A DNA stretch of 57,356 nt from Megasphaera sp. (GTDB lineage Bacteria > Bacillota > Negativicutes > Veillonellales > Megasphaeraceae). Positions 1 to 57,356 of the stretch are shown here, one piece after another; positions within the stretch are counted from its first letter, which is position 1, and every line of letters begins with the position of its first letter. A model generated the notes under the pieces. The model was not told where the DNA came from. It did no database searches and saw nothing but the letters and a program-made list of their open reading frames with translations. The translations under genes and the position numbers were made by a program. The DNA lies in the NCBI GenBank assembly GCA_022486585.1, contig JAKVKI010000012.1, positions 1 through 57,356 of the forward strand, in the 5' to 3' direction.

Positions 1-606
1 CGCCGAAAGTACTTGGGGGGAAGCCCCCCGGGAGGATAGGAAGCCGCTGATTCAACTAAGCACGCATACATAAGTATGCGTGCTTTTTCTGTATATGGGC
101 GGCTTCCTATCCGACCGGGGGTCCCCCGCGGGATAAGCAGCGAACCCATTTTGAAGGAGCATAGCGACGCACAAAATGGAGTGAGTCGCTTACTCCGAAT
201 CTTTCCCCATAACGACGATAAAGCAGTCATGAGAGAGAGAACGAAAAAAGATTCGGAGTGGGAGGGGGAGTTTCCAGTCAGAAATATAGCAGACGAGAAC
301 CACATTTGAAGGAGCGTAGCGACGCACAAAGGTGTGTGAGTCGCTTATGCCGAATCGCAGTAGTGCAGAGAAATCATATACGGCAAAGAGAGTCATTTCC
401 TGATTCGGCGGGATAGGAAGCCGCTGATTCACCATTTTGAAGGAGCAGAGCGACGCACAAAATGGTGTGAGTGTGGGGGAGTTTCCAGTCAGCAATATAG
501 CAGCGGAACAATGTCTACTCAACACCTTGCAGGGGCGTCGTTAACGACGTCCCTGCGCGACTAACACACTGCAAGAAGAATCAACTTAGTTCTCCAGGTT
601 CTTTGA
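1..606. repeat. Gene-free mosaic of short hairpin repeats
   Basis: No convincing gene is present. Three related units lie at 145-190, 301-345 and 430-472. Each has a conserved centre reading GAAGGAGC-N2-AGCGACGCA, flanked by inverted arms that differ from copy to copy (CCATTTTG/CAAAATGG, CACCATTTTG/CAAAATGGTG, CACATTTG/CAAAGGTGTG). A 21-bp identical direct repeat sits at 34-54 and 411-431, and its first 14 bases recur inverted at 99-112. A further near-identical segment occurs at 265-292 and 475-503. Long inverted arms around GATTCGG flank 192-260 and 349-410, and 529-556 is a near-perfect palindrome. Function is unknown; it looks like a bacterial interspersed mosaic element. Confidence 0.75.
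59..88 (+). terminator. Rho-independent terminator of an upstream gene
   Basis: An 11-bp perfect stem (59-69 with 74-84), a 4-base loop and a T-run at 84-88. It lies between the inverted copies 34-47 and 99-112 and would end a plus-strand transcript entering from outside the window. Confidence 0.8.
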
Positions 607-1524
607 TCAGGTAGTGGCAGCCTGTAATTTCAATTTAGAACTTTTATTCATTAAAACGATAGATACTAATACTAATATAACGCCTGCACTATTTATTATT
701 CCCAATTGTTCATGGAATAATACCATGCCGAAGGCGATGGCGGCAATTGTTTCGATGGAAGCGATAACGGGAACTTTACTCGTTTCTTTTATCTTTTGGA
801 CGCCTAAATAATAGAGAAGATAAGCAATTGAGGTTGGAATCAGAGCGTAGAAAAATGAAATGATTAAGATCGGCGTCGTTATAAGGTGCATACTATTGAT
901 GGGAGAATCGTATATGGCTAGGGAGAGTGCTGCAAATAAGTAACTATAGGTACTCATGACAAAGGCGTTACAACGATTTCCAGCGATGCGTCCGATAATC
1001 GGCGTGAGGGAATAGAGAAAACCGGACGCAAGGCCGAATAGAAGGCCCGTGAGGGAGAGATTGCCGGTAGCAATTTGGCCACCGGTGGCAGCAAGGGAGC
1101 AGCCGCCTATATTGATAATAAGGGCCATGATTTTTGTTTTTGTCATTTTTTCAGAGAAAAAAATGCAAGCTGTTATGGCTGTAAAAACGGGTGATGTATT
1201 GAGCAAGACGGCACTGATAGCGACACCAGTTTCAATAATAGCCAGGTTATAGCAGACATTATAAATGCCATGACACAATAAGCCTAATAATGCACAGGCC
1301 AGAAGTGCCCGCCGGCTAATATGGAATGCTGTCAATCCGTAATGGAGCACCGTCATGATGGTCATAATAAGACAAGAAAAGGAAACGCGTAAGAAGCCGG
1401 TCAATGCAGGGGATGAACCGTTTTGATCAAGATACATGACAAAGACGCCGATGCTTCCCCATATGATGCTGCCTAGTAAAACTTGGATGCAGCCTGTTCT
1501 TTCTGTTGATTTTGTATGAAACAT
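607..1524 (-). CDS. EamA/DMT-superfamily transporter
   Basis: A 305-residue integral membrane protein of the drug/metabolite transporter superfamily. It shows about ten hydrophobic segments arranged as two EamA repeats, with the typical opening of repeat 1 (LLGSIIWGSIGVFV, residues about 16-29) and a second repeat from about residue 155. Such proteins export amino acids, metabolites or drugs; the substrate cannot be read from sequence. It is divergent from the LysR gene at 1629, the usual arrangement for a LysR-controlled exporter. Its Shine-Dalgarno GGAG sits in the loop of a perfect 8-bp hairpin at 1527-1546. The family call is firm, the substrate unknown. Confidence 0.88.
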   Translation of the reverse strand: MFHTKSTERTGCIQVLLGSIIWGSIGVFVMYLDQNGSSPALTGFLRVSFSCLIMTIMTVLHYGLTAFHISRRALLACALLGLLCHGIYNVCYNLAIIETGVAISAVLLNTSPVFTAITACIFFSEKMTKTKIMALIINIGGCSLAATGGQIATGNLSLTGLLFGLASGFLYSLTPIIGRIAGNRCNAFVMSTYSYLFAALSLAIYDSPINSMHLITTPILIISFFYALIPTSIAYLLYYLGVQKIKETSKVPVIASIETIAAIAFGMVLFHEQLGIINSAGVILVLVSIVLMNKSSKLKLQAATT

Positions 1525-1526
1525 AG

Positions 1527-1546
1527 TAGATTACCTCCGTAATCTA
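1527..1546 (-). promoter_or_regulatory. Hairpin presenting the Shine-Dalgarno of the DMT gene
   Basis: TAGATTAC-GGAG-GTAATCTA on the minus strand: a perfect 8-bp stem whose 4-nt loop is the core ribosome binding site, 10 nt before the ATG at 1524. It could modulate translation initiation. Confidence 0.55.
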
Positions 1547-1594
1547 TTTATATCACCTGTCTTGACGGCTGAGAAGCCAGAGTATATGATATGG

Positions 1595-1613
1595 ATATTA
1601 GTGATTCTAATAT
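1595..1613. promoter_or_regulatory. Candidate LysR operator
   Basis: Perfect inverted repeat ATATTAG-TGATT-CTAATAT in the divergent 1525-1628 gap. It contains a T-N11-A LysR-type core (T1598, A1610) and lies just upstream of the lysR ribosome binding site (AGAAGG, 1616-1621). Probable autoregulatory site. Confidence 0.5.
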
Positions 1614-1628
1614 TCAGAAGGAAATGAC

Positions 1629-2483
1629 ATGGATACGATAAAATTGGAAACTTTATTGGCTACGATACGTACTGGCAGTTTTAGTAAGGCTGCCAAGGAG
1701 TTGCATTGTACGCAATCTGCAGTCTCACAGATGATGAATGCATTAGAAAATGAATTAGGTTGTCGTGTTTTAGTGCGGACCCATGAAGGTGTTACATTAT
1801 CCGGAGCTGGCGAGACCTTATTTCCATCGATTGTAGAAGCAGCTGGTGCATTGGAGAAATTGAAACGCGAAGCCCGCTTGATTACGCAGGGAAAGGCATT
1901 GCCAATCCGCCTCGGTTCTTTTTCAAGTATTTCTAATACATGGCTGCCAGCCTTATTGCAAGGCTATGAAGTGCTGCATCCGGATGTGAATTTTAATATA
2001 CAAATTGGTACAGATGCTATTACAGATTGGCTTATGACGGGAAAAATTGATGTGGCCTTAGGCGATGACGAGCGATGTCGGGCTTTTCGCTGGCATCCCC
2101 TCATGGAAGATGAGTATTATGCAGTGCTTCCTGAAGGATGTGTAGCGGCTGGCAAGACTATGCTGACACAAGAAGAATTTGCTGCGTTCCCCTTTATTAT
2201 GGCACCGCGGAATGTATTGGATAAACATTTGCAAACCTATTCGTCACAACAGACGACGATCAGTTGTGATGATGATTCAACCTTATTGTCTATGGTATCA
2301 CAGGGAATGGGGGTGACAGCAATGCCTAAGCTCAGTCTTCATCATGTACCTGCTCATGTACAGGTATTAACGCTTGTACCAAAAACAAAACGGGTCTTAG
2401 GTATTGCTACGAGGAATGAGCCCTCTAAGGCGGTGGAGGAATTTGTTCGATTCGTAGTAAATGAATTTAAAAGAGAAACATAG
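1629..2483 (+). CDS. LysR-family transcriptional regulator
   Basis: A 284-residue LysR-type regulator of normal family length. The N-terminal winged helix-turn-helix covers roughly residues 3-60, with the recognition segment GSFSKAAKELHCTQSAVSQ at 16-34. A periplasmic-binding-protein-like effector domain follows from about residue 90. The start ATG is supported by the upstream AGAAGGAA. It is divergent from the DMT exporter at 607-1524 and followed, after its own gap and a separate promoter, by an aminotransferase. Control of the exporter is the likeliest role, inferred from position; the effector is unknown. Confidence 0.93.
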   Translation: MDTIKLETLLATIRTGSFSKAAKELHCTQSAVSQMMNALENELGCRVLVRTHEGVTLSGAGETLFPSIVEAAGALEKLKREARLITQGKALPIRLGSFSSISNTWLPALLQGYEVLHPDVNFNIQIGTDAITDWLMTGKIDVALGDDERCRAFRWHPLMEDEYYAVLPEGCVAAGKTMLTQEEFAAFPFIMAPRNVLDKHLQTYSSQQTTISCDDDSTLLSMVSQGMGVTAMPKLSLHHVPAHVQVLTLVPKTKRVLGIATRNEPSKAVEEFVRFVVNEFKRET

Positions 2484-2540
2484 TGTTGCGTATTCAAATT
2501 TTGTATTTTGGATACATAAACTATATTTTTATACATTTTG

Positions 2541-2569
2541 TTGTCAGATTACATATATTGTGGTATAAA
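2541..2569 (+). promoter_or_regulatory. Sigma-70 promoter of the aminotransferase gene
   Basis: TTGTCA (2541-2546), 17-bp spacer, TATAAA (2564-2569). The coding start is 35 bases beyond. Confidence 0.7.
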
Positions 2570-2603
2570 TGAATAGTAAATATATAAGGGGAGTTGATTT
2601 AAT

Positions 2604-3857
2604 ATGGTAAAGAGTGTTGCTGCACCGCAAGCGAAGGGGAAAAGTGCAGAAGATAAAATCTTTGGTGCTAATAACCGGGCGAATGCCTTGGCAGAGGAAA
2701 TTGGTGTTGACAAGGTCATTAATGGTACGGTAGGTTCTATCCTTGATGAAGACGGTCAGCTTGTTATGCTGAAAGTTGTTCAGGATGCATATAAAGCGCT
2801 GACACCGAAAGAAATCGTGTCATATGCACCGATTCAGGGCTATCCGGATTATTTGGATGCTGTTATTGATCAATGTTTTGGTCAATCTCGTCCGGATGGA
2901 TATATTCGCGCTTGTGCTACTTCTGGTGGTTCTGGCGTATTGCATCATGTTATCCACAACTATTCCGAATGGGGCGATGACGTCCTTACTAGTGATTATC
3001 ACTGGGGAGCGTATGGTTCCATGTGTCATGATAATGGTCGTACGTTACGGGAATTTGAATTGATCGATCCTAATGGGGCGTTTAATTTTGCTAGTTTTAA
3101 AGATCATGTAACAGATATGGTTTCTAAACAGTATAATACAGTTATTATCATCAATTCTCCGGCCAATAATCCGACTGGGTTTGCTTTGACTTCGCAGGAC
3201 TGGGATAATGTATTGGCCTTTTTAAAGGATGTTGTTAAGGGCAAGGATAAAAATATTATCCTCGTACCGGATGTGGCTTATTTGGATTATAGTGGTGAAA
3301 AACAAGAATGCCGCAAGTTCTTTAAAAAATTTGGTAACTTGCCAGATAATATTCTTGTTATCGTAGCATATACCTGTTCTAAAGGATTTACCATGTATGG
3401 TCAGCGCATGGGGGCTATGATTTGTGTCACGCCTAATAAAGATATTGCTGATGAATTCGTTGCTATCAATCAATATACAAGTCGTGCTACCTGGTCCAAT
3501 TCTAATAGTGCGGCTATGAAGGCGATGGTTAATATTTGCAAGGATCCAGCGAAAGTAGCTGAATTGGATGCTGAACGGGCAAAGTATTTTAACCTCATTA
3601 AAGAACGGGCCGATATCTTTATGAAAGAAGCGCAGGCCTGTGGCTTGAAATATTTGCCATACTTATCTGGGTTCTTTATTACGATTCCCATGACAGATTC
3701 GCAGAAAGTTTGTGATGCCATGGAAAAAGAAAATATTTTCCTCGTGCCCTTGGGAAAAGGCATTCGTTTGGCAGTTTGCTCTGTATCTAAGAAAAAGATT
3801 ACAGGCTTGGCAGCTAAGCTGAAAAAGACAGTGGATGCTGTAGGCGCTAAACAATAG
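2604..3857 (+). CDS. PLP-dependent class I/II aminotransferase
   Basis: A 417-residue fold-type I aminotransferase. Visible family landmarks are the SPANNPTG segment (185-192), PDVAY (222-226) with the PLP-contacting Asp223, the Schiff-base lysine in CSKGF (Lys260) and the phosphate-binding Arg in GQRMG (Arg268). Gly-rich SGGSG (107-111) replaces the usual phosphate loop. The closest relatives by pattern are aspartate/aromatic amino acid aminotransferases; substrate range cannot be decided by eye. It has its own promoter and a terminator after it, and precedes a Na+/amino acid symporter, suggesting amino acid catabolism. The start follows AGGGGAG with good spacing. Confidence 0.9.
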   Translation: MVKSVAAPQAKGKSAEDKIFGANNRANALAEEIGVDKVINGTVGSILDEDGQLVMLKVVQDAYKALTPKEIVSYAPIQGYPDYLDAVIDQCFGQSRPDGYIRACATSGGSGVLHHVIHNYSEWGDDVLTSDYHWGAYGSMCHDNGRTLREFELIDPNGAFNFASFKDHVTDMVSKQYNTVIIINSPANNPTGFALTSQDWDNVLAFLKDVVKGKDKNIILVPDVAYLDYSGEKQECRKFFKKFGNLPDNILVIVAYTCSKGFTMYGQRMGAMICVTPNKDIADEFVAINQYTSRATWSNSNSAAMKAMVNICKDPAKVAELDAERAKYFNLIKERADIFMKEAQACGLKYLPYLSGFFITIPMTDSQKVCDAMEKENIFLVPLGKGIRLAVCSVSKKKITGLAAKLKKTVDAVGAKQ

Positions 3858-3871
3858 TCATGTTGGCAATG

Positions 3872-3911
3872 ATGCCGGTATAGAATTCTGTATGCTATAC
3901 CGGCATTTTTA
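3872..3911 (+). terminator. Terminator after the aminotransferase gene
   Basis: A 12-bp stem (3872-3883 with 3895-3906) followed by a T-run. It separates the aminotransferase from the symporter-proC pair. Confidence 0.8.
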
Positions 3912-3936
3912 TAGTTAGCACAAGGAGACATTTCTG

Positions 3937-5466
3937 ATGAAAGACTTTTTTGATAGTATCAATAGTATTTTATCATTTGTAGCAACGATATCTGATTTGT
4001 TTTGGGATTTCCCAACTAATTTGGCCTGTTATAAATCCATTCCTATAGTAGGCAACTTTTCGTTGGCAGTCATTGTTCTTGTTGGCTCTGGCATTTATTT
4101 TTCTACCCGTTTGAACTTTATTCAGGTAACACAGTTTAAACGCGGACTACAGCTTCTTATTGAACGACGGACAGCAAAAACGGGGATCTCTCCCTTAGCA
4201 GCATTTTTTCTGAGCTCGGCTATGCGTGTCGGTCCCGGTAATATTATTGGTGTTACTGGCGCCATTTCTGTTGGCGGCCCGGGAGCGCTGTTTTGGATGT
4301 GGATTTCTGGTTTCTTTGGTATGGCAACAGCGTACATGGAAGCGACATTAGCACAGTTATTCAAGGAAAAGAAAGATGATGAATATGTTGGCGGCCTGCC
4401 ATTTTATGGGCGGCGTCTCTTAGGGAACGCTGTTTGGATTGGCGTAGCGTTGTCCTGTGTGTATATTTTTTATGCTATGTTTTGTTTGCCGGCACAGGCT
4501 TTTAATGTCATATCGACAGTAGGGGCAATTGGCGAAATGGTGACAGGAAGTAAAATTCCTACGATGTCCGCCTTTTATTATATTACGGCAGTCATTGTCC
4601 TTCTGGTTGCGGCGGTCATGGCGTTTGGCGGTATTAAACGTGTGTCTAAAGCAACGAATAAATTAGTTCCTATTATGGCTGTTGTATACGTTTTGACCGT
4701 TATTGCACTAATTTTAACGAATACCAATAGCATTCCCTATTTCTTTACGGCTGTATTTACCGGAGCCTTTCAACCAGAAGCTATTTTTGGCGGCCTCTTT
4801 GGAACAGCGCTTGTTCAGGGCATCAAACGAGGACTTATGTCTAATGAAGCTGGTCAAGGTACGATTACGATGTCGGCAGCTGCTGCTGAGGCTAAGCATC
4901 CTTGTGAACAGGGGCTTATTTCATCATTAGGGGTATTATTGGATACGCATATTATTTGTACGATGACAGGGTTCATCATTATCATGGCCCATGCTTGGGA
5001 AGGGAATCCAGAAACGTGGAAAGCAGCAGGTAAACTGCCAAAATTCCTTATGTCGGCGAATGCACTGGCACCAGATGGGGCAACGATGTGTATCATGTTT
5101 TTATTAGCACTTTGTTTTGGACTTTTTGCTTATACGACCATGATTGGTATGATTACTTTTTCGGAAATCGCTGTTAATCGTATTAGCCGCAGTAGTTTTG
5201 CAACGAACTTTGTCCGTTGTCTGGGCTTGTTTGTTGCAGCATTCGGCATTGTAGTACAAATTGCTGGTTATGATCTAGGGAATTTGTGGGCTTTTTCTGA
5301 TTTGGCCAATATCATCATCGTATACATCAACGTACCGCTATTGTATATTGGTGCTAAATACGTATTTCGTGCTACCAGACAGTATGTTCATACCAATGGT
5401 TCTGAATTTACGTCAGAGGTAGTCGGTATTTCTTGTCCATGCTGGGATAAGGATAAGCAGAAATAA
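3937..5466 (+). CDS. Alanine/glycine:cation symporter (AGCS family)
   Basis: A 509-residue polytopic membrane protein of the AGCS family, which imports alanine or glycine with Na+ or H+. Family landmarks are the N-terminal FxxxLNFIQVTQFKRG region (about 52-70), SSAMRVGPGNIIGVTGAI (about 90-107), and the conserved RGLMSNEAGQGT segment (about 300-311), with roughly ten further hydrophobic stretches. The ATG follows AAGGAG. It is 32 bases upstream of proC and probably co-transcribed with it. Fits amino acid uptake in an amino-acid-using anaerobe; exact substrate unproven. Confidence 0.93.
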   Translation: MKDFFDSINSILSFVATISDLFWDFPTNLACYKSIPIVGNFSLAVIVLVGSGIYFSTRLNFIQVTQFKRGLQLLIERRTAKTGISPLAAFFLSSAMRVGPGNIIGVTGAISVGGPGALFWMWISGFFGMATAYMEATLAQLFKEKKDDEYVGGLPFYGRRLLGNAVWIGVALSCVYIFYAMFCLPAQAFNVISTVGAIGEMVTGSKIPTMSAFYYITAVIVLLVAAVMAFGGIKRVSKATNKLVPIMAVVYVLTVIALILTNTNSIPYFFTAVFTGAFQPEAIFGGLFGTALVQGIKRGLMSNEAGQGTITMSAAAAEAKHPCEQGLISSLGVLLDTHIICTMTGFIIIMAHAWEGNPETWKAAGKLPKFLMSANALAPDGATMCIMFLLALCFGLFAYTTMIGMITFSEIAVNRISRSSFATNFVRCLGLFVAAFGIVVQIAGYDLGNLWAFSDLANIIIVYINVPLLYIGAKYVFRATRQYVHTNGSEFTSEVVGISCPCWDKDKQK

Positions 5467-5498
5467 TTGTAAATTTTAGGAGAAAGAAGGGATTTCCC

Positions 5499-6299
5499 AT
5501 GTTTAAATCAATTGGTGTCTGTGGTGCCGGCAATATGGGCCGGGCTATTATTAAAGGACTAGTCGTTGCTGGTGTCATAGCGCCGGACCAGATTTTTGTC
5601 TACAATATCCATAAAGCAAAGGCACAAAAATTAGCCGATGAAACAGGAATCGTTGTTGTAGACTCAGCGCAGCAATTGGCTGAAAAATCACAGGCCCTCA
5701 TCATGGCTGTAAAGCCGAATATCATGCCGTCGTCTTTAAATGAAATAGCTGGCTCTATTCAAAATGATACCGTTATTATATCGATTGCGGCAGGGCTGAC
5801 GATAGAGCAATTAGCGTCACCGTTACCACGTAATACCAAAATTATCCGGGCAATGCCGAATACACCAGCAATGGTTGGCGAAGGGATGGCATCGCTGACA
5901 GCCAATCAATTTGTCACAGCTACAGAAAAAGAAGCTGCAAAGGCTGTTTTTGAAAGCTTTGGCAAGGCCGCATATGTAGAAGAACATCTTATTGATTCGG
6001 TTTGCGGTCTCAGTGGCAGTGGTCCTGCATACGTGTATATGTTTATTGAAGCCTTGGCTGATGGGGCTGTTTTAGAAGGAATGCCTCGGACGATGGCCTA
6101 TCAATTTGCAGCACAGACCGTGTTAGGAGCTGCGAAAATGGTTTTAGAAACAGGCGAACATCCGGGAAAATTGAAAGATGATGTTTGTTCCCCTGGCGGA
6201 ACGACGATAGAAGCAGTAGAAGCACTGGAAGAACGTGGCTTTAGAGCGGCCGTATCGTCTGCTGTCATTGCTTCAGCAGAAAAAAACAAGGCCCTTTAA
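5499..6299 (+). CDS. proC: Pyrroline-5-carboxylate reductase
   Basis: A 266-residue enzyme reducing 1-pyrroline-5-carboxylate to L-proline with NAD(P)H, the last step of proline synthesis in the cytosol. The N-terminal Rossmann motif is GVCGAGNMGRAI (6-17), the MAVKP segment follows near residue 70, and the C-terminal ProC signature includes SGSGPAYVYMFIEAL (about 170-184) and the SPGGTT motif (about 228-233). Full family length. It lies downstream of the AGCS symporter with a strong AGGAGAAAG ribosome binding site; a terminator follows. Confidence 0.96.
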   Translation: MFKSIGVCGAGNMGRAIIKGLVVAGVIAPDQIFVYNIHKAKAQKLADETGIVVVDSAQQLAEKSQALIMAVKPNIMPSSLNEIAGSIQNDTVIISIAAGLTIEQLASPLPRNTKIIRAMPNTPAMVGEGMASLTANQFVTATEKEAAKAVFESFGKAAYVEEHLIDSVCGLSGSGPAYVYMFIEALADGAVLEGMPRTMAYQFAAQTVLGAAKMVLETGEHPGKLKDDVCSPGGTTIEAVEALEERGFRAAVSSAVIASAEKNKAL

Positions 6300-6320
6300 A
6301 ATTAATAGAATAGAAAGTTG

Positions 6321-6361
6321 AAAAAGGATACACCTAATACTCAAATAGGGTATCCTTTTTT
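6321..6361 (+). terminator. Terminator after proC
   Basis: Arms AAAAAGGATAC (6321-6331) and GTATCCTTTTTT (6350-6361) form the stem, ending in the T-run. Confidence 0.75.
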
Positions 6362-6813
6362 GCATATGAAAAAAAATAATAGGTATATATGTTGGTGCGA
6401 AGGACAGATCTATGGGAAAAATAGAACTTATAATATGACATAAAATCATAATTAAAATGATAAAAAATGAATATAGCTAATTTTTTTAATTAATGAAGGA
6501 ATAAAATTAAAAAAAAAACGAAATTATGACATTATATCATAGCAAAAGGACACTTGATACAAAATACATATGTGAAAAATGCTGGTATGTAATTTACACA
6601 TAGGATGTAATGAGGTATAATAGAAATCGTGAAGAGGTAAACGAAACGTAACAAGGTACATAAATTTTATAATTGTGATATAAGGAGTTGCATTAGTTGC
6701 CCTTTTTCGTGGCTTTAAGCTGCAAAGGATTACTTTACAGCTGTAATATAAAGTGGGTGAAGTACTGTCATAGTGTAAGCAGTATATCATGAATCAAATG
6801 GAGGTATGTAATT
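6362..6813 (+). promoter_or_regulatory. AT-rich upstream region and long 5' leader of the lactate dehydrogenase gene
   Basis: A very AT-rich 452-base stretch without a firm gene. A strong promoter is at 6593-6621: TTTACA, 17-bp spacer, TATAAT. It leaves a leader of about 185 nt. Inside the leader an AAGGAG (6682-6687) precedes a TTG-initiated frame of 31 codons (6697-6792) rich in Cys; whether it is translated is unclear. The gene's own ribosome binding site is GGAGG near 6800-6804. Confidence 0.6.
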
Positions 6814-8235
6814 ATGGCAAAAGGTAAAGTCTCGCAGGAATTGATTGAACAATTGAAACAGATCGTTGGCGAAAAGTATGTGTATACGGATAAAGACAAA
6901 CTTGAACCGTATTCTCATGATGAAGTAACGGATCCTCATTACATGAAAGAAGCACAATGTGTTGTATTGCCGGCTAACACTGAAGAAGTTTCTAAATGTG
7001 TTAAAGCTTGTTATGCAGCTGATGTAGTCATGGTACCGCGTGCAGCAGGCACAGGCTTGGCAGCAGGCGCAGTTGCTATTTTTGGCGGCGTTATCATTTC
7101 TATTGAACGTATGAATCAGATCCTTGAAATCGATAAAGACAACATGGTTTGTGTAACGGAACCGGGCGTTACGACAGCTGTATTGCAGGATACGGTACAA
7201 AAAGAAGGCCTTTTCTACGGCGGCGACCCCTGCAGCGGGGACTCCTGCTTCATCGGTGGCAACGTAGCTACTAATGCTGGCGGTAACCGTGCTGTTAAAT
7301 ACGGCGTAACTCGTGACCAGGTAATGGGCATGGAAGTCGTTACTCCGAGTGGTGAAGTTGTTACTTTAGGCGGTAAATTCCGTAAGAATGCTACTGGCTA
7401 TATGCTGATGCATCTCTTCATCGGTTCTGAAGGTACGTTGGGTATCATTACTAAAATTTATCTGAAATTGGTTGCATTGCCGAAATATCAGATGGACCTC
7501 TTGGCTGTATTTGGCAACTTGGACGACGCTATTGCATTGACTCCGAAAGTTATGAATGCTGGTATTACACCGGTTTGTGTAGAATTCATGGATAATGCGT
7601 CTATTAAACAGGTTGAAATTTTCTTAAATGAAAAATTACAGCATTCTGATGTTGGTAACTACATTATTATTCAGATTGCTGGCGACAGTGAAGATGTATT
7701 GGATGAACAATGTGAAAAGATCGATGAATTGGCTCGTTCCAATAAAGCATTGGATGTTTTGGTTGCTAATCCGGCTATCATTTGGAAATCCCGTAAAGCA
7801 TACTTGGAAGCTGACCGTGCTCGCAGCTTAGTCTTCTCCATGGAAGATATCGTTGTTCCGATGACAGAAATTCCTGGTGCTGTACAGAAAATCGCTAAAT
7901 TAGCTGATAAATATGATGTTGCTATGCACTGTGCAGGTCACTGTGGCGACGGCAACGTACATATTGATATCTTGAAAGATGACCGTACACAGGAACAGTG
8001 GGAAGAAATGCTGCCGAAGATCCAGGGCGAAATCTATGCTTTGGTTTATGGCTTAGGCGGACGTCTTTCTGGCGAACATGGCATTGGCTACAAACGTGCT
8101 GCATTGATGGCTAAATACATGAATCCGATTGAATTACACATGATGAAAGCCGTTAAGAAAGCTTTGGATCCGAAGAATATCATGAATCCGGGCAAAGTTG
8201 TTAACGTCAACGACGAAATTCCTGTAGAAGAATAA
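6814..8235 (+). CDS. FAD-linked 2-hydroxyacid (D-lactate/glycolate-type) dehydrogenase
   Basis: A 473-residue flavoprotein of the GlcD/D-lactate dehydrogenase family. An N-terminal PCMH-type FAD domain (about 1-220) contains the PRAAGTGLAAGA (70-81) and GGNVATNAGGNRAVKYG (147-163) motifs. The C-terminal FAD-oxidase domain has HCAGHCGDGNVH (370-381) and the terminal GEHGIGYKR plus DPKNIMNPGK motifs. It would oxidise D-lactate or a related 2-hydroxyacid, passing electrons to an acceptor such as an Etf complex; no etfAB is seen nearby. It is a single-gene unit with a strong promoter, long leader and terminator. Lactate use would fit a Megasphaera-like host; the substrate is inferred. Confidence 0.9.
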   Translation: MAKGKVSQELIEQLKQIVGEKYVYTDKDKLEPYSHDEVTDPHYMKEAQCVVLPANTEEVSKCVKACYAADVVMVPRAAGTGLAAGAVAIFGGVIISIERMNQILEIDKDNMVCVTEPGVTTAVLQDTVQKEGLFYGGDPCSGDSCFIGGNVATNAGGNRAVKYGVTRDQVMGMEVVTPSGEVVTLGGKFRKNATGYMLMHLFIGSEGTLGIITKIYLKLVALPKYQMDLLAVFGNLDDAIALTPKVMNAGITPVCVEFMDNASIKQVEIFLNEKLQHSDVGNYIIIQIAGDSEDVLDEQCEKIDELARSNKALDVLVANPAIIWKSRKAYLEADRARSLVFSMEDIVVPMTEIPGAVQKIAKLADKYDVAMHCAGHCGDGNVHIDILKDDRTQEQWEEMLPKIQGEIYALVYGLGGRLSGEHGIGYKRAALMAKYMNPIELHMMKAVKKALDPKNIMNPGKVVNVNDEIPVEE

Positions 8236-8255
8236 TCCTCAGTGAATAGATAGTG

Positions 8256-8297
8256 ACAGAAGGTAAAATCGCCAATGATTTTACCTTCTGTTTTTTT
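8256..8297 (+). terminator. Terminator after the D-lactate-type dehydrogenase
   Basis: A 15-bp perfect stem (8256-8270 with 8277-8291) and seven T. Confidence 0.9.
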
Positions 8298-8326
8298 GCT
8301 GTTTTCATGCTTATTTAGTATAGAAC

Positions 8327-8355
8327 TTGTATTGTCTATAGTTTTACCTTATAAT
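8327..8355 (+). promoter_or_regulatory. Promoter of the TerC-family gene
   Basis: TTGTAT, 17-bp spacer, TATAAT. The start codon is 42 bases further. Confidence 0.6.
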
Positions 8356-8397
8356 GGACACATCGTATTAGTTTAGTTATTTAGAGGAGGACTTACG

Positions 8398-9090
8398 TTG
8401 GATGGATTAGAAGCAACATTGTTATTTGATGTCGGTATGATAGCACAGGTTATACTTATTGACTTGGCTCTTGGCGGTGACAATTCCATCGTTATCGGCA
8501 TGGCAGCGAGAAATCTTCCCCATGAATTGCAAAAGAAGGCAATACTGTATGGTACAGCAGGCGCTATTGTACTACGCTTCATTATGGCGTTTATTGTTGT
8601 ATGGTTGTTGCAGATACCATTTTTAAAGACTGTAGGCGGTCTTATTTTGCTTGCAATAGGTATTAAACTGATCGGTGCTCATAACCAGAACGTAGAAACC
8701 TTACACGTTAAGGCGAAGGACAACTTGTGGGATGCTATTCGGACGATCATGTTTGCTGATGCGCTCATGAGTTTAGATAACGTATTAGGCATCGTAGGCG
8801 TCACCAATAACCATTGGGGACTGCTTATGCTAGGGATGCTTATTTCCGTACCTATTATTATTTTTGGCAGTACGATCGTAGCCAAAATTATGGGGAGATT
8901 CTCAATTTTGGTCTATATCGGTGGCGCAATCCTTGGTTGGGCTTCTGGGGCCATGCTTGTATCAGATCACTATTTAGAAGCCCTTATTCCGTGGATCGCA
9001 GCTAATCCTGTCTGGATTCAAGGTGGTTTGACCGTAGCGGCTGTGATTGGTGGTTTCTTATGGAAACATGTGCCAAAAGAGGATGACTGA
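8398..9090 (+). CDS. TerC-family membrane protein (YjbE/MeeY type)
   Basis: A 230-residue TerC-family integral membrane protein with about seven hydrophobic segments. The paired acidic motifs typical of the family are visible: DLALGGDNSIVIGMA (21-35) and FADALMSLDNVLGIVG (about 119-134). Members of the YjbE/YkoY branch export Mn2+ or help metallate secreted proteins. The start is TTG preceded by GAGGAGG, so the initiator is unusual but well supported. It is monocistronic with its own promoter. No yybP-ykoY manganese riboswitch fits the short 5' region. Confidence 0.88.
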   Translation: MDGLEATLLFDVGMIAQVILIDLALGGDNSIVIGMAARNLPHELQKKAILYGTAGAIVLRFIMAFIVVWLLQIPFLKTVGGLILLAIGIKLIGAHNQNVETLHVKAKDNLWDAIRTIMFADALMSLDNVLGIVGVTNNHWGLLMLGMLISVPIIIFGSTIVAKIMGRFSILVYIGGAILGWASGAMLVSDHYLEALIPWIAANPVWIQGGLTVAAVIGGFLWKHVPKEDD

Positions 9091-9126
9091 TTTCTAGTCA
9101 TCTTCATTTTTTTCTCATTTTTATGC

Positions 9127-9157
9127 TTGACTTTTATCCTGTATGTGGTATTATAAA
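9127..9157 (+). promoter_or_regulatory. Promoter of the tRNA pair
   Basis: TTGACT at 9127-9132 with TATTAT (9149-9154) or TATAAA (9152-9157) as the -10; spacing is 16 or 19. Confidence 0.5.
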
Positions 9158-9169
9158 TAAGTCAGGTAA

Positions 9170-9246
9170 CGGGGCGTAGCGCAGTTTGGTAGCGCGCTTG
9201 GTTCGGGACTAAGAGGTCGCAGGTTCGAATCCTGTCGCCCCGACCA
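9170..9246 (+). tRNA. tRNA-Pro (CGG)
   Basis: A full cloverleaf of 77 nt including an encoded CCA (9244-9246). The 7-bp acceptor stem is CGGGGCG/CGCCCCG, the D arm is GCGC-loop-GCGC, the anticodon loop is TTCGGGA giving anticodon CGG, and the T loop is GTTCGAATC. It reads CCG codons. The gene is 71 nt upstream of tRNA-Ser. Confidence 0.95.
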
Positions 9247-9317
9247 TACTTTACACATTGAGTGTTGATCCCGACAGCACTAATAATTTCATAATAATGC
9301 AACAATGTGTAAGACGT

Positions 9318-9409
9318 GGAGAGTTGTCCGAGCGGCTGAAGGAGCATGATTGGAAATCATGTATAGGGCGATAGCTCTATCCAGGGTTCAAATCCCTGAC
9401 TCTCCGCCA
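9318..9409 (+). tRNA. tRNA-Ser (GGA)
   Basis: A 92-nt class II tRNA with long variable arm and encoded GCCA end. Acceptor stem GGAGAGT/ACTCTCC, anticodon stem CATGA/TCATG with loop TTGGAAA giving anticodon GGA. It reads UCC/UCU. Followed by a terminator. Confidence 0.95.
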
Positions 9410-9416
9410 TATTAGC

Positions 9417-9449
9417 AATAGAACCTAGATAGTTAGGTTCTATTTTTTT
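9417..9449 (+). terminator. Terminator after the tRNA genes
   Basis: An 11-bp stem (9417-9427 with 9434-9444) and a seven-T run. Confidence 0.85.
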
Positions 9450-9478
9450 GCATATTAGTAGATTATATAACATTCTGA

Positions 9479-9507
9479 TTGACAAGCATGTCCACTAATG
9501 GTAGACT
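9479..9507 (+). promoter_or_regulatory. Promoter of the T-box-controlled permease operon
   Basis: TTGACA (9479-9484), 17-bp spacer, TAGACT (9502-9507), about 20 bases before the T-box leader. The minus-strand met promoter has the same layout. Confidence 0.75.
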
Positions 9508-9527
9508 AAATACAATAAATAAATAAA

Positions 9528-9787
9528 GTTGCGATGAAGAGAAGAGTACATGAAAAGAATTGCTACAGAGAGTTCCCGGTTGGTGAAAGGGAATGCATGC
9601 AGGTTCATGGAAGATGGACTCAGAGCAGATAGGCCGAATGATTAGGTCGTCCGGGTGTGCCCGTTATAGCACTACGGTATTGATGGCATTTGCCTGCGTA
9701 CCTGAGAGGCCGTATCTGTGAAGATAAGGCGAATTTGGGTGGTATCACGGAGCTTCCGTCCCTTTGGGGACAGAAGCTCTTTTTTTA
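9528..9787 (+). promoter_or_regulatory. T-box leader, methionine specifier (AUG)
   Basis: The leader holds the T-box core AATTTGGGTGGTATCACGG (9732-9750) followed by a terminator hairpin (about 9750-9780) with a T-run to 9787. Stem I elements are present: the AGAGAAGAGTA kink-turn region (about 9537-9548) and the CAGAGAG bulge motif near 9570. The specifier is read as ATG in GGAAGATGGACTC. The minus-strand T-box at 33152-33415 is clearly paralogous and has ATG at the same place, upstream of methionine genes. Uncharged tRNA-Met should allow read-through into the permease gene. Confidence 0.88.
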
Positions 9788-9812
9788 TTATTTTAAAGGG
9801 GGAATTGTAATT

Positions 9813-11255
9813 ATGGATCAAGAGGTACAAACAAATGTAGTTCATGAAGAACTGAAAAGAGAGCTGAAAGAGCGGCATATTCAGCTGATGGCTTTAGGGG
9901 GCTGTATTGGTGTAGGTCTGTTTTTGGGTTCAGCCACGAGTATTCAGAAAGCCGGTCCGGCAGTGCTGTTGTCGTATCTTTTTATTGGTATCATTACCTA
10001 TATCGTTATTAGGGCTATGGGAGAACTTACAGTCGAATATCCTGTATCGGGTTCTTTTTGCGCGCATGCGTATCAATTTATCAGTCCCTTGGCAGGGTTC
10101 ATTGCTGGTTGGAATTATTGGTATGCCTGGCTGGTTGCCTGTATGGCCGAGATTACTGCTGTCGGGGTATATGTTCAATTGTGGATGCCTGATTCACCGC
10201 AGTGGGTCACGTGTCTTATCGTGCTGGCAGCTATGACAATCGCCAATTTAATTTCAGTGGCCTTATATGGTGAATTTGAATTTTGGTTCGCATTGATCAA
10301 GGTGCTGACTATTATTTTCCTCATTTGTACAGGTTGTGCGATGATCTTCTTTGGCTTTGCTAATGGCGGAATTGCAATTGGGCTGTCTAATCTTTACTCC
10401 CATGGCGGGTTCCTGCCTCATGGTTTTTCTGGCATTTTTGATACCTTTATTATGGTCATGTATGCCTTTACAGGGATGGAAGTGATTGGCGTCACAGCCG
10501 GTGAAGCTGCGAATCCAGGGAAAACCTTGTCATCAGCTATTAATAAATGCTTAATTCGTATTATGCTTTTCTATATCCTTTCGCTGGCTGTCATCATGGC
10601 GATTTATCCTTGGGATCAATTGGGAACGCAAGGCAGCCCTTTTGTTATGGTATTTGAAAAATTAGGGATCGGCAGTGCGGCCAACCTTATTAACTTTGTC
10701 GTTATTACGGCAGCCTTATCAGCTTGTAATACGGGTATTTACAGTGCCAGCCGGATGTTGTATAATCAGTCATTACAACATACAGCTCCAAAGGTATTCA
10801 GCAGAGTGACGAAACACGGTGTCCCCTATGCCGGCGTCATTGTTTCTTCGTCGATCATGCTCGTTGGTGTCGTATTAAATTATTTCTTGCCAGCGACAGT
10901 ATTTGAAATTGTTACAGCAGCTACGGCTTTTGGCTGTCTTGTTACGTGGGTATTCATGTTAACCAGTCAGCGTCGGTTCAGGCAGGGTCTGACAGCGAAA
11001 GAGATTAAAAATATTCGCTATAAAATGCCGTTTTATCCGTATTCCAGTTATGTTGCCTATGCTTTTTTCATTGTTATTTTTATTTCTGCGTTATTTCGTC
11101 CGGAAACCCGGATCGGCCTCTATGCTACAGGCGGCTGGTTGTTTATTTTGTGTGTGGCCTACTATGGGTTTGGACTTAACAAGCGCGCTGGTTCTGTAAC
11201 ATATGAACGCTATGAGGCAAAAAAAGAAGAAATATCATCAGGAACAGCTCATTAA
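9813..11255 (+). CDS. Amino acid permease of the AAT (APC) family, probably for methionine or a derivative
   Basis: A 480-residue, 12-segment amino acid permease. The N-terminus carries the AAT-family motif RHIQLMALGGCIGVGLFLGSA (start about residue 18), then GPAVLLSYLFIG and the GEFEFWFALIKV segment typical of ProY/AnsP/MmuP-like permeases. The true start is the ATG at 9813 after AAAGGGGGAA; an upstream in-frame ATG at 9690 lies inside the T-box and is rejected. The Met-type T-box implies induction on methionine starvation, so methionine or S-methylmethionine uptake is the best guess, though sequence family alone would not say so. A small membrane protein follows at 11277. Confidence 0.9.
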   Translation: MDQEVQTNVVHEELKRELKERHIQLMALGGCIGVGLFLGSATSIQKAGPAVLLSYLFIGIITYIVIRAMGELTVEYPVSGSFCAHAYQFISPLAGFIAGWNYWYAWLVACMAEITAVGVYVQLWMPDSPQWVTCLIVLAAMTIANLISVALYGEFEFWFALIKVLTIIFLICTGCAMIFFGFANGGIAIGLSNLYSHGGFLPHGFSGIFDTFIMVMYAFTGMEVIGVTAGEAANPGKTLSSAINKCLIRIMLFYILSLAVIMAIYPWDQLGTQGSPFVMVFEKLGIGSAANLINFVVITAALSACNTGIYSASRMLYNQSLQHTAPKVFSRVTKHGVPYAGVIVSSSIMLVGVVLNYFLPATVFEIVTAATAFGCLVTWVFMLTSQRRFRQGLTAKEIKNIRYKMPFYPYSSYVAYAFFIVIFISALFRPETRIGLYATGGWLFILCVAYYGFGLNKRAGSVTYERYEAKKEEISSGTAH

Positions 11256-11276
11256 CGTGACAGAAAGGACGAAGTG

Positions 11277-11438
11277 ATGGAACACAAAACGAGTAGAAAA
11301 TGGCAGGTCCTAGTGAGTATCATAGTAGCAGCTATTTTTGTTTTTTGTATTGTTGAGCCAGAGTATGCACTTATTTTAGCTAAAGGTATGTTAAAATCAT
11401 TGCAATACGGGCTCCAATGCGCCATCATGCTTATGTAA
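11277..11438 (+). CDS. Small single-span membrane protein, 53 residues
   Basis: An overlooked short gene 21 bases after the permease stop. The ATG is preceded by AAAGGACG. The protein begins with a basic segment (HKTSRK, residues 3-8), has one strongly hydrophobic helix at about 11-26 (VLVSIIVAAIFVFCIV) and a moderately hydrophobic tail. It lies inside the T-box transcript and is followed by a terminator, so it is most likely co-expressed with the permease. No family is recognised. By analogy with the small MetS subunit of some NSS-type methionine transporters it may be a transporter accessory subunit; this is inference only. Confidence 0.65.
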   Translation: MEHKTSRKWQVLVSIIVAAIFVFCIVEPEYALILAKGMLKSLQYGLQCAIMLM

Positions 11439-11463
11439 TACAATGACTGTTCGTATGCAGTAA

Positions 11464-11518
11464 AAGAAAATTGTTATCTTTGTAGCGCTAACAGGCTATA
11501 GGGATAACAATTTTCTTT
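11464..11518 (+). terminator. Terminator of the permease operon
   Basis: Arms AAAGAAAATTGTTATC and GATAACAATTTTCTTT, with a 24-base loop. Confidence 0.75.
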
Positions 11519-11605
11519 CTTTATAAGCTATACTAGAAAGGTGCTCTTTTTTATGATAAAATAACATATGTACAGGGGAATAGTTGAATATAGAGGGGGA
11601 ATTTG

Positions 11606-12556
11606 ATGTATACTATCAAGCCGGCAGTAGAACAGTTCATTGCCGAAAACATGGAAACACAATTTGTCATGACACCACTGTCGATGAGGGAACAGTCGAT
11701 TAGGACAGCGTTTGATCAAACGCTTCCAAAAGTGGAAATGGCGGCCATTACAGATACGGTATTACAAGGATGCCGTGTGTATGATGTACCGATTCGAGTG
11801 TATGTACCTGAACGAGGGAAATCATTGCCAGTATTGATTTATTATCATGGCGGCGGGTTTGCTATTGATGGGGTCATGGTTTATGATCCTATATGCCGTC
11901 GTATTGCAAAGACGACACAGCATATCGTCATTGCACCGGAGTATCGGTTGGCACCGGAAAATCCATATCCGGCTGCAGAAATAGATGCGTTGGAAACAGC
12001 AGAGCGAGGCTGTCTGGCTCTGGAACGGATGGGTATACCGTACCTTCAGGATATTACGGTCTGCGGTGATAGTGCCGGAGGGACATTGGCGGCACAGACA
12101 GCGCAGCGACTGCAAGGCCATATAGCCGTACCGGTGACTCATCAGATCCTGATTTATCCTGTTTTGGATATGACCCATTCGTATCCATCTATTGAAGAAA
12201 ATTGCAATAAACGGACTGGATTTACGAAAGAAAAACTGCAGTGGTATTTTGGTCAATATTTTAAACACCATAGTGATCGCAGAGCGGCGTCACCTATCTT
12301 TGGAGCACTTACGAACAGAATGCCGGATACGTTAGTCATTACTGCGCAATTTTGCCCGTTTCGTGATGAAGGACAGGATTATGTGAATCGTTTACAGCAA
12401 TTGGGAGTCCGTGCCGAGTCATATAATGTAACGAACATGGTTCATTCATACCTTAATTATGAAAAATTATGTTACGATGAAGTGCAGGATACATATAGAC
12501 GGATGAATCGATTTTTAACTACATATAATAAACCTTGCCAACAGCAAGTATGCTAA
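11606..12556 (+). CDS. Alpha/beta hydrolase of the hormone-sensitive lipase family
   Basis: A 316-residue carboxylesterase-like enzyme. The oxyanion motif HGGGF is at about 81-85, the nucleophile elbow GDSAGG at 154-159 (Ser156), with Asp254 (FRDEG) and His280 (MVHSY) completing the triad. These are hallmarks of the HSL/GDSAG esterase family; the physiological ester is unknown. A TTG at 11603 is in frame, but the ATG at 11606 has better spacing from GAGGGGGA. No signal peptide is visible, so it is probably cytosolic. It converges with tex on the other strand, sharing a bidirectional terminator that overlaps its last codons. Confidence 0.92.
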   Translation: MYTIKPAVEQFIAENMETQFVMTPLSMREQSIRTAFDQTLPKVEMAAITDTVLQGCRVYDVPIRVYVPERGKSLPVLIYYHGGGFAIDGVMVYDPICRRIAKTTQHIVIAPEYRLAPENPYPAAEIDALETAERGCLALERMGIPYLQDITVCGDSAGGTLAAQTAQRLQGHIAVPVTHQILIYPVLDMTHSYPSIEENCNKRTGFTKEKLQWYFGQYFKHHSDRRAASPIFGALTNRMPDTLVITAQFCPFRDEGQDYVNRLQQLGVRAESYNVTNMVHSYLNYEKLCYDEVQDTYRRMNRFLTTYNKPCQQQVC

Positions 12557-12572
12557 TATGGCAAGGTTTATT
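12529..12572. terminator. Bidirectional terminator between the hydrolase and tex
   Basis: A 12-bp stem, TAAACCTTGCCA (12529-12540) with its complement at 12559-12570. The 5' arm overlaps the 3' end of the hydrolase gene. Confidence 0.7.
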
Positions 12573-12579
12573 TGTGCAA

Positions 12580-14763
12580 TCATGTTTTATCGGAGTGGTC
12601 CTCAGGGACCTGTTTTATAGATAAGCCGATGCGGCCTCGTTTGGCGTCAACGCTGATGATGACTGCATCGACGATATCTCCTACGTGGATGACTTCTGTT
12701 GGATGGCGGAAGGGATGTTTGCAAAGTTCGGAACGGTGAATCAGACCAGGCGTTTTTAGTCCGAAGTCTACAAATGCGCCGAAGTCGACGACATTATGAA
12801 CGGTGCCGCGAACAATAGTGCCTATTTTTAATTCCTCTAAGGAGAGAATATGTTTTCGCGTCAACGGTTGCGGAAATTCACTGCGGGCGTCACGTCCCGG
12901 CTTGCGCAATTCTTCCAGAATATCGCGGATCGTCGGTTCGCCGGCATGTAACTCTTTAGCTAATGTTGGTGCTGCATTCATTTGCAATTTGCTTTGTAAG
13001 ATCCGCAACGTTTTTTCCTGTTTCAAATCCTTCAATTTCATTCCATAATGGGCAATAATCTTTTCTGCCAAACCGTATGATTCGGGATGGACAGACGTAT
13101 TATCCAGGCTTTCCTGGCCATGCTTAATACGGAGGAAGCCGGCACATTGTGTAAATGTTGCCGGTCCCAGCCGATTTACGTCCAGAAGTTCCTGACGGTT
13201 ATGGAAGGGTCCGTTTTCATTGCGGTAGGCGACGATGTTGGCTGCTGTTTGTGAGGTCAAACCTGATATATGCTGTAATAACGCAGTGGAAGCTGTATTG
13301 AGGTCGACACCAACATAGTTGACAACCGATTCAACGACACTATCTAAGGCACTGCATAAGGACTTCTGATTGACGTCATGCTGATACTGACCGACTCCAA
13401 TAGATTGGGGTGTTATTTTTACAGCTTCGGCCAGCGGGTCCTGGATGCGGCGGGCAATAGATACGGCACCGCGAATGGTGACATCTAAATCCGGTAATTC
13501 TTCCCGTGCCAGATCCGAGGCCGAATAAATAGAAGCGCCGGCTTCATTCGTAATGATGTAGCGGCATTTCAATTTGTTATCGTGAATGAGGCTGGAAACA
13601 AATTGTTCTGTTTCATAAGAAGCAGTACCATTGCCAATTGAAATAAGCGTCACACCGTGTTTTCGTATGAGCGCGGTCAGGGCATGAGCACTTTCGCGGC
13701 GTTGATTGGCTGAACCGATGAGGTGATATGTGCCATAATCTAAGACGGCACCAGTAGAATCAATGACGGCTGCTTTGCAGCCCGTACGATATCCCGGGTC
13801 CAAGCCTAAAATGATTTGATTGGCAAAAGGCGGTTGCAGTAACAGGTTTCGCAGATTTTCTGCAAAGACAGCGATGGCTTGCTTTTCGGCACGGCTTGTT
13901 AAATCATTGCGGATCTCCCGTTCCATTTGTGGAAAAATGAGACGTTTATAGCTATCGGCAGCGGCATTTTCAATGATGCTGCTGTAAGGAGAAACGTGAT
14001 GGATCGCAAGTTGTGTTAAGGCAGCCATATGTTTATCCGGGTCTTCTTGCAGGATGACCTTTATCATTTTTTGATTTTCACCGCGATTGATGGCTAAGAT
14101 GCGGTGACTGGGAATATGGCTGATATGTTCACTGAAATCAGCATAATTCAACATGGTCGAAGCATCGGTGTCATTGTCCTGAAGGGTACAGGCGATCTTA
14201 GCTTGTTTCCATAACTCGTCACGTAAATATTTCCGGAAAGCAGTCATTTCAGATAAGCGTTCAGCAATGATATTGGCAGCACCTTGGATTGCATCTTCAA
14301 TGGTCGGAATGGTCTCATTTATATAAGCGGCAGCGGCAGTTTCCGGTGCCGGTCCGTGCGGATCTTGATTCCAAAATAAATCAGCCAGTGGCTCCAGGCC
14401 TGCATCACGAGCCATAGAGGCTTTGGTCCGTTTTTTAGGTTTGTAGGGCAAATAAATATCTTCAATATCTTGTAGTTGCGCCGCTGCGTCTAATTGGGCT
14501 GCTAATTCTTCAGTCCATTGGTTTTGATCTATAATGGATTGGCGTACCGTTTCTTTGCGGCTTGCCAAGGCTTGTTCATATTCATATTGGTCTTTGATTT
14601 GCCGCAGCTGCACTTCATCGAGGACACCTGTTGCTTCTTTACGATAGCGGGCAATAAACGGGATCGTATTGCCTTGATTCAGTAAATCTAAGGCAGCGCG
14701 GACCTGTGCAGGGCGTACGTGTATTGTGTTTGCAATAATGAGGATCATCATGTCTTCAGTCAT
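12580..14763 (-). CDS. tex: Tex-family RNA-binding protein
   Basis: A 727-residue Tex protein, near the usual 720-780. Order: N-terminal Tex helical domain (residues 1-180), YqgF/RNase H-like domain with the GLDPGYRTGCKAAV motif (about residue 323), helix-hairpin-helix segments (about 490-560) and a C-terminal S1 domain starting near GTIVRGTVHNVVDFGAFVDF (about 640-710). Tex binds nucleic acid and influences transcription or ribosome rescue, mechanism only partly known. The start ATG at 14763 is chosen because AAAGGAG lies just upstream; a longer frame to 14817 lacks a site. It is divergent from perR. Confidence 0.95.
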   Translation of the reverse strand: MTEDMMILIIANTIHVRPAQVRAALDLLNQGNTIPFIARYRKEATGVLDEVQLRQIKDQYEYEQALASRKETVRQSIIDQNQWTEELAAQLDAAAQLQDIEDIYLPYKPKKRTKASMARDAGLEPLADLFWNQDPHGPAPETAAAAYINETIPTIEDAIQGAANIIAERLSEMTAFRKYLRDELWKQAKIACTLQDNDTDASTMLNYADFSEHISHIPSHRILAINRGENQKMIKVILQEDPDKHMAALTQLAIHHVSPYSSIIENAAADSYKRLIFPQMEREIRNDLTSRAEKQAIAVFAENLRNLLLQPPFANQIILGLDPGYRTGCKAAVIDSTGAVLDYGTYHLIGSANQRRESAHALTALIRKHGVTLISIGNGTASYETEQFVSSLIHDNKLKCRYIITNEAGASIYSASDLAREELPDLDVTIRGAVSIARRIQDPLAEAVKITPQSIGVGQYQHDVNQKSLCSALDSVVESVVNYVGVDLNTASTALLQHISGLTSQTAANIVAYRNENGPFHNRQELLDVNRLGPATFTQCAGFLRIKHGQESLDNTSVHPESYGLAEKIIAHYGMKLKDLKQEKTLRILQSKLQMNAAPTLAKELHAGEPTIRDILEELRKPGRDARSEFPQPLTRKHILSLEELKIGTIVRGTVHNVVDFGAFVDFGLKTPGLIHRSELCKHPFRHPTEVIHVGDIVDAVIISVDAKRGRIGLSIKQVPEDHSDKT

Positions 14764-14871
14764 AAGGGACTCCTTTCTGTCTTCATCTATTATGCTTGTA
14801 AAATAGCAATTCGTCAATTCTAAAAATATATTAACAAATCATTGCAATTTTTCTTAATAACCGTTACAATA

Positions 14872-14889
14872 TAATAGAAAATACTATTA
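14872..14889. promoter_or_regulatory. Candidate PerR operator over the perR promoter
   Basis: Inverted repeat TAATAG-AAAATA-CTATTA, overlapping a TATAAT at 14870-14875. A Fur/PerR-type operator is plausible. It does not match the classical 7-1-7 PerR box exactly. Confidence 0.4.
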
Positions 14890-14954
14890 GATGTATTTTT
14901 TACATAAATACTATGTATCAACGGAGTATCAACGGACTGAAAGGGGGATATATC

Positions 14955-15365
14955 ATGGATATTGCAGAAGTATTGCGGAAAAATGGGTATAAAGTGACGC
15001 CGCAGCGCTTGGCTGTGTTCAGTGCCATCGATCATAATATGACCCATCCCAATGCAGAAGCTATCTACAGGACATTGCAGCCCCGATATCCTTCCATGAG
15101 TTTGGCGACGATTTATAAAACAATGGAAATTTTTGCCAAAATCGGAGTGGTTCAAGTATTGCAATGTGAAGAAGATGCCCACCGCTATGATTTCAACACA
15201 CATCCGCATGCTCATATTCGCTGTGTTCGATGCAACAACGTCGTTGACGTCGATATGGATCAGGATGCATTGTTTAAATTAGCCGCGGATCAGACGGGGT
15301 TCCGCGTGGACACTGTTGGCATTTCGTTTACAGGCATATGCCCGGAATGTCAGAAAAAGGAATAG
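14955..15365 (+). CDS. perR: Fur-family peroxide regulator, PerR type
   Basis: A 136-residue Fur-superfamily repressor. A winged helix covers residues about 5-75; the dimerisation domain follows. The structural zinc site has two CxxC pairs (C90/C93 and C129/C132). Regulatory-metal residues match PerR: His31, Asp79 (RYDF), His85, His87 and Asp98, with Asp rather than the Glu common in Fur. This supports metal-catalysed peroxide sensing. The start at 14955 follows AAAGGGGG. The DNA repair genes nfo-sbcD-sbcC follow after a terminator, a sensible oxidative damage neighbourhood. PerR versus Fur or Zur is inferred from residues only. Confidence 0.85.
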   Translation: MDIAEVLRKNGYKVTPQRLAVFSAIDHNMTHPNAEAIYRTLQPRYPSMSLATIYKTMEIFAKIGVVQVLQCEEDAHRYDFNTHPHAHIRCVRCNNVVDVDMDQDALFKLAADQTGFRVDTVGISFTGICPECQKKE

Positions 15366-15386
15366 CAAGGAGTTTTTAGTTTAGGA

Positions 15387-15420
15387 CTGCAGTGGCCTTC
15401 GTGGTCATTGCAGCCTTTTT
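15387..15420 (+). terminator. Terminator after perR
   Basis: An 11-bp stem (15387-15397 with 15403-15413) with a TTCG-containing loop, then CCTTTTT. Confidence 0.65.
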
Positions 15421-15437
15421 CATATGAGGTGTTTACT

Positions 15438-16271
15438 ATGTTACATATAGGTTGTCATTTATCAGTTTCACAAGGTTTTTTGCATATGGGAAAAGAAGCC
15501 GTGTCCATCGGTGCCGATACGTTTCAGTTTTTTACACGTAATCCCCGCGGTGGCAGTGTGCGGAAATTAGATATAAACGATATGGAAGCGTTGAATCAGT
15601 TCATGGCAACACATCATTTTGCGCCTATTTTAGCACATGCACCGTATACCTTGAATGGTTGTTCAAAAACAGCGCGGACGCGTCAGTTTGCCCGGGAGGC
15701 AATGGCTGATGATTTGCGCCGCTTAGAATATTTAGATCACTGCCGGTATAATTTCCATCCAGGCAGTCACGTCGGGCAAGGCGCAGAGACAGGGATCGAG
15801 CTTATTGCTGACATGCTTAATACGGCTATGTTCCCGGAACAGAAGACGATGATCTTACTGGAGACGATGGCCGGCAAAGGTACCGAAGTAGGGCGGACCT
15901 TTGAAGAGATTGCTGCGATTATCAAGCAAACAGTATATAATGATAAAATAGGTGTGTGCCTCGATACGTGTCATGTTTTTGACGGAGGTTACGATATTGT
16001 TCATCAGTTGGATGCGGTGTTAGCACAATTTGATTCGATAATAGGCTTGCAGCGTTTACAAGCTATTCATATTAATGACAGTAAAAATAGCCTGGGCAGC
16101 CATAAAGATCGTCATGAGAAAATTGGTGCCGGAAACATAGGGCTGCCGGCGTTTACAGCCATTGTGAATCATCCGGCATTGCGGGAGCTGCCATTCTATT
16201 TGGAAACACCGAATGATATGGACGGGTACGCTCACGAAATTTCCATTCTTCGTGCAGCACAGCACGAATGA
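15438..16271 (+). CDS. nfo: Endonuclease IV (AP endonuclease)
   Basis: A 277-residue zinc-dependent AP endonuclease that cuts 5' of abasic sites in base excision repair. The TIM-barrel family signatures are visible: HLSVSQGF near the N-terminus, [13 protein letters not shown] (about 142-154), [13 protein letters not shown] (about 174-186) and [20 protein letters not shown] (from about 212). The ATG at 15438 is preferred over 15408 because GAGGTG precedes it and the protein then begins in the usual MLHIGCH manner. It heads a likely nfo-sbcD-sbcC repair operon, 24 bases before sbcD. Confidence 0.95.
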
Positions 16272-16295
16272 TAGGACGTATAGGAAGGGGTTATT

Positions 16296-17447
16296 ATGCG
16301 TATATTACATACTGCGGACTGGCATTTAGGAAAGATGTTCTACGGTGAATATTTGACAGACGAACAGGCCTATGTCCTGTTGAATCAGTTTCTGCCCATG
16401 ATTCGTGAAGAACATATTGATGCTGTCATTTTAGCAGGCGATGTGTATGATCGCAGCTTGCCGCCAACGGCAGCAGTGGAATTGTTCGATGAAGTTGCCA
16501 CTAAGATTACGGCAGAAATGGGGGTTCCTTTTTTTGTTATCAGTGGGAATCATGACAGTGCAGCCCGCCTGTCTTTTGGCAGCAGGTTGCTGGAAAAACA
16601 AGGTTTGTATATTTCAGGGGAACTTGATAAATTGGCAGGAGCAGTGCAGTTGGAAGATGAAGATGGCCCAGTTGCTTTTTTATCCCTGCCGTTTGCTGAG
16701 CCAGCGGTAGTGCGGCAGTTTTTCCATGATGATACTATCCATAGTCATGAAGATGCATTGCGGCGTCTCATGGACTATCAAAGCAACCGCCTTCCCTGCT
16801 GTTCCCGCACCGTATGTATTGCTCATGCCTTTGCAGCCGGCGGTCTTACCTGCGATTCTGAACGGCCCTTGTCTATTGGCGGCAGTGATGCCGTATCAGC
16901 CTCTCTTTTTGATGGCTTTTCGTATACGGCCTTAGGTCATCTTCACGGCCCGCAAAAGGTGAAGCAGGATACGATACGCTATGCCGGCAGTCTTCTTAAG
17001 TATTCTTTTGGTGAATCCCGTCAGAAAAAAGGGGCTGTTGTCATCCAGCTGGACGGTGCCGGACAAGCAACTACGACTATCCTGCCCTTTGTGCCACAGC
17101 ATGATGTACGTATTATAGAAGGAACGTTCGATGCGATTATGCAGGCAGCAGATGATCGGACTGATGATTATGTACTCATTCGCTTGGCTGATTGTGAGCC
17201 TATTTTGGATGGCATGGCTAAAGTACGGCGGAAATACAGTCATGCTATGGTATTGGAAACACCGAATCGTAAGGCAACCGCTAAAACGGATCGTCAGTTC
17301 GATCTGCGCAAGACGACGGAACGGCAGCTCTTTAGTTCTTTTGCAGCAGCTATGCAGGATGGACGAAGCTTGACAGAAGGCGAACAAGCCTGTGTCGATG
17401 AGCTATGGAAGACATTGCTGACGCAGGAGGGAGAAGGACTATTATGA
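16296..17447 (+). CDS. sbcD: Exonuclease subunit SbcD
   Basis: A 383-residue Mre11-type nuclease subunit of the SbcCD complex, which cleaves DNA hairpins and blocked ends. Metallophosphoesterase motifs are in order: TADWHLG (6-12), GDVYDR (48-53), SGNHDS (82-87) and GHLHGP (214-219). The start is supported by AGGAAGGGG. Its stop overlaps the sbcC start by four bases (ATGA), indicating translational coupling. Confidence 0.96.
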   Translation: MRILHTADWHLGKMFYGEYLTDEQAYVLLNQFLPMIREEHIDAVILAGDVYDRSLPPTAAVELFDEVATKITAEMGVPFFVISGNHDSAARLSFGSRLLEKQGLYISGELDKLAGAVQLEDEDGPVAFLSLPFAEPAVVRQFFHDDTIHSHEDALRRLMDYQSNRLPCCSRTVCIAHAFAAGGLTCDSERPLSIGGSDAVSASLFDGFSYTALGHLHGPQKVKQDTIRYAGSLLKYSFGESRQKKGAVVIQLDGAGQATTTILPFVPQHDVRIIEGTFDAIMQAADDRTDDYVLIRLADCEPILDGMAKVRRKYSHAMVLETPNRKATAKTDRQFDLRKTTERQLFSSFAAAMQDGRSLTEGEQACVDELWKTLLTQEGEGLL

Positions 17448-20400
17448 TACCGGTATATTTGGAAATGAATGCATTCGGCCCATATGCATCTAAACAGATC
17501 ATTGATTTTCGCCTTCTCGGTGACAGAAAACTCTTTCTCATTTACGGGCCTACTGGTGCCGGTAAAACGACGATCCTCGACGCCATTTGTTTTGCCCTTT
17601 ATGGCGATACAAGTGGAAATACTCGGTCAGGAAGCCATATGCGCAGTGAATATGCACCACCGGAGGAAACGACATATGTTCATTTTTCTTTTGCTATAGG
17701 GACCAAACAGTATCGTGTCGAACGTATGCCAGAGCAGTACATTGCCAAAAAACGCGGTACAGGCATGAAGCATGCTGCATCGGCGGCAGTCCTCTATGAA
17801 GTAAGCAGTGACGGCGAGGATTTGAAGGTATTGGCGACGAAGAATGTGAATGATGAAATTATACATTTGTTAGGGTTTAAATCAGAACAATTTCGCCAAG
17901 TAGTACTATTACCGCAAGGAGATTTTCGCAAATTGCTGTTGGCAAGTTCCAGTGAACGGCAGCAAATCATGCAGATCCTGTTCCATACGCAGCGGTATGC
18001 TAATTTGCAGGTATTGGCCAAGTCAAGGCATGATGAAGTAGCTGAAGCATACAGTACGATGCAGGATCGTATTTCCTTTAGTCTGCAAGCGGTTCATATG
18101 GAAAATGAAGAAACCTTGGCGGCATCGTTGCAGACCGTGGAAAAACAGGCGGCAGAAACGACGCGTCAAATAACGCAGGCATTTCAAGAACGTGATATGT
18201 ATCAAAAAGTAGTTCAGCAGGCACAGGTATTGGACAGTCATTGGCAGGCGTTGGAACAGGTCCGGGCGCGTAAGCAAAAATTGGAAGGACAACAAGACAT
18301 GATGCAACAGCAGCGCGCCTATGCTGCTGTACTGCGCCAGGCACAGTTGTTGGCAGAACCGTGTCAGCATATTGATGATATACAGTTGCAGGGAACAAAC
18401 GCCGGAGAAAAAGCAAAAACCGCCGCAAAGGCCGCTGCAACAGCGGCTGCAGAACTGGCCGATGCGCGTAAAGCCTGTACAGCATGGGAAGCGGGACGGA
18501 CGGAACAGCAACAGCGGATCGATACACTGGCCCAGCTCCAGGCGATGACAGAAAAAGCGAAGGAGTATGGCAACCTTACGCAGACCGCTGCCAGTGCTGA
18601 AAAAGAAACAACCTTGGCGAATGGAAAGCTGACAGTGGCGGCAAACCAATTGGAAACATGGAAAGAACAAGCAGAAACAGCCCGCAAGACCTTAGACGGA
18701 CAAGCGCAGCTGCTGGCAGAGTGGGAACGGGCCAAAGCCCGGGTCAAGGCGGTGGCGGACAGGGTACAGCAGGAAGTATCGATAGAAACCTTGACGCAGA
18801 CACTGACAGAATCCAAAGCAGATTGTGCAGCAGCGACGAAACGATTAGCAGCGGCGACGTTAGCGGCGCGAACAGCTCGTGTTGATTATGAAGCTGTTCA
18901 TACGTTATTTCTACAGGGGCAAGCAGCACTGCTGGCAGCTGACTTGGCAGAGGGCGAAGCCTGCCCGGTTTGCGGGGCCATGGATCATCCGCAGTTAGCT
19001 GTACCGACAGCAGATATGCCGCAGAAGGATGATGTAGAACGGCATAAGGCGGCAGCAGAAGCAAGGGAGCGCCAGCGCCAGCAAGCAGAAGTGAAGGTAA
19101 AATCAGCAGAGGCAATACAGCAGGAGCAACAACGCCAGTATGCGGAACTACGCGGGCAGTATGTGTCTGATGGTACCAGTGCGGAGTGGCGAGCCCGCTT
19201 GGCGCAAGCGGAAAAAGAAGAACGAAAGTTACAGGACCACGTGCAGCGTGTGGGAAAATTGGCTGCTACGATGCAGGCCTTGCAGGAACAAGGCCGCTTG
19301 TTAGAACAGGAAGAACGACAGGCCCGCAACAGGGCGGAAGAGAAACGTATTGTGCTGGCACGAGCTGTAGAAGCACGGATACGAGCGGAAGCTGACCTTC
19401 CAGAACAGTACCGGCAGGCCGGTGTGCTGCAAGGGAAGATGAAGACACTGCAAAAAGAAATCAAGGCATACGAAGAAGGTCTTGCTAAATCCCGTCAGGA
19501 CAGCGTTGAAGCAGAACGGCGCTGTGCTCGTTGGAACGGACAGGAAAAAGAACTGGCCCGCCAGGTAAAAGAACTGCGCCGTCAGTATACAGACAGTATG
19601 GAGGCTTTAAAAGAACGGGTCGTGGCGGCTGGTTTCACGTCAGTCAACCACTGCCGCAACATGCAGGCAGCCATTCCTAAGTTAGAAGGAATACAAGAAA
19701 CAATCGATGCATATGATAAAGAGATGCAGCAAGTCCAAGGTCAAATGAGTCAGGAAGAACAGACTATTGCAGGGAAATCCCGGCCGGATATGGACGAATA
19801 TAGGAACGCATTAACAGCGCATAATGAACGGTGCAGCACGCTGACAGAAGAGGCAGCCCGCCTAAATAATCAGGTAAGCCAGCTTCGTGATGCGGCTAAA
19901 CGCATTGCTGCCTGTCGGAATGACCAAGCGGTATTGTCAGAACAATATAAAACAGTTGGTGCTGTATATGACCTTATTAGCGGGAAATGTACAGGTATTA
20001 ATTTTGAACGGTATGTGCTAGGCACGTTGCTTGATGAAGTCTTAGGTGCGGCCAATCTGCGGCTCGAAGATATGAGCCGCCATCGGTATGTTTTACAGCG
20101 TTCTCATAACTGGGAGGATAAAAGAGTCAAACAGGTAGGACTGGATATTGAAGTATACGATAATTATACGGGCTATCCCAGACCGGCCAATACACTTTCA
20201 GGGGGCGAAACTTTTTTGGCATCCCTGTCGCTGGCACTTGGTTTGGCCGATATTGTGCAGACATACTCTGGGGGCATCCATTTGGATACAATTTTCATTG
20301 ACGAAGGCTTTGGCAGTCTCGATGGGGAAACCTTGGATTATGCCTTGAAGTCTCTCTTGGCGCTCCAACAAGATGGCCGGCTGGTCGGTATCATTTCACA

Positions 20401-20488
20401 TGTGCCTGAGTTAAAGGAACGAATCGATACTCGGTTGGCTGTTACTAAAACGGATAGAGGAAGTACGGCAGCTTTTGAATTATTGTGA
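17444..20488 (+). CDS. sbcC: Exonuclease subunit SbcC
   Basis: A 1014-residue SMC-like ATPase, partner of SbcD. The Walker A motif GPTGAGKTT lies at about 32-40. Two long coiled-coil arms are rich in Gln, Glu, Ala and Arg and are split by the zinc hook CPVC near 506-509. The C-terminal ATPase half has the LSGGETF signature (about 918) and the Walker B IFIDEGFGSLD (about 947). The start at 17444 overlaps the sbcD stop and begins MIPVYLEMNAFGPY, the normal family N-terminus; the longer frame from 17405 is rejected. Length matches the family. Confidence 0.96.
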   Translation: MIPVYLEMNAFGPYASKQIIDFRLLGDRKLFLIYGPTGAGKTTILDAICFALYGDTSGNTRSGSHMRSEYAPPEETTYVHFSFAIGTKQYRVERMPEQYIAKKRGTGMKHAASAAVLYEVSSDGEDLKVLATKNVNDEIIHLLGFKSEQFRQVVLLPQGDFRKLLLASSSERQQIMQILFHTQRYANLQVLAKSRHDEVAEAYSTMQDRISFSLQAVHMENEETLAASLQTVEKQAAETTRQITQAFQERDMYQKVVQQAQVLDSHWQALEQVRARKQKLEGQQDMMQQQRAYAAVLRQAQLLAEPCQHIDDIQLQGTNAGEKAKTAAKAAATAAAELADARKACTAWEAGRTEQQQRIDTLAQLQAMTEKAKEYGNLTQTAASAEKETTLANGKLTVAANQLETWKEQAETARKTLDGQAQLLAEWERAKARVKAVADRVQQEVSIETLTQTLTESKADCAAATKRLAAATLAARTARVDYEAVHTLFLQGQAALLAADLAEGEACPVCGAMDHPQLAVPTADMPQKDDVERHKAAAEARERQRQQAEVKVKSAEAIQQEQQRQYAELRGQYVSDGTSAEWRARLAQAEKEERKLQDHVQRVGKLAATMQALQEQGRLLEQEERQARNRAEEKRIVLARAVEARIRAEADLPEQYRQAGVLQGKMKTLQKEIKAYEEGLAKSRQDSVEAERRCARWNGQEKELARQVKELRRQYTDSMEALKERVVAAGFTSVNHCRNMQAAIPKLEGIQETIDAYDKEMQQVQGQMSQEEQTIAGKSRPDMDEYRNALTAHNERCSTLTEEAARLNNQVSQLRDAAKRIAACRNDQAVLSEQYKTVGAVYDLISGKCTGINFERYVLGTLLDEVLGAANLRLEDMSRHRYVLQRSHNWEDKRVKQVGLDIEVYDNYTGYPRPANTLSGGETFLASLSLALGLADIVQTYSGGIHLDTIFIDEGFGSLDGETLDYALKSLLALQQDGRLVGIISHVPELKERIDTRLAVTKTDRGSTAAFELL

Positions 20489-20508
20489 TGCCGTTTTCGC
20501 CAGGGCAG

Positions 20509-20537
20509 TTGAACGATTTGATAAAAACGGCTATAAT
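20509..20537 (+). promoter_or_regulatory. Promoter of the YbaK-like gene
   Basis: TTGAAC, 17-bp spacer, TATAAT (20532-20537). The gene starts 50 bases later. Confidence 0.75.
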
Positions 20538-20587
20538 TAACATGTTCATTTGTAACTTGTAGCGGTATGTCATAAGGGGGAAGCATA

Positions 20588-21067
20588 ATGTCTATACAGA
20601 AAGTTCGTGATTATTTTGCACAGTGGGGCATGGAAGACCGGGTCATGGAGCTGGATCATTCCAGTGCTACTGTAGAAGAAGCGGCAGCAGCATTGCATAC
20701 ACAGGGCCAGCGCATTGCGAAATCCATGTCGTTTTTATTAGATGATAAACCGATCATGATTATTTTCGCTGGTGATGCCCGCGTTGATAATCGTAAATTC
20801 AAAGACCGGTTTCATCAGAAGCCGTCCATGATCAAGCATGATGACGTAGAACGGCTTATTGGACATCCTGTAGGCGGGGTGTGTCCCTTTGCGATTAACG
20901 ATGATGTCGTCGTGTATCTTGACGAATCTCTGAAGCGTTTCGATACCGTATTTCCAGCGTGTGGTACTGGTAATAGTGCGATTGAATTGACGCTGCCAGA
21001 ATTGGAAAAATATTCCCATGCCGTTGAATGGATCCATGTATCCAAAGGCTGGCAGGAAGAAGCATAG
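20588..21067 (+). CDS. YbaK/EbsC-family aminoacyl-tRNA deacylase
   Basis: A 159-residue single-domain protein of the YbaK/ProX family, which hydrolyses mischarged aminoacyl-tRNA (often Cys-tRNA-Pro or Ala-tRNA-Pro). The characteristic lysine segment is IAKSMSFLLD (about 43-52) and the GHPVGGVCPF motif follows at about 91-100. The ATG follows AAGGGGGAAG. It begins a short transcription unit with the VOC gene and tcdA. The exact tRNA substrate cannot be told from sequence. Confidence 0.9.
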   Translation: MSIQKVRDYFAQWGMEDRVMELDHSSATVEEAAAALHTQGQRIAKSMSFLLDDKPIMIIFAGDARVDNRKFKDRFHQKPSMIKHDDVERLIGHPVGGVCPFAINDDVVVYLDESLKRFDTVFPACGTGNSAIELTLPELEKYSHAVEWIHVSKGWQEEA

Positions 21068-21103
21068 TCTGCAACCATCATGCCGATATAAGGAGGAATT
21101 ACC

Positions 21104-21466
21104 ATGGCATTTACATTTAGGCATACGAACTTCAATGTCCTTGATCTACAGCGGAGTTTAGATTTTTATAAGGCGGCGTTGGGCTTGACCGAACGGCGGC
21201 GTATTACAAAACCGGAGTTTATTATTGTCTACATTGGCAATGACCAATCTGATTTTGAATTAGAACTGACCTGGATAAAAGACCGGAAGAAACCGTACGA
21301 CTTGGGCGAAAATGAATTCCACACGGCTTTTTCTGTTCCTGATATGGAAGCGGCGTTAGAAAAGCATAAAAAAATGAATTGTGTCGTATTTGAAAACCCC
21401 GATATGGGCATTTATTTTATAACAGATCCGGATGGCTACTGGCTTGAAGTCATTCCCGAACGATAG
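21104..21466 (+). CDS. VOC-family protein (glyoxalase I-like)
   Basis: A 120-residue two-module vicinal oxygen chelate protein resembling lactoylglutathione lyase. Typical features are the opening RHTNFNVLDLQRSLDFYK (6-23), the ELELTW segment and DPDGYWLEVI near the C-terminus. Metal-ligand candidates are His7, Glu57, His71 and Glu116. It could be a methylglyoxal-detoxifying glyoxalase or another VOC enzyme. It is 36 bases after the YbaK-like gene and 2 bases before tcdA, so likely co-transcribed. Ribosome binding site AGGAGG. Confidence 0.85.
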   Translation: MAFTFRHTNFNVLDLQRSLDFYKAALGLTERRRITKPEFIIVYIGNDQSDFELELTWIKDRKKPYDLGENEFHTAFSVPDMEAALEKHKKMNCVVFENPDMGIYFITDPDGYWLEVIPER

Positions 21467-21468
21467 CC

Positions 21469-22179
21469 ATGGATACAGCATATACACAACGGACGGCACG
21501 TCTCATCGGGCAAGACGGAGTGCAGCGCTTGGATGATCAAACAGTATTGGTTTTTGGAGCCGGCGGTGTCGGCTCCTTTGCCATTGAGGCCTTTGCTCGT
21601 GCCGGTATTGGCCATATCATTCTCGTTGACGGCGATGTCTTTGATCCGTCTAATTTGAATCGCCAGTTAGGGGCTACGGTGGCGGCTATTGGCCGTAATA
21701 AAGTAGATGTAATGAAAGAACGCATTTTATCTATTAATCCGCAAGCCTGTGTAGAAACACACTGTCTGTTCTATTTGCCAGGAGAACAGCAGAATTTTAT
21801 TGCCCATTCAGGGGCTGACTATGTCATCGATGCCATTGATACGGTGAGTGCTAAAATAGCTATTATTGAAGAAGCGTATCATGCGGGTATCCCCGTTATT
21901 TCAGCCATGGGAGCTGGTAATAAACTTCACCCGGAACTCTTTGAAGTAGCGTATATTGAAAAAACCTCTGTCGATCCACTGGCAAAAGTAGTGCGTCGTG
22001 AATTGAAAAAACGCCAGATTCGCCATGTCAAGGTGGTCTATTCCCAAGAACAGCCCCACACACCTATCCTTATGGAACCAGAAGCGCATCCGAGTCCGGG
22101 AAGCATTTCGTTTGTACCATCGGCAGCAGGACTTATTTTAGCCGGGGCCGTTATTCGGGACCTGTTGGGACTGCCGTAA
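21469..22179 (+). CDS. tcdA: tRNA threonylcarbamoyladenosine dehydratase (TcdA/CsdL)
   Basis: A 236-residue E1-like enzyme that converts t6A to cyclic t6A in tRNA using ATP. The nucleotide-binding GAGGVGSFAIEAFARAG lies at about 30-46, followed by VDGDVFDPSNLNRQ (55-68) with the adenylation arginine. It starts two bases after the VOC stop, probably by translational coupling. A further t6A-pathway gene (Sua5-type, 28456) is in this window, so both ends of the modification route are encoded nearby. Confidence 0.93.
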   Translation: MDTAYTQRTARLIGQDGVQRLDDQTVLVFGAGGVGSFAIEAFARAGIGHIILVDGDVFDPSNLNRQLGATVAAIGRNKVDVMKERILSINPQACVETHCLFYLPGEQQNFIAHSGADYVIDAIDTVSAKIAIIEEAYHAGIPVISAMGAGNKLHPELFEVAYIEKTSVDPLAKVVRRELKKRQIRHVKVVYSQEQPHTPILMEPEAHPSPGSISFVPSAAGLILAGAVIRDLLGLP

Positions 22180-22207
22180 CTCACAAAAATAAATTTCTTT
22201 GACTTAT

Positions 22208-22247
22208 GCACAGGAGCTGTGGCTTTAAAACCATAGCTTCTTTCATG
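22208..22247 (+). terminator. Possible terminator after tcdA
   Basis: Hairpin from GAGCTGTGGCTTT with AAAACCATAGCTTC. The T-tail is poor, so this is weak. Confidence 0.4.
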
Positions 22248-22310
22248 CTTGCACGCGTTTTTGATAATACTTGGACACACTGGTGAATAACATGATGGTG
22301 TAGGTCATGT

Positions 22311-22339
22311 TTGACATGCTATACTATATATAGTATCAT
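22311..22339 (+). promoter_or_regulatory. nrdDG promoter with overlapping NrdR box
   Basis: TTGACA (22311-22316), 17-bp spacer, TATCAT (22334-22339). The perfect palindrome ATACTATATATAGTAT at 22321-22336 fits the NrdR box (acaCWATATATWGtgt) and covers the spacer and the -10, so NrdR binding would block RNA polymerase. Only one box was found, whereas NrdR often uses two. Confidence 0.75.
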
Positions 22340-22433
22340 ATGGTCATGGGCCATTTAAAAGAGCGTGGCATATATGGTATGTAATATAGAAAAGTACACC
22401 CGGTGTATACAGTATGATGTGGAGGAATGGAAT

Positions 22434-24584
22434 ATGTTAGAAGTCATCAAGCGTAACGGCCAAAAAGTTCCCTTTGATCGTAATAAAATAACGATCGCTA
22501 TTGAAAAAGCAATGAATAGCAGCAGTGGTATTTATGAATCGGGACAGGCGGCACGGATCGCCGGTGAGATTGAAGACTATGCCCAATCAATGGACAAAGA
22601 TATTACGATCTATGGTATTGAAGACCAGGTTTATTATCGGTTATTGAAATATAATAATCCGGCCACAGCTCGTGCATATGAAAAGTACAAGACAATCCAA
22701 GCATTTAAACGACAGACGAATACGACGGATAATGATGTATTCGGCCTGCTTAATTGTACTAATATTGACGTCCTTGATGAAAATTCCAATAAAAACGGTC
22801 ATGTCGTATCGACACAACGTGATTTAATTGCAGGCGAAGTATCTAAGGATATTGCCCGCCGCAAACTGATCCCGGCCGATATCGTCCAAGCTCATGATAG
22901 CGGAGCTATTCATTTTCATGACATGGATTACATCATCCAGCCTATGTTTAACTGCTGTCTCATTAATTTGGAAGATATGCTGGCTAATGGAACTGTCATT
23001 AACGGCAAAAAAATTGATACACCTAAATCCTTTCAAGTCGCTTGTACTGTAACGACTCAGATCATAGCGCAAGTTGCTAGTGGCCAGTACGGCGGCCAGT
23101 CGATCAATGGCATCGATCGTATCCTTGCACCGTATGTCCGCAAATCCTTTGATAAATACATGAAATCTGTCGTTGAAGAACAGAAAGATATTTACGGGAT
23201 AGAACCGGATATGGCAAAAGCCGAAGAAATTGCCTGGAAGCGGACGAAAAAGGAAATCAAAGATGGCATCCAGACGATCCAGTATCAGATCAATACGCTC
23301 ATGACAACGAATGGCCAGGCACCCTTTGTTACGTTGTTTATGTATTTCAAGCCGGAATATGCCTATGCCAGAGAAGCTGCGTTGATCGATGAAGAATTGT
23401 TGCGTCAGCGTATTCAAGGTATTAAAAATGATGCCAACGTCTATGTTACGCCTGCGTTTCCTAAGTTGATTTACGTATTGGATGAACATAATGCGCATGA
23501 AGGCAGTCCGTATTTTTATTTGACTAAACTGGCGGCAGAATGTACGGCAAAGCGCATGTATCCGGATTATATTTCGGCGAAGAAAATGCGTGAATCCTAT
23601 CAAGGAAATGTGTTCAGCCCCATGGGATGTCGTTCTTTCCTGAGTCCTTGGAAAGATGAACAGGGACATTACAAATTTGATGGTCGTTTTAATATGGGTG
23701 TCGTATCCATCAATTTGCCGCAGATCGGCATCCTTGCCGATGGCAATGAAGAAAAATTTTTCCAGATCCTTGATAAACGATTAGAATTGTGCAAAAAAGC
23801 ATTGCTCTTGCGAGTTGATTTGCTGAAACGGATCACCTCTGATGTATCGCCTATTCATTGGCAATACGGTGCCATTGCCCGGTTGAAACCAGGTGAAACC
23901 ATTGAAAAATTCATGTATGGCGGATATGCTACGTTGTCGTTAGGATACATCGGAATATATGAAGCGACGGTGCTTACTAAGCATTGTTCCCATACAGCGC
24001 CAGAAGGCAAGAAATTTGCTATGCGTATTATGGATGATTTGAACGCTCATATCCAAAAATGGAAGAAAGAAACTAATATTGGCTTTGCTCTGTATGGCAC
24101 GCCTGCTGAAAACCTGACCAATCTGTTTGCTAAAATCGATAAATCGCGTTTCGGCGAAATCGAAGATGTGACAGATAAGGGCTATTATACGAACAGCTAT
24201 CATGTCGATGTACGCGAACCTATCAATGTATTTGATAAATTCAATTTTGAAGCGGAATTTGAAGATAAATCGACGGGCGGCTGTATCAGTTATGTCGAAA
24301 TCCCTAATATGACCCATAATGTTCCAGCAGTGCTTACTATGGTCCAGTTCATTTATGACCACATTACGTATGCCGAATTCAATACAAAGCTGGATTACTG
24401 CCATGAATGCGGCTTCGATGGTGAAATCGTTTTGAATGATGACAATGAATGGGAATGCCCGCGCTGTCATAATAAGGATAGAAATAAGCTGACCGTTATT
24501 CGTCGGACCTGCGGATATTTGGGAGAAAACTTCTGGAATGAAGGACGTACAAAAGAAATCAAAGCGAGAGTGTTACATATATGA
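22434..24584 (+). CDS. nrdD: Anaerobic ribonucleoside-triphosphate reductase
   Basis: A 716-residue class III ribonucleotide reductase, making deoxyribonucleotides without oxygen. An N-terminal ATP-cone starts EVIKRNGQKVPFDRNKI (3-19). The glycyl radical domain is at the C-terminus with RRTCGYLGE (about 690-698), preceded by a zinc site made by CHEC and CPRC (about 658-680). The chosen ATG at 22434 has GGAGG eight bases upstream; the longer frame from 22365 has none. It overlaps nrdG by four bases. Probably repressed by NrdR through the promoter palindrome. Confidence 0.97.
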   Translation: MLEVIKRNGQKVPFDRNKITIAIEKAMNSSSGIYESGQAARIAGEIEDYAQSMDKDITIYGIEDQVYYRLLKYNNPATARAYEKYKTIQAFKRQTNTTDNDVFGLLNCTNIDVLDENSNKNGHVVSTQRDLIAGEVSKDIARRKLIPADIVQAHDSGAIHFHDMDYIIQPMFNCCLINLEDMLANGTVINGKKIDTPKSFQVACTVTTQIIAQVASGQYGGQSINGIDRILAPYVRKSFDKYMKSVVEEQKDIYGIEPDMAKAEEIAWKRTKKEIKDGIQTIQYQINTLMTTNGQAPFVTLFMYFKPEYAYAREAALIDEELLRQRIQGIKNDANVYVTPAFPKLIYVLDEHNAHEGSPYFYLTKLAAECTAKRMYPDYISAKKMRESYQGNVFSPMGCRSFLSPWKDEQGHYKFDGRFNMGVVSINLPQIGILADGNEEKFFQILDKRLELCKKALLLRVDLLKRITSDVSPIHWQYGAIARLKPGETIEKFMYGGYATLSLGYIGIYEATVLTKHCSHTAPEGKKFAMRIMDDLNAHIQKWKKETNIGFALYGTPAENLTNLFAKIDKSRFGEIEDVTDKGYYTNSYHVDVREPINVFDKFNFEAEFEDKSTGGCISYVEIPNMTHNVPAVLTMVQFIYDHITYAEFNTKLDYCHECGFDGEIVLNDDNEWECPRCHNKDRNKLTVIRRTCGYLGENFWNEGRTKEIKARVLHI

Positions 24585-25087
24585 ACTACGGACAAATCAG
24601 ACAATACGATATAGCGAATGGGACAGGGATACGGGCTACGGTATTTGTTACGGGCTGTGACCGGCACTGTCCGGAATGTTTCAATCCGGAATATCAGGAT
24701 TTTAAAGCCGGACAGGAATGGACAGAAACGGAAACGAACCAGATTTTATCCTACGTCAGAGAGGATACGAATAGCGGCGTGACCTTCTTGGGAGGCGAGC
24801 CTATGCAGAATGCAGCAGGCCTGACTGCGCTGGCTAAAAAGATTCGGCAAGCAGCTCCTGACAAAACGATTTGGGTCTATTCGGGATATACGTATGAAGA
24901 AATTCTTCAGGATCAGCAGAAAAAAGACCTCATTGATGCCTGCGATGTCCTTGTCGACGGTCCTTTCGTCGATGCATTAAAGGACCCGGGCTTATACTTC
25001 CGCGGCTCCTCCAATCAGCGGGTCATTGACTTGAATAAGACCAGAGAAGCAGGTCACATCATTCTTTTTTGGCCGGATGGCCGATAG
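24581..25087 (+). CDS. nrdG: Anaerobic ribonucleotide reductase activating protein
   Basis: A 168-residue radical-SAM activase that installs the glycyl radical on NrdD. The cluster motif is CDRHCPEC (CxxxCxxC, about 26-33), followed by the GGEP motif (about 68-71). Its start overlaps the nrdD stop as ATGA, indicating coupled translation. Normal family length. Confidence 0.96.
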   Translation: MNYGQIRQYDIANGTGIRATVFVTGCDRHCPECFNPEYQDFKAGQEWTETETNQILSYVREDTNSGVTFLGGEPMQNAAGLTALAKKIRQAAPDKTIWVYSGYTYEEILQDQQKKDLIDACDVLVDGPFVDALKDPGLYFRGSSNQRVIDLNKTREAGHIILFWPDGR

Positions 25088-25122
25088 ATACTGGCAAGTG
25101 TATCCTTAATTGTAAAATGTAC

Positions 25123-25151
25123 TTGCATTTCCACTAAGGTTGTGCTAAACT
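25123..25151 (+). promoter_or_regulatory. Promoter of rpmE
   Basis: TTGCAT, 17-bp spacer, TAAACT (25146-25151). Confidence 0.6.
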
Positions 25152-25196
25152 AGTCTAGCATAGGTTTTCATGATTGATAAGAAAGAGGTGTGAGTG

Positions 25197-25403
25197 GTGA
25201 AAGAAGGTATTCATCCGAAATACGGCAAAGCCGTAGTAACATGCGCTTGTGGCAATACATTTGAAACCGGTTCTACTAAATCAGAACTTCGTGTTGAAAT
25301 TTGCTCCAAATGCCATCCGTTCTTTACAGGACAGCAGCGTGCACAACAGGCTCGTGGCCGTATTGAACAGTTCAATAAACGTTATGGTAACAAAGCTAAA
25401 TAG
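25197..25403 (+). CDS. rpmE: Ribosomal protein L31, zinc-binding form
   Basis: A 68-residue L31 of the large ribosomal subunit. It begins [10 protein letters not shown] and carries four cysteines as CAC and CSKC, the zinc-retaining type. Two adjacent GTG codons (25194, 25197) could start it; 25197 is preferred because the protein then begins MKEGIHP as in relatives and the spacing to AGAGGTG is better. It heads a typical rpmE-yqhQ-prfA-prmC-sua5 gene order. Confidence 0.94.
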
Positions 25404-25419
25404 GCATAGTACAAATGGT

Positions 25420-25448
25420 CGGCAGAGCAGAAATGCTCTGCTCTATTT
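25420..25448 (+). terminator. Weak hairpin after rpmE
   Basis: Stem GCAGAGCA/TGCTCTGC followed by TATTTG rather than a T-run. It may attenuate read-through into the next gene rather than stop transcription. Confidence 0.4.
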
Positions 25449-25474
25449 GTATGTATAGAAAGGGAGGGATACTG

Positions 25475-26401
25475 TTGAATAAACCAACAACATATGTCGG
25501 AGGACAAGCCGTTATTGAAGGTGTCATGATGCGTGGCCCTGAATACATTGCTACAGCTGTACGAACGCCGTCAGGGGATATTACAGTTAAAAAAGATCCG
25601 GTTCATTCTATCAATGAAAGATACCCTATATTGAAGAAACCCTTTCTGAGAGGGACAGTGGCTTTATGCGAGTCCCTCGTCTATGGGATGAAGAGCCTGT
25701 CGTATTCAGCCCAAGCAGCCGGTGAAGAAGACGAACAATTATCGAGTAAGGAAATGGCGTTGACAATGGCTGTTTCCGTGGGACTGGCTATTGTTTTCTT
25801 TTTAATCATTCCAACGTACGGGGCGAAGTTCATTCCTGGCGTTGCTGACGATGCCTTCCGTCTCAATGTTGTCGAAGGATTTTTACGGCTGGCTATATTT
25901 CTATTATATATATGGGGTATATCCCTTACAAGTGACATCCGTCGCGTTTTTGAGTATCATGGGGCAGAACATAAAACGATCTGGACGTACGAATCAGGAG
26001 AAGAACTCACTGTAGAAAATGTAAAAAAACATAGTCGTCTCCATCCTCGTTGTGGTACGAATTTCCTGCTTATCGTCATGTTTGTGTCTATTTTCGTCTT
26101 TGCCTTTTTAGGCTGGCCAAACTTGGGAGTACGTATTGTATCCCGTATTTTGCTCATGCCTGTCGTAGCCGGTATTAGTTATGAATTGATTCGCTTAGCC
26201 GGCAGGACGACGAACCCTGTATTGCAAAGCTTGTTTAAGCCGGGATTGTGGCTGCAGTATTTGACGACAAAGGAACCTCATGCCGATCAAATTGAAGTAG
26301 CTATTCGGGCATTAAACGAAGCAAAACCGGTAGAAGATGCTGCCAGCGGACTGGTATCAGCTGCTGTTGTCCAGCCGCAGTCCCTTGAAGGGGACGTATA
26401 G
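25475..26401 (+). CDS. DUF1385 (YqhQ-type) membrane protein
   Basis: A 308-residue member of the DUF1385 family, of unknown function. The signature GGQAVIEGVMMRGP is at about 9-22, two or three hydrophobic segments occupy 90-150 and 200-225, and the EHKTIWTYE plus HPRCGTNF motifs lie between them. The TTG start at 25475 is supported by AGGGAGGG; an upstream ATG at 25415 lies in the hairpin after rpmE. Its place between rpmE and prfA is conserved in Firmicutes. No role is proposed. Confidence 0.88.
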   Translation: MNKPTTYVGGQAVIEGVMMRGPEYIATAVRTPSGDITVKKDPVHSINERYPILKKPFLRGTVALCESLVYGMKSLSYSAQAAGEEDEQLSSKEMALTMAVSVGLAIVFFLIIPTYGAKFIPGVADDAFRLNVVEGFLRLAIFLLYIWGISLTSDIRRVFEYHGAEHKTIWTYESGEELTVENVKKHSRLHPRCGTNFLLIVMFVSIFVFAFLGWPNLGVRIVSRILLMPVVAGISYELIRLAGRTTNPVLQSLFKPGLWLQYLTTKEPHADQIEVAIRALNEAKPVEDAASGLVSAAVVQPQSLEGDV

Positions 26402-26511
26402 CAAGGGTATGACCATTGACGATACGTACGGATCCATTGAAGTAACAGCGGCGATTAGCGGGGTGCCGGTCAAACGAGATCCCTATTCATGTAAATAAGG
26501 AGAGAAACATA

Positions 26512-27597
26512 GTGTTTATTGATAAAGTACAGGCAGTAGAAAATAAATTCATGGATCTGGAACAGCGTATTAGCGATCCATCCGTTATTGCACGGCAGGA
26601 TGAATGGCAGAAGCTCACTAAAGAGCATGCATCCCTGGCACCGATTGTGGAAGTGTTCCGTAACTATAAAGAAGTCTCCGAAAACATAAAAGGAGATAAG
26701 GAAATCATGAATGATTCTGATAGTGACGCCGACCTTATTGCGATGGCCAAAGAAGAATTGAGTGGTTTGACTAAGGAACAGGCTGATTTAGAAGAACAAC
26801 TTCATGTACTCATGCTGCCAAAAGACCCATTGGATGATAAAAATGTCATTATGGAAATCCGTGCCGGTGCTGGTGGCGACGAAGCGGCATTGTTTGCGGG
26901 AGACTTATTCCGTATGTATACGAAGTACATTGAAAAACAACCGGGCTGGAAAGCAAGCATCATCAGCTCTAATGCACCGGAATTAGGCGGCTTCAAAGAA
27001 GTCGTATTTTCTGTAGAAGGCGCTGGTGTGTTTGGCAAGCTGAAATATGAATCAGGTGTTCATCGGGTACAGCGAGTACCGGTTACGGAAGCCGGTGGCC
27101 GTATCCATACCTCGACGGCAACGGTAGCCGTACTGCCTGAAGCAGAAGATGTGGAAATCGACCTCAATATGGACGATGTCCGTGTCGACTACTATCGTGC
27201 CTCTGGTGCTGGCGGCCAGCATGTCAATAAGACCAGTTCCGCTGTTCGGATGACCCATATGCCGACAGGCCTCGTTGTTGAATGCCAGGATGAACGGTCT
27301 CAGCTTGAAAACCGCATGAAAGCATTGCGTGTCTTAAAAGCCCGCCTTCTTGATCAGGCCCGACAAAAAGCTGATGCTGAAGTGACGGAAGCCCGTCGCA
27401 GCCAGGTTGGGACTGGCGACCGCAGTGAACGTATCCGTACGTATAATTTCCCGCAAGGTCGTGTAACAGATCACAGAATTAATCTTACGTTATATAAATT
27501 GGAAAACATCCTGAATGGGGATATTGATGAATTCATTCAGGCATTGGCAGAAGCTCGGCGGTCTGAACTGATGAAAGAAGAAGGAGAAAATGAATAA
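26512..27597 (+). CDS. prfA: Peptide chain release factor 1
   Basis: A 361-residue RF1, which releases the peptide at UAA and UAG stops. The catalytic GGQ is within [16 protein letters not shown] (about 226-241), and the codon-recognition region lies near [17 protein letters not shown] (about 187-203). The start is GTG, preceded by AAGGAG. It overlaps prmC, whose product methylates the GGQ glutamine, by eight bases. Confidence 0.97.
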
Positions 27598-28450
27598 AAT
27601 CTGGACTATCGGATCGATCCTTCAGTGGACGCAGCAATACTTCAGCCGCAAGGGCATTGATTCACCTCGTCTCGATGCAGAAATCCTCTTAGGCCATATC
27701 CTTCAGAAAGAGCGGATTTATTTGTATGCTCATTACGATGAACCCATGAATCCTGAAGAATTGGCCCAGTACCGCGAAATCATTCAAAAACGGGCCAATC
27801 GTATGTCTGTTGCCCATATTTTAGGTAAAAAAGCATTTATGGGTCTTGATTTTAAGGTTAATACAGCCGTATTGATCCCCCGGCCAGAAACGGAAATGCT
27901 CGTTGAAACGGTATTAGAAGCAGAAGGCCGGCAAGGAGCACCAGCGGTGCTCGATATGGGCACGGGAAGCGGTGCTATTATTCTGAGTCTGTTACATTTT
28001 TTGCCGAAAGCAGTCGGAACAGGTGTTGATATTTCTTCAAAAGCACTGCACGTAGCTGAGGAAAATGGCCGGCTCCTTCAGCTCTCCCAGAGGATAACCT
28101 GGATTGAGAGCGATTTGTTCGCGACTGTTCCCGTACAGACCTTTGACTGGATAGTATCTAATCCGCCTTATTTGACACGACAGGATATGGAACGATTGCA
28201 GCCGGAAGTGCAGTATGATCCGCAATGTGCATTGTATGGCGGGACTGATGGTCTTGATGTATATCGGCATATTGCTGCTGCAAGTCCGTCTTATGTAAAG
28301 GATGGCGGTCATTGTGCCGTTGAAATTGGTGCTGGTCAGGCGGACGATGTCATTGCTATCTTTACAGCACAGTCAGCATATACGTATGATAAGACCGTTA
28401 AAGATTATAGTGGTATTGATCGAGTTCTCGTATTTACACGAAAAGAGTAA
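27590..28450 (+). CDS. prmC: Release factor glutamine methyltransferase
   Basis: A 286-residue SAM-dependent methyltransferase acting on the GGQ glutamine of release factors. An N-terminal helical domain occupies about 1-75. The SAM-binding motif [14 protein letters not shown] is at about 121-134 and the catalytic NPPY at about 190-193. Overlap with prfA by eight bases links expression of enzyme and substrate. Confidence 0.96.
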
Positions 28451-28455
28451 TATAA

Positions 28456-29505
28456 ATGAAACACACAAAAATTGTCCGCATTACCGATGTGGAAAAAGAT
28501 AAAGCCCTCTTAGAAGAAGCAGGCCGCATCATTCGTGATGGCGGTCTGGTTGTATTTCCAACAGAAACGGTATACGGTATCGGTGCGAACGGGCTTGATG
28601 CCGATGCTTGCCGCAGTATTTATACAGCTAAGGGACGCCCTAGTGATAACCCGCTTATTTTGACGGTGCCTGATAAAGAAGCTGTCAAAGAAGTGGCAGC
28701 GTGCATTACGCCGACGGCACAAAAATTGTTGGATGCATTTTGGCCAGGCCCCTTGACCATTATTTTTCCTCGTCAGAAAAAAGTTCCTAATGCGGCAACT
28801 GGCGGTCTTGATACAGTGGCATTGCGGTGCCCTGATCATGCTGTCTGCCGTGCTTTTTTACGTTGTGCCGGTGTTCCTGTAGCAGGTCCCAGTGCCAATC
28901 TCTCCGGCCGTCCCAGCCCGACGACAGCAGCAGAAGTAGCACATGATATGGAAGGCCGTGTCGATATGATCATTGACGGCGGTCCTTGTGAAATCGGGGT
29001 AGAATCGACGATTGTCGAATGCAATGCCGATGATATGGTGACTATTTTGCGGCCAGGCGGCGTGACGACCGCTATGCTGGAACGTGTTGTCGGCCATGTG
29101 CAGGTCGATACGAGCCTGGTCACAGGGCAAGGTGTTCCTAAAGCGCCTGGCATGAAATACCGTCATTATGCACCGTCGGCGTCGATGACGACAGTTATTG
29201 GTTCTGTATCGGCAGTGACAGCTAAACTCAGCCAATTATATGAACAATATCGTCGGGAAGGACTGTCTGTAGGATTTCTTGTCAGTGCAGAAGTAGCATC
29301 TCATTTCCCACAGGAAAATATGTATGTATGGGGCCATCATGATGATAAAGAGGGGCTGGCCAATCAATTATATACGGGATTATTGTTTTTTGATGACCAT
29401 CGTGTCGATCACATTTTAGCAGAAGGCACGGACAGTGAAGGACTGGGCATGGCAATCATGAATCGTATGAAGAAAGCTTCCGGTGGAGACATTGTTATTC
29501 TGTAG
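28456..29505 (+). CDS. L-threonylcarbamoyladenylate synthase (Sua5 type)
   Basis: A 349-residue two-domain Sua5 protein. The YrdC/TsaC domain covers about 1-210, with VFPTETVYGIGANG (about 33-46) and the STIVE segment. A linker bearing PGMKYRHYAPSA (about 231-242) leads to the C-terminal Sua5 domain. It makes threonylcarbamoyl-AMP from threonine, bicarbonate and ATP, the first step of tRNA t6A37. It follows prmC by five bases, the common gene order in Firmicutes. Its ribosome binding site is poor, suggesting coupling to prmC. Confidence 0.94.
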   Translation: MKHTKIVRITDVEKDKALLEEAGRIIRDGGLVVFPTETVYGIGANGLDADACRSIYTAKGRPSDNPLILTVPDKEAVKEVAACITPTAQKLLDAFWPGPLTIIFPRQKKVPNAATGGLDTVALRCPDHAVCRAFLRCAGVPVAGPSANLSGRPSPTTAAEVAHDMEGRVDMIIDGGPCEIGVESTIVECNADDMVTILRPGGVTTAMLERVVGHVQVDTSLVTGQGVPKAPGMKYRHYAPSASMTTVIGSVSAVTAKLSQLYEQYRREGLSVGFLVSAEVASHFPQENMYVWGHHDDKEGLANQLYTGLLFFDDHRVDHILAEGTDSEGLGMAIMNRMKKASGGDIVIL

Positions 29506-29538
29506 CTGACAGGGATACTATAAAATCGTAAAAATCAC

Positions 29539-29567
29539 TTTTCACGTCTATGTGAAGAGCGTATAAT
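29539..29567 (+). promoter_or_regulatory. Promoter of rpiB-upp
   Basis: TTTTCA, 17-bp spacer, TATAAT (29562-29567). A small inverted repeat TTCAC/GTGAA lies within the spacer. Confidence 0.6.
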
Positions 29568-29611
29568 GATATAAGAAAAAAAGATATCAAGTATTTCGAG
29601 GAGGACATACG

Positions 29612-30049
29612 ATGAAATTAGTAATTGGGTCAGATCATGGCGGATTCGATTTAAAAGAAAACATCAAGGAATATCTCAACGAAAAGGGAATTGAATTTAC
29701 TGATTACGGTACATTGACACCAGACCGGTGCGATTATCCGGTCATTGCCAAGAAAGTGGCAGAAGCAGTGGCTGATGGTACCTTTGACAGAGGTATCCTG
29801 GTCTGTGGTACTGGCTTAGGCGTAAGTATTGCAGCGAATAAAGTCCATGGCATTCGCGCTGCTTTATGCAATGATACATATTGTGCGACTTACAGCCGTC
29901 TCCATAATAATGCCAATATTTTAACGATGGGTGGTCGTGTTATCGGCCCGGGCGTTGCCAGAGATATTGTGGATATCTTCCTTACGACGGAATTTCAAGG
30001 CGGACGTCATGCCAATCGTGTGGCTATGATTACGGAAATGGATAAATAA
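29612..30049 (+). CDS. rpiB: Ribose-5-phosphate isomerase B
   Basis: A 145-residue RpiB, interconverting ribose-5-phosphate and ribulose-5-phosphate. It opens with the family motif IGSDHGGFDLKE (4-15), has the active-site cysteine segment ILVCGTGLG (62-70) and the HNNANIL segment (about 97-103). The ATG follows GAGGAGG. It is co-transcribed with upp, 33 bases downstream. Confidence 0.96.
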   Translation: MKLVIGSDHGGFDLKENIKEYLNEKGIEFTDYGTLTPDRCDYPVIAKKVAEAVADGTFDRGILVCGTGLGVSIAANKVHGIRAALCNDTYCATYSRLHNNANILTMGGRVIGPGVARDIVDIFLTTEFQGGRHANRVAMITEMDK

Positions 30050-30067
30050 CATATAGTGAAATAGTGA

Positions 30068-30706
<639 letters not shown>

Positions 30707-30724
30707 ATCGTATATCGTTATATG

Positions 30725-30764
30725 AAAAAGCCAGCAGATCAAAAGTGATCTGCTGGCTTCTTTT
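30725..30764. terminator. Bidirectional terminator between upp and metA
   Basis: A 14-bp perfect stem (30728-30741 with 30746-30759) with flanking A- and T-rich sides, between convergent genes. Confidence 0.9.
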
Positions 30765-30823
30765 CGTTCCCCCGTGGTCGTTCTGATGTGATCATCTACA
30801 ATAATGCGGTCTTAACGATCCTT

Positions 30824-31771
30824 TCAATGGGCGCAGGAGTCCTTTGATGCGTCCAGGCTGGCAATGTCTTCGATGACATACGGTGTTTCTTGGTATACCA
30901 GGTTCAGCCAGTTATGGTAAAATAAATGAGCGTAGCTGCACCATGTGAATTCCGGTGTGTTCGTATCATTATCTTTAGGATAATAGTTAGCCGGAATAGT
31001 AATGGGCAATCCCTTTTTCTTATCTCGCAGGTATTCTGTTTCCAATGTTCTGCGGTCATATTCAAAATGGCCGAGAATGAAAAAGCGGCGATGATTGGAA
31101 GAACCGATGATATTGATACCATTTTCAGCAGAACGAGATAAAATATCTAAGCTCGGTGTGTTGTAGACCTGAATATCATTGATCGCTGTATGACGCGATT
31201 GCGGAATGAAATAGCGGTCATCGAATCCCCGCAGAAGGGGATGATATTTTTGTGTCAGCTGGTATTCGTAAATACCAAAGAGCTTAGCCGGCAGCATGCG
31301 CTTTTCAATGCCGTAATAGTGGTATAATGCTGCCTGAGCACCCCAGCAGAGGTACATCGTGGAATAGGCATGGGTCTTAGCCCAGTCGAGCCAGGCAACC
31401 ATTTCCGGCCAGTAATCGACCGCTTCATAGGCCAGCTTTTCTACAGGAGCACCGGTAATGATGACACCGTCATAATAGCTGTCTTTGACGTCATCATAGA
31501 CGAGATAATTTTCTTCTAAATAAGAGGGATCAGTATGGGTGCTCTCATGTGTTGTCGTATGGCAGAAATCAACTTCCAGCTGCAACGGCGAGTCGCCGAG
31601 CAAGCGCAGGAGCTGTAATTCTGTCGGCTTCTTAAGAGGCATTAAATTGAGGACAAGTATTCGCAAGGGACGAATGTCCTGGTGCAGCGCAAGTCCCTTA
31701 TCAATGGTGAAGATACCTTCTTCGTGAAGTCTTTCTTTTGCGGATAATCCGTCAGAAATTTTGATTGGCAT
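30824..31771 (-). CDS. metA: MetA-type homoserine O-acyltransferase, predicted O-acetyltransferase
   Basis: A 315-residue MetA-family enzyme of the methionine pathway. The catalytic residues are in place: Cys142 (LCWGAQ), His235 and Glu237 (GHFEYD). Position 111 is Glu (GAPVEKL). In this family Glu111 favours acetyl-CoA and Gly111 favours succinyl-CoA, so the product is predicted to be O-acetylhomoserine despite the common succinyltransferase label. That matches the upstream metY, whose product uses O-acetylhomoserine. It is the second gene of the minus-strand metY-metA operon, 39 bases after metY, under the Met T-box. Confidence 0.95.
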   Translation of the reverse strand: MPIKISDGLSAKERLHEEGIFTIDKGLALHQDIRPLRILVLNLMPLKKPTELQLLRLLGDSPLQLEVDFCHTTTHESTHTDPSYLEENYLVYDDVKDSYYDGVIITGAPVEKLAYEAVDYWPEMVAWLDWAKTHAYSTMYLCWGAQAALYHYYGIEKRMLPAKLFGIYEYQLTQKYHPLLRGFDDRYFIPQSRHTAINDIQVYNTPSLDILSRSAENGINIIGSSNHRRFFILGHFEYDRRTLETEYLRDKKKGLPITIPANYYPKDNDTNTPEFTWCSYAHLFYHNWLNLVYQETPYVIEDIASLDASKDSCAH

Positions 31772-31810
31772 AATTACAGTACTCCTTTGACTTGATAATA
31801 ACGTATTTCT

Positions 31811-33097
31811 TTACAGTTGATTTAATGCCTGTTCTACATCGTGCAGTAAATCTTCGGCATTTTCCAGACCAATGGAAATACGGACCAGGCCTGGTGTGAT
31901 TCCGCAAGCTTTAAGTTGTTCTTTGGTCAGCTGTTGGTGCGTCGTCGAAGCGGGATGCACAAGCAGTGATTTAGAGTCGCCGACGTTGGCGAGATCGGAG
32001 AAAATCTTAGCACTATCAATGAATTTGCGAGCGGCTGTATAGCCATCTTTCAATTCAAAGGAAAAGATAGAGCCAGTTCCCTTGGGGAAGTATTTTTTCG
32101 CCAGTTTGTAGTACGGCGAAGAGGGAAGAGACGGATAGTTGACTTTGGAGACCTTAGGATGGTTTTCCAGGAAGGCAGCGACTTTTTCAGCATTAGCGAC
32201 GTGGCGTTCAATGCGCAGGGACAACGTTTCTGTTCCTTGAATGAGAAGCCATGCATTGAAGGGGCTGATGCATGCGCCTAAGTCACGAAGTGATTTGGCA
32301 CGGATGCGGGTGACAAAACCGGCACCGGGGACATCTTTTGCAAAATTGATGCCATTATAGGAAGCATCCGGTGCTGCGATTTCTGGGAAGCGGCCAGAAC
32401 CGGCCCAGTCAAATTTACCGTTTTCAACGATAATGCCGCCTAAGGTTGTACCATGGCCGCCGATGAATTTTGTGGCCGAATGGACAACGATGTCAGCACC
32501 ATGTTCGAGAGGACGGAACAAATAGGGCGTAGCAAAGGTGTTATCTACAATGACTGGCAGACCGTTCTTGTGGGCAATGGCAGCGATGGCTTCAAAGTCG
32601 GGAATGTTGATGGCCGGGTTGCCCAGACTTTCCAAATAAATGGCTTTGGTCTTGTCATTGATCTGACGTTCAAAATCAGCAGGATCATCAGGATTGGCGA
32701 AATTAGTTTTGATGCCGAAACGTTTGAAGGTTTCTGTGAATAATTCGACAGTGCCGCCGTACAAGGTCGGTGCGGCAATGATTTCGTCGCCAATACCGGC
32801 GATATTGATGATGCAGTAAGCAATGGCAGCAGCACCAGAAGCAGTAGCCAGGCCGGCTGTGCCGCCTTCGAGTGCAGCAATGCGTTTTTCGAGGACATCC
32901 TGTGTCGGATTCGTCAGACGGCTGTAAATATAGCCAGGATCCCGCAGTGCAAAACGGTCTTCCCCTTGCTGTGTATCTTTGAATACATACGACGTAGTCT
33001 GATATATAGGAACGGCACGGGCGCCTGTTGTCGGATCCGGTACCTGACCGGCATGTTGCTGTAACGTTTCAAATTTGTAGTTTGTGTTTTCACTCAT
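31811..33097 (-). CDS. metY: O-acetylhomoserine sulfhydrylase
   Basis: A 428-residue PLP enzyme of the Cys/Met metabolism family. It forms homocysteine from O-acetylhomoserine and sulfide. Landmarks are [22 protein letters not shown] (start near residue 55), [10 protein letters not shown] (about 183-192) and the PLP lysine in [10 protein letters not shown] (about 207-216). The ATG at 33097 follows AGGAGG; a longer frame runs into the T-box and is rejected. With metA it supplies homocysteine by direct sulfhydrylation, without cystathionine. Confidence 0.95.
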
Positions 33098-33151
33098 AAT
33101 TACATTCCTCCTGATTGTAAAAAAATAATAGCTTGAAGGTTGTGTTGTAAT

Positions 33152-33415
33152 AAAAAAAGCTTCCATCCCTATAACAAGGGACGGAAGCACCGTGATACCA
33201 CCCAATTTCACTTAGACCTTGCGGTCTAAGCCTCTTCAGGTACGCAGGCATAAACGCCATCAATACCTTAGCACTGTAACGGGTGCGCCCGGACGGCTTA
33301 ACTATTCAGCCAATCTGCTCGGAGTCCATGTTCCACGAACTAGCATGTATTCTCTTTCACCGGATGAGAACTCTCTGGGACAATTCTTTTCGTGTACTCT
33401 TCTCTTCATTGCAAC
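33152..33415 (-). promoter_or_regulatory. T-box leader of metY-metA, methionine specifier (AUG)
   Basis: Reading the minus strand, the leader has the AGAGAAGAGTA kink-turn, the CAGAGAG motif, a specifier ATG in GGAACATGGACTC, the T-box AAATTGGGTGGTATCACGG, and a terminator hairpin ending in seven T at 33158-33152. It is closely similar along its length to the plus-strand T-box at 9528-9787. Read-through is expected when tRNA-Met is uncharged. Confidence 0.9.
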
Positions 33416-33435
33416 ACTATCAAGTTGTTGACGCT

Positions 33436-33464
33436 AGTTTATCATCATTTTTTCGTCTTGTCAA
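33436..33464 (-). promoter_or_regulatory. Promoter of the metY-metA operon
   Basis: On the minus strand: TTGACA (33464-33459), 17-bp spacer, TAAACT (33441-33436). Confidence 0.75.
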
Positions 33465-33648
33465 ATAGATTTATGGGAAAATATTTAAATTTTTAAGAAC
33501 CATATGAAGTAAAACGTTATATTTACAGACCGTATTAAATGTATATATAATATATAAGAACAGTGAAATGTAAAATTAGTGTAACAGATAAAAAATGATA
33601 TAAAATTATGGAAAAGGAAGTTAAATCTGCATTTTTTATAAAAAATCC

Positions 33649-33773
33649 TTGACAAAGGGAGTTCATATCTGTAGAATAAATAGGTAAGCTTTTCACTTGG
33701 ACTCCACTTAGCCCCGGAGAAAAAGAACCTAAAGCTTAGGTATGTTAGTCGTATCAGGGAGGAATTACACAGC
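33649..33773 (+). promoter_or_regulatory. Promoter and structured leader of rplM-rpsI
   Basis: Promoter TTGACA (33649-33654), 17-bp spacer, TAGAAT (33672-33677). The leader of about 90 nt can close with an 8-bp helix between TAAGCTTT (from 33685) and AAAGCTTA (about 33731-33738), as expected for an L13-type autoregulatory leader. The A+T-rich 33465-33648 stretch upstream holds nothing else recognisable. Confidence 0.6.
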
Positions 33774-34214
33774 ATGAAAACTACATTTATGGCTAACCCG
33801 TCCAACATCGAACGGAAATGGTACGTTGTTGACGCGGAAGGCCAGACATTGGGACGTCTTGCTGCCGAAGTAGCTAAAGTTCTTCGGGGAAAAAATAAAC
33901 CTACGTTTACCCCGCATGTAGATACAGGTGACTATGTTATCGTAGTCAACGCAGCAAAAGTTAGACTTACAGGCAAAAAATTAATCAAGAAAACGTATTT
34001 CCGTCATTCCGGTTATCCCGGTGGCGCTAAATTCATCCAACTCGGTCATATGCTTGAATCACGTCCGGAACGTGTAGTAGAAATGGCTGTTCGCGGCATG
34101 TTGCCAAAAACTAAACTGGGTGATCAGATGTACCGTAAACTGAATGTTTACGCTAGTGCTGAACATCCGCATCAGGCACAGCAACCTGAAGAATTAAAGT
34201 TAGATATTCGTTAA
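33774..34214 (+). CDS. rplM: Ribosomal protein L13
   Basis: A 146-residue L13 of the large subunit. Family landmarks are [16 protein letters not shown] (15-30), [20 protein letters not shown] (38-57) and the C-terminal GMLPKTKLG segment. Ribosome binding site GGGAGGA. It precedes rpsI by 21 bases, the universal rplM-rpsI pair. Confidence 0.98.
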
Positions 34215-34235
34215 TCACACCGGGAGGAACATTTC

Positions 34236-34628
34236 ATGGCAGTAGCACAATACTACGGTACTGGCCGTAGAAAAACATCCGTTGCCAGAGTTCGTCTGGT
34301 TCCGGGTCAGGGAAAAGTCACAGTTAATAAAAAAGATTTGAACGATTATTTCGGTCGTAAAACACTGGAATTAGTTATTAAACAGCCGCTCGTATTGACA
34401 GGTGTAACTGAACAGTACGACGTTATTGCTGATGTAAAGGGTGGCGGCCCGTCTGGTCAGGCTGGCGCTATTCGTCACGGCATCAGCCGTGCTCTTTTGG
34501 AAGTTGACCATGATTTCCGTCAACCTCTTAAAAAAGCAGGTCTCTTGACTCGTGACCCCCGTGAAAAAGAACGCCGCAAATACGGCTTGAAGAAAGCTCG
34601 TAAAGCATCGCAGTTCTCAAAACGTTAA
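34236..34628 (+). CDS. rpsI: Ribosomal protein S9
   Basis: A 130-residue S9 of the small subunit. It begins with [16 protein letters not shown] (6-21), has [19 protein letters not shown] (about 69-87) and ends in the basic tail [12 protein letters not shown] that reaches the P-site tRNA. Ribosome binding site GGGAGGA. A strong terminator follows. Confidence 0.98.
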
Positions 34629-34663
34629 TATTTTCTATAAATATTCCGTTAAAACCTATGCAC

Positions 34664-34695
34664 AAAAGCCACATGGATATCCATGTGGCTTTTTT
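34664..34695 (+). terminator. Terminator after rpsI
   Basis: A 30-bp perfect palindrome (34664-34693) built around GGATATCC, then T. Confidence 0.9.
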
Positions 34696-34720
34696 AGTTA
34701 TCACTAATTCATATGATGTA

Positions 34721-34749
34721 TTGACAATATGACTAAAAGGTATTAAATT
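34721..34749 (+). promoter_or_regulatory. Promoter of the first AraC gene
   Basis: TTGACA (34721-34726), 17-bp spacer, TAAATT. Confidence 0.5.
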
Positions 34750-34768
34750 ATAAGACAGAGTCAACTAT

Positions 34769-35740
34769 ATGATGATAGAGTATATGCAGGCGGTGAATAT
34801 AATGACGGACTATCAGAACTATCCTTATTTGAACATGTATAATGGCGAACAAAGCGGTATTTCTGTGGAATATTTGCATGAATCGCGCTCTGCTAATATG
34901 CATTGTCATCAATATTATGAATTGCTTATTATCAACCGGGGAAGTCTCCGGCATGTTTTCCGCGATGTAGAAACGCTGCTCATTCCAGGTGATGTCGTCA
35001 TGATCTTGCCGGGAATGCCTCATGGCTATTCGTTATACGGCGAAAGTTCATTATATAACTGCCAATTTACGATCGATCATATTGATGAGGCCGTAAAAGC
35101 CTTGTTGATTAAAAATGAAGGAACGCTGCTGGCCGAGGAAGGGATACCGGATACGTTTGCCGAACACTTTGAAAAGCGTGAAAACATGTACCGAGGTACT
35201 CTTCCTGAATATGCTGTCAATAACGGTAAGCAGAATGTATTACATCTTTCGCCGCAGGAGCATGTATTTGTAAAGGCGATGCTGCATCAGATCATGGATA
35301 GCCCTGATGAAGAAGACATTCATAGCAGATTGTGCAAACAGAAATATTTAGAAATCGTTTTGCTGGAATTGGATAAGAAATTGCATGAGCAGCATGAAAT
35401 ACTGCAATCGTCTTCCAATGCTAATCAACAAATGATGGCCGAAGTACTGGCAAAAATAGAATATGATTTGACACAGCCGTTTGATATTCAAATGACAGCC
35501 TCTCAATATTGTTTCAGCCCTAATCATTTCCGCAAAATATTCAAGGATTTTACTGGGGTGACACCGATACAATACATTAATCGATTGCGTATCATCTTGG
35601 CGTGTGAAGAAATTGAAGAGCAGCATATCGATATAAAGAAGGCGGCAGAAACCGTGGGGATCTATGATCTTAGCTATTTCAACCGGCTATTTAAAAAATA
35701 TATTGGCTGTGCACCGAATAAATTTCGTACCAGAATATGA
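34769..35740 (+). CDS. AraC-family regulator with cupin sensor
   Basis: A 323-residue regulator. A cupin-like effector domain (about 30-110) contains MHCHQYYELLIINRGSL. Two helix-turn-helix motifs sit at about 235-315, with PFDIQMTASQYCFSPNHFRKIFKD and the conserved second motif GIYDLSYFNRLFKKYIGCAPNKFR. Such proteins usually activate an adjacent sugar operon; the next genes are the GPH transporter, Gfo/Idh and TIM-barrel operon, a likely target. An alternative start at 34802 (ATG) cannot be excluded. The inducer is unknown. Confidence 0.9.
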   Translation: MMIEYMQAVNIMTDYQNYPYLNMYNGEQSGISVEYLHESRSANMHCHQYYELLIINRGSLRHVFRDVETLLIPGDVVMILPGMPHGYSLYGESSLYNCQFTIDHIDEAVKALLIKNEGTLLAEEGIPDTFAEHFEKRENMYRGTLPEYAVNNGKQNVLHLSPQEHVFVKAMLHQIMDSPDEEDIHSRLCKQKYLEIVLLELDKKLHEQHEILQSSSNANQQMMAEVLAKIEYDLTQPFDIQMTASQYCFSPNHFRKIFKDFTGVTPIQYINRLRIILACEEIEEQHIDIKKAAETVGIYDLSYFNRLFKKYIGCAPNKFRTRI

Positions 35741-35756
35741 TCTTAATATGGACAGG

Positions 35757-35787
35757 CCCTTCGCAACTTAGTTGCGAAGGGTTTTTT
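35757..35787 (+). terminator. Terminator after the first AraC gene
   Basis: An 11-bp stem (35757-35767 with 35771-35781), 3-base loop, six T. Confidence 0.9.
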
Positions 35788-36017
35788 ATATGCGTAAAAA
35801 ACGAATTGTGTTAACTTTGTAAACGGGATATAAATAAAAATCGTTGTTTTATCCAAGTATTGACATGTACTGTTCTATATTATCTGCTTCTGAAATATTA
35901 TACTTATAGCATAAAGAGTGAAGCCGGCGGCACATCAAAACATTAACTATGATCGCGATAGATGGAAATGATTGAAATATCCTCATCGCAAACAGGAAAA
36001 TAAGGAGGAAGCTGAAT
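35788..36017 (+). promoter_or_regulatory. Upstream region of the GPH transporter operon
   Basis: An A+T-rich 230-base stretch. A TTGACA is at 35860-35865 but no good -10 lies at the right distance, which fits an activator-dependent promoter. ATCGCGAT near 35953 is a small palindrome. Nothing else is recognised. Confidence 0.4.
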
Positions 36018-37427
36018 GTGAAATCTGAACAACTGACTGATATAAGGAGAACCGCACCAGCAATGGCTATTAGCGGTGATGTGAAAGTATCCTGGAAAGA
36101 GAAGTTTTCTTATGGGCTCGGTGATACAGCTTGTAATATAGTGGTTGCTCTCACTGCGAGTATTTTAACATTCTTTTATACGGATTATATTGGTATTTCT
36201 GTAGGGACAGTGGGCATCATCATTTTGGTGTCGCGGCTGTTTGACGGCGCATCTGATGTGGTCATGGGTCTGATCGTAGATCGGACGCATTCCAAATATG
36301 GCAAAGCCAGACCATGGGTGTTGTGGATGAGTGTTCCTTATGCGATTGGCTGCGTATTGCTGTTTACCGTGCCGCCTCATGCATCGGATATGGTCAAGGC
36401 CATTTACATATTCATTACATATAACTTTATACAGACAGTCTGTTATACTGCGTTGAACCTGCCATATTCATCGTTAGCAACATTGATGACCCGCAATCAA
36501 TATGAACGAGGCGTCATCAATGCCATCCGTATGGGCTTGTCACCCTTTGGTCGTATCTTGGCGACAGCGGCGACGCTACCATTAGTAAAAGTCCTCGGTG
36601 ATGATCAGGAAGCCTGGATCATGGCAGCTGTATTATATGGCATCATTGCCCTGATCCTGTTGTTGATTTGTTTCTTTAATACGAAGGAACGAGTCAAGCT
36701 GGAAAAAAATACAGATTCAAAAGTGCCTGTCCGTACTAGTTTGAAGGCGTTAATAAAAAATAAGTATTGGGCGTTGGGATTATTATTATGGGCCATGCTT
36801 TCGGTTTACATGACGTTATCAGGAACGATGCTCAGCTATTATAGTAAATGGATATTGGGAGATGCATTGCTAACCAGTCCCCTTTACATTGCTGAACAGG
36901 TCCCGGGTATTGCTATTATTTTCTTGATTCCAGCATTGCTGAAGCGATTTAGCAAGCGCAATTTAGCGTTAGGTGGTGCCATTATCAGTATTGTAGGCCA
37001 GGTGCCGCTAGTCATTGATCCGACCAGTTATACACTGGCTATGATGGCGTCTGTCTTCCGTGGTATTGGCCAGGCGCCACTGATGGGTGTCGTGTTTTCA
37101 TTCATTGCTGATTCCGTTGAGTATGGTCAGTGGAAGACACATCTGCGTTTAGAAGGGCTTATTTACAGCGCAGCGTCAGTTGGCTCGAAATTAGGCGGCG
37201 GTCTGACCAGTGCTACGTTAGGGCTTATCCTTAGTGCGGCTGGCTATGATGGCATGCTGGCGATGCAAAGTGATGCGGCTATAGGCGCAATTATCGATTT
37301 ATTTGTTTGGGGTCCTATTGTCGTATGGGGCGTTACCGCATTGATCCTGTTATTCCATAAATTGGAAAAATTCTATCCAGTCATGATGAAAGACTTGGCT
37401 GAACGGGAATCACACGGTGAATTATAA
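36018..37427 (+). CDS. GPH-family glycoside/pentoside/hexuronide:cation symporter
   Basis: A 469-residue MFS transporter of the GPH family with about twelve membrane segments. Characteristic parts are the N-terminal KEKFSYGLGDTACN (28-41), FDGASDVVMGLIVDRTHSKYGKARPW (residues 74-99) and the central IADSVEYGQWKTHLRLEG (about 363-380). The start is GTG, preceded by AAGGAGGAAG; the overlapping ATG is out of frame and closes at once. Members import glycosides, pentoses or hexuronides with Na+ or H+. It heads the operon of oxidoreductase and isomerase-like genes. Confidence 0.92.
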   Translation: MKSEQLTDIRRTAPAMAISGDVKVSWKEKFSYGLGDTACNIVVALTASILTFFYTDYIGISVGTVGIIILVSRLFDGASDVVMGLIVDRTHSKYGKARPWVLWMSVPYAIGCVLLFTVPPHASDMVKAIYIFITYNFIQTVCYTALNLPYSSLATLMTRNQYERGVINAIRMGLSPFGRILATAATLPLVKVLGDDQEAWIMAAVLYGIIALILLLICFFNTKERVKLEKNTDSKVPVRTSLKALIKNKYWALGLLLWAMLSVYMTLSGTMLSYYSKWILGDALLTSPLYIAEQVPGIAIIFLIPALLKRFSKRNLALGGAIISIVGQVPLVIDPTSYTLAMMASVFRGIGQAPLMGVVFSFIADSVEYGQWKTHLRLEGLIYSAASVGSKLGGGLTSATLGLILSAAGYDGMLAMQSDAAIGAIIDLFVWGPIVVWGVTALILLFHKLEKFYPVMMKDLAERESHGEL

Positions 37428-37483
37428 GCAGCTATATATTAGTATTTGAAATACATGTGTATTGTGACAAAGGAGAGAGAATC

Positions 37484-38644
37484 ATGATTTATGGTGAAAA
37501 GAATGTTGATGCTCCTATTCGTTGGGGCATGGTAGGTGGCGGTTTGGGAAGTCAGATTGGGTATATCCATCGCTCAGCAGCGTTACGCGATTTCAATTTT
37601 GAACTTGTAGCTGGTGCGTTTGATATCGATCCGGAACGAGGACGCAGTTTCGGAGAAAAACTTCATGTTGATCCAGATCGCTGTTATACCGATTATAAAG
37701 CTATGTTTGCAGCTGAAACTAAGCGCCCAGATGGGATTCAGGCTGTATCTATCGCTACTCCGAATTTTACCCATTATGAAATTGCCATGGCAGCGCTTGA
37801 AGCAGGTCTTCATGTGTATTGTGAAAAACCGCTATGCTTTACAACGGAACAGGCACAGAAGCTGGAACAGCTGGTCAAAAAAACAGGAAAAATCATGTTT
37901 ATTTCCTATGGCTATGCAGGGCATCAAATGATTGAACAAGCCCGGAAAATGGTAGAACACGGAGATTTAGGCAACATTCGTATTATTAATATGCAATTTG
38001 CCCACGGTGGCAATAATGTAGCAGTAGAAAAGAAAGCAGCGTCTCAGGCCTGGCGTGTTGATCCGGCAAAGGCGGGTCCCGCTTTCGTCATGGGGGATGT
38101 AGGTACGCATATGGTATACCTCGCTGAAGCGATTTGTCCTCAGTTGGGAATCAAACGGCTTATGTGTACGAAACAGTCCTTTGTAGAAGGCCGTGCCTTG
38201 GAAGATAATGCCATGACGGTCATGGAATATGACAATGGAGCTATTGGCTATCTTTGGTCTAGTGGCGTCAATGCAGGCTCCCAGTTCGGTGAACGGCTTC
38301 GTATTATAGGGGAAAAAGCATCCATTGCCTGGGATGCAGAATATCCGAATTTCTTATCGTATGAAGTACAGGGGCAGGCACCGCGCAAGTTAGGTCGTGG
38401 CAATGACTATCTGTATGCAGAAGCGAAGAAGGATGACCGGATTGGCGGAGGTCATCCGGAAGGACTTTTTGAAGCGTGGAGCAACTTATATACACGCTTT
38501 GCTATTGCTATTGACAAGACTGAACGGGGAGAAACTGTTGATTTTTGGTATCCCGATATCCATGCAGGTGTCTTAGGCGTCCAATGGGTAGAAAAATGTG
38601 TTGAATCAGCTGCGAATGATGCAGCATGGGTTGAATTTAAATAA
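37484..38644 (+). CDS. Gfo/Idh/MocA-family sugar or cyclitol oxidoreductase
   Basis: A 386-residue NAD(P)-dependent dehydrogenase. The N-terminal Rossmann fold has MVGGGLGSQIG (about 16-26); the catalytic Lys is in EKPL (about 114-117) and the general Asp/His pair in DVGTHMVYLAEAI (about 195-207). Members oxidise inositols or sugar hydroxyls. It is longer than canonical IolG (about 340), resembling the group that makes 3-keto-glycosides or inososes. It is the only inositol-dehydrogenase-like gene in the window, while the iol operon 4 kb away lacks one. Start at 37484 follows AAAGGAGAGAG. Ten bases separate it from the next TIM-barrel gene. Confidence 0.88.
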   Translation: MIYGEKNVDAPIRWGMVGGGLGSQIGYIHRSAALRDFNFELVAGAFDIDPERGRSFGEKLHVDPDRCYTDYKAMFAAETKRPDGIQAVSIATPNFTHYEIAMAALEAGLHVYCEKPLCFTTEQAQKLEQLVKKTGKIMFISYGYAGHQMIEQARKMVEHGDLGNIRIINMQFAHGGNNVAVEKKAASQAWRVDPAKAGPAFVMGDVGTHMVYLAEAICPQLGIKRLMCTKQSFVEGRALEDNAMTVMEYDNGAIGYLWSSGVNAGSQFGERLRIIGEKASIAWDAEYPNFLSYEVQGQAPRKLGRGNDYLYAEAKKDDRIGGGHPEGLFEAWSNLYTRFAIAIDKTERGETVDFWYPDIHAGVLGVQWVEKCVESAANDAAWVEFK

Positions 38645-38654
38645 GGAGACTATA

Positions 38655-39653
38655 ATGAGTATAAAACCTGAAAATTTTGATATGCCAGTTGCTTCGTTTA
38701 ATGAACATCCTATGAAATTAGGGCTCTTTACGGACGGATTACCGGATATGTCCTTTGAACAAGTACTGGATGAAGCAGTTCATATGGGAATTAAAGTATT
38801 GGAATTTGGTACAGGCGGGTATTCTTGTGCACCTCACTTAAATATGGAAAAATTGCTGAAAAGTGCCGATGCTCGTAAAACCTTTTTGCAGGCTATTGAA
38901 AGCCGCGGTCTTGAGATTTGTGCGCTGAATTGTTCTGCTAACGCTATCGGACCAGGGGAACGATGGGCAAGCCATGCACCGGATGTAATGAATACGTTTC
39001 GACTGGCAGAACTTCTCGGTGTAAAACATATTGTAGCCCAGTCTGGTTTGCCTGCAGGCAGTCCAACAGATACGGCATTAAACTGGGTCCTCCATACATA
39101 TCCGCCTGAAATGCAGGATGTCTTGAAATATCAATGGGACGTGACTATTCAGTTTTGGAGCAAAGCAGCTGCATTAGCGGCCTCTTGCGGGGTGGAAACG
39201 ATTGCGTTAGAAGAGCATCCGATGAACATGGTGTTCAATTATGGAACACTGATGCATTTAAGAGCTGCTGTTGGGCCCATTATTGGTATGAACCTTGATC
39301 CCAGCCATATGTTCTTCATGGGCGGCGATCCGATCTTGATGGCTCGTAAACTGTGTGAAGCAAAAGCCGTGTATCATGTTCATGGAAAAGATACGCGTTT
39401 AAATCCGCATATTAAAGGAACGGAATATTTTGAATTGGGACCGTACAATGGTGCTGCTGCGAATAGAGTATGGAACTATGTTGCTGTTGGGTATGGACAT
39501 GATCAGTTATGGTGGAAAGAATTCTTTGCGACCTTGGCAGCCGGCGATTACCACGGACCAGTATGCATCGAAGTGGAAGATCCGCTGATGCCGAATAATT
39601 TGATTGCTATCCAAAAATCTGCCAGATTCTTGCAAGAAACAATGTTGAGTTAA
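38655..39653 (+). CDS. Xylose-isomerase-like TIM-barrel enzyme (sugar phosphate isomerase/epimerase family)
   Basis: A 332-residue PF01261-type TIM barrel. The expected metal ligands appear in order: Glu in ALEEHP (about residue 185), Asp in NLDPSHMF (about 217), His in HVHGKD (about 247) and Glu in CIEVEDP (about 306). The family includes isomerases, epimerases, hydratases and keto-sugar lyases, so the reaction is open. Tight linkage to the Gfo/Idh gene suggests it acts on that enzyme's keto product. The start ATG at 38655 follows AAGGAG; the upstream frame is rejected. Confidence 0.88.
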   Translation: MSIKPENFDMPVASFNEHPMKLGLFTDGLPDMSFEQVLDEAVHMGIKVLEFGTGGYSCAPHLNMEKLLKSADARKTFLQAIESRGLEICALNCSANAIGPGERWASHAPDVMNTFRLAELLGVKHIVAQSGLPAGSPTDTALNWVLHTYPPEMQDVLKYQWDVTIQFWSKAAALAASCGVETIALEEHPMNMVFNYGTLMHLRAAVGPIIGMNLDPSHMFFMGGDPILMARKLCEAKAVYHVHGKDTRLNPHIKGTEYFELGPYNGAAANRVWNYVAVGYGHDQLWWKEFFATLAAGDYHGPVCIEVEDPLMPNNLIAIQKSARFLQETMLS

Positions 39654-39677
39654 GAAACGGAAGGAGCATGTATATAT

Positions 39678-40616
39678 ATGAAAATCACATTTGATACCAG
39701 TGCATTCTGGGATACAGGAATGACCTATGAAGAAATTTATCAAACCGTCGCAGCAGCAGGATATCAGTATATTTCCCCGTATAATGCTGATTTTCCGGGC
39801 TTTTGGAAACGGCCTAAAGCGACGAATGCAGAAGTAGAATGGCATAAAAAAGCCATTCAAAAGGCAGGGCTCAAGATCGCTTCCCTGACTACAGGATTCC
39901 GTATTGCCGATCCGGATGAATTCGTGCGCCAGTATGCGTTAGACTGCTGGAAACGAATGATTGAAATTGCAGAGATCCTGGGGGTCAGCGTATTCAATAC
40001 GGAATTCAATGGTGATCGCAGTTGTCCTGAATTATGTGAAGCTAAGGTCATGCGTTCCCTTGACGTGTTACTGCCCCTGCTGGAAAGCAAAGGCATGCGT
40101 ATGGATGTCCAGGCCCATCCGAATGACTTTTATGAACATAGCAACGATGCCTACGATATTGTACGATATTATGACAGCCCGGCTTTAGGATATTTGTACT
40201 CCATTCCTCATACTTTCCATTATGATGGCGGCAAAGGCGATATTGCCAGCATGCTGACGTATTGTCAGCGTCATTTGACACATATCATTGTTGCTGATAC
40301 GTGGAACTATACGAAGCTGTTCCGTTATAATATTAATCCAGCTGAATTATATGCTGATGGGTCTGTGCGTTGTCATGCCCATATTGGTAAAATCGGTGAT
40401 GGCGAAGTTGATTTTGCTGCAGCCTTTAAAACACTGCGGGCCTTGGGTTTTGGAGAACGGGAGGATACTATTGCAACCTTCAATCCCTTAGGATTCCCTG
40501 AACGGGCCATAGAAGACGGGCGTTTTACGAAAAAAGTACTTGAAGAACAGCTGCTGGGACATAGCGATGCTATTGAACCGCCCATGCCTTTAGGACAGAT
40601 CATCAGGCCCCGCTAA
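39678..40616 (+). CDS. Second TIM-barrel isomerase-like protein with altered metal site
   Basis: A 312-residue PF01261-type protein, 24 bases after the previous one but not its close copy. It is most like the truncated gene at 56864 (shared NTEFNGD/NTEFSGD, then ELC, then VQAHP/VQSHP). The usual first metal ligand Glu is Gln here (DVQAHPNDF, about 146-154), and the Asp-x-x-His strand reads YSIPHTFHY. The C-terminal strand reads TFNPLG rather than an EP motif. The chemistry may therefore differ from classical members. Ribosome binding site GGAAGGAG. Confidence 0.85.
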   Translation: MKITFDTSAFWDTGMTYEEIYQTVAAAGYQYISPYNADFPGFWKRPKATNAEVEWHKKAIQKAGLKIASLTTGFRIADPDEFVRQYALDCWKRMIEIAEILGVSVFNTEFNGDRSCPELCEAKVMRSLDVLLPLLESKGMRMDVQAHPNDFYEHSNDAYDIVRYYDSPALGYLYSIPHTFHYDGGKGDIASMLTYCQRHLTHIIVADTWNYTKLFRYNINPAELYADGSVRCHAHIGKIGDGEVDFAAAFKTLRALGFGEREDTIATFNPLGFPERAIEDGRFTKKVLEEQLLGHSDAIEPPMPLGQIIRPR

Positions 40617-40668
40617 TTTCATCTATAGAATTACGGAAATATACCGCTTAGACATAGGTATTGCCAGG

Positions 40669-40711
40669 CTTCTTTGGTCATGTTAGAATTGGTGGAGAAA
40701 GACCAAGGAGG
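40669..40711 (+). promoter_or_regulatory. Hairpin sequestering the Shine-Dalgarno of the gamma-CA-like gene
   Basis: CTTCTTTGGTC (40669-40679) pairs with GACCAAGGAGG (40701-40711), 11 contiguous pairs including two G-U, loop of 21 nt. The full AAGGAGG ribosome binding site is buried. Confidence 0.5.
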
Positions 40712-40718
40712 AATTATT

Positions 40719-41240
40719 ATGGCAAAAATTGTATCATTCGGCGGCTACACGCCACAAATAGATCCGTCAGCATACGTTGCAGAATCAGCTGTCATTACTG
40801 GTAATGTTATTATTGAAGAAGGGGCTAGTATCTGGCCTCATGCTGTTATTCGTGGTGATGCGGCCAGCATCCGCATTGGCAAGTATACGAATGTGCAGGA
40901 CAACGCGACGCTCCATACGGATTTGGATCAGCCGCTGACGATCGGTGATTATGTCGTTATCGGTCACAACGCGGTCATCCATTGTACATCTGTTGGGACG
41001 GCAGCACTTATCGGTATGGGATGTGTACTTCTCGATGATGCGGAAATTGGTGATGAATCCATTATCGGTGCGGCTACCTTGATTACGCAGCGTAAGAAAA
41101 TCCCTGCCCGTTCGATGGTATATGGCACGCCGTTTCGCATTGTTCGTCCCGTTACGGATGAAGAAGTACTGCATACGCGGCAAGAAGCGCAGAGTTATTA
41201 TGCTGCGTCCCGAAAATATAAGGAATTGCAGAAACCGTAA
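40719..41240 (+). CDS. Gamma-carbonic-anhydrase-like hexapeptide-repeat protein
   Basis: A 173-residue left-handed beta-helix protein. Hexapeptide repeats run from about 20 to 130. The three zinc-ligand histidines of the gamma-CA family are seen in LHTD, and in IGHNAVIHC (spaced five apart). Family members such as YrdA often have unproven carbonic anhydrase activity. The start at 40719 follows AAGGAGG, which is within a predicted hairpin. It ends the transporter-oxidoreductase operon and a terminator follows, so its link to sugar metabolism is positional only. Confidence 0.9.
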   Translation: MAKIVSFGGYTPQIDPSAYVAESAVITGNVIIEEGASIWPHAVIRGDAASIRIGKYTNVQDNATLHTDLDQPLTIGDYVVIGHNAVIHCTSVGTAALIGMGCVLLDDAEIGDESIIGAATLITQRKKIPARSMVYGTPFRIVRPVTDEEVLHTRQEAQSYYAASRKYKELQKP

Positions 41241-41258
41241 GGAACACAAGATAACAGG

Positions 41259-41300
41259 AGCCCTGTGTCACGCTTGAAATGCATGGCACAGGGCTTTTTT
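41259..41300 (+). terminator. Terminator before the iol operon
   Basis: A 12-bp stem (41259-41270 with 41284-41295) and six T. It separates the GPH operon from the iol operon. Confidence 0.9.
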
Positions 41301-41383
41301 GCGTCTTACAAAGCGTGAAAATCATACGGTTTCAACAAGATGGAAATATTTTGGCGAAAAGAGATTTATTTTGATTATATCCA

Positions 41384-41412
41384 TTGACAAATAACCAATT
41401 AAGCATTAAGAT
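41384..41412 (+). promoter_or_regulatory. Promoter of the iol operon
   Basis: TTGACA (41384-41389), 17-bp spacer, TAAGAT (41407-41412). The putative IolR repeats overlap the spacer, the -10 and the start region. The rest of 41301-41383 shows nothing. Confidence 0.75.
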
Positions 41413-41447
41413 ATAACCATAAAGTTACCAAAAACATAATCAACATA
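41392..41447 (+). promoter_or_regulatory. Phased 11-bp direct repeats, candidate IolR operator
   Basis: TAACCAATTAA (41392), TAACCATAAAG (41414), TTACCAAAAAC (41425) and TAATCAACATA (41437). They match the B. subtilis IolR 11-mer WRAYCAADARD at 10, 10, 9 and 9 of 11 positions, and the spacing is 22, 11 and 12 bp, in near 11-bp register. An IolR-like gene is at 49747. Confidence 0.65.
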
Positions 41448-41475
41448 TGAAAATTCACAAAGGAGAGTGCACATT

Positions 41476-42630
41476 ATGGGTCACATCTTTATGGTTCCAA
41501 AAACAATTATTTCTGGTACAAATGTTATCACAGAATTAGGTCAGCATATTGAAGGTAAAGGCACAAAAGCGCTTATCGTAACCGATCAGGCTATGGTTAC
41601 ATTCGGCAATGCAGCAAAAGTAGAAGATGCCTTGAAGAAAGCTGGTATCCCCTATGTAATTTACGATGGCTCCAATACAGAACCGACCGATAAAATCGTT
41701 GATGCAGGTCTCAAAATGTATAAAGAAGAAAAATGTGATTTTATCATTGCTCTTGGCGGTGGCAGCCCCATGGATACAGCAAAGGCAATCGCTTTCTTAT
41801 CCGTTGGCGGTGGCAAGCTCCGCGATTACATGCATAAATCCATTGACTTCCCTGTTCCGTATTTAGTAGCTATTCCGACAACAGCCGGTACAGGCTCTGA
41901 AGTTACGAAGAACACGATTATTGCTGATACAGAAACAAACGTCAAAATGTTATTAGGCGGCCCGTCCATTATTCCGTCGTTGGCTGTTGTTGATCCGTCC
42001 TTCACTATGACAGCGCCTCCTAAAGTGACGGCTGCTACTGGTATCGATGCATTGACACATGCCATCGAAGCGTATACATCCCGTAAAGCACAGCCGCTGA
42101 CAGATATTTTTGCACTGTCGGCTATTAAAAAGATCCACAAAAATCTTCCTGTTTGCTATAAAGATGGCAAAAACGAAGAAACTCGTTTGGAAATGTCCCT
42201 GGCAGCATTAGAAGCAGGCATTGCCTTTACGAATGCGTCTGTTACTATCGTTCACGGCATGAGCCGTCCAATCGGTGCGCTGTTCCACATTGCACATGGC
42301 GCTTCCAATGCGATGTTGCTTCCAGCATGTCTCCGCTTCGCTATCAAAGAAAATACAGCTCGCTTTGCTGAAATCGGCCGTATCATGGGCGTAGCTGATG
42401 CCAACACACCGGATGCTGAAGCAGCAGCTGCTATGGCCGCTGAAGTGGACCGGTTCTGCAAAGAAGTTGGTATCCAGACCATCGAAGAAGCAGGTGTTAA
42501 GAGAGACGACTGGTATGCATCGCTCAGCAAGATGGCTGATGATGCCTTAGAAAGCGGCAGCCCGCAGAATACCATGCGTATCCCTACGAAAGAACAAATC
42601 ATTGACATCTATAAGGAACTCTATAAATAA
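41476..42630 (+). CDS. Iron-containing alcohol dehydrogenase
   Basis: A 384-residue group III alcohol dehydrogenase. NAD-binding GGGSPMDTAKAIA lies at about 95-107, and metal-site histidines in GHGMSRPIGALFHIAHGASNAM-type motif spread over about 257-282. Similar enzymes include 1,3-propanediol and lactaldehyde dehydrogenases. It is the first gene after the iol promoter and so probably belongs to inositol breakdown. A plausible task is reducing malonate semialdehyde to 3-hydroxypropionate, because no iolA is present; this is inference. The start at 41476 follows AAAGGAGAG. Confidence 0.9.
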   Translation: MGHIFMVPKTIISGTNVITELGQHIEGKGTKALIVTDQAMVTFGNAAKVEDALKKAGIPYVIYDGSNTEPTDKIVDAGLKMYKEEKCDFIIALGGGSPMDTAKAIAFLSVGGGKLRDYMHKSIDFPVPYLVAIPTTAGTGSEVTKNTIIADTETNVKMLLGGPSIIPSLAVVDPSFTMTAPPKVTAATGIDALTHAIEAYTSRKAQPLTDIFALSAIKKIHKNLPVCYKDGKNEETRLEMSLAALEAGIAFTNASVTIVHGMSRPIGALFHIAHGASNAMLLPACLRFAIKENTARFAEIGRIMGVADANTPDAEAAAAMAAEVDRFCKEVGIQTIEEAGVKRDDWYASLSKMADDALESGSPQNTMRIPTKEQIIDIYKELYK

Positions 42631-42666
42631 GAGTTTCAGACACGGTTAAATGGAGGAGGAGCACAT

Positions 42667-43512
42667 ATGCCACTCGTAAAAATGTCGGAAATCCTCAATA
42701 GTGTAAAGGATACGTCGTATGCTATAGGGGCGTTCAACGTATCCAACATGGAAATGGCCATGGGCGCTATTAAGGCAGCCGAAGAAATGCATGCACCGCT
42801 TATCATGCAGATTGCTGAAGGTCGCTTGCGTTATTCGCCGCTCGATCTGGTCGGGCCGGTCATGGTAGCGGCAGCAAAACGCTGCAAAATGCCTGCAGCT
42901 GTACAGCTGGATCATGGTAAAACAAAAGAAATGATCACCTTGGCATTGGAAATAGGGTTCACATCGGTCATGTTCGATGGTTCATCGTATCCGCTTGATG
43001 AAAACATAGCCTTGACCAAACAAGTACGAGCACTGGCAGATACATATGGTGCTTCTGTAGAAGGGGAAATCGGCAGCATCGGTGGTGCTGAAGGCGATGG
43101 CGCTGACAGTGATATTGCCATTACTCGCGTAGAAGATGCCATCCGTTTTGCTAATGAAACAGGCGTAGACGCGCTGGCTATTGCTATCGGTACGGCTCAT
43201 GGGAACTATAAGAAAAAACCGCAGCTGCGTATTGACCGTCTGAAAGAAGTAGCAGCCGTTGTTAAAACACCGTTGGTTCTTCACGGCGGTACAGGCCTTA
43301 CAGAAGATGATTTCCGTAACTGTTTCCACAATGGTATCAAGAAAATCAATATTGCTACGGCATCTTATGACAGCGTAGCCAGTGAAATAAAAGCGACGTA
43401 TCAGGCAAAACCGGAATCCAACTATTTTGATTTCAGCGATGCAGCTGTTACGGGGACATATAAGAACATCATTAAACATATGCATATTTTTGAAATGCAG
43501 GATAAAGCATAG
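42667..43512 (+). CDS. iolJ: Class II aldolase, 2-deoxy-5-keto-D-gluconate-6-phosphate aldolase
   Basis: A 281-residue class II, zinc-dependent aldolase of the fructose-bisphosphate aldolase family. Zinc ligands are seen in LDHGKTKE (His about 83), GTAHGNYK (about 178-185) and LHGGTGL (about 205-211). Position in the iol operon identifies the likely substrate: 2-deoxy-5-keto-gluconate-6-phosphate is split to dihydroxyacetone phosphate and malonate semialdehyde. A GatY/FBA role cannot be excluded by motif alone. Ribosome binding site GGAGGAG; 36 bases after the Fe-ADH stop. Confidence 0.9.
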   Translation: MPLVKMSEILNSVKDTSYAIGAFNVSNMEMAMGAIKAAEEMHAPLIMQIAEGRLRYSPLDLVGPVMVAAAKRCKMPAAVQLDHGKTKEMITLALEIGFTSVMFDGSSYPLDENIALTKQVRALADTYGASVEGEIGSIGGAEGDGADSDIAITRVEDAIRFANETGVDALAIAIGTAHGNYKKKPQLRIDRLKEVAAVVKTPLVLHGGTGLTEDDFRNCFHNGIKKINIATASYDSVASEIKATYQAKPESNYFDFSDAAVTGTYKNIIKHMHIFEMQDKA

Positions 43513-43525
43513 AGGAGGATTTAAC

Positions 43526-44557
43526 ATGGCACTCATAGATTTTGACCAGACTAAAAAACGCGATGTTGTTTTAATCGGCCGCGTGACATTAGACTTCAAT
43601 CCGAACGAACTCAACCGTACACTGGATAAGGTAAAGACGTTTTCCATGTATCTCGGCGGTTCCGCAGGCAACATGGCAGTCGGTATTAACCACCTCGGCA
43701 AAAAAGTCGGTTTCATCGGCTGTGTCTCTGATGACCAATTCGGTGATTTCGTCATTAACTACTTCAACGAACGCGGTATTGATACGACACAAATGGTACG
43801 GTCCAAACATGGTGAACGCATTGGTCTTACCTTTACAGAAATCAAGAGCCCGACGGAAAGCAGCATCCTCATGTATCGTGACTGCATTGCCGATTTGCTC
43901 ATTGCTCCAGAAGACGTTTCAGAAGACTACATTGCTGACAGCAAGATCCTGATCGTATCCGGTACAGCGCTAGCTGCCAGCCCGTCACGGGAAGCTTGCT
44001 TCATGGCTGTCCGTTATGCTAAAAAACATGGTGTAAAAGTTATTTTTGATATCGACTACCGCCCGTACACCTGGAAATCGGCAGAAGAAACATCCATTTA
44101 CTACTCTCTCATGGCTAAGATGAGCGATATCATCATCGGTTCCCGTGAAGAAGTAGATTTAACGGAAAACATCCCTGAAGACAGTGGCATTCCTGATCAT
44201 GAATTAGCTGAAAAATACATGGCTGAAGGCAATCAAATTGTCATTATCAAACATGGCAAGAAAGGTTCCATTGCTTATACAGCAGATAAACATGCATATA
44301 AAGTTGAATCCTATCACATCAAGTTGCTCAAATCCTTCGGTGGCGGCGATGCGTACGGCAGTGCCTTCGTATATGGCCTGTTATCCGGCTGGGAAGTTCC
44401 TAAAGCCTTGCAGTATGGTACGGCTCATGCAGCCATGGTCGTTGCCAGCCACAGTTGTTCCGACGCTATGCAGACCGTTGATCAAATCAATGCCTTCATG
44501 GAAGAACATAAAGATGAAAAGGTTATTACGGAATTAGACTGGAGGGAAAAATTATGA
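43526..44557 (+). CDS. iolC: 5-dehydro-2-deoxygluconokinase
   Basis: A 343-residue PfkB-family kinase that phosphorylates 2-deoxy-5-keto-gluconate. It shows VLIGRVTLDFNP (about 14-25), the GGSAGNMAVGINHLGKKVGFIG substrate region (about 43-64) and the catalytic FGGGDAYGSAF (about 271-281), where the Asp is the base. The chosen start at 43526 follows AGAGGAGG. The stop overlaps iolB by four bases (ATGA). Confidence 0.94.
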   Translation: MALIDFDQTKKRDVVLIGRVTLDFNPNELNRTLDKVKTFSMYLGGSAGNMAVGINHLGKKVGFIGCVSDDQFGDFVINYFNERGIDTTQMVRSKHGERIGLTFTEIKSPTESSILMYRDCIADLLIAPEDVSEDYIADSKILIVSGTALAASPSREACFMAVRYAKKHGVKVIFDIDYRPYTWKSAEETSIYYSLMAKMSDIIIGSREEVDLTENIPEDSGIPDHELAEKYMAEGNQIVIIKHGKKGSIAYTADKHAYKVESYHIKLLKSFGGGDAYGSAFVYGLLSGWEVPKALQYGTAHAAMVVASHSCSDAMQTVDQINAFMEEHKDEKVITELDWREKL

Positions 44558-45348
44558 GATTAGGCCATTTAGGCGAAGTAAAACACGGCTATAATGCCAT
44601 GACGACCCGTGAAAGCGATATGCTCATGGATACGGGCTATCAGGAAATGGATACGAACGAAATCGTTGAATTTCAAGATCCATTGCAGGAAACTGCGTTT
44701 GTCATCGTTACCGGTGAAGTAGAAATCACTTGGGATGGCAAGACAGAAGTGATGCATCGTGATTCTCCTTTTGATGAAAATCCCTATTGCCTCCACGTTC
44801 CTCATGGTAAGACTGTCATCATTAAAGCGTTGAAACCGTCTGAAGTGCTTATTCAAAAAACTGTAAACGAACGCGATTTTGAACCGGTATTCTATCGTCC
44901 CCAAGATGTACAGAGCGATATTTTCGGTGAAGGGCTTTGGAGTTCTACAGCAGAACGGACAGTCCGTACGATCTTTGATTATGAAAATGCACCGTATTCC
45001 AATATGGTAAATGGCGAAGTCATTACCAGCCCGGGCCGTTGGTCTGGCTATATTCCTCATACACATCCGCAGCCGGAAGTGTACACCTATAAATTTGATA
45101 AACCCCAGGGATTCGGAGCTTGCTTCATTGGTGATAATGTATTCATGATTAAGCAGAATACATGGTCTGAACTTTCCAGTGGCTATATGCATCCTCAAGT
45201 AGCGGCACCAGGCTATGCTATGTGGTATAGCTGGATGATTCGTCATCTTCCTGATAATCCGTGGAGAAAAACACGGACAGATGTGCCGGAACATGTATGG
45301 CTCCTTGATAAAGATGCAAAAATTTGGGAACCGCATAGAAATAAATAA
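44554..45348 (+). CDS. iolB: 5-deoxy-glucuronate isomerase
   Basis: A 264-residue cupin enzyme that converts 5-deoxy-glucuronate to 2-deoxy-5-keto-gluconate. Double cupin architecture is expected; the second barrel has the metal-binding HTHPQPEVYTYKF (about 169-181) and the HPQVAAPGYAMWYSWMIRH segment (212-230). Translation is coupled to iolC through an ATGA overlap. Family length is normal. Confidence 0.95.
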   Translation: MRLGHLGEVKHGYNAMTTRESDMLMDTGYQEMDTNEIVEFQDPLQETAFVIVTGEVEITWDGKTEVMHRDSPFDENPYCLHVPHGKTVIIKALKPSEVLIQKTVNERDFEPVFYRPQDVQSDIFGEGLWSSTAERTVRTIFDYENAPYSNMVNGEVITSPGRWSGYIPHTHPQPEVYTYKFDKPQGFGACFIGDNVFMIKQNTWSELSSGYMHPQVAAPGYAMWYSWMIRHLPDNPWRKTRTDVPEHVWLLDKDAKIWEPHRNK

Positions 45349-45402
45349 GTAGAGAAAATAAAAAATCAGAGAAATTAGAGAACAGAGTTGGAGGATTACG
45401 AC

Positions 45403-47349
45403 ATGGCAAAAACAATCAGACTTACGGTAGCTCAGGCTCTCGTAAAATTCCTCAATAACCAATATGTTGAATTTGATGGAAAAGAAAACCCCATGTTTGA
45501 AGGTATTTTCGGTATCTTTGGACACGGCAACGTAGTCGGTCTCGGCCAGGCACTGGAAGAAGATCCGGGACATTTGACTATTCATATGGGTCGTAACGAA
45601 CAAGGCATGGCCCATGCTGCTATCGGTTTTGCAAAACAGAAACGGCGCAAACAGATGTATGCCTGCACCTCTTCTGTCGGTCCTGGCGCTGCGAACATGG
45701 TAACAGCAGCTGCTACGGCTACGGCAAACTGTATTCCTATCTTGTTCCTGCCGGGTGATACATATGCCGATCGTCAGCCTGATCCGGTATTACAGCAAAT
45801 GGAACAACCAAGCAATCTTAGCATTACGACAAATGATGCTTTTAAAGCAGTCTGCAAATATTGGGACCGCGTTACTCGTCCGGAAATCCTCATGCAGTCC
45901 GCTATCAATGCGATGCGGGTGTTGACAGATCCTGCTGAAACAGGCGCTGTATGCTTAGCTCTTCCTCAAGATGTAGAAGGTGAAGCATACGATTATCCGG
46001 AATATTTCTTCCAGAAACGAGTTCATCATATCGATCGTCCCCGTCCGTCTGAACGAGCTATCAAAGAAGCAGTAGAACTCATTAAGACAAAGAAAAAACC
46101 AATGCTCATTTTTGGCGGCGGCGTCAAATATTCTGAAGCAGAAGAAGCATTCCGCGCTTTTGCTGAAAAATTTGATATTCCTTTTGGCGAAACACAAGCA
46201 GGGAAAGGGACGATCAGCTGGAAACATCCACTCAACCTCGGCGGTATTGGCGAAACAGGCGGTCTCGGCGCGAACCTCATCGGTGCTGATGCTGACCTCG
46301 TTATCGGCGTAGGTACGCGGTATACCGATTTCACGACCTCTTCAAAATGGCTTTTCCAGAATCCGGATGTCGATTTCATCAATATCAATGTGTCCAGATT
46401 CCATGCGTATAAGATGGATGGCCTCCAAGTCGTTGGCGATGCACAATCCTGCCTTGAAGATTTGAATGCAGCCTTGAGCCAGACCGACTGGAAACCAGCT
46501 TACACAACAGAAGTCAAAGAAGCAAAAGCTAAGAATGATGCTGAAATCGACCGTATCTATCATTTGGAATATACAGGCAAAGATTTCGTTCCTGAAGTCG
46601 ACGATGCATTGGACTTCAAGAAAGTCAGCGAAGAATTCATCAAATTGACAGGTTCGTCTTTGCCACAGACCCGTGCTCTTGGTGTCGTTAACGAAAGCAT
46701 TGATCCCAACGCTATCGTTGTCGGCGCTTCCGGTTCTCTTCCTGGTGACTTACAGCGTGCATACCGTCCGGAAACAGTCGGCAGTTATCATGTTGAATAT
46801 GGCTTTTCTTGCATGGGCTATGAAGTCAATGCGGCTCTCGGCGTAAAATATGCTGAACCAGATCGGGAAGTGTATGCTCTCGTAGGTGATGGCGCATACA
46901 TGATGCTCCACTCTGAATTACCGCAGTCCATTCAGGAACATGCCAAAATCAATGTCATCGTATTTGATAACATGACCAATGGCTGTATCAATAATTTGGA
47001 AATCGGTCACGGCCAGGGCAGCTTCGGTACAGAATTCCGCTTCCGTAATGCTAAAACAGGGAAACTCGATGGCGGCTTCATGCCAATCGACTTCGCTATG
47101 AACGCAGCTTCGTATGGCTGCAAGAGCTATACTGTACGCAGCTCGGAAGAACTGAAAGCAGCTCTTGAAGATGCTAAAAAACAGACTGTTTCTACTCTTA
47201 TTGATGTCAAAGTCATGCCGAAGACGATGGTTCATGGCTATGGTGATTGGTGGCGTGTAGGCGTTGCCCAGGTATCTAAGAGCGAAAAAGTCCATGATGT
47301 ATATGAAAACCTCATGGTACCGCATTTGGATGCAGCAAGAAAATATTAA
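45403..47349 (+). CDS. iolD: 3D-(3,5/4)-trihydroxycyclohexane-1,2-dione hydrolase
   Basis: A 648-residue thiamine-diphosphate enzyme that opens the cyclohexanedione ring to 5-deoxy-glucuronate. The N-terminal Pyr-type domain includes the [12 protein letters not shown] segment and the catalytic Glu in [16 protein letters not shown] (about 63-78). The C-terminal ThDP/Mg2+ motif runs from GDGAYMM to [10 protein letters not shown] (about 496-528). The chosen start at 45403 follows GGAGG. It sits 54 bases after iolB and 32 before iolE. Confidence 0.96.
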
Positions 47350-47381
47350 TATTTATTACGTGACTACGGGAGGAATACATT

Positions 47382-48269
47382 ATGGCAAACATTAAACTCG
47401 GCATTGCTCCGATTGCTTGGACGAACGACGATATGCCCGATCTTGGCAAGGAAAATACATTTGAACAATGTGTCAGCGAAATGGCACTGGCTGGTTTTAC
47501 AGGCTGCGAAATCGGCGGTAAATACCCCAAAGATCCTGTTGAATTGAAGAAAGCTCTCGACCTCCGTGGCATGTCCATTGCCAGTGCATGGTTCAGCTCT
47601 TTCTTGCTCACACAGCCGTATGAACAAGTAGAAAAAGATTTCATTGCTCACTGTGAATTCTTAAAAGCTATGGGCGCTAAATTCTGCAACGTTGCTGAAC
47701 AGGGCAACAGTGTACAGGGCAAACTCGATGTTCCTGTCTTTGCAGGCAAACCGACCAATACGGAAGAACAGTGGCATCTGCTGGCTGATGGCTTGAATAA
47801 ACTCGGTGCTGTCGCTCAGAAAATTGGTTTGACCATGACCTATCATCATCATATGGGCACTGGCGTCCAGACGACGGAAGAAATCGACCGCCTCATGGAT
47901 ATGACTGATCCGAACCTCGTATTTCTTTTGTATGATACCGGCCATTTGGTATGCTCCGGTGAAGATTACCTGGCTATCCTGAAAAAATATTTGCCTCGTA
48001 TCCGCCACATCCATTTGAAAGATGTACGCATGGATATCCGCAACAAAGTAAAATCGGATAACATGAGCTTCCTCGATGGCGTTCGTGCAGGCATGTTTAC
48101 TGTTCCTGGCGATGGCGACATTGATTTTGAACCGATCTTTGATATTGTCAATGCAAGCAACTATGATGGCTGGTACATCGTAGAAGCTGAACAGGATCCG
48201 GCTAAAGCCAATCCGTTGGAATACGCTATCAAAGCCCGTAAATATATTAAAGAAAAAGCTCATATCTAA
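47382..48269 (+). CDS. iolE: myo-inosose-2 dehydratase
   Basis: A 295-residue TIM-barrel enzyme dehydrating 2-keto-myo-inositol to the cyclohexanedione. It begins IKLGIAPIAWTNDDMPDLG (4-22), highly typical of IolE. Metal-site segments are TYHHHMGTG (about 150-158), LYDTGHL (about 185-191), HIHLKDVR (about 209-216) and IVEAEQD (about 266-272). It is the last gene of the operon; a terminator follows. Its substrate must come from an inositol dehydrogenase, for which the Gfo/Idh gene at 37484 is the only candidate here. Confidence 0.96.
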   Translation: MANIKLGIAPIAWTNDDMPDLGKENTFEQCVSEMALAGFTGCEIGGKYPKDPVELKKALDLRGMSIASAWFSSFLLTQPYEQVEKDFIAHCEFLKAMGAKFCNVAEQGNSVQGKLDVPVFAGKPTNTEEQWHLLADGLNKLGAVAQKIGLTMTYHHHMGTGVQTTEEIDRLMDMTDPNLVFLLYDTGHLVCSGEDYLAILKKYLPRIRHIHLKDVRMDIRNKVKSDNMSFLDGVRAGMFTVPGDGDIDFEPIFDIVNASNYDGWYIVEAEQDPAKANPLEYAIKARKYIKEKAHI

Positions 48270-48277
48270 GATAGTAA

Positions 48278-48315
48278 AAAGGCTGCCTTGCATATACAGG
48301 CAGCCTTTGCTTTTT
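48278..48315 (+). terminator. Terminator of the iol operon
   Basis: An 11-bp stem (48278-48288 with 48298-48308), then GCTTTTT. The next gene starts only 13 bases further and may rely on read-through. Confidence 0.8.
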
Positions 48316-48327
48316 GTGGAGAATGAT

Positions 48328-49233
48328 ATGGAACCTATAGAAAATAAAAACATGCAGGGAACCTATCTGTTGCTCATTTTGACGACGGCCATTTGGGGCA
48401 TTCAGCCGTTATGCATAAAATGGCTGGTCGCAGCATGGTCACCGGTAACCATTACAGCCATGCGTTATATTTTTATCGGTACGGCACTTATTCTCATAGC
48501 CATGTCCCGCGGCGAAGGCTGTATACCACGGCGGGACTGCCTGCCAGGCCTGCTGGTCATGGGAATTACGGGGATCGGCATCAATAACGTGTTGCAATTT
48601 ACGGGGCTGCAAATCTCGACAGTGACCAATTGCACCCTGATTGCTGCAGCGTCTCCGGCCATTACGGCTTTCATGGCGGCAGTATGTATTCATGAACGCA
48701 TGAATCTTGTCGCCTGGGCAGGTATTATTATTTCTTTTGCCGGAGCGCTTACGGTGGTCAGCCATGGTTCACTCGACGTCATTATCCATTTTGCTTTTAA
48801 CCGCGGTGATATATATTTCTTTTTAGCGCAGATCGCTTGGACGATATATTCACTGGCCGGTCTGAAGGTCATGCGGCGGATGTCAGCCCCGTTAGTGACA
48901 GGGTGGGCCGGGCTGATAGGGGCCTTTGTTACGATTGCCTATGGTATGGTGAGCGGTGAGTTCCAGGTCTGCTGGCTCGATGTGCCGTTGTTTGTGTCTT
49001 TTGCTTATACAGTTATTTTTGGCGGCGTCATGGCCATGTTGTTTTGGAATATAGGTGTCAAAAATGCAGGACCGAGTGTAACCTCTATTTTTCAAAATAT
49101 TACACCTGTCGTCGGTATGCTTGGCGGATCCTTGCTCTTTGCTGAAGTTATTGGCGTAAGGGAATTGATCGGAGCGGCGGCTATTTTCAGCGGTGTCTAT
49201 TTGACGACACATTGCCATTCCTTCATGAAATAA
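48328..49233 (+). CDS. EamA/DMT-superfamily transporter
   Basis: A 301-residue, ten-segment membrane protein with two EamA repeats. It opens with ILTTAIWGIQPLCIKWLV (about 17-34), and the second repeat begins near residue 160 (FFLAQIAWTIYSLAGLKVM). It is unlike the DMT protein at 607 beyond family features. It follows the iol terminator closely, so may be expressed by read-through from the iol operon and export or import a related compound; substrate unknown. Start at 48328 is supported by TGGAGAA. Confidence 0.9.
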   Translation: MEPIENKNMQGTYLLLILTTAIWGIQPLCIKWLVAAWSPVTITAMRYIFIGTALILIAMSRGEGCIPRRDCLPGLLVMGITGIGINNVLQFTGLQISTVTNCTLIAAASPAITAFMAAVCIHERMNLVAWAGIIISFAGALTVVSHGSLDVIIHFAFNRGDIYFFLAQIAWTIYSLAGLKVMRRMSAPLVTGWAGLIGAFVTIAYGMVSGEFQVCWLDVPLFVSFAYTVIFGGVMAMLFWNIGVKNAGPSVTSIFQNITPVVGMLGGSLLFAEVIGVRELIGAAAIFSGVYLTTHCHSFMK

Positions 49234-49251
49234 AATACCGTTTTATACGCA

Positions 49252-49288
49252 AAAAAAAACTGTTACCTTCAAGGGTAACAGTTTTTTT
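49252..49288. terminator. Bidirectional terminator
   Basis: A 15-bp stem around CTGTTACC/GGTAACAG with A- and T-tracts on both sides, between the DMT gene and the PTS IIA gene. Confidence 0.9.
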
Positions 49289-49612
49289 CTATTTTACCGC
49301 ATCTACTTTAGCATATAAATGAACGATTTCGATTGCTAAGTCTTTCATTGCCATCGAGGTCATGACATAGTCTTGGGCATGAGCGATAATAGCATTGTAC
49401 GGATCCTGCAAGGTTCCGTCAGCCTGCTTTTTCAGTAATTCCTGCGTCTGCAATTGATGGGCTTTTAACAAGTATTCAGTAGCCATTTTCAAGGCAGATT
49501 CGGCTTTGCCAAAATTATTTTTACGGGCTTGTTCGAGAGCTTCTGTTATCTTAGCCCGTCCATCACCGGCGGCACCGATCATATCAAAGGCGATTTGTTC
49601 ACTATGAGTCAT
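49289..49612 (-). CDS. Orphan PTS lactose/cellobiose-type IIA protein
   Basis: A 107-residue all-helical IIA of the LacF/ChbA family, which normally passes phosphate from HPr to a IIB protein. The active-site histidine is His78 within AHAQDYVMT. The second, usually conserved His of HAQDH is Tyr82 here. No IIB or IIC gene is seen in the window, so it is an orphan that may serve a distant permease or act as a regulator. The start at 49612 follows AAGGGGGAAA; the longer frame is rejected. Its promoter is at 49696-49724. Confidence 0.88.
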   Translation of the reverse strand: MTHSEQIAFDMIGAAGDGRAKITEALEQARKNNFGKAESALKMATEYLLKAHQLQTQELLKKQADGTLQDPYNAIIAHAQDYVMTSMAMKDLAIEIVHLYAKVDAVK

Positions 49613-49695
49613 CGTACGTTTCCCCCTTTTTATTATAATTACTAAGATATTACCTGGATAATCATCAGGAAAAGCAATATCTTTGGAACTCGTAT

Positions 49696-49724
49696 AAGAT
49701 ATCACGTTTGATTCGATTTGTCAA
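49696..49724 (-). promoter_or_regulatory. Promoter of the PTS IIA gene
   Basis: On the minus strand: TTGACA (49724-49719), 17-bp spacer, TATCTT. The spacer contains GAATCAAACGT, a 9/11 match to the IolR-type 11-mer, weak evidence for shared control. Confidence 0.55.
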
Positions 49725-49746
49725 TACAGGGGAGAAATCTGCACGA

Positions 49747-50538
49747 TCAATCATCCATTGGTTCTGTTTCACCAGTGAGCAGATGAACGTTGTGGTCATG
49801 GCAGTATTGGATGTACTTTTTAGGCGGCAGTGTATCCAACAGGATATAGTCTAGCGCTTCTAAGGGGCAGAACGTGATGAGGGACGAAATGTCCAGTTTG
49901 GAAGAATCGATGAGCAGAAATTTTTGGCCGGCTTCTTCAATCAATTTCTTTTTGATTTCATTTTCTGATATGGAAGCGTTTGTAGCTCCGTTTTCAATGG
50001 AGATGCCCGTAGCAGCTAAAAATACTTTTGAAATGTTATAATTATTTAAACATTTCAATACGCTTGGACCGGTAAAGGCCAGCGATGGATAATACAGGGA
50101 GCCGCCAGTCGTAATAAGATTGAACTTTTTAGTAGCTTCAAAGGCAATGGCCGAATTGATGACGTTAATACTGGCTGTGATGATGGTAATATTCTTTTTA
50201 TTGACTAAATACGGCAGCATGTGCATGGTCGTCGTGCCGGAATCGATATAAATAATATCATTATCGTGGACAAAGGAAGCGGCAATGCGAGCGACTTTTT
50301 TCTTTTCAGCCGAATGTTTGGATTCCCGCTGATTGAAGGGTTCCGGCGAATTGATACTGGCTTCTTTCAATGTAATGCCACCATATACTTTTTTGACGAT
50401 GCCCCGTTTTTCCAGTTCAGCAATATCCCGGCGAATCGTATTTTTCGATACTTGGAACGCATCACATAAATGATTGATAGACAGACTTTTTTCTTTTTCC
50501 AGCATTGCTTGTATTTTATTGATCCTGGTGATTTTCAT
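49747..50538 (-). CDS. iolR: DeoR-family repressor, IolR-like
   Basis: A 263-residue DeoR-family regulator. The N-terminal helix-turn-helix contains FQVSKNTIRRDIAELEKRG (about 28-46) followed by VKKVYGGIT. The C-terminal sensor domain has IDSGTTTMHML (about 98-108). The arrangement and local phrases resemble B. subtilis IolR. It lies about 8 kb from the iol promoter, which carries phased IolR-like 11-mers. In B. subtilis the inducer is 2-deoxy-5-keto-gluconate-6-phosphate; the same may hold here. It is probably co-transcribed with the AraC gene 27 bases upstream. Confidence 0.82.
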   Translation of the reverse strand: MKITRINKIQAMLEKEKSLSINHLCDAFQVSKNTIRRDIAELEKRGIVKKVYGGITLKEASINSPEPFNQRESKHSAEKKKVARIAASFVHDNDIIYIDSGTTTMHMLPYLVNKKNITIITASINVINSAIAFEATKKFNLITTGGSLYYPSLAFTGPSVLKCLNNYNISKVFLAATGISIENGATNASISENEIKKKLIEEAGQKFLLIDSSKLDISSLITFCPLEALDYILLDTLPPKKYIQYCHDHNVHLLTGETEPMDD

Positions 50539-50565
50539 GGTAATCCTTCCTTTTCTATAAATAAA

Positions 50566-51417
50566 CTACTTGCTTTTCCATGCCTTACGGTATTTACCTG
50601 GCGGCATGCCGACGATATTATTAAAGACAACTTGGAAATAGTTGGAATTATTGTAGCCACAGCGCATAGCGATTTCTGTTATCGTATGGTTCGTCGATAA
50701 CAATAAATTCTGCGCTTCGCCAATGCGGCGGTGTGTGATGTATTGAATGGGCGAATACCCGAGCATTTTTTTGAACACATGGGATAAGTAATACGTATTG
50801 ACATGAAGTGCAGCAGCAATATCAGGAAGTTTCAGGTTTTCCAAATAATGCTCGTCAATATACTCTTTGATCTGCAGTCCCAGGTTATAGTCCTGACCTT
50901 GCTGCTCCGTAGCATGGGACAGAATCAAATCTTCCAGTACATAGAGCAGTCCTTGTGTGATATGAGTAGCAGAATGAGAAATCCGTTCTGATTTCCCCTT
51001 AGGGGCCAAGGTCAATAAAGCGGCAATGTACGCACGGACTAAGTCACAATGGGACCCGCTCTTTACGACAGGGCTTAAGGAAGCCTTGATGAGATGATTC
51101 CGTTCCAGGTCTTTCAGGTATAGATTTTTGATACCTAATTGAACGGCTTCACAGTCATCGGATTTCTCCAGATTATGAAGGACGCCACTGTTGATGAGGG
51201 CAATATCTCCTTCAATGAGCGTATATTTTGTGTTGTCGATAGCAGCTATACATGAGCCGGTTAATACGAAAAAGAAAACCGCCATATCTTCATGCGTATG
51301 GAGTGAACGGAAAACGGGTTTATCTTGTTTTTCATAATGGCGCATCGTAAATAATCTGGGTGCCGTGTTTATTTTAAATATGGAGTTTGTCAATTCACTA
51401 AACGTGTACTGAAACAT
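50566..51417 (-). CDS. AraC-family regulator
   Basis: A 283-residue regulator with an N-terminal cupin sensor (about 20-95, with LHTHEDMAVFFFVLTGS) and a C-terminal double helix-turn-helix (about 180-280, ending CGYNNSNYFQVVFNNIVGMPPGKYRK). The in-frame TTG at 51420 precedes the ATG at 51417; the ATG is chosen because its spacing from GGAGGG is better. It heads a minus-strand AraC-DeoR unit and is divergent from the PHP gene across a 466-base gap. It resembles the AraC protein at 55777 in domain layout. Confidence 0.9.
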   Translation of the reverse strand: MFQYTFSELTNSIFKINTAPRLFTMRHYEKQDKPVFRSLHTHEDMAVFFFVLTGSCIAAIDNTKYTLIEGDIALINSGVLHNLEKSDDCEAVQLGIKNLYLKDLERNHLIKASLSPVVKSGSHCDLVRAYIAALLTLAPKGKSERISHSATHITQGLLYVLEDLILSHATEQQGQDYNLGLQIKEYIDEHYLENLKLPDIAAALHVNTYYLSHVFKKMLGYSPIQYITHRRIGEAQNLLLSTNHTITEIAMRCGYNNSNYFQVVFNNIVGMPPGKYRKAWKSK

Positions 51418-51883
51418 CAAAATCCCTCCGGAAGCATGGGTTGGATGCTACTGGCATCGATCAGATATATATACGATTCATTAAAAGCAATATTTCAGAG
51501 AAACACTAGATACGATGACAAGAAAATAAAGGAGAATTGCAGATAAATCATCTATAATAGAATCTGAGGGGCAATATAAAAAAACAGGTATCGTATCAGT
51601 GTGCCAGACTGTACAATTTGGGAATCTATCCATAAATTAGGATAGACGAGACGCAATAACTCAAAATATAATCAAAAGTTACCACTAATATAATAATAAC
51701 AGAGAACTCAGTAAAAATCCATATCATAATTGATTTTATTAGATAAATTATGAATAGCGGGGCTGGACTTATGTTGAACACGTAGTATAATGGCGGTATC
51801 GCTTATTTCTGATGGTGTTGCGCAGTGAAGGAACCAAGGCATATTGAAACGATTCGTTGACATGTATTATGCAGGAGGTAAGT
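51418..51883. promoter_or_regulatory. Divergent regulatory gap between AraC and PHP genes
   Basis: An A+T-rich 466-base stretch with no convincing gene. A TATAAT at 51786-51791 with TGGACT 16 bases upstream (51764-51769) may serve the PHP gene. TATCGTATCA (51589-51598) also occurs exactly at 55635-55644, upstream of the third AraC gene. An inverted repeat CTATCC-N8-GGATAG is at 51626-51645. These are candidate operator sites. Confidence 0.4.
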
Positions 51884-52609
51884 ATGAATATCATTGCTGA
51901 TTTACACACACATACACTGTTGTGCCGTCATGGGTTCAGTACGGTAACAGAAGTCATGGAAGAAGCAGGACGCCAAGGGCTTTTGGCGGTAGGTCTTACA
52001 GAACATGGTCCGGGCTATCCTGGAAGTGTTGGCTGGGCTTATTTTAATACGTATCGGGATATACCGCGTAAGGTGGGAGACTTGGAAGTACTTTGTGGTG
52101 CTGAAGCTAATTTCATGAAGCTGGACGGTACCCTTGATTTTACAGATGACCAATTGGCCAAACTGGATATCGTTATTGCCAGTTGTCATAAAGAATGTTC
52201 GCCTTCAGGGACAGAACAGGAAGTTACGGGGATGATGACAGCAGCTATGAAACAGGGGTATGTTGATATCATCGGTCATCCGGATAATCCGATATATCCT
52301 GTCAATGCGGAGGTGTTGGCAGCAGCAGCGGCAAAGTACCAGGTCGCGCTGGAAATCAATAATAGTTCGCCTGCAGCCCGGCCAGGCAGTGAACCGATGT
52401 GCCGCCAGATCATAGCGGCGGCCAAACGGCATGGCACGTTATTGGCAGTGAATTCGGATGCCCATTACCATAAGGTAGTAGGATCCTTTGCATATGCATT
52501 GCGGCTGCTGACAGAGATGGAAGTGCCGGAAGAACAAGTGATCAATTCTTCCTTAGACAGACTTCATCATTTTTTATCTGGCAGGCATTCGTGTAATATG
52601 ATAAAATGA
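51884..52609 (+). CDS. PHP-domain phosphoesterase (YcdX-like)
   Basis: A 241-residue PHP-superfamily metallophosphoesterase. The motifs run in order: HTHT (8-11 region of DLHTHT), TEHGPGYPG (about 40-48), GAEANF (about 72-77), SCHKE (about 103-107), IIGHPDNP (about 130-137) and NSDAHY (about 191-196), matching the trinuclear metal site of YcdX-like proteins. Members hydrolyse phosphate monoesters; the substrate is unknown. The start at 51884 follows GGAGG. It is 84 bases before a large metallophosphoesterase gene, so the two may act together. Confidence 0.9.
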   Translation: MNIIADLHTHTLLCRHGFSTVTEVMEEAGRQGLLAVGLTEHGPGYPGSVGWAYFNTYRDIPRKVGDLEVLCGAEANFMKLDGTLDFTDDQLAKLDIVIASCHKECSPSGTEQEVTGMMTAAMKQGYVDIIGHPDNPIYPVNAEVLAAAAAKYQVALEINNSSPAARPGSEPMCRQIIAAAKRHGTLLAVNSDAHYHKVVGSFAYALRLLTEMEVPEEQVINSSLDRLHHFLSGRHSCNMIK

Positions 52610-52693
52610 TTGTATATTAGCAGATTATGGAACACTTTCATTAACTGTTGATATTATTATGGCAATCTAATGATAGATTATTTTGGAGGAAGT

Positions 52694-55615
52694 ATGATGA
52701 ATAATAAGAAGCGTATATTAAATGGGCCATATTTATTGGATCCATCAGCTTCTGGGGTTACTATCGCATGGGAAACAGCCTCGCCAGGTCCCATGGAAGT
52801 TGTATATGGCATTCATACGGCAGAAGAAGGAACGTGTACAGCCGTTTGCACCAAGACCTTGCCGTGCCGTGACTATCCGCAGGGATGCTGTCTGTATACG
52901 GCGACCTTGACGGGGTTGCGAGCTGGTGTATCCTATGAATATGCTATTTATGAACGCCAGGACCTCTTAGACTGCTCTTCTTTTAAAACGTTGCAGGAAG
53001 CGCCGGAAGAAGCTTGTTTTGTTACGTTGTCAGACTCCCATCTATTCCATACAGAAAAACAATTTTCCCGTATGATAAAAAAAGTGCAGCCTAATATGAT
53101 TTTACATGGCGGCGACATTTCGTTCGGGACGGGATATCAGCATGAACAGTATGAAGAAAACTGGTTCAACAAAATCCCGGATATATTACCTAGCGTTCCT
53201 GTATACTACATTCCCGGTAATCATGATGACGGACCGTTTTTTGAATCGTATTTTACGGACCCGCAAGCAGCGCATGTGCATTCCATGGCTGGCGGCAGCG
53301 CGTTTTCTTTTGAGTACGGCGCAGCCCATATCGTGATGGCTGACAGCAATCCTTGGGGCTTGTTTGAAATGAATGCTGTCAATTCCGGTCTTGCAGTGGA
53401 TGAAGGAACGAAGGAACGAATCGATGCGACGCTTCGTTGGATCGAAGCGGATCTGTGCAGTGATACAGCGCGCAAGGCATCCTGGCGTATCTTGATCGTT
53501 CACCATCCGTATACGGATTTGTTTAATAATAAATATATTGTCCCTATTGCCGAAAAATGCCACGTTGATCTAGTCTTGGGGGGACATCTCCATTACTATC
53601 TCAAGGCCGTATCTATCAATCCGGATATAGGGGCTAAGCTGATGTATGTCTCCCAGGGAAGCATGCAAGAGCCAGAGGCAGCTATACATGATCTTGATTC
53701 AGGCAAACGGCTGTTAGGTCAGTTTCCTGAAGTTACAGCAATGGGCCGCAGCAACTACGGTATCTTGAGAGTAACGGACAAGAAAATACAGTATGAGCTG
53801 TATGGATTTACGACAGATGGTGACGATGTTCTCGTCGATACCATCCATATGACGCATGATGAGCCAGCTATTGAACTGGATGAAGTTGAACTGCGCCGTC
53901 TCGATAATAATGGCCGTGTAGAAATACAGGCGCAGGTCCGCAACACCGGACATACGCCGGCTGTCGCTGTTTTAGATGTATATGACAATCAGACGCAGCA
54001 TACGATCAATTTATTCGGTACAGAAGGAGATTCACACCTTGTATATTTAGAAGCAGGGGAAGAAACGAAAATCTTCACGGTGTATAAAGCGATGACGCAG
54101 GGCAATCACGAAATCAAAGTGGCTCATAAGACCCTCGATATTATCGTATTTGAGCCAGAACAACTTTCGTTTGAACACATGAAAATTTTTGCCGGTAAGG
54201 GCGAAAATACGGATTGTATGCTGGCTTCTATTGAAGCGACGAATAATCTGGACAGGGAATTGTTCCTTCCAGTCCCTTTATATATTGATCAACGTATTGC
54301 GGAATCGAAGAACTTGTTCTTTCGCGGTCATGAAAAGCAATCCATTGAATTTCGTTATAAATTCCGCCAAGGTGGCAGCTATCAAGTCAGCATCGGTGAT
54401 CAGCTCCCTAAAGAAATTCAAATCGAAGAAGGGATACGCATCGTTCCGCGGATTCATGATAAAAGCGGTCATGGTAATACAGGCTTACTGCAAGGGACGC
54501 CCAAAGTCCTGCAGAACGGCGCCGATGTAGAAGTCTGTTTTGAACATTACGGTGATTATATTGAAATTCCGGCCAGTGAGGATTTCAACGTCACCCAGGG
54601 ATTTACGTCGATGGTGTGGGCAAGAGTAGATCGGCTGGCTAAGGAAAATGAAATGGGCCATAACCCGCTCATGGTACGTGGCAAGTCGGTAGGCTGGGGC
54701 GCGACATACTTATTGCGTATGGTCATTGAACGGACAGGCGGCTTGAAATGGGGAACCTGTCATGATATTACGGAATATTCCTGGCAAGGCGGTCATGCTG
54801 CGATAGGGGAATGGATGCATTACAGTATGGCGTTCGATAAAAAAAGGGGCGGTGATTCATGGTGCAACGGCCAAAATGTTGTCCATGTTCCAGGAATCGC
54901 TGATACGTGTCAATTGCGCCAATGGGAAACAGAACCGATTTTTATTGGGTATTCCTATATCGGACATGTTATCCCGGAAATAGACAGGCCTAAATATTTT
55001 ACGCATTTGCCAGGCCGTGTCAGTCAGGTTCGGTTCTATAAGACCGGTCTGACAGAAGAAGAAAATCGCAAGATTGGTGATGCGCCGGCGCAAAAAGGGC
55101 CTAAAGCCAGCCAGCTGGCAGTGTGGTTTGATTTCCATGATATCCTGAACGTAGGCACGCATACGACAGAATGGCGCCATCCGGCTGTATATGCGCCTAA
55201 TTTCGTAACGGAAAAGAAGTATTGGCGTTTCCGCCAGCTCAAAGTCAAAACCGTATTGCCGTTGCAGGCAGGGATGAAGGCTACTGTTGAAGTATCTGAC
55301 GACGGAGCCATCATTTTGGACCGCCTGTCGATTACATTGAAAAATGGCACGACCTACATAGACCTGTCGCCATTACCGCCGGCACAATATATTCGTATCA
55401 TTACGGAATTTGCCGCTGAAGTAGGCCCGGAAGGTACGTTCATACCGGAATTGAAAGAATACCAGGTCACGGCGTTCAATGAAACAGATTTTACGGAAAT
55501 CTATTGGTCTACCCATAAAGACTGGCAGCGTGGTACCTTTACGGGTGCTGTTGGCTTTGCTCCTGTGGACAGGCTGCGGGAATATCCGGAATATACAGAT
55601 GTCATTCATGGATAG
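52694..55615 (+). CDS. Large multidomain metallophosphoesterase with LamG-like region
   Basis: A 973-residue protein. A fibronectin/purple-acid-phosphatase N-terminal type domain covers about 8-105. A calcineurin-like phosphoesterase follows with all blocks: DSH (about 114), GGDIS (138-142), PGNHDD (173-178), VHHPYTD (about 269) and GGHLHY (about 295-300). An Ig-like stretch spans about 400-590, a concanavalin/LamG-like domain about 595-790, and a beta-rich C-terminal domain about 830-960. No signal peptide or anchor is visible, which is odd because such architectures are usually secreted. Start: two ATGs in a row (52694, 52697) after TGGAGGA; either may be used. The substrate is unknown. Confidence 0.85.
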   Translation: MMNNKKRILNGPYLLDPSASGVTIAWETASPGPMEVVYGIHTAEEGTCTAVCTKTLPCRDYPQGCCLYTATLTGLRAGVSYEYAIYERQDLLDCSSFKTLQEAPEEACFVTLSDSHLFHTEKQFSRMIKKVQPNMILHGGDISFGTGYQHEQYEENWFNKIPDILPSVPVYYIPGNHDDGPFFESYFTDPQAAHVHSMAGGSAFSFEYGAAHIVMADSNPWGLFEMNAVNSGLAVDEGTKERIDATLRWIEADLCSDTARKASWRILIVHHPYTDLFNNKYIVPIAEKCHVDLVLGGHLHYYLKAVSINPDIGAKLMYVSQGSMQEPEAAIHDLDSGKRLLGQFPEVTAMGRSNYGILRVTDKKIQYELYGFTTDGDDVLVDTIHMTHDEPAIELDEVELRRLDNNGRVEIQAQVRNTGHTPAVAVLDVYDNQTQHTINLFGTEGDSHLVYLEAGEETKIFTVYKAMTQGNHEIKVAHKTLDIIVFEPEQLSFEHMKIFAGKGENTDCMLASIEATNNLDRELFLPVPLYIDQRIAESKNLFFRGHEKQSIEFRYKFRQGGSYQVSIGDQLPKEIQIEEGIRIVPRIHDKSGHGNTGLLQGTPKVLQNGADVEVCFEHYGDYIEIPASEDFNVTQGFTSMVWARVDRLAKENEMGHNPLMVRGKSVGWGATYLLRMVIERTGGLKWGTCHDITEYSWQGGHAAIGEWMHYSMAFDKKRGGDSWCNGQNVVHVPGIADTCQLRQWETEPIFIGYSYIGHVIPEIDRPKYFTHLPGRVSQVRFYKTGLTEEENRKIGDAPAQKGPKASQLAVWFDFHDILNVGTHTTEWRHPAVYAPNFVTEKKYWRFRQLKVKTVLPLQAGMKATVEVSDDGAIILDRLSITLKNGTTYIDLSPLPPAQYIRIITEFAAEVGPEGTFIPELKEYQVTAFNETDFTEIYWSTHKDWQRGTFTGAVGFAPVDRLREYPEYTDVIHG

Positions 55616-55660
55616 CATCGGTATGGCTGTTATATATCGTATCATTACATGTATTATATG

Positions 55661-55705
55661 GCATAACCTCTTTCTATTTAGTATAATGAAGGGAGAAGGT
55701 TATGC
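55661..55705 (+). promoter_or_regulatory. Inverted repeat around a -10 element upstream of the third AraC gene
   Basis: GCATAACC (55661-55668) and GGTTATGC (55698-55705) flank a TATAAT at 55682-55687. The arrangement suggests an operator or a hairpin. No matching -35 was found. Confidence 0.4.
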
Positions 55706-55776
55706 TATTTTTATGGAAACGAGATAGCTAAATTAGTGACGGAGATTCATGATGAGTAGATAAGAAGGTGTTACGT

Positions 55777-56667
55777 ATGGCCCTGATCTATCAGAAAAAA
55801 AATGCCTTGCCCATACATATTGATATGCATAAGATCCATTTGTCCTATGTCAGTTATGCTGATAAAGAAGAAACGAGCCTGCCGACGGCGTTTCATTCGC
55901 ACGACCATCATTTGGAATTACAATACATTATCAAGGGAAAAGGGATTGTCAGTATTGAAGACCGCTTGTATCATGTGGCAGAAGGCGATTTTTTAGTTTA
56001 TAACAAAGGCGCTTTGCATGATGAATGCGCGAATCCGGAAGAGGGCATGTGGTTCTATAATTGCGGCCTTCGGGGGTTGCAGCTCCCAGGCCTGCCAGAT
56101 GACCACCTCCTTGACGGGAATACATCGCCAGTGCTGCATAGTGGTGCATTAGCAGAAGATATTGCCCGTATTTTTTCTACGATATACAGCCAGATGGGCA
56201 GCAGTAAGAGAGAAAGCGGCGTCATTAGTCACTATTTGCTTTGCTCGCTCATTACGATCGTTTTATTTCAATTGCCTCATATTGCCAAAGAACAGCAAAA
56301 TAAACGGGATCAGGTCCTTAATCACGTAAAAGATTATATCGATCATCACTACATCGAAGAACTATCTGTAGAGAAACTCAGTCAGCTAGCGAATATGAGT
56401 GTGTCCAGTTTTGCCCATCAATTTAAGAATCGCTCTGGCTTTTCACCGGTAAAATATATTATCCGCCGTCGTGTCGGTAAAGCGCAGCAGCTATTGTTCA
56501 GTACAGACGATTCTATTACAGATATTGGCATGCAAGTTGGATTTGATAATATCAGTTATTTCAATAACCAGTTCAAAAAATTCACAGGCATGTCACCGCA
56601 GAATTACAGAAAATTGAAAGTAGGCAAGGAACAATTCAAAAAGATACAGCAGACTTGCGATGTATAG
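55777..56667 (+). CDS. AraC-family regulator
   Basis: A 296-residue regulator. The cupin-like sensor holds FHSHDHHLELQYIIKGKG (about 39-56). The C-terminal double helix-turn-helix contains SVEKLSQLANMSVSSFAHQF (about 206-225) and the second motif IGMQVGFDNISYFNNQFKKFTGMSP (start near 252). The ATG at 55777 is chosen because AAGAAGGTG is eight bases upstream; a GTG at 55768 overlaps it. It most likely controls the TIM-barrel gene at 56864 and possibly the upstream phosphoesterase genes. Confidence 0.9.
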   Translation: MALIYQKKNALPIHIDMHKIHLSYVSYADKEETSLPTAFHSHDHHLELQYIIKGKGIVSIEDRLYHVAEGDFLVYNKGALHDECANPEEGMWFYNCGLRGLQLPGLPDDHLLDGNTSPVLHSGALAEDIARIFSTIYSQMGSSKRESGVISHYLLCSLITIVLFQLPHIAKEQQNKRDQVLNHVKDYIDHHYIEELSVEKLSQLANMSVSSFAHQFKNRSGFSPVKYIIRRRVGKAQQLLFSTDDSITDIGMQVGFDNISYFNNQFKKFTGMSPQNYRKLKVGKEQFKKIQQTCDV

Positions 56668-56723
56668 ATGCTTCCACTGTCTATGATGCAAAAAAATAAT
56701 ATATGAAATGCAATGTTTGCAGA

Positions 56724-56756
56724 AAAGTGCAAAACTTCGGTTTTGTACTTTTTTTT
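56724..56756 (+). terminator. Terminator after the third AraC gene
   Basis: A 12-bp stem with TTCG tetraloop (56724-56735 with 56740-56751) followed by T. Confidence 0.85.
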
Positions 56757-56863
56757 ATGTACGAAAATGAGCAGAAAAATTAAAGTAATTTTTTAGTAAA
56801 TGCCGTATACTTTGAGCATAGAAACGATACAGAGTTTACAGTATTTGAAGGAGGATATATATT

Positions 56864-57356
56864 ATGAAAATCGCATTTGATGTAGACGTATTAGCTAAAC
56901 AGATGAGCATTAATGACATGGTCCATAAAGTAGCCGACTGGGGATATAAATACATAGAACAGTCCCCGCATCCACGGATCAATCCGTTTTACAAGCACCC
57001 CTTGTTTTCAGTGGAATGTGAACAAGAGTACCGCAAGGCCTTGAAGGAGACTGGTGTTGAAATATCCTCCTTCATCTGCGTATACCGCTGGTCCGGCCCG
57101 ACAGAAGAACAACGTCAATGTGCCGTAGCCAACTGGAAAAAGATGATCGAAATCGCTGTCAACATGGGCGTACCGGTCATCAATACGGAATTCTCCGGCG
57201 ACCCGAACCAGCAGGAACTGTGCAACGGTATGTGGTTCCGGTCTATGGAAGAATTACTGCCGATTATCGAACGGGAAGGGCTGCGTGTCGAAGTACAGTC
57301 CCATCCGTATGATTTCTGCGAACTGAATGACGAAGCCTGCGATATGGTCAAATCCT
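56864..57356 (+). CDS. TIM-barrel isomerase-like protein, cut off by the window end
   Basis: A frame of 164 codons from ATG 56864, open to the window edge, so the C-terminal half is missing. GAAGGAGG precedes the start. It begins MKIAFDVDVLAKQMS and is paralogous to 39678-40616: both share NTEF(S/N)GD, ELC, then EVQSHPYDF versus DVQAHPNDF, again with Gln where the classical family has a metal-binding Glu. Both genes follow an AraC regulator, though the first sits in an operon. A keto-sugar or inositol-related reaction is likely but unproven. Confidence 0.85.
   Translation, partial: MKIAFDVDVLAKQMSINDMVHKVADWGYKYIEQSPHPRINPFYKHPLFSVECEQEYRKALKETGVEISSFICVYRWSGPTEEQRQCAVANWKKMIEIAVNMGVPVINTEFSGDPNQQELCNGMWFRSMEELLPIIEREGLRVEVQSHPYDFCELNDEACDMVKS

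Follow-up and report, generated by a model that had tools for sequence, protein, structure and literature searches.

On a 57,356-nucleotide contig of a Megasphaera species (the whole of which we call the window), a short run of genes lies just upstream of an operon for inositol breakdown. What compound does this run of genes act on, and by what chemistry? A preliminary description had seen in it an AraC gene, a GPH symporter, one Gfo/Idh/MocA oxidoreductase (Gfo below) and two PF01261-type TIM barrels (TIM1 and TIM2), with no glycosidase nearby, and it proposed an oxidation-elimination pathway for a glycoside, possibly an inositol glycoside, or else for a non-myo inositol. Pfam and NCBIfam searches confirm the five genes and their order (Table 1), and there is no glycosidase among the 18 window proteins that we scanned with Pfam. 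Because each of the five genes has a best Pfam E-value of at most 1.8e-18, this content is not due to chance.

We place the unit, AraC-GPH-Gfo/Idh-TIM1-TIM2, at 34769-40616, all on the + strand, and we refer to it as the block. The earlier limits of 36018 to 41240 had enclosed the last four of these genes correctly, but they left out the AraC gene and took in the gene for a hexapeptide protein. A sister species that does not have the block keeps this flank gene beside its iol operon, so the gene lies outside the unit. Similarly, the four genes do follow AraC in order, but they are not simply packed behind it: a terminator-like hairpin parts AraC from GPH.

Table 1. Features of the block, its flank and the adjacent iol operon.
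Feature	Position	Strand	Basis
AraC-family regulator, in the variable block	34769-35740	+	Pfam HTH_AraC 1.8e-18, plus AraC_binding
Terminator-like hairpin, AraC/GPH gap	35754-35784	+	Pattern scan, 14 pairs; consensus match only
GPH-family symporter, presumed importer	36018-37427	+	TIGR00792, 344 bits (cut-off 231.35)
Gfo/Idh/MocA oxidoreductase (Gfo), presumed NAD+-dependent inositol dehydrogenase	37484-38644	+	Pfam; match to 7d5m
TIM1, PF01261 barrel, presumed metal-dependent inosose isomerase/epimerase or hydro-lyase	38655-39653	+	Pfam 1.1e-26
TIM2, PF01261 barrel, IolH-like by gene context	39678-40616	+	Pfam 3.3e-30
Gamma-carbonic-anhydrase-like hexapeptide protein, flank gene outside the unit	40716-41240	+	NF050158, 185.5 bits (below cut-off 250)
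Iron-containing alcohol dehydrogenase, first in the adjacent operon	41467-42630	+	Pfam Fe-ADH; under the cut-off of all NCBIfam models listed
IolJ-like class II aldolase	42667-43512	+	NF005288, 399.7 bits (cut-off 396)
IolC, 5-dehydro-2-deoxygluconokinase	43526-44557	+	TIGR04382, 407.6 bits (cut-off 300), computed with two extra codons at the start
IolB-like isomerase	44554-45348	+	Pfam KduI/IolB 8e-51; TIGR04378 just 85.7 of 205 bits
IolD, THcHDO hydrolase	45403-47349	+	TIGR04377, 955.9 bits (cut-off 715)
IolE, myo-inosose-2 dehydratase	47382-48269	+	TIGR04379, 415.6 bits (cut-off 290)

We think it likely that the block came in by horizontal transfer and that it serves as an entry module, feeding a non-myo inositol or a close cyclitol derivative into the adjacent trunk pathway. 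We infer that the substrate is a cyclitol; to name the isomer would be a guess. AraC would sense the compound and the GPH symporter would bring it in with a cation. Gfo would then oxidise one ring hydroxyl with NAD+ to give an inosose, and TIM1, as a metal-dependent PF01261 enzyme, would move the carbonyl or a stereocentre to yield 2-keto-myo-inositol or another intermediate that is compatible with the trunk. The adjacent IolE-IolD-IolB-IolC-IolJ trunk would take this product. TIM2, which would be of the IolH type, might carry out a second such step or act as a helper. Among the points against this reading are these: Gfo does not pass any curated inositol-dehydrogenase model, and AtHYD, a structural relative of TIM1 that we discuss below, is not an isomerase.

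The block was probably gained horizontally from other bacteria. In the sister species (L135), rplM-rpsI is followed by the flank gene and the iol operon, and the block is absent as a unit, AraC included. The nearest copies that we found are in Butyricicoccus-type Clostridia, in the same Gfo-TIM1-TIM2 order; one locus with the same gene order (L093) has a 77% relative of the GPH symporter and an 80% relative of Gfo. In L057, L058 and L062, a relative of AraC (42-46%) precedes Gfo. Orthologues of Gfo, TIM1 and TIM2 are found across phyla. At the junctions, we found no tRNA genes (0 in 33000-42000) and no direct repeats (no common word of at least 10 bases between 34600-34770 and 40600-40730).

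The suggestion of a link to inositol, particularly to a non-myo inositol, has held up well: genome co-occurrence and gene neighbourhoods favor it, as does the site next to the iol operon that is empty in L135, and the conclusion that the block serves inositol metabolism is strongly supported. IolD (TIGR04377 above its cut-off) is present in 74 of 76 genomes that have a TIM1 orthologue (47/49 and 27/27 in two sets), which ties the TIM1 family, so far one of unassigned TIM barrels, to inositol-degrading genomes. By comparison, IolD is present in 18 of 398 genomes in our phylum sample, counting the block's own genome, and in 7 of the 29 that have just a distant TIM1-like protein, leaving that genome out; this background is from one phylum, while the genomes with TIM1 orthologues include Proteobacteria too. 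Among the best 79 of 371 TIM1 loci, 60 have a Gfo of the window type (at least 47%), a dehydrogenase of the inositol/chiro-inositol type (at least 44%), or both, and 21 have a trunk gene. The inositol/D-chiro-inositol dehydrogenase model was matched at 1e-60 by 8 of 125 neighbour proteins. On the other side, none of the eight Clostridia loci nearest to the block has a trunk gene above our thresholds (L062 has a partial 59% match to IolE at its edge), and nonetheless all seven genomes of these loci encode IolD.

These associations would be left unexplained if the block encoded a pathway for a rare sugar, of the levoglucosan or L-glucose type, that sits beside the iol operon by chance. Monosaccharide-type binding proteins do adjoin the block in some Clostridia loci, and levoglucosan dehydrogenase (NF052479) is the top NCBIfam row for Gfo, but at 85.2 bits the match is far from the cut-off of 650, and we consider such a pathway very unlikely. 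Inositol is favored also by Rhizobium plasmids, on which the genes run TIM2-Gfo-TIM1-iolC-iolD, with no iolE within the 17 kb shown. For a binding protein in one locus with this order (L051), the sole NCBIfam row is the rhizopine binding-protein model, at 165.4 bits and far below the cut-off of 420. This could hint at catabolism of an aminocyclitol such as rhizopine (scyllo-inosamine), in which the barrels would be MocC-like, a likeness drawn from descriptions; the excerpt of PMC10107442 describes MocC as essential for rhizopine use and of unknown function. As no aminotransferase family is among the best 25 of 78 neighbour Pfam families, we would be very surprised if this were the answer.

The preliminary description had also remarked that the iol operon has no inositol dehydrogenase of its own. 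This is true locally but not of the genome: at other places it has two genes above the cut-off of the curated IolG model (C30), and a gene that scores 552.6 bits, against a cut-off of 540, on the model for inositol/D-chiro-inositol dehydrogenase (C47). Gfo itself scores 70.9 bits on the IolG equivalog TIGR04380 (cut-off 355) and 32.1 bits on the inositol/D-chiro-inositol model NF052679 (cut-off 540). In a profile search of the PDB, it matches 7d5m (E = 4.1e-161) and 7d5n (E = 4.3e-161) over its full length. Both entries are titled just "Oxidoreductase" there, and our literature search found no paper on them; we take 7d5m to be an Azotobacter inositol dehydrogenase homologue. By its two Gfo/Idh/MocA domains and its Lys-Asp-His triad, Gfo may be counted among the inositol dehydrogenases in the wide sense. 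The triad residues (Lys115-Asp205-His209) are kept in 22 of 22 aligned sequences, and this triad of Gfo/Idh/MocA inositol dehydrogenases is described in PMC9603128. Asp47, after the second strand, is invariant in alignment A4 and would fit NAD+ as the cofactor.

Could Gfo instead act on a glycoside? In such a pathway, of the kind known from the DgpABC system and from the Agrobacterium operon described next, Gfo would oxidise or re-reduce C3 of the sugar, TIM2 would eliminate the aglycone, and TIM1 would hydrate the keto-glycal. According to the excerpt of PMC10628242, an Agrobacterium operon (GlycDH/AtOGE/AtHYD/Gfo) likewise combines a Gfo with two PF01261 barrels. But Gfo reaches just 50.4 bits on the glycoside 3-dehydrogenase model (BT_2158; NF058561), whose cut-off is 750, and its match to DgpA (E = 7.7e-18) is far weaker than that to 7d5m.

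The barrels give a mixed answer. The structural search that the preliminary description called for placed TIM1 (structure model with pLDDT 89.2) nearest to SCO6571 from Streptomyces (2zds; E = 8.6e-22) and second nearest to AtHYD (8ro4; E = 5.1e-19, TM 0.77), the 2-hydroxy-3-keto-glucal hydratase of such a glycoside pathway, so elimination-type chemistry may be within TIM1's reach. SCO6571 is also the best solved relative by sequence profile (8.4e-27), yet it is only about 23% identical, and the profile does not significantly match AtHYD (E = 0.89) or AtOGE (8bvk; E = 0.25). The metal-site Glu-Asp-His-Glu set (E186, D215, H243 and E308) is kept in 42 of 42 TIM1 sequences. In the clade from the window, there is also a His two residues past E186, and in eliminases the catalytic His is placed at this same distance (PMC10628242, excerpt). 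Over the 42 sequences, position 188 is His in 20 and Phe in 22. TIM1 passes no curated isomerase model, and on the IolE model TIGR04379 it scores 33.4 bits (cut-off 290); our guess is that it is a metal-dependent isomerase or epimerase rather than a dehydratase.

For TIM2 (pLDDT 82.7), fold searches did not separate the PF01261 subfamilies. By sequence profile it is nearest to IolO (1.5e-18) and IolI (2.8e-13), and AtOGE is not among the best 60 of the 62 chains with E <= 1. It scores 33.4 bits on the IolO model (cut-off 300), and when aligned to IolI it has other residues at the positions that we take to be IolI's metal ligands. TIM2 is also 41% to a Klebsiella barrel that sits between a Gfo gene and iolE. 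The excerpt of PMC3878828 gives no function for iolH.

In Pantoea, some loci have genes for a GMC oxidoreductase and for a subunit like that of gluconate dehydrogenase close to Gfo-TIM1. These first looked like glycoside operons of the Agrobacterium type, but the extra barrel in L049 is IolI-like (E = 1.5e-15) rather than AtOGE-like, and we rejected them as such. When we searched the genome for PF19906, the beta subunit of CGE, there were no matches, but the control genomes had none either, and the result carries little weight. From the Gfo scores, the barrel profiles and the Pantoea barrel, and given that TIM1 orthologues track IolD across genomes, we find the glycoside pathway rather unlikely, even if the fold of TIM1 is close to that of AtHYD.

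The two earlier ideas, glycoside elimination and inositol, would merge if oxidation and elimination took place on the inositol ring itself. Gfo would oxidise an O-substituted inositol (a methyl ether of the pinitol or ononitol type, or an inositol glycoside), and TIM1 would beta-eliminate the methanol or the sugar. This would directly make the trihydroxycyclohexanedione that IolD uses, bypassing IolE; it would account for the Rhizobium operons; and TIM1 would represent a new class of enzyme, a keto-inositol ether lyase. Among the four papers listed by a search on pinitol and ononitol catabolism, no title or abstract opening mentions such a gene cluster. We regard elimination on the inositol ring as distinctly unlikely.

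We return to the entry module for a non-myo inositol. Many bacterial genes for inositol-linked dehydrogenases and TIM barrels await a reaction. Because the block is compact, has close copies in Butyricicoccus-type Clostridia, contains a TIM1 whose family is tied to IolD and is missing from an empty site in L135 that provides a natural control, the functions of TIM1 and of IolH-type proteins are directly testable. GPH symporters may turn out to include inositol importers.

How does the block compare to known systems? In the D-chiro-inositol route of Bacillus subtilis, IolG oxidises the substrate to an inosose, and the PF01261 isomerase IolI then forms 2-keto-myo-inositol. The steps that we propose are alike, but Gfo fails the IolG models, and TIM1 and TIM2 are not orthologous to IolI. 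With the Agrobacterium operon (PMC10628242, excerpt), the block shares a Gfo, two PF01261-type barrels and the fold relationship of TIM1 to AtHYD; it differs in its inositol context, and neither TIM1 nor TIM2 has a significant sequence match to AtHYD or AtOGE. In Salmonella, srfJ, iolI1, iolG2, iolI2 and iolH are uncharacterised, and iolG2, iolI2 and iolH are given a possible role in myo-inositol metabolism (PMC10783015, excerpt). Going by their description, these last three accessory genes resemble the block in that a Gfo-type dehydrogenase and isomerase-like genes lie by an inositol operon, but the block also includes genes for a GPH importer and for an AraC-family regulator. So the types of parts are already known, and their combination is most likely an add-on cassette for an unusual inositol.

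The genes for an AraC regulator, a GPH symporter, a Gfo/Idh/MocA oxidoreductase (Gfo) and two PF01261 barrels (TIM1 and TIM2) form a block that is, we think, probably an entry module for a non-myo inositol or a close derivative; this judgement is about the class of substrate. The preliminary description placed a possible oxidation-elimination operon for a sugar or an inositol at 36018-41240, and every gene type that it named is there, but the last gene of its span encodes a gamma-carbonic-anhydrase-like protein. The four genes from GPH to TIM2 are tightly spaced (36018-40616). Beyond the anhydrase-like gene lie genes for an iron-containing alcohol dehydrogenase and for IolJ, IolC, IolB, IolD and IolE. 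IolC, IolD, IolE and the aldolase exceed their curated cut-offs, while IolB was assigned by Pfam because it scores just 85.7 of 205 on TIGR04378.

Features of the block and the gene that follows it
Feature	Position	Remark
AraC regulator	34769-35740	first gene of the block
Terminator-like hairpin, strong	35754-35784	between AraC and GPH
GPH symporter	36018-37427	after the hairpin
Gfo/Idh/MocA oxidoreductase	37484-38644	
TIM1	38655-39653	
TIM2	39678-40616	
Gamma-carbonic-anhydrase-like protein	40716-41240	final gene of the span first proposed

The limits of the block come from a sister species (genome G008, locus L135), whose assembly is given as 78% complete and is unbroken at this site. The rplM-rpsI stretch of the window (33508-34630) recurs there at 88% DNA identity. 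About 165 bases later comes the carbonic-anhydrase-like gene, whose product is 75% identical to ours; next is the iol operon, with 82% DNA identity to 41357-51559 and 93-97% as proteins for the alcohol dehydrogenase and the five Iol proteins. Because just the 6 kb carrying AraC, GPH, Gfo, TIM1 and TIM2 are missing there, we take the unit to run from AraC to TIM2. It is a well-bounded, variable module. No tRNA gene was found in 33000-42000, and the two junctions of the block share no word of at least 10 bases. Among 15 genomes of the genus, IolD is above its cut-off in two (this one and G008) and TIM1 (E <= 1e-40) is in this one only; Gfo (E <= 1e-80) is likewise confined to this genome among 60 (it and 59 relatives).

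A scan of named genomes with a TIM1 alignment had 371 matches, and the best 80 of them correspond to 79 distinct loci. Eight of these, from Butyricicoccus and related Clostridia (L056-L062 and L093), have Gfo-TIM1-TIM2 in the order of the window, at 75-80%, 80-85% and 70-81% identity. L093 has the GPH gene as well (77%), and the other seven gave no GPH match. An AraC gene 42-46% like ours lies upstream in three of the eight (L057, L058 and L062). In the Gfo tree, the window groups with all eight with 100/100 support (9 of 49 rows). Horizontal gain of the block is the natural reading, with no direction implied.

Across the 79 TIM1 loci, a Gfo like that of the block (at least 47% identity) is present in 38, and an inositol/chiro-inositol-type dehydrogenase in 27, meaning at least 44% identity to a gene on another contig of our genome, C47, that passes NF052679. 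One or both types occur in 60 loci and neither in 19. A gene of the adjacent iol set is present in 21, none of which is one of the eight closest loci, those from Clostridia, and a TIM2 relative is also present in 21. Two Rhizobium plasmids (L051 and L052) have TIM2-Gfo-TIM1-iolC-iolD. Neighbour proteins were examined at 20 loci (125 proteins, out of 179 from 28 loci); at 1e-60 the inositol/D-chiro-inositol dehydrogenase model finds 8 of them and IolG finds 3. Of the 78 Pfam families of neighbour proteins, the 25 listed include no glycoside hydrolase.

The genomes themselves also link TIM1 to inositol. Of the 76 genomes to which the TIM1 loci led, 74 have IolD over its curated cut-off (47/49 and 27/27; L074 is left out, and L093 and L128 are metagenome-assembled genomes already represented), with related genomes counted separately although they are not independent. 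In our phylum sample the figure is 18/398, our genome included, a background from one phylum, whereas the TIM1 genomes include Proteobacteria. Within that sample, IolD is present in 7 of 29 other genomes whose only TIM1-like protein is a distant one (34-41% identity), and in fewer (10/368) of the remainder. Among the 76, the two exceptions are the genomes of L085 and L100; in the latter, Companilactobacillus baiquanensis, a search for IolD found none at 1e-150. At L100, the TIM1 orthologue lies near an IolE-like gene, two TIM2-like genes and several inositol-dehydrogenase-type genes.

Our genome has more genes of this kind. The curated IolG model matches twice on contig C30, where four of the six GPH genes over the cut-off genome-wide lie amid inositol-type genes (L016, 3630-16655; between them are AraC genes and genes of Gfo or IolI-like type). 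A cytidylate-kinase-like protein comes after each of three of these four (copies 0.87-0.94 alike; Pfam was run on one of the three). A second Gfo like that of the block (59%) lies on C47 together with a barrel that resembles IolE (136 of 290 bits); the contig ends in a fragment of an IolH-like barrel gene (L015, 5987-6490). A truncated IolH-like gene at the window's end (56864-57356) is 96.8% identical to it over 493 bases; therefore there seem to be two near-identical copies, with the assembly broken there. A lone PTS lactose/cellobiose-type IIA protein also lies beside inositol genes in both places (window 49292-49630, minus strand; L015 178-504). A PHP-domain protein (51857-52606) precedes a calcineurin-like phosphoesterase of 981 amino acids with a Laminin_G_3 domain (52670-55612); our guess is that this pair might act as a phosphatase on inositol phosphates.

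The best PDB matches of Gfo, each along the whole protein, are 7d5m, 7d5n and 3dty (E about 1e-160); then comes 3v5n (1.6e-80), and DgpA scores just 7.7e-18. It scores 70.9 of 355 with the IolG model, 85.2 of 650 for levoglucosan dehydrogenase and 50.4 of 750 for glycoside 3-dehydrogenase. The Lys-Asp-His triad that PMC9603128 describes for inositol dehydrogenases is in all 22 aligned Gfo sequences, including ours.

A structural search of the barrels, proposed as a check in the preliminary description, was informative for one of them. In Foldseek, the TIM1 model (pLDDT 89.2) matches SCO6571 first (2zds, 8.6e-22) and, in its modeled fold, AtHYD, the Agrobacterium keto-glucal hydratase, second (8ro4, 5.1e-19, TM 0.77, 18% identity), ahead of IolE (3cny, 5.6e-13) and IolI (1i60, 8.2e-12). 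A TIM1 profile backs 2zds (8.4e-27) but not AtHYD (0.89). A keto-sugar hydratase and a keto-inositol dehydratase catalyse reactions of one kind, each the reverse of the other, so a hydro-lyase with an inosose as substrate is a serious alternative for TIM1; we prefer an isomerase. E186, D215, H243 and E308 are kept in 42/42 sequences. Position 188 (about 39216-39218), on the same strand as the metal ligand E186, is His in 20, including the window's clade, and Phe in 22; this split tracks the clades and may separate two different reactions or two substrates. The TIM2 model (pLDDT 82.7) has fold matches that do not discriminate, all at 3e-12 to 5e-10 (tagatose 3-epimerases, UlaE, 2zds, IolI, AsbF, IolO, IolE and YcjR). 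Its profile is closest to IolO (1.5e-18), then IolI (2.8e-13). TIM2's chemistry is the least certain, because a HMMER alignment to IolI puts other residues at four positions that we take to be IolI's metal ligands.

Among the listings and excerpts examined, all from open-licence papers, there was no characterised orthologue of the block's genes, and PMC10783015 calls Salmonella iolG2, iolI2 and iolH uncharacterised. For the glycoside pathway first suggested, the proper comparison is the Agrobacterium operon that PMC10628242 describes, in which genes for an oxidoreductase and a Gfo accompany those for two barrels, AtOGE (the eliminase) and AtHYD. In favour of that idea stands the likeness of TIM1 to AtHYD in fold; against it, TIM2 does not resemble AtOGE in sequence. 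On the Pantoea plasmids L049 and L053, genes for a GMC oxidoreductase, a gluconate-2-dehydrogenase-like subunit and a cytochrome c adjoin those for a barrel, a LacI regulator, Gfo and TIM1, perhaps for membrane-bound oxidation of an inositol. Such a locus looks like the Agrobacterium operon, but its extra barrel, examined in L049, is IolI-like.
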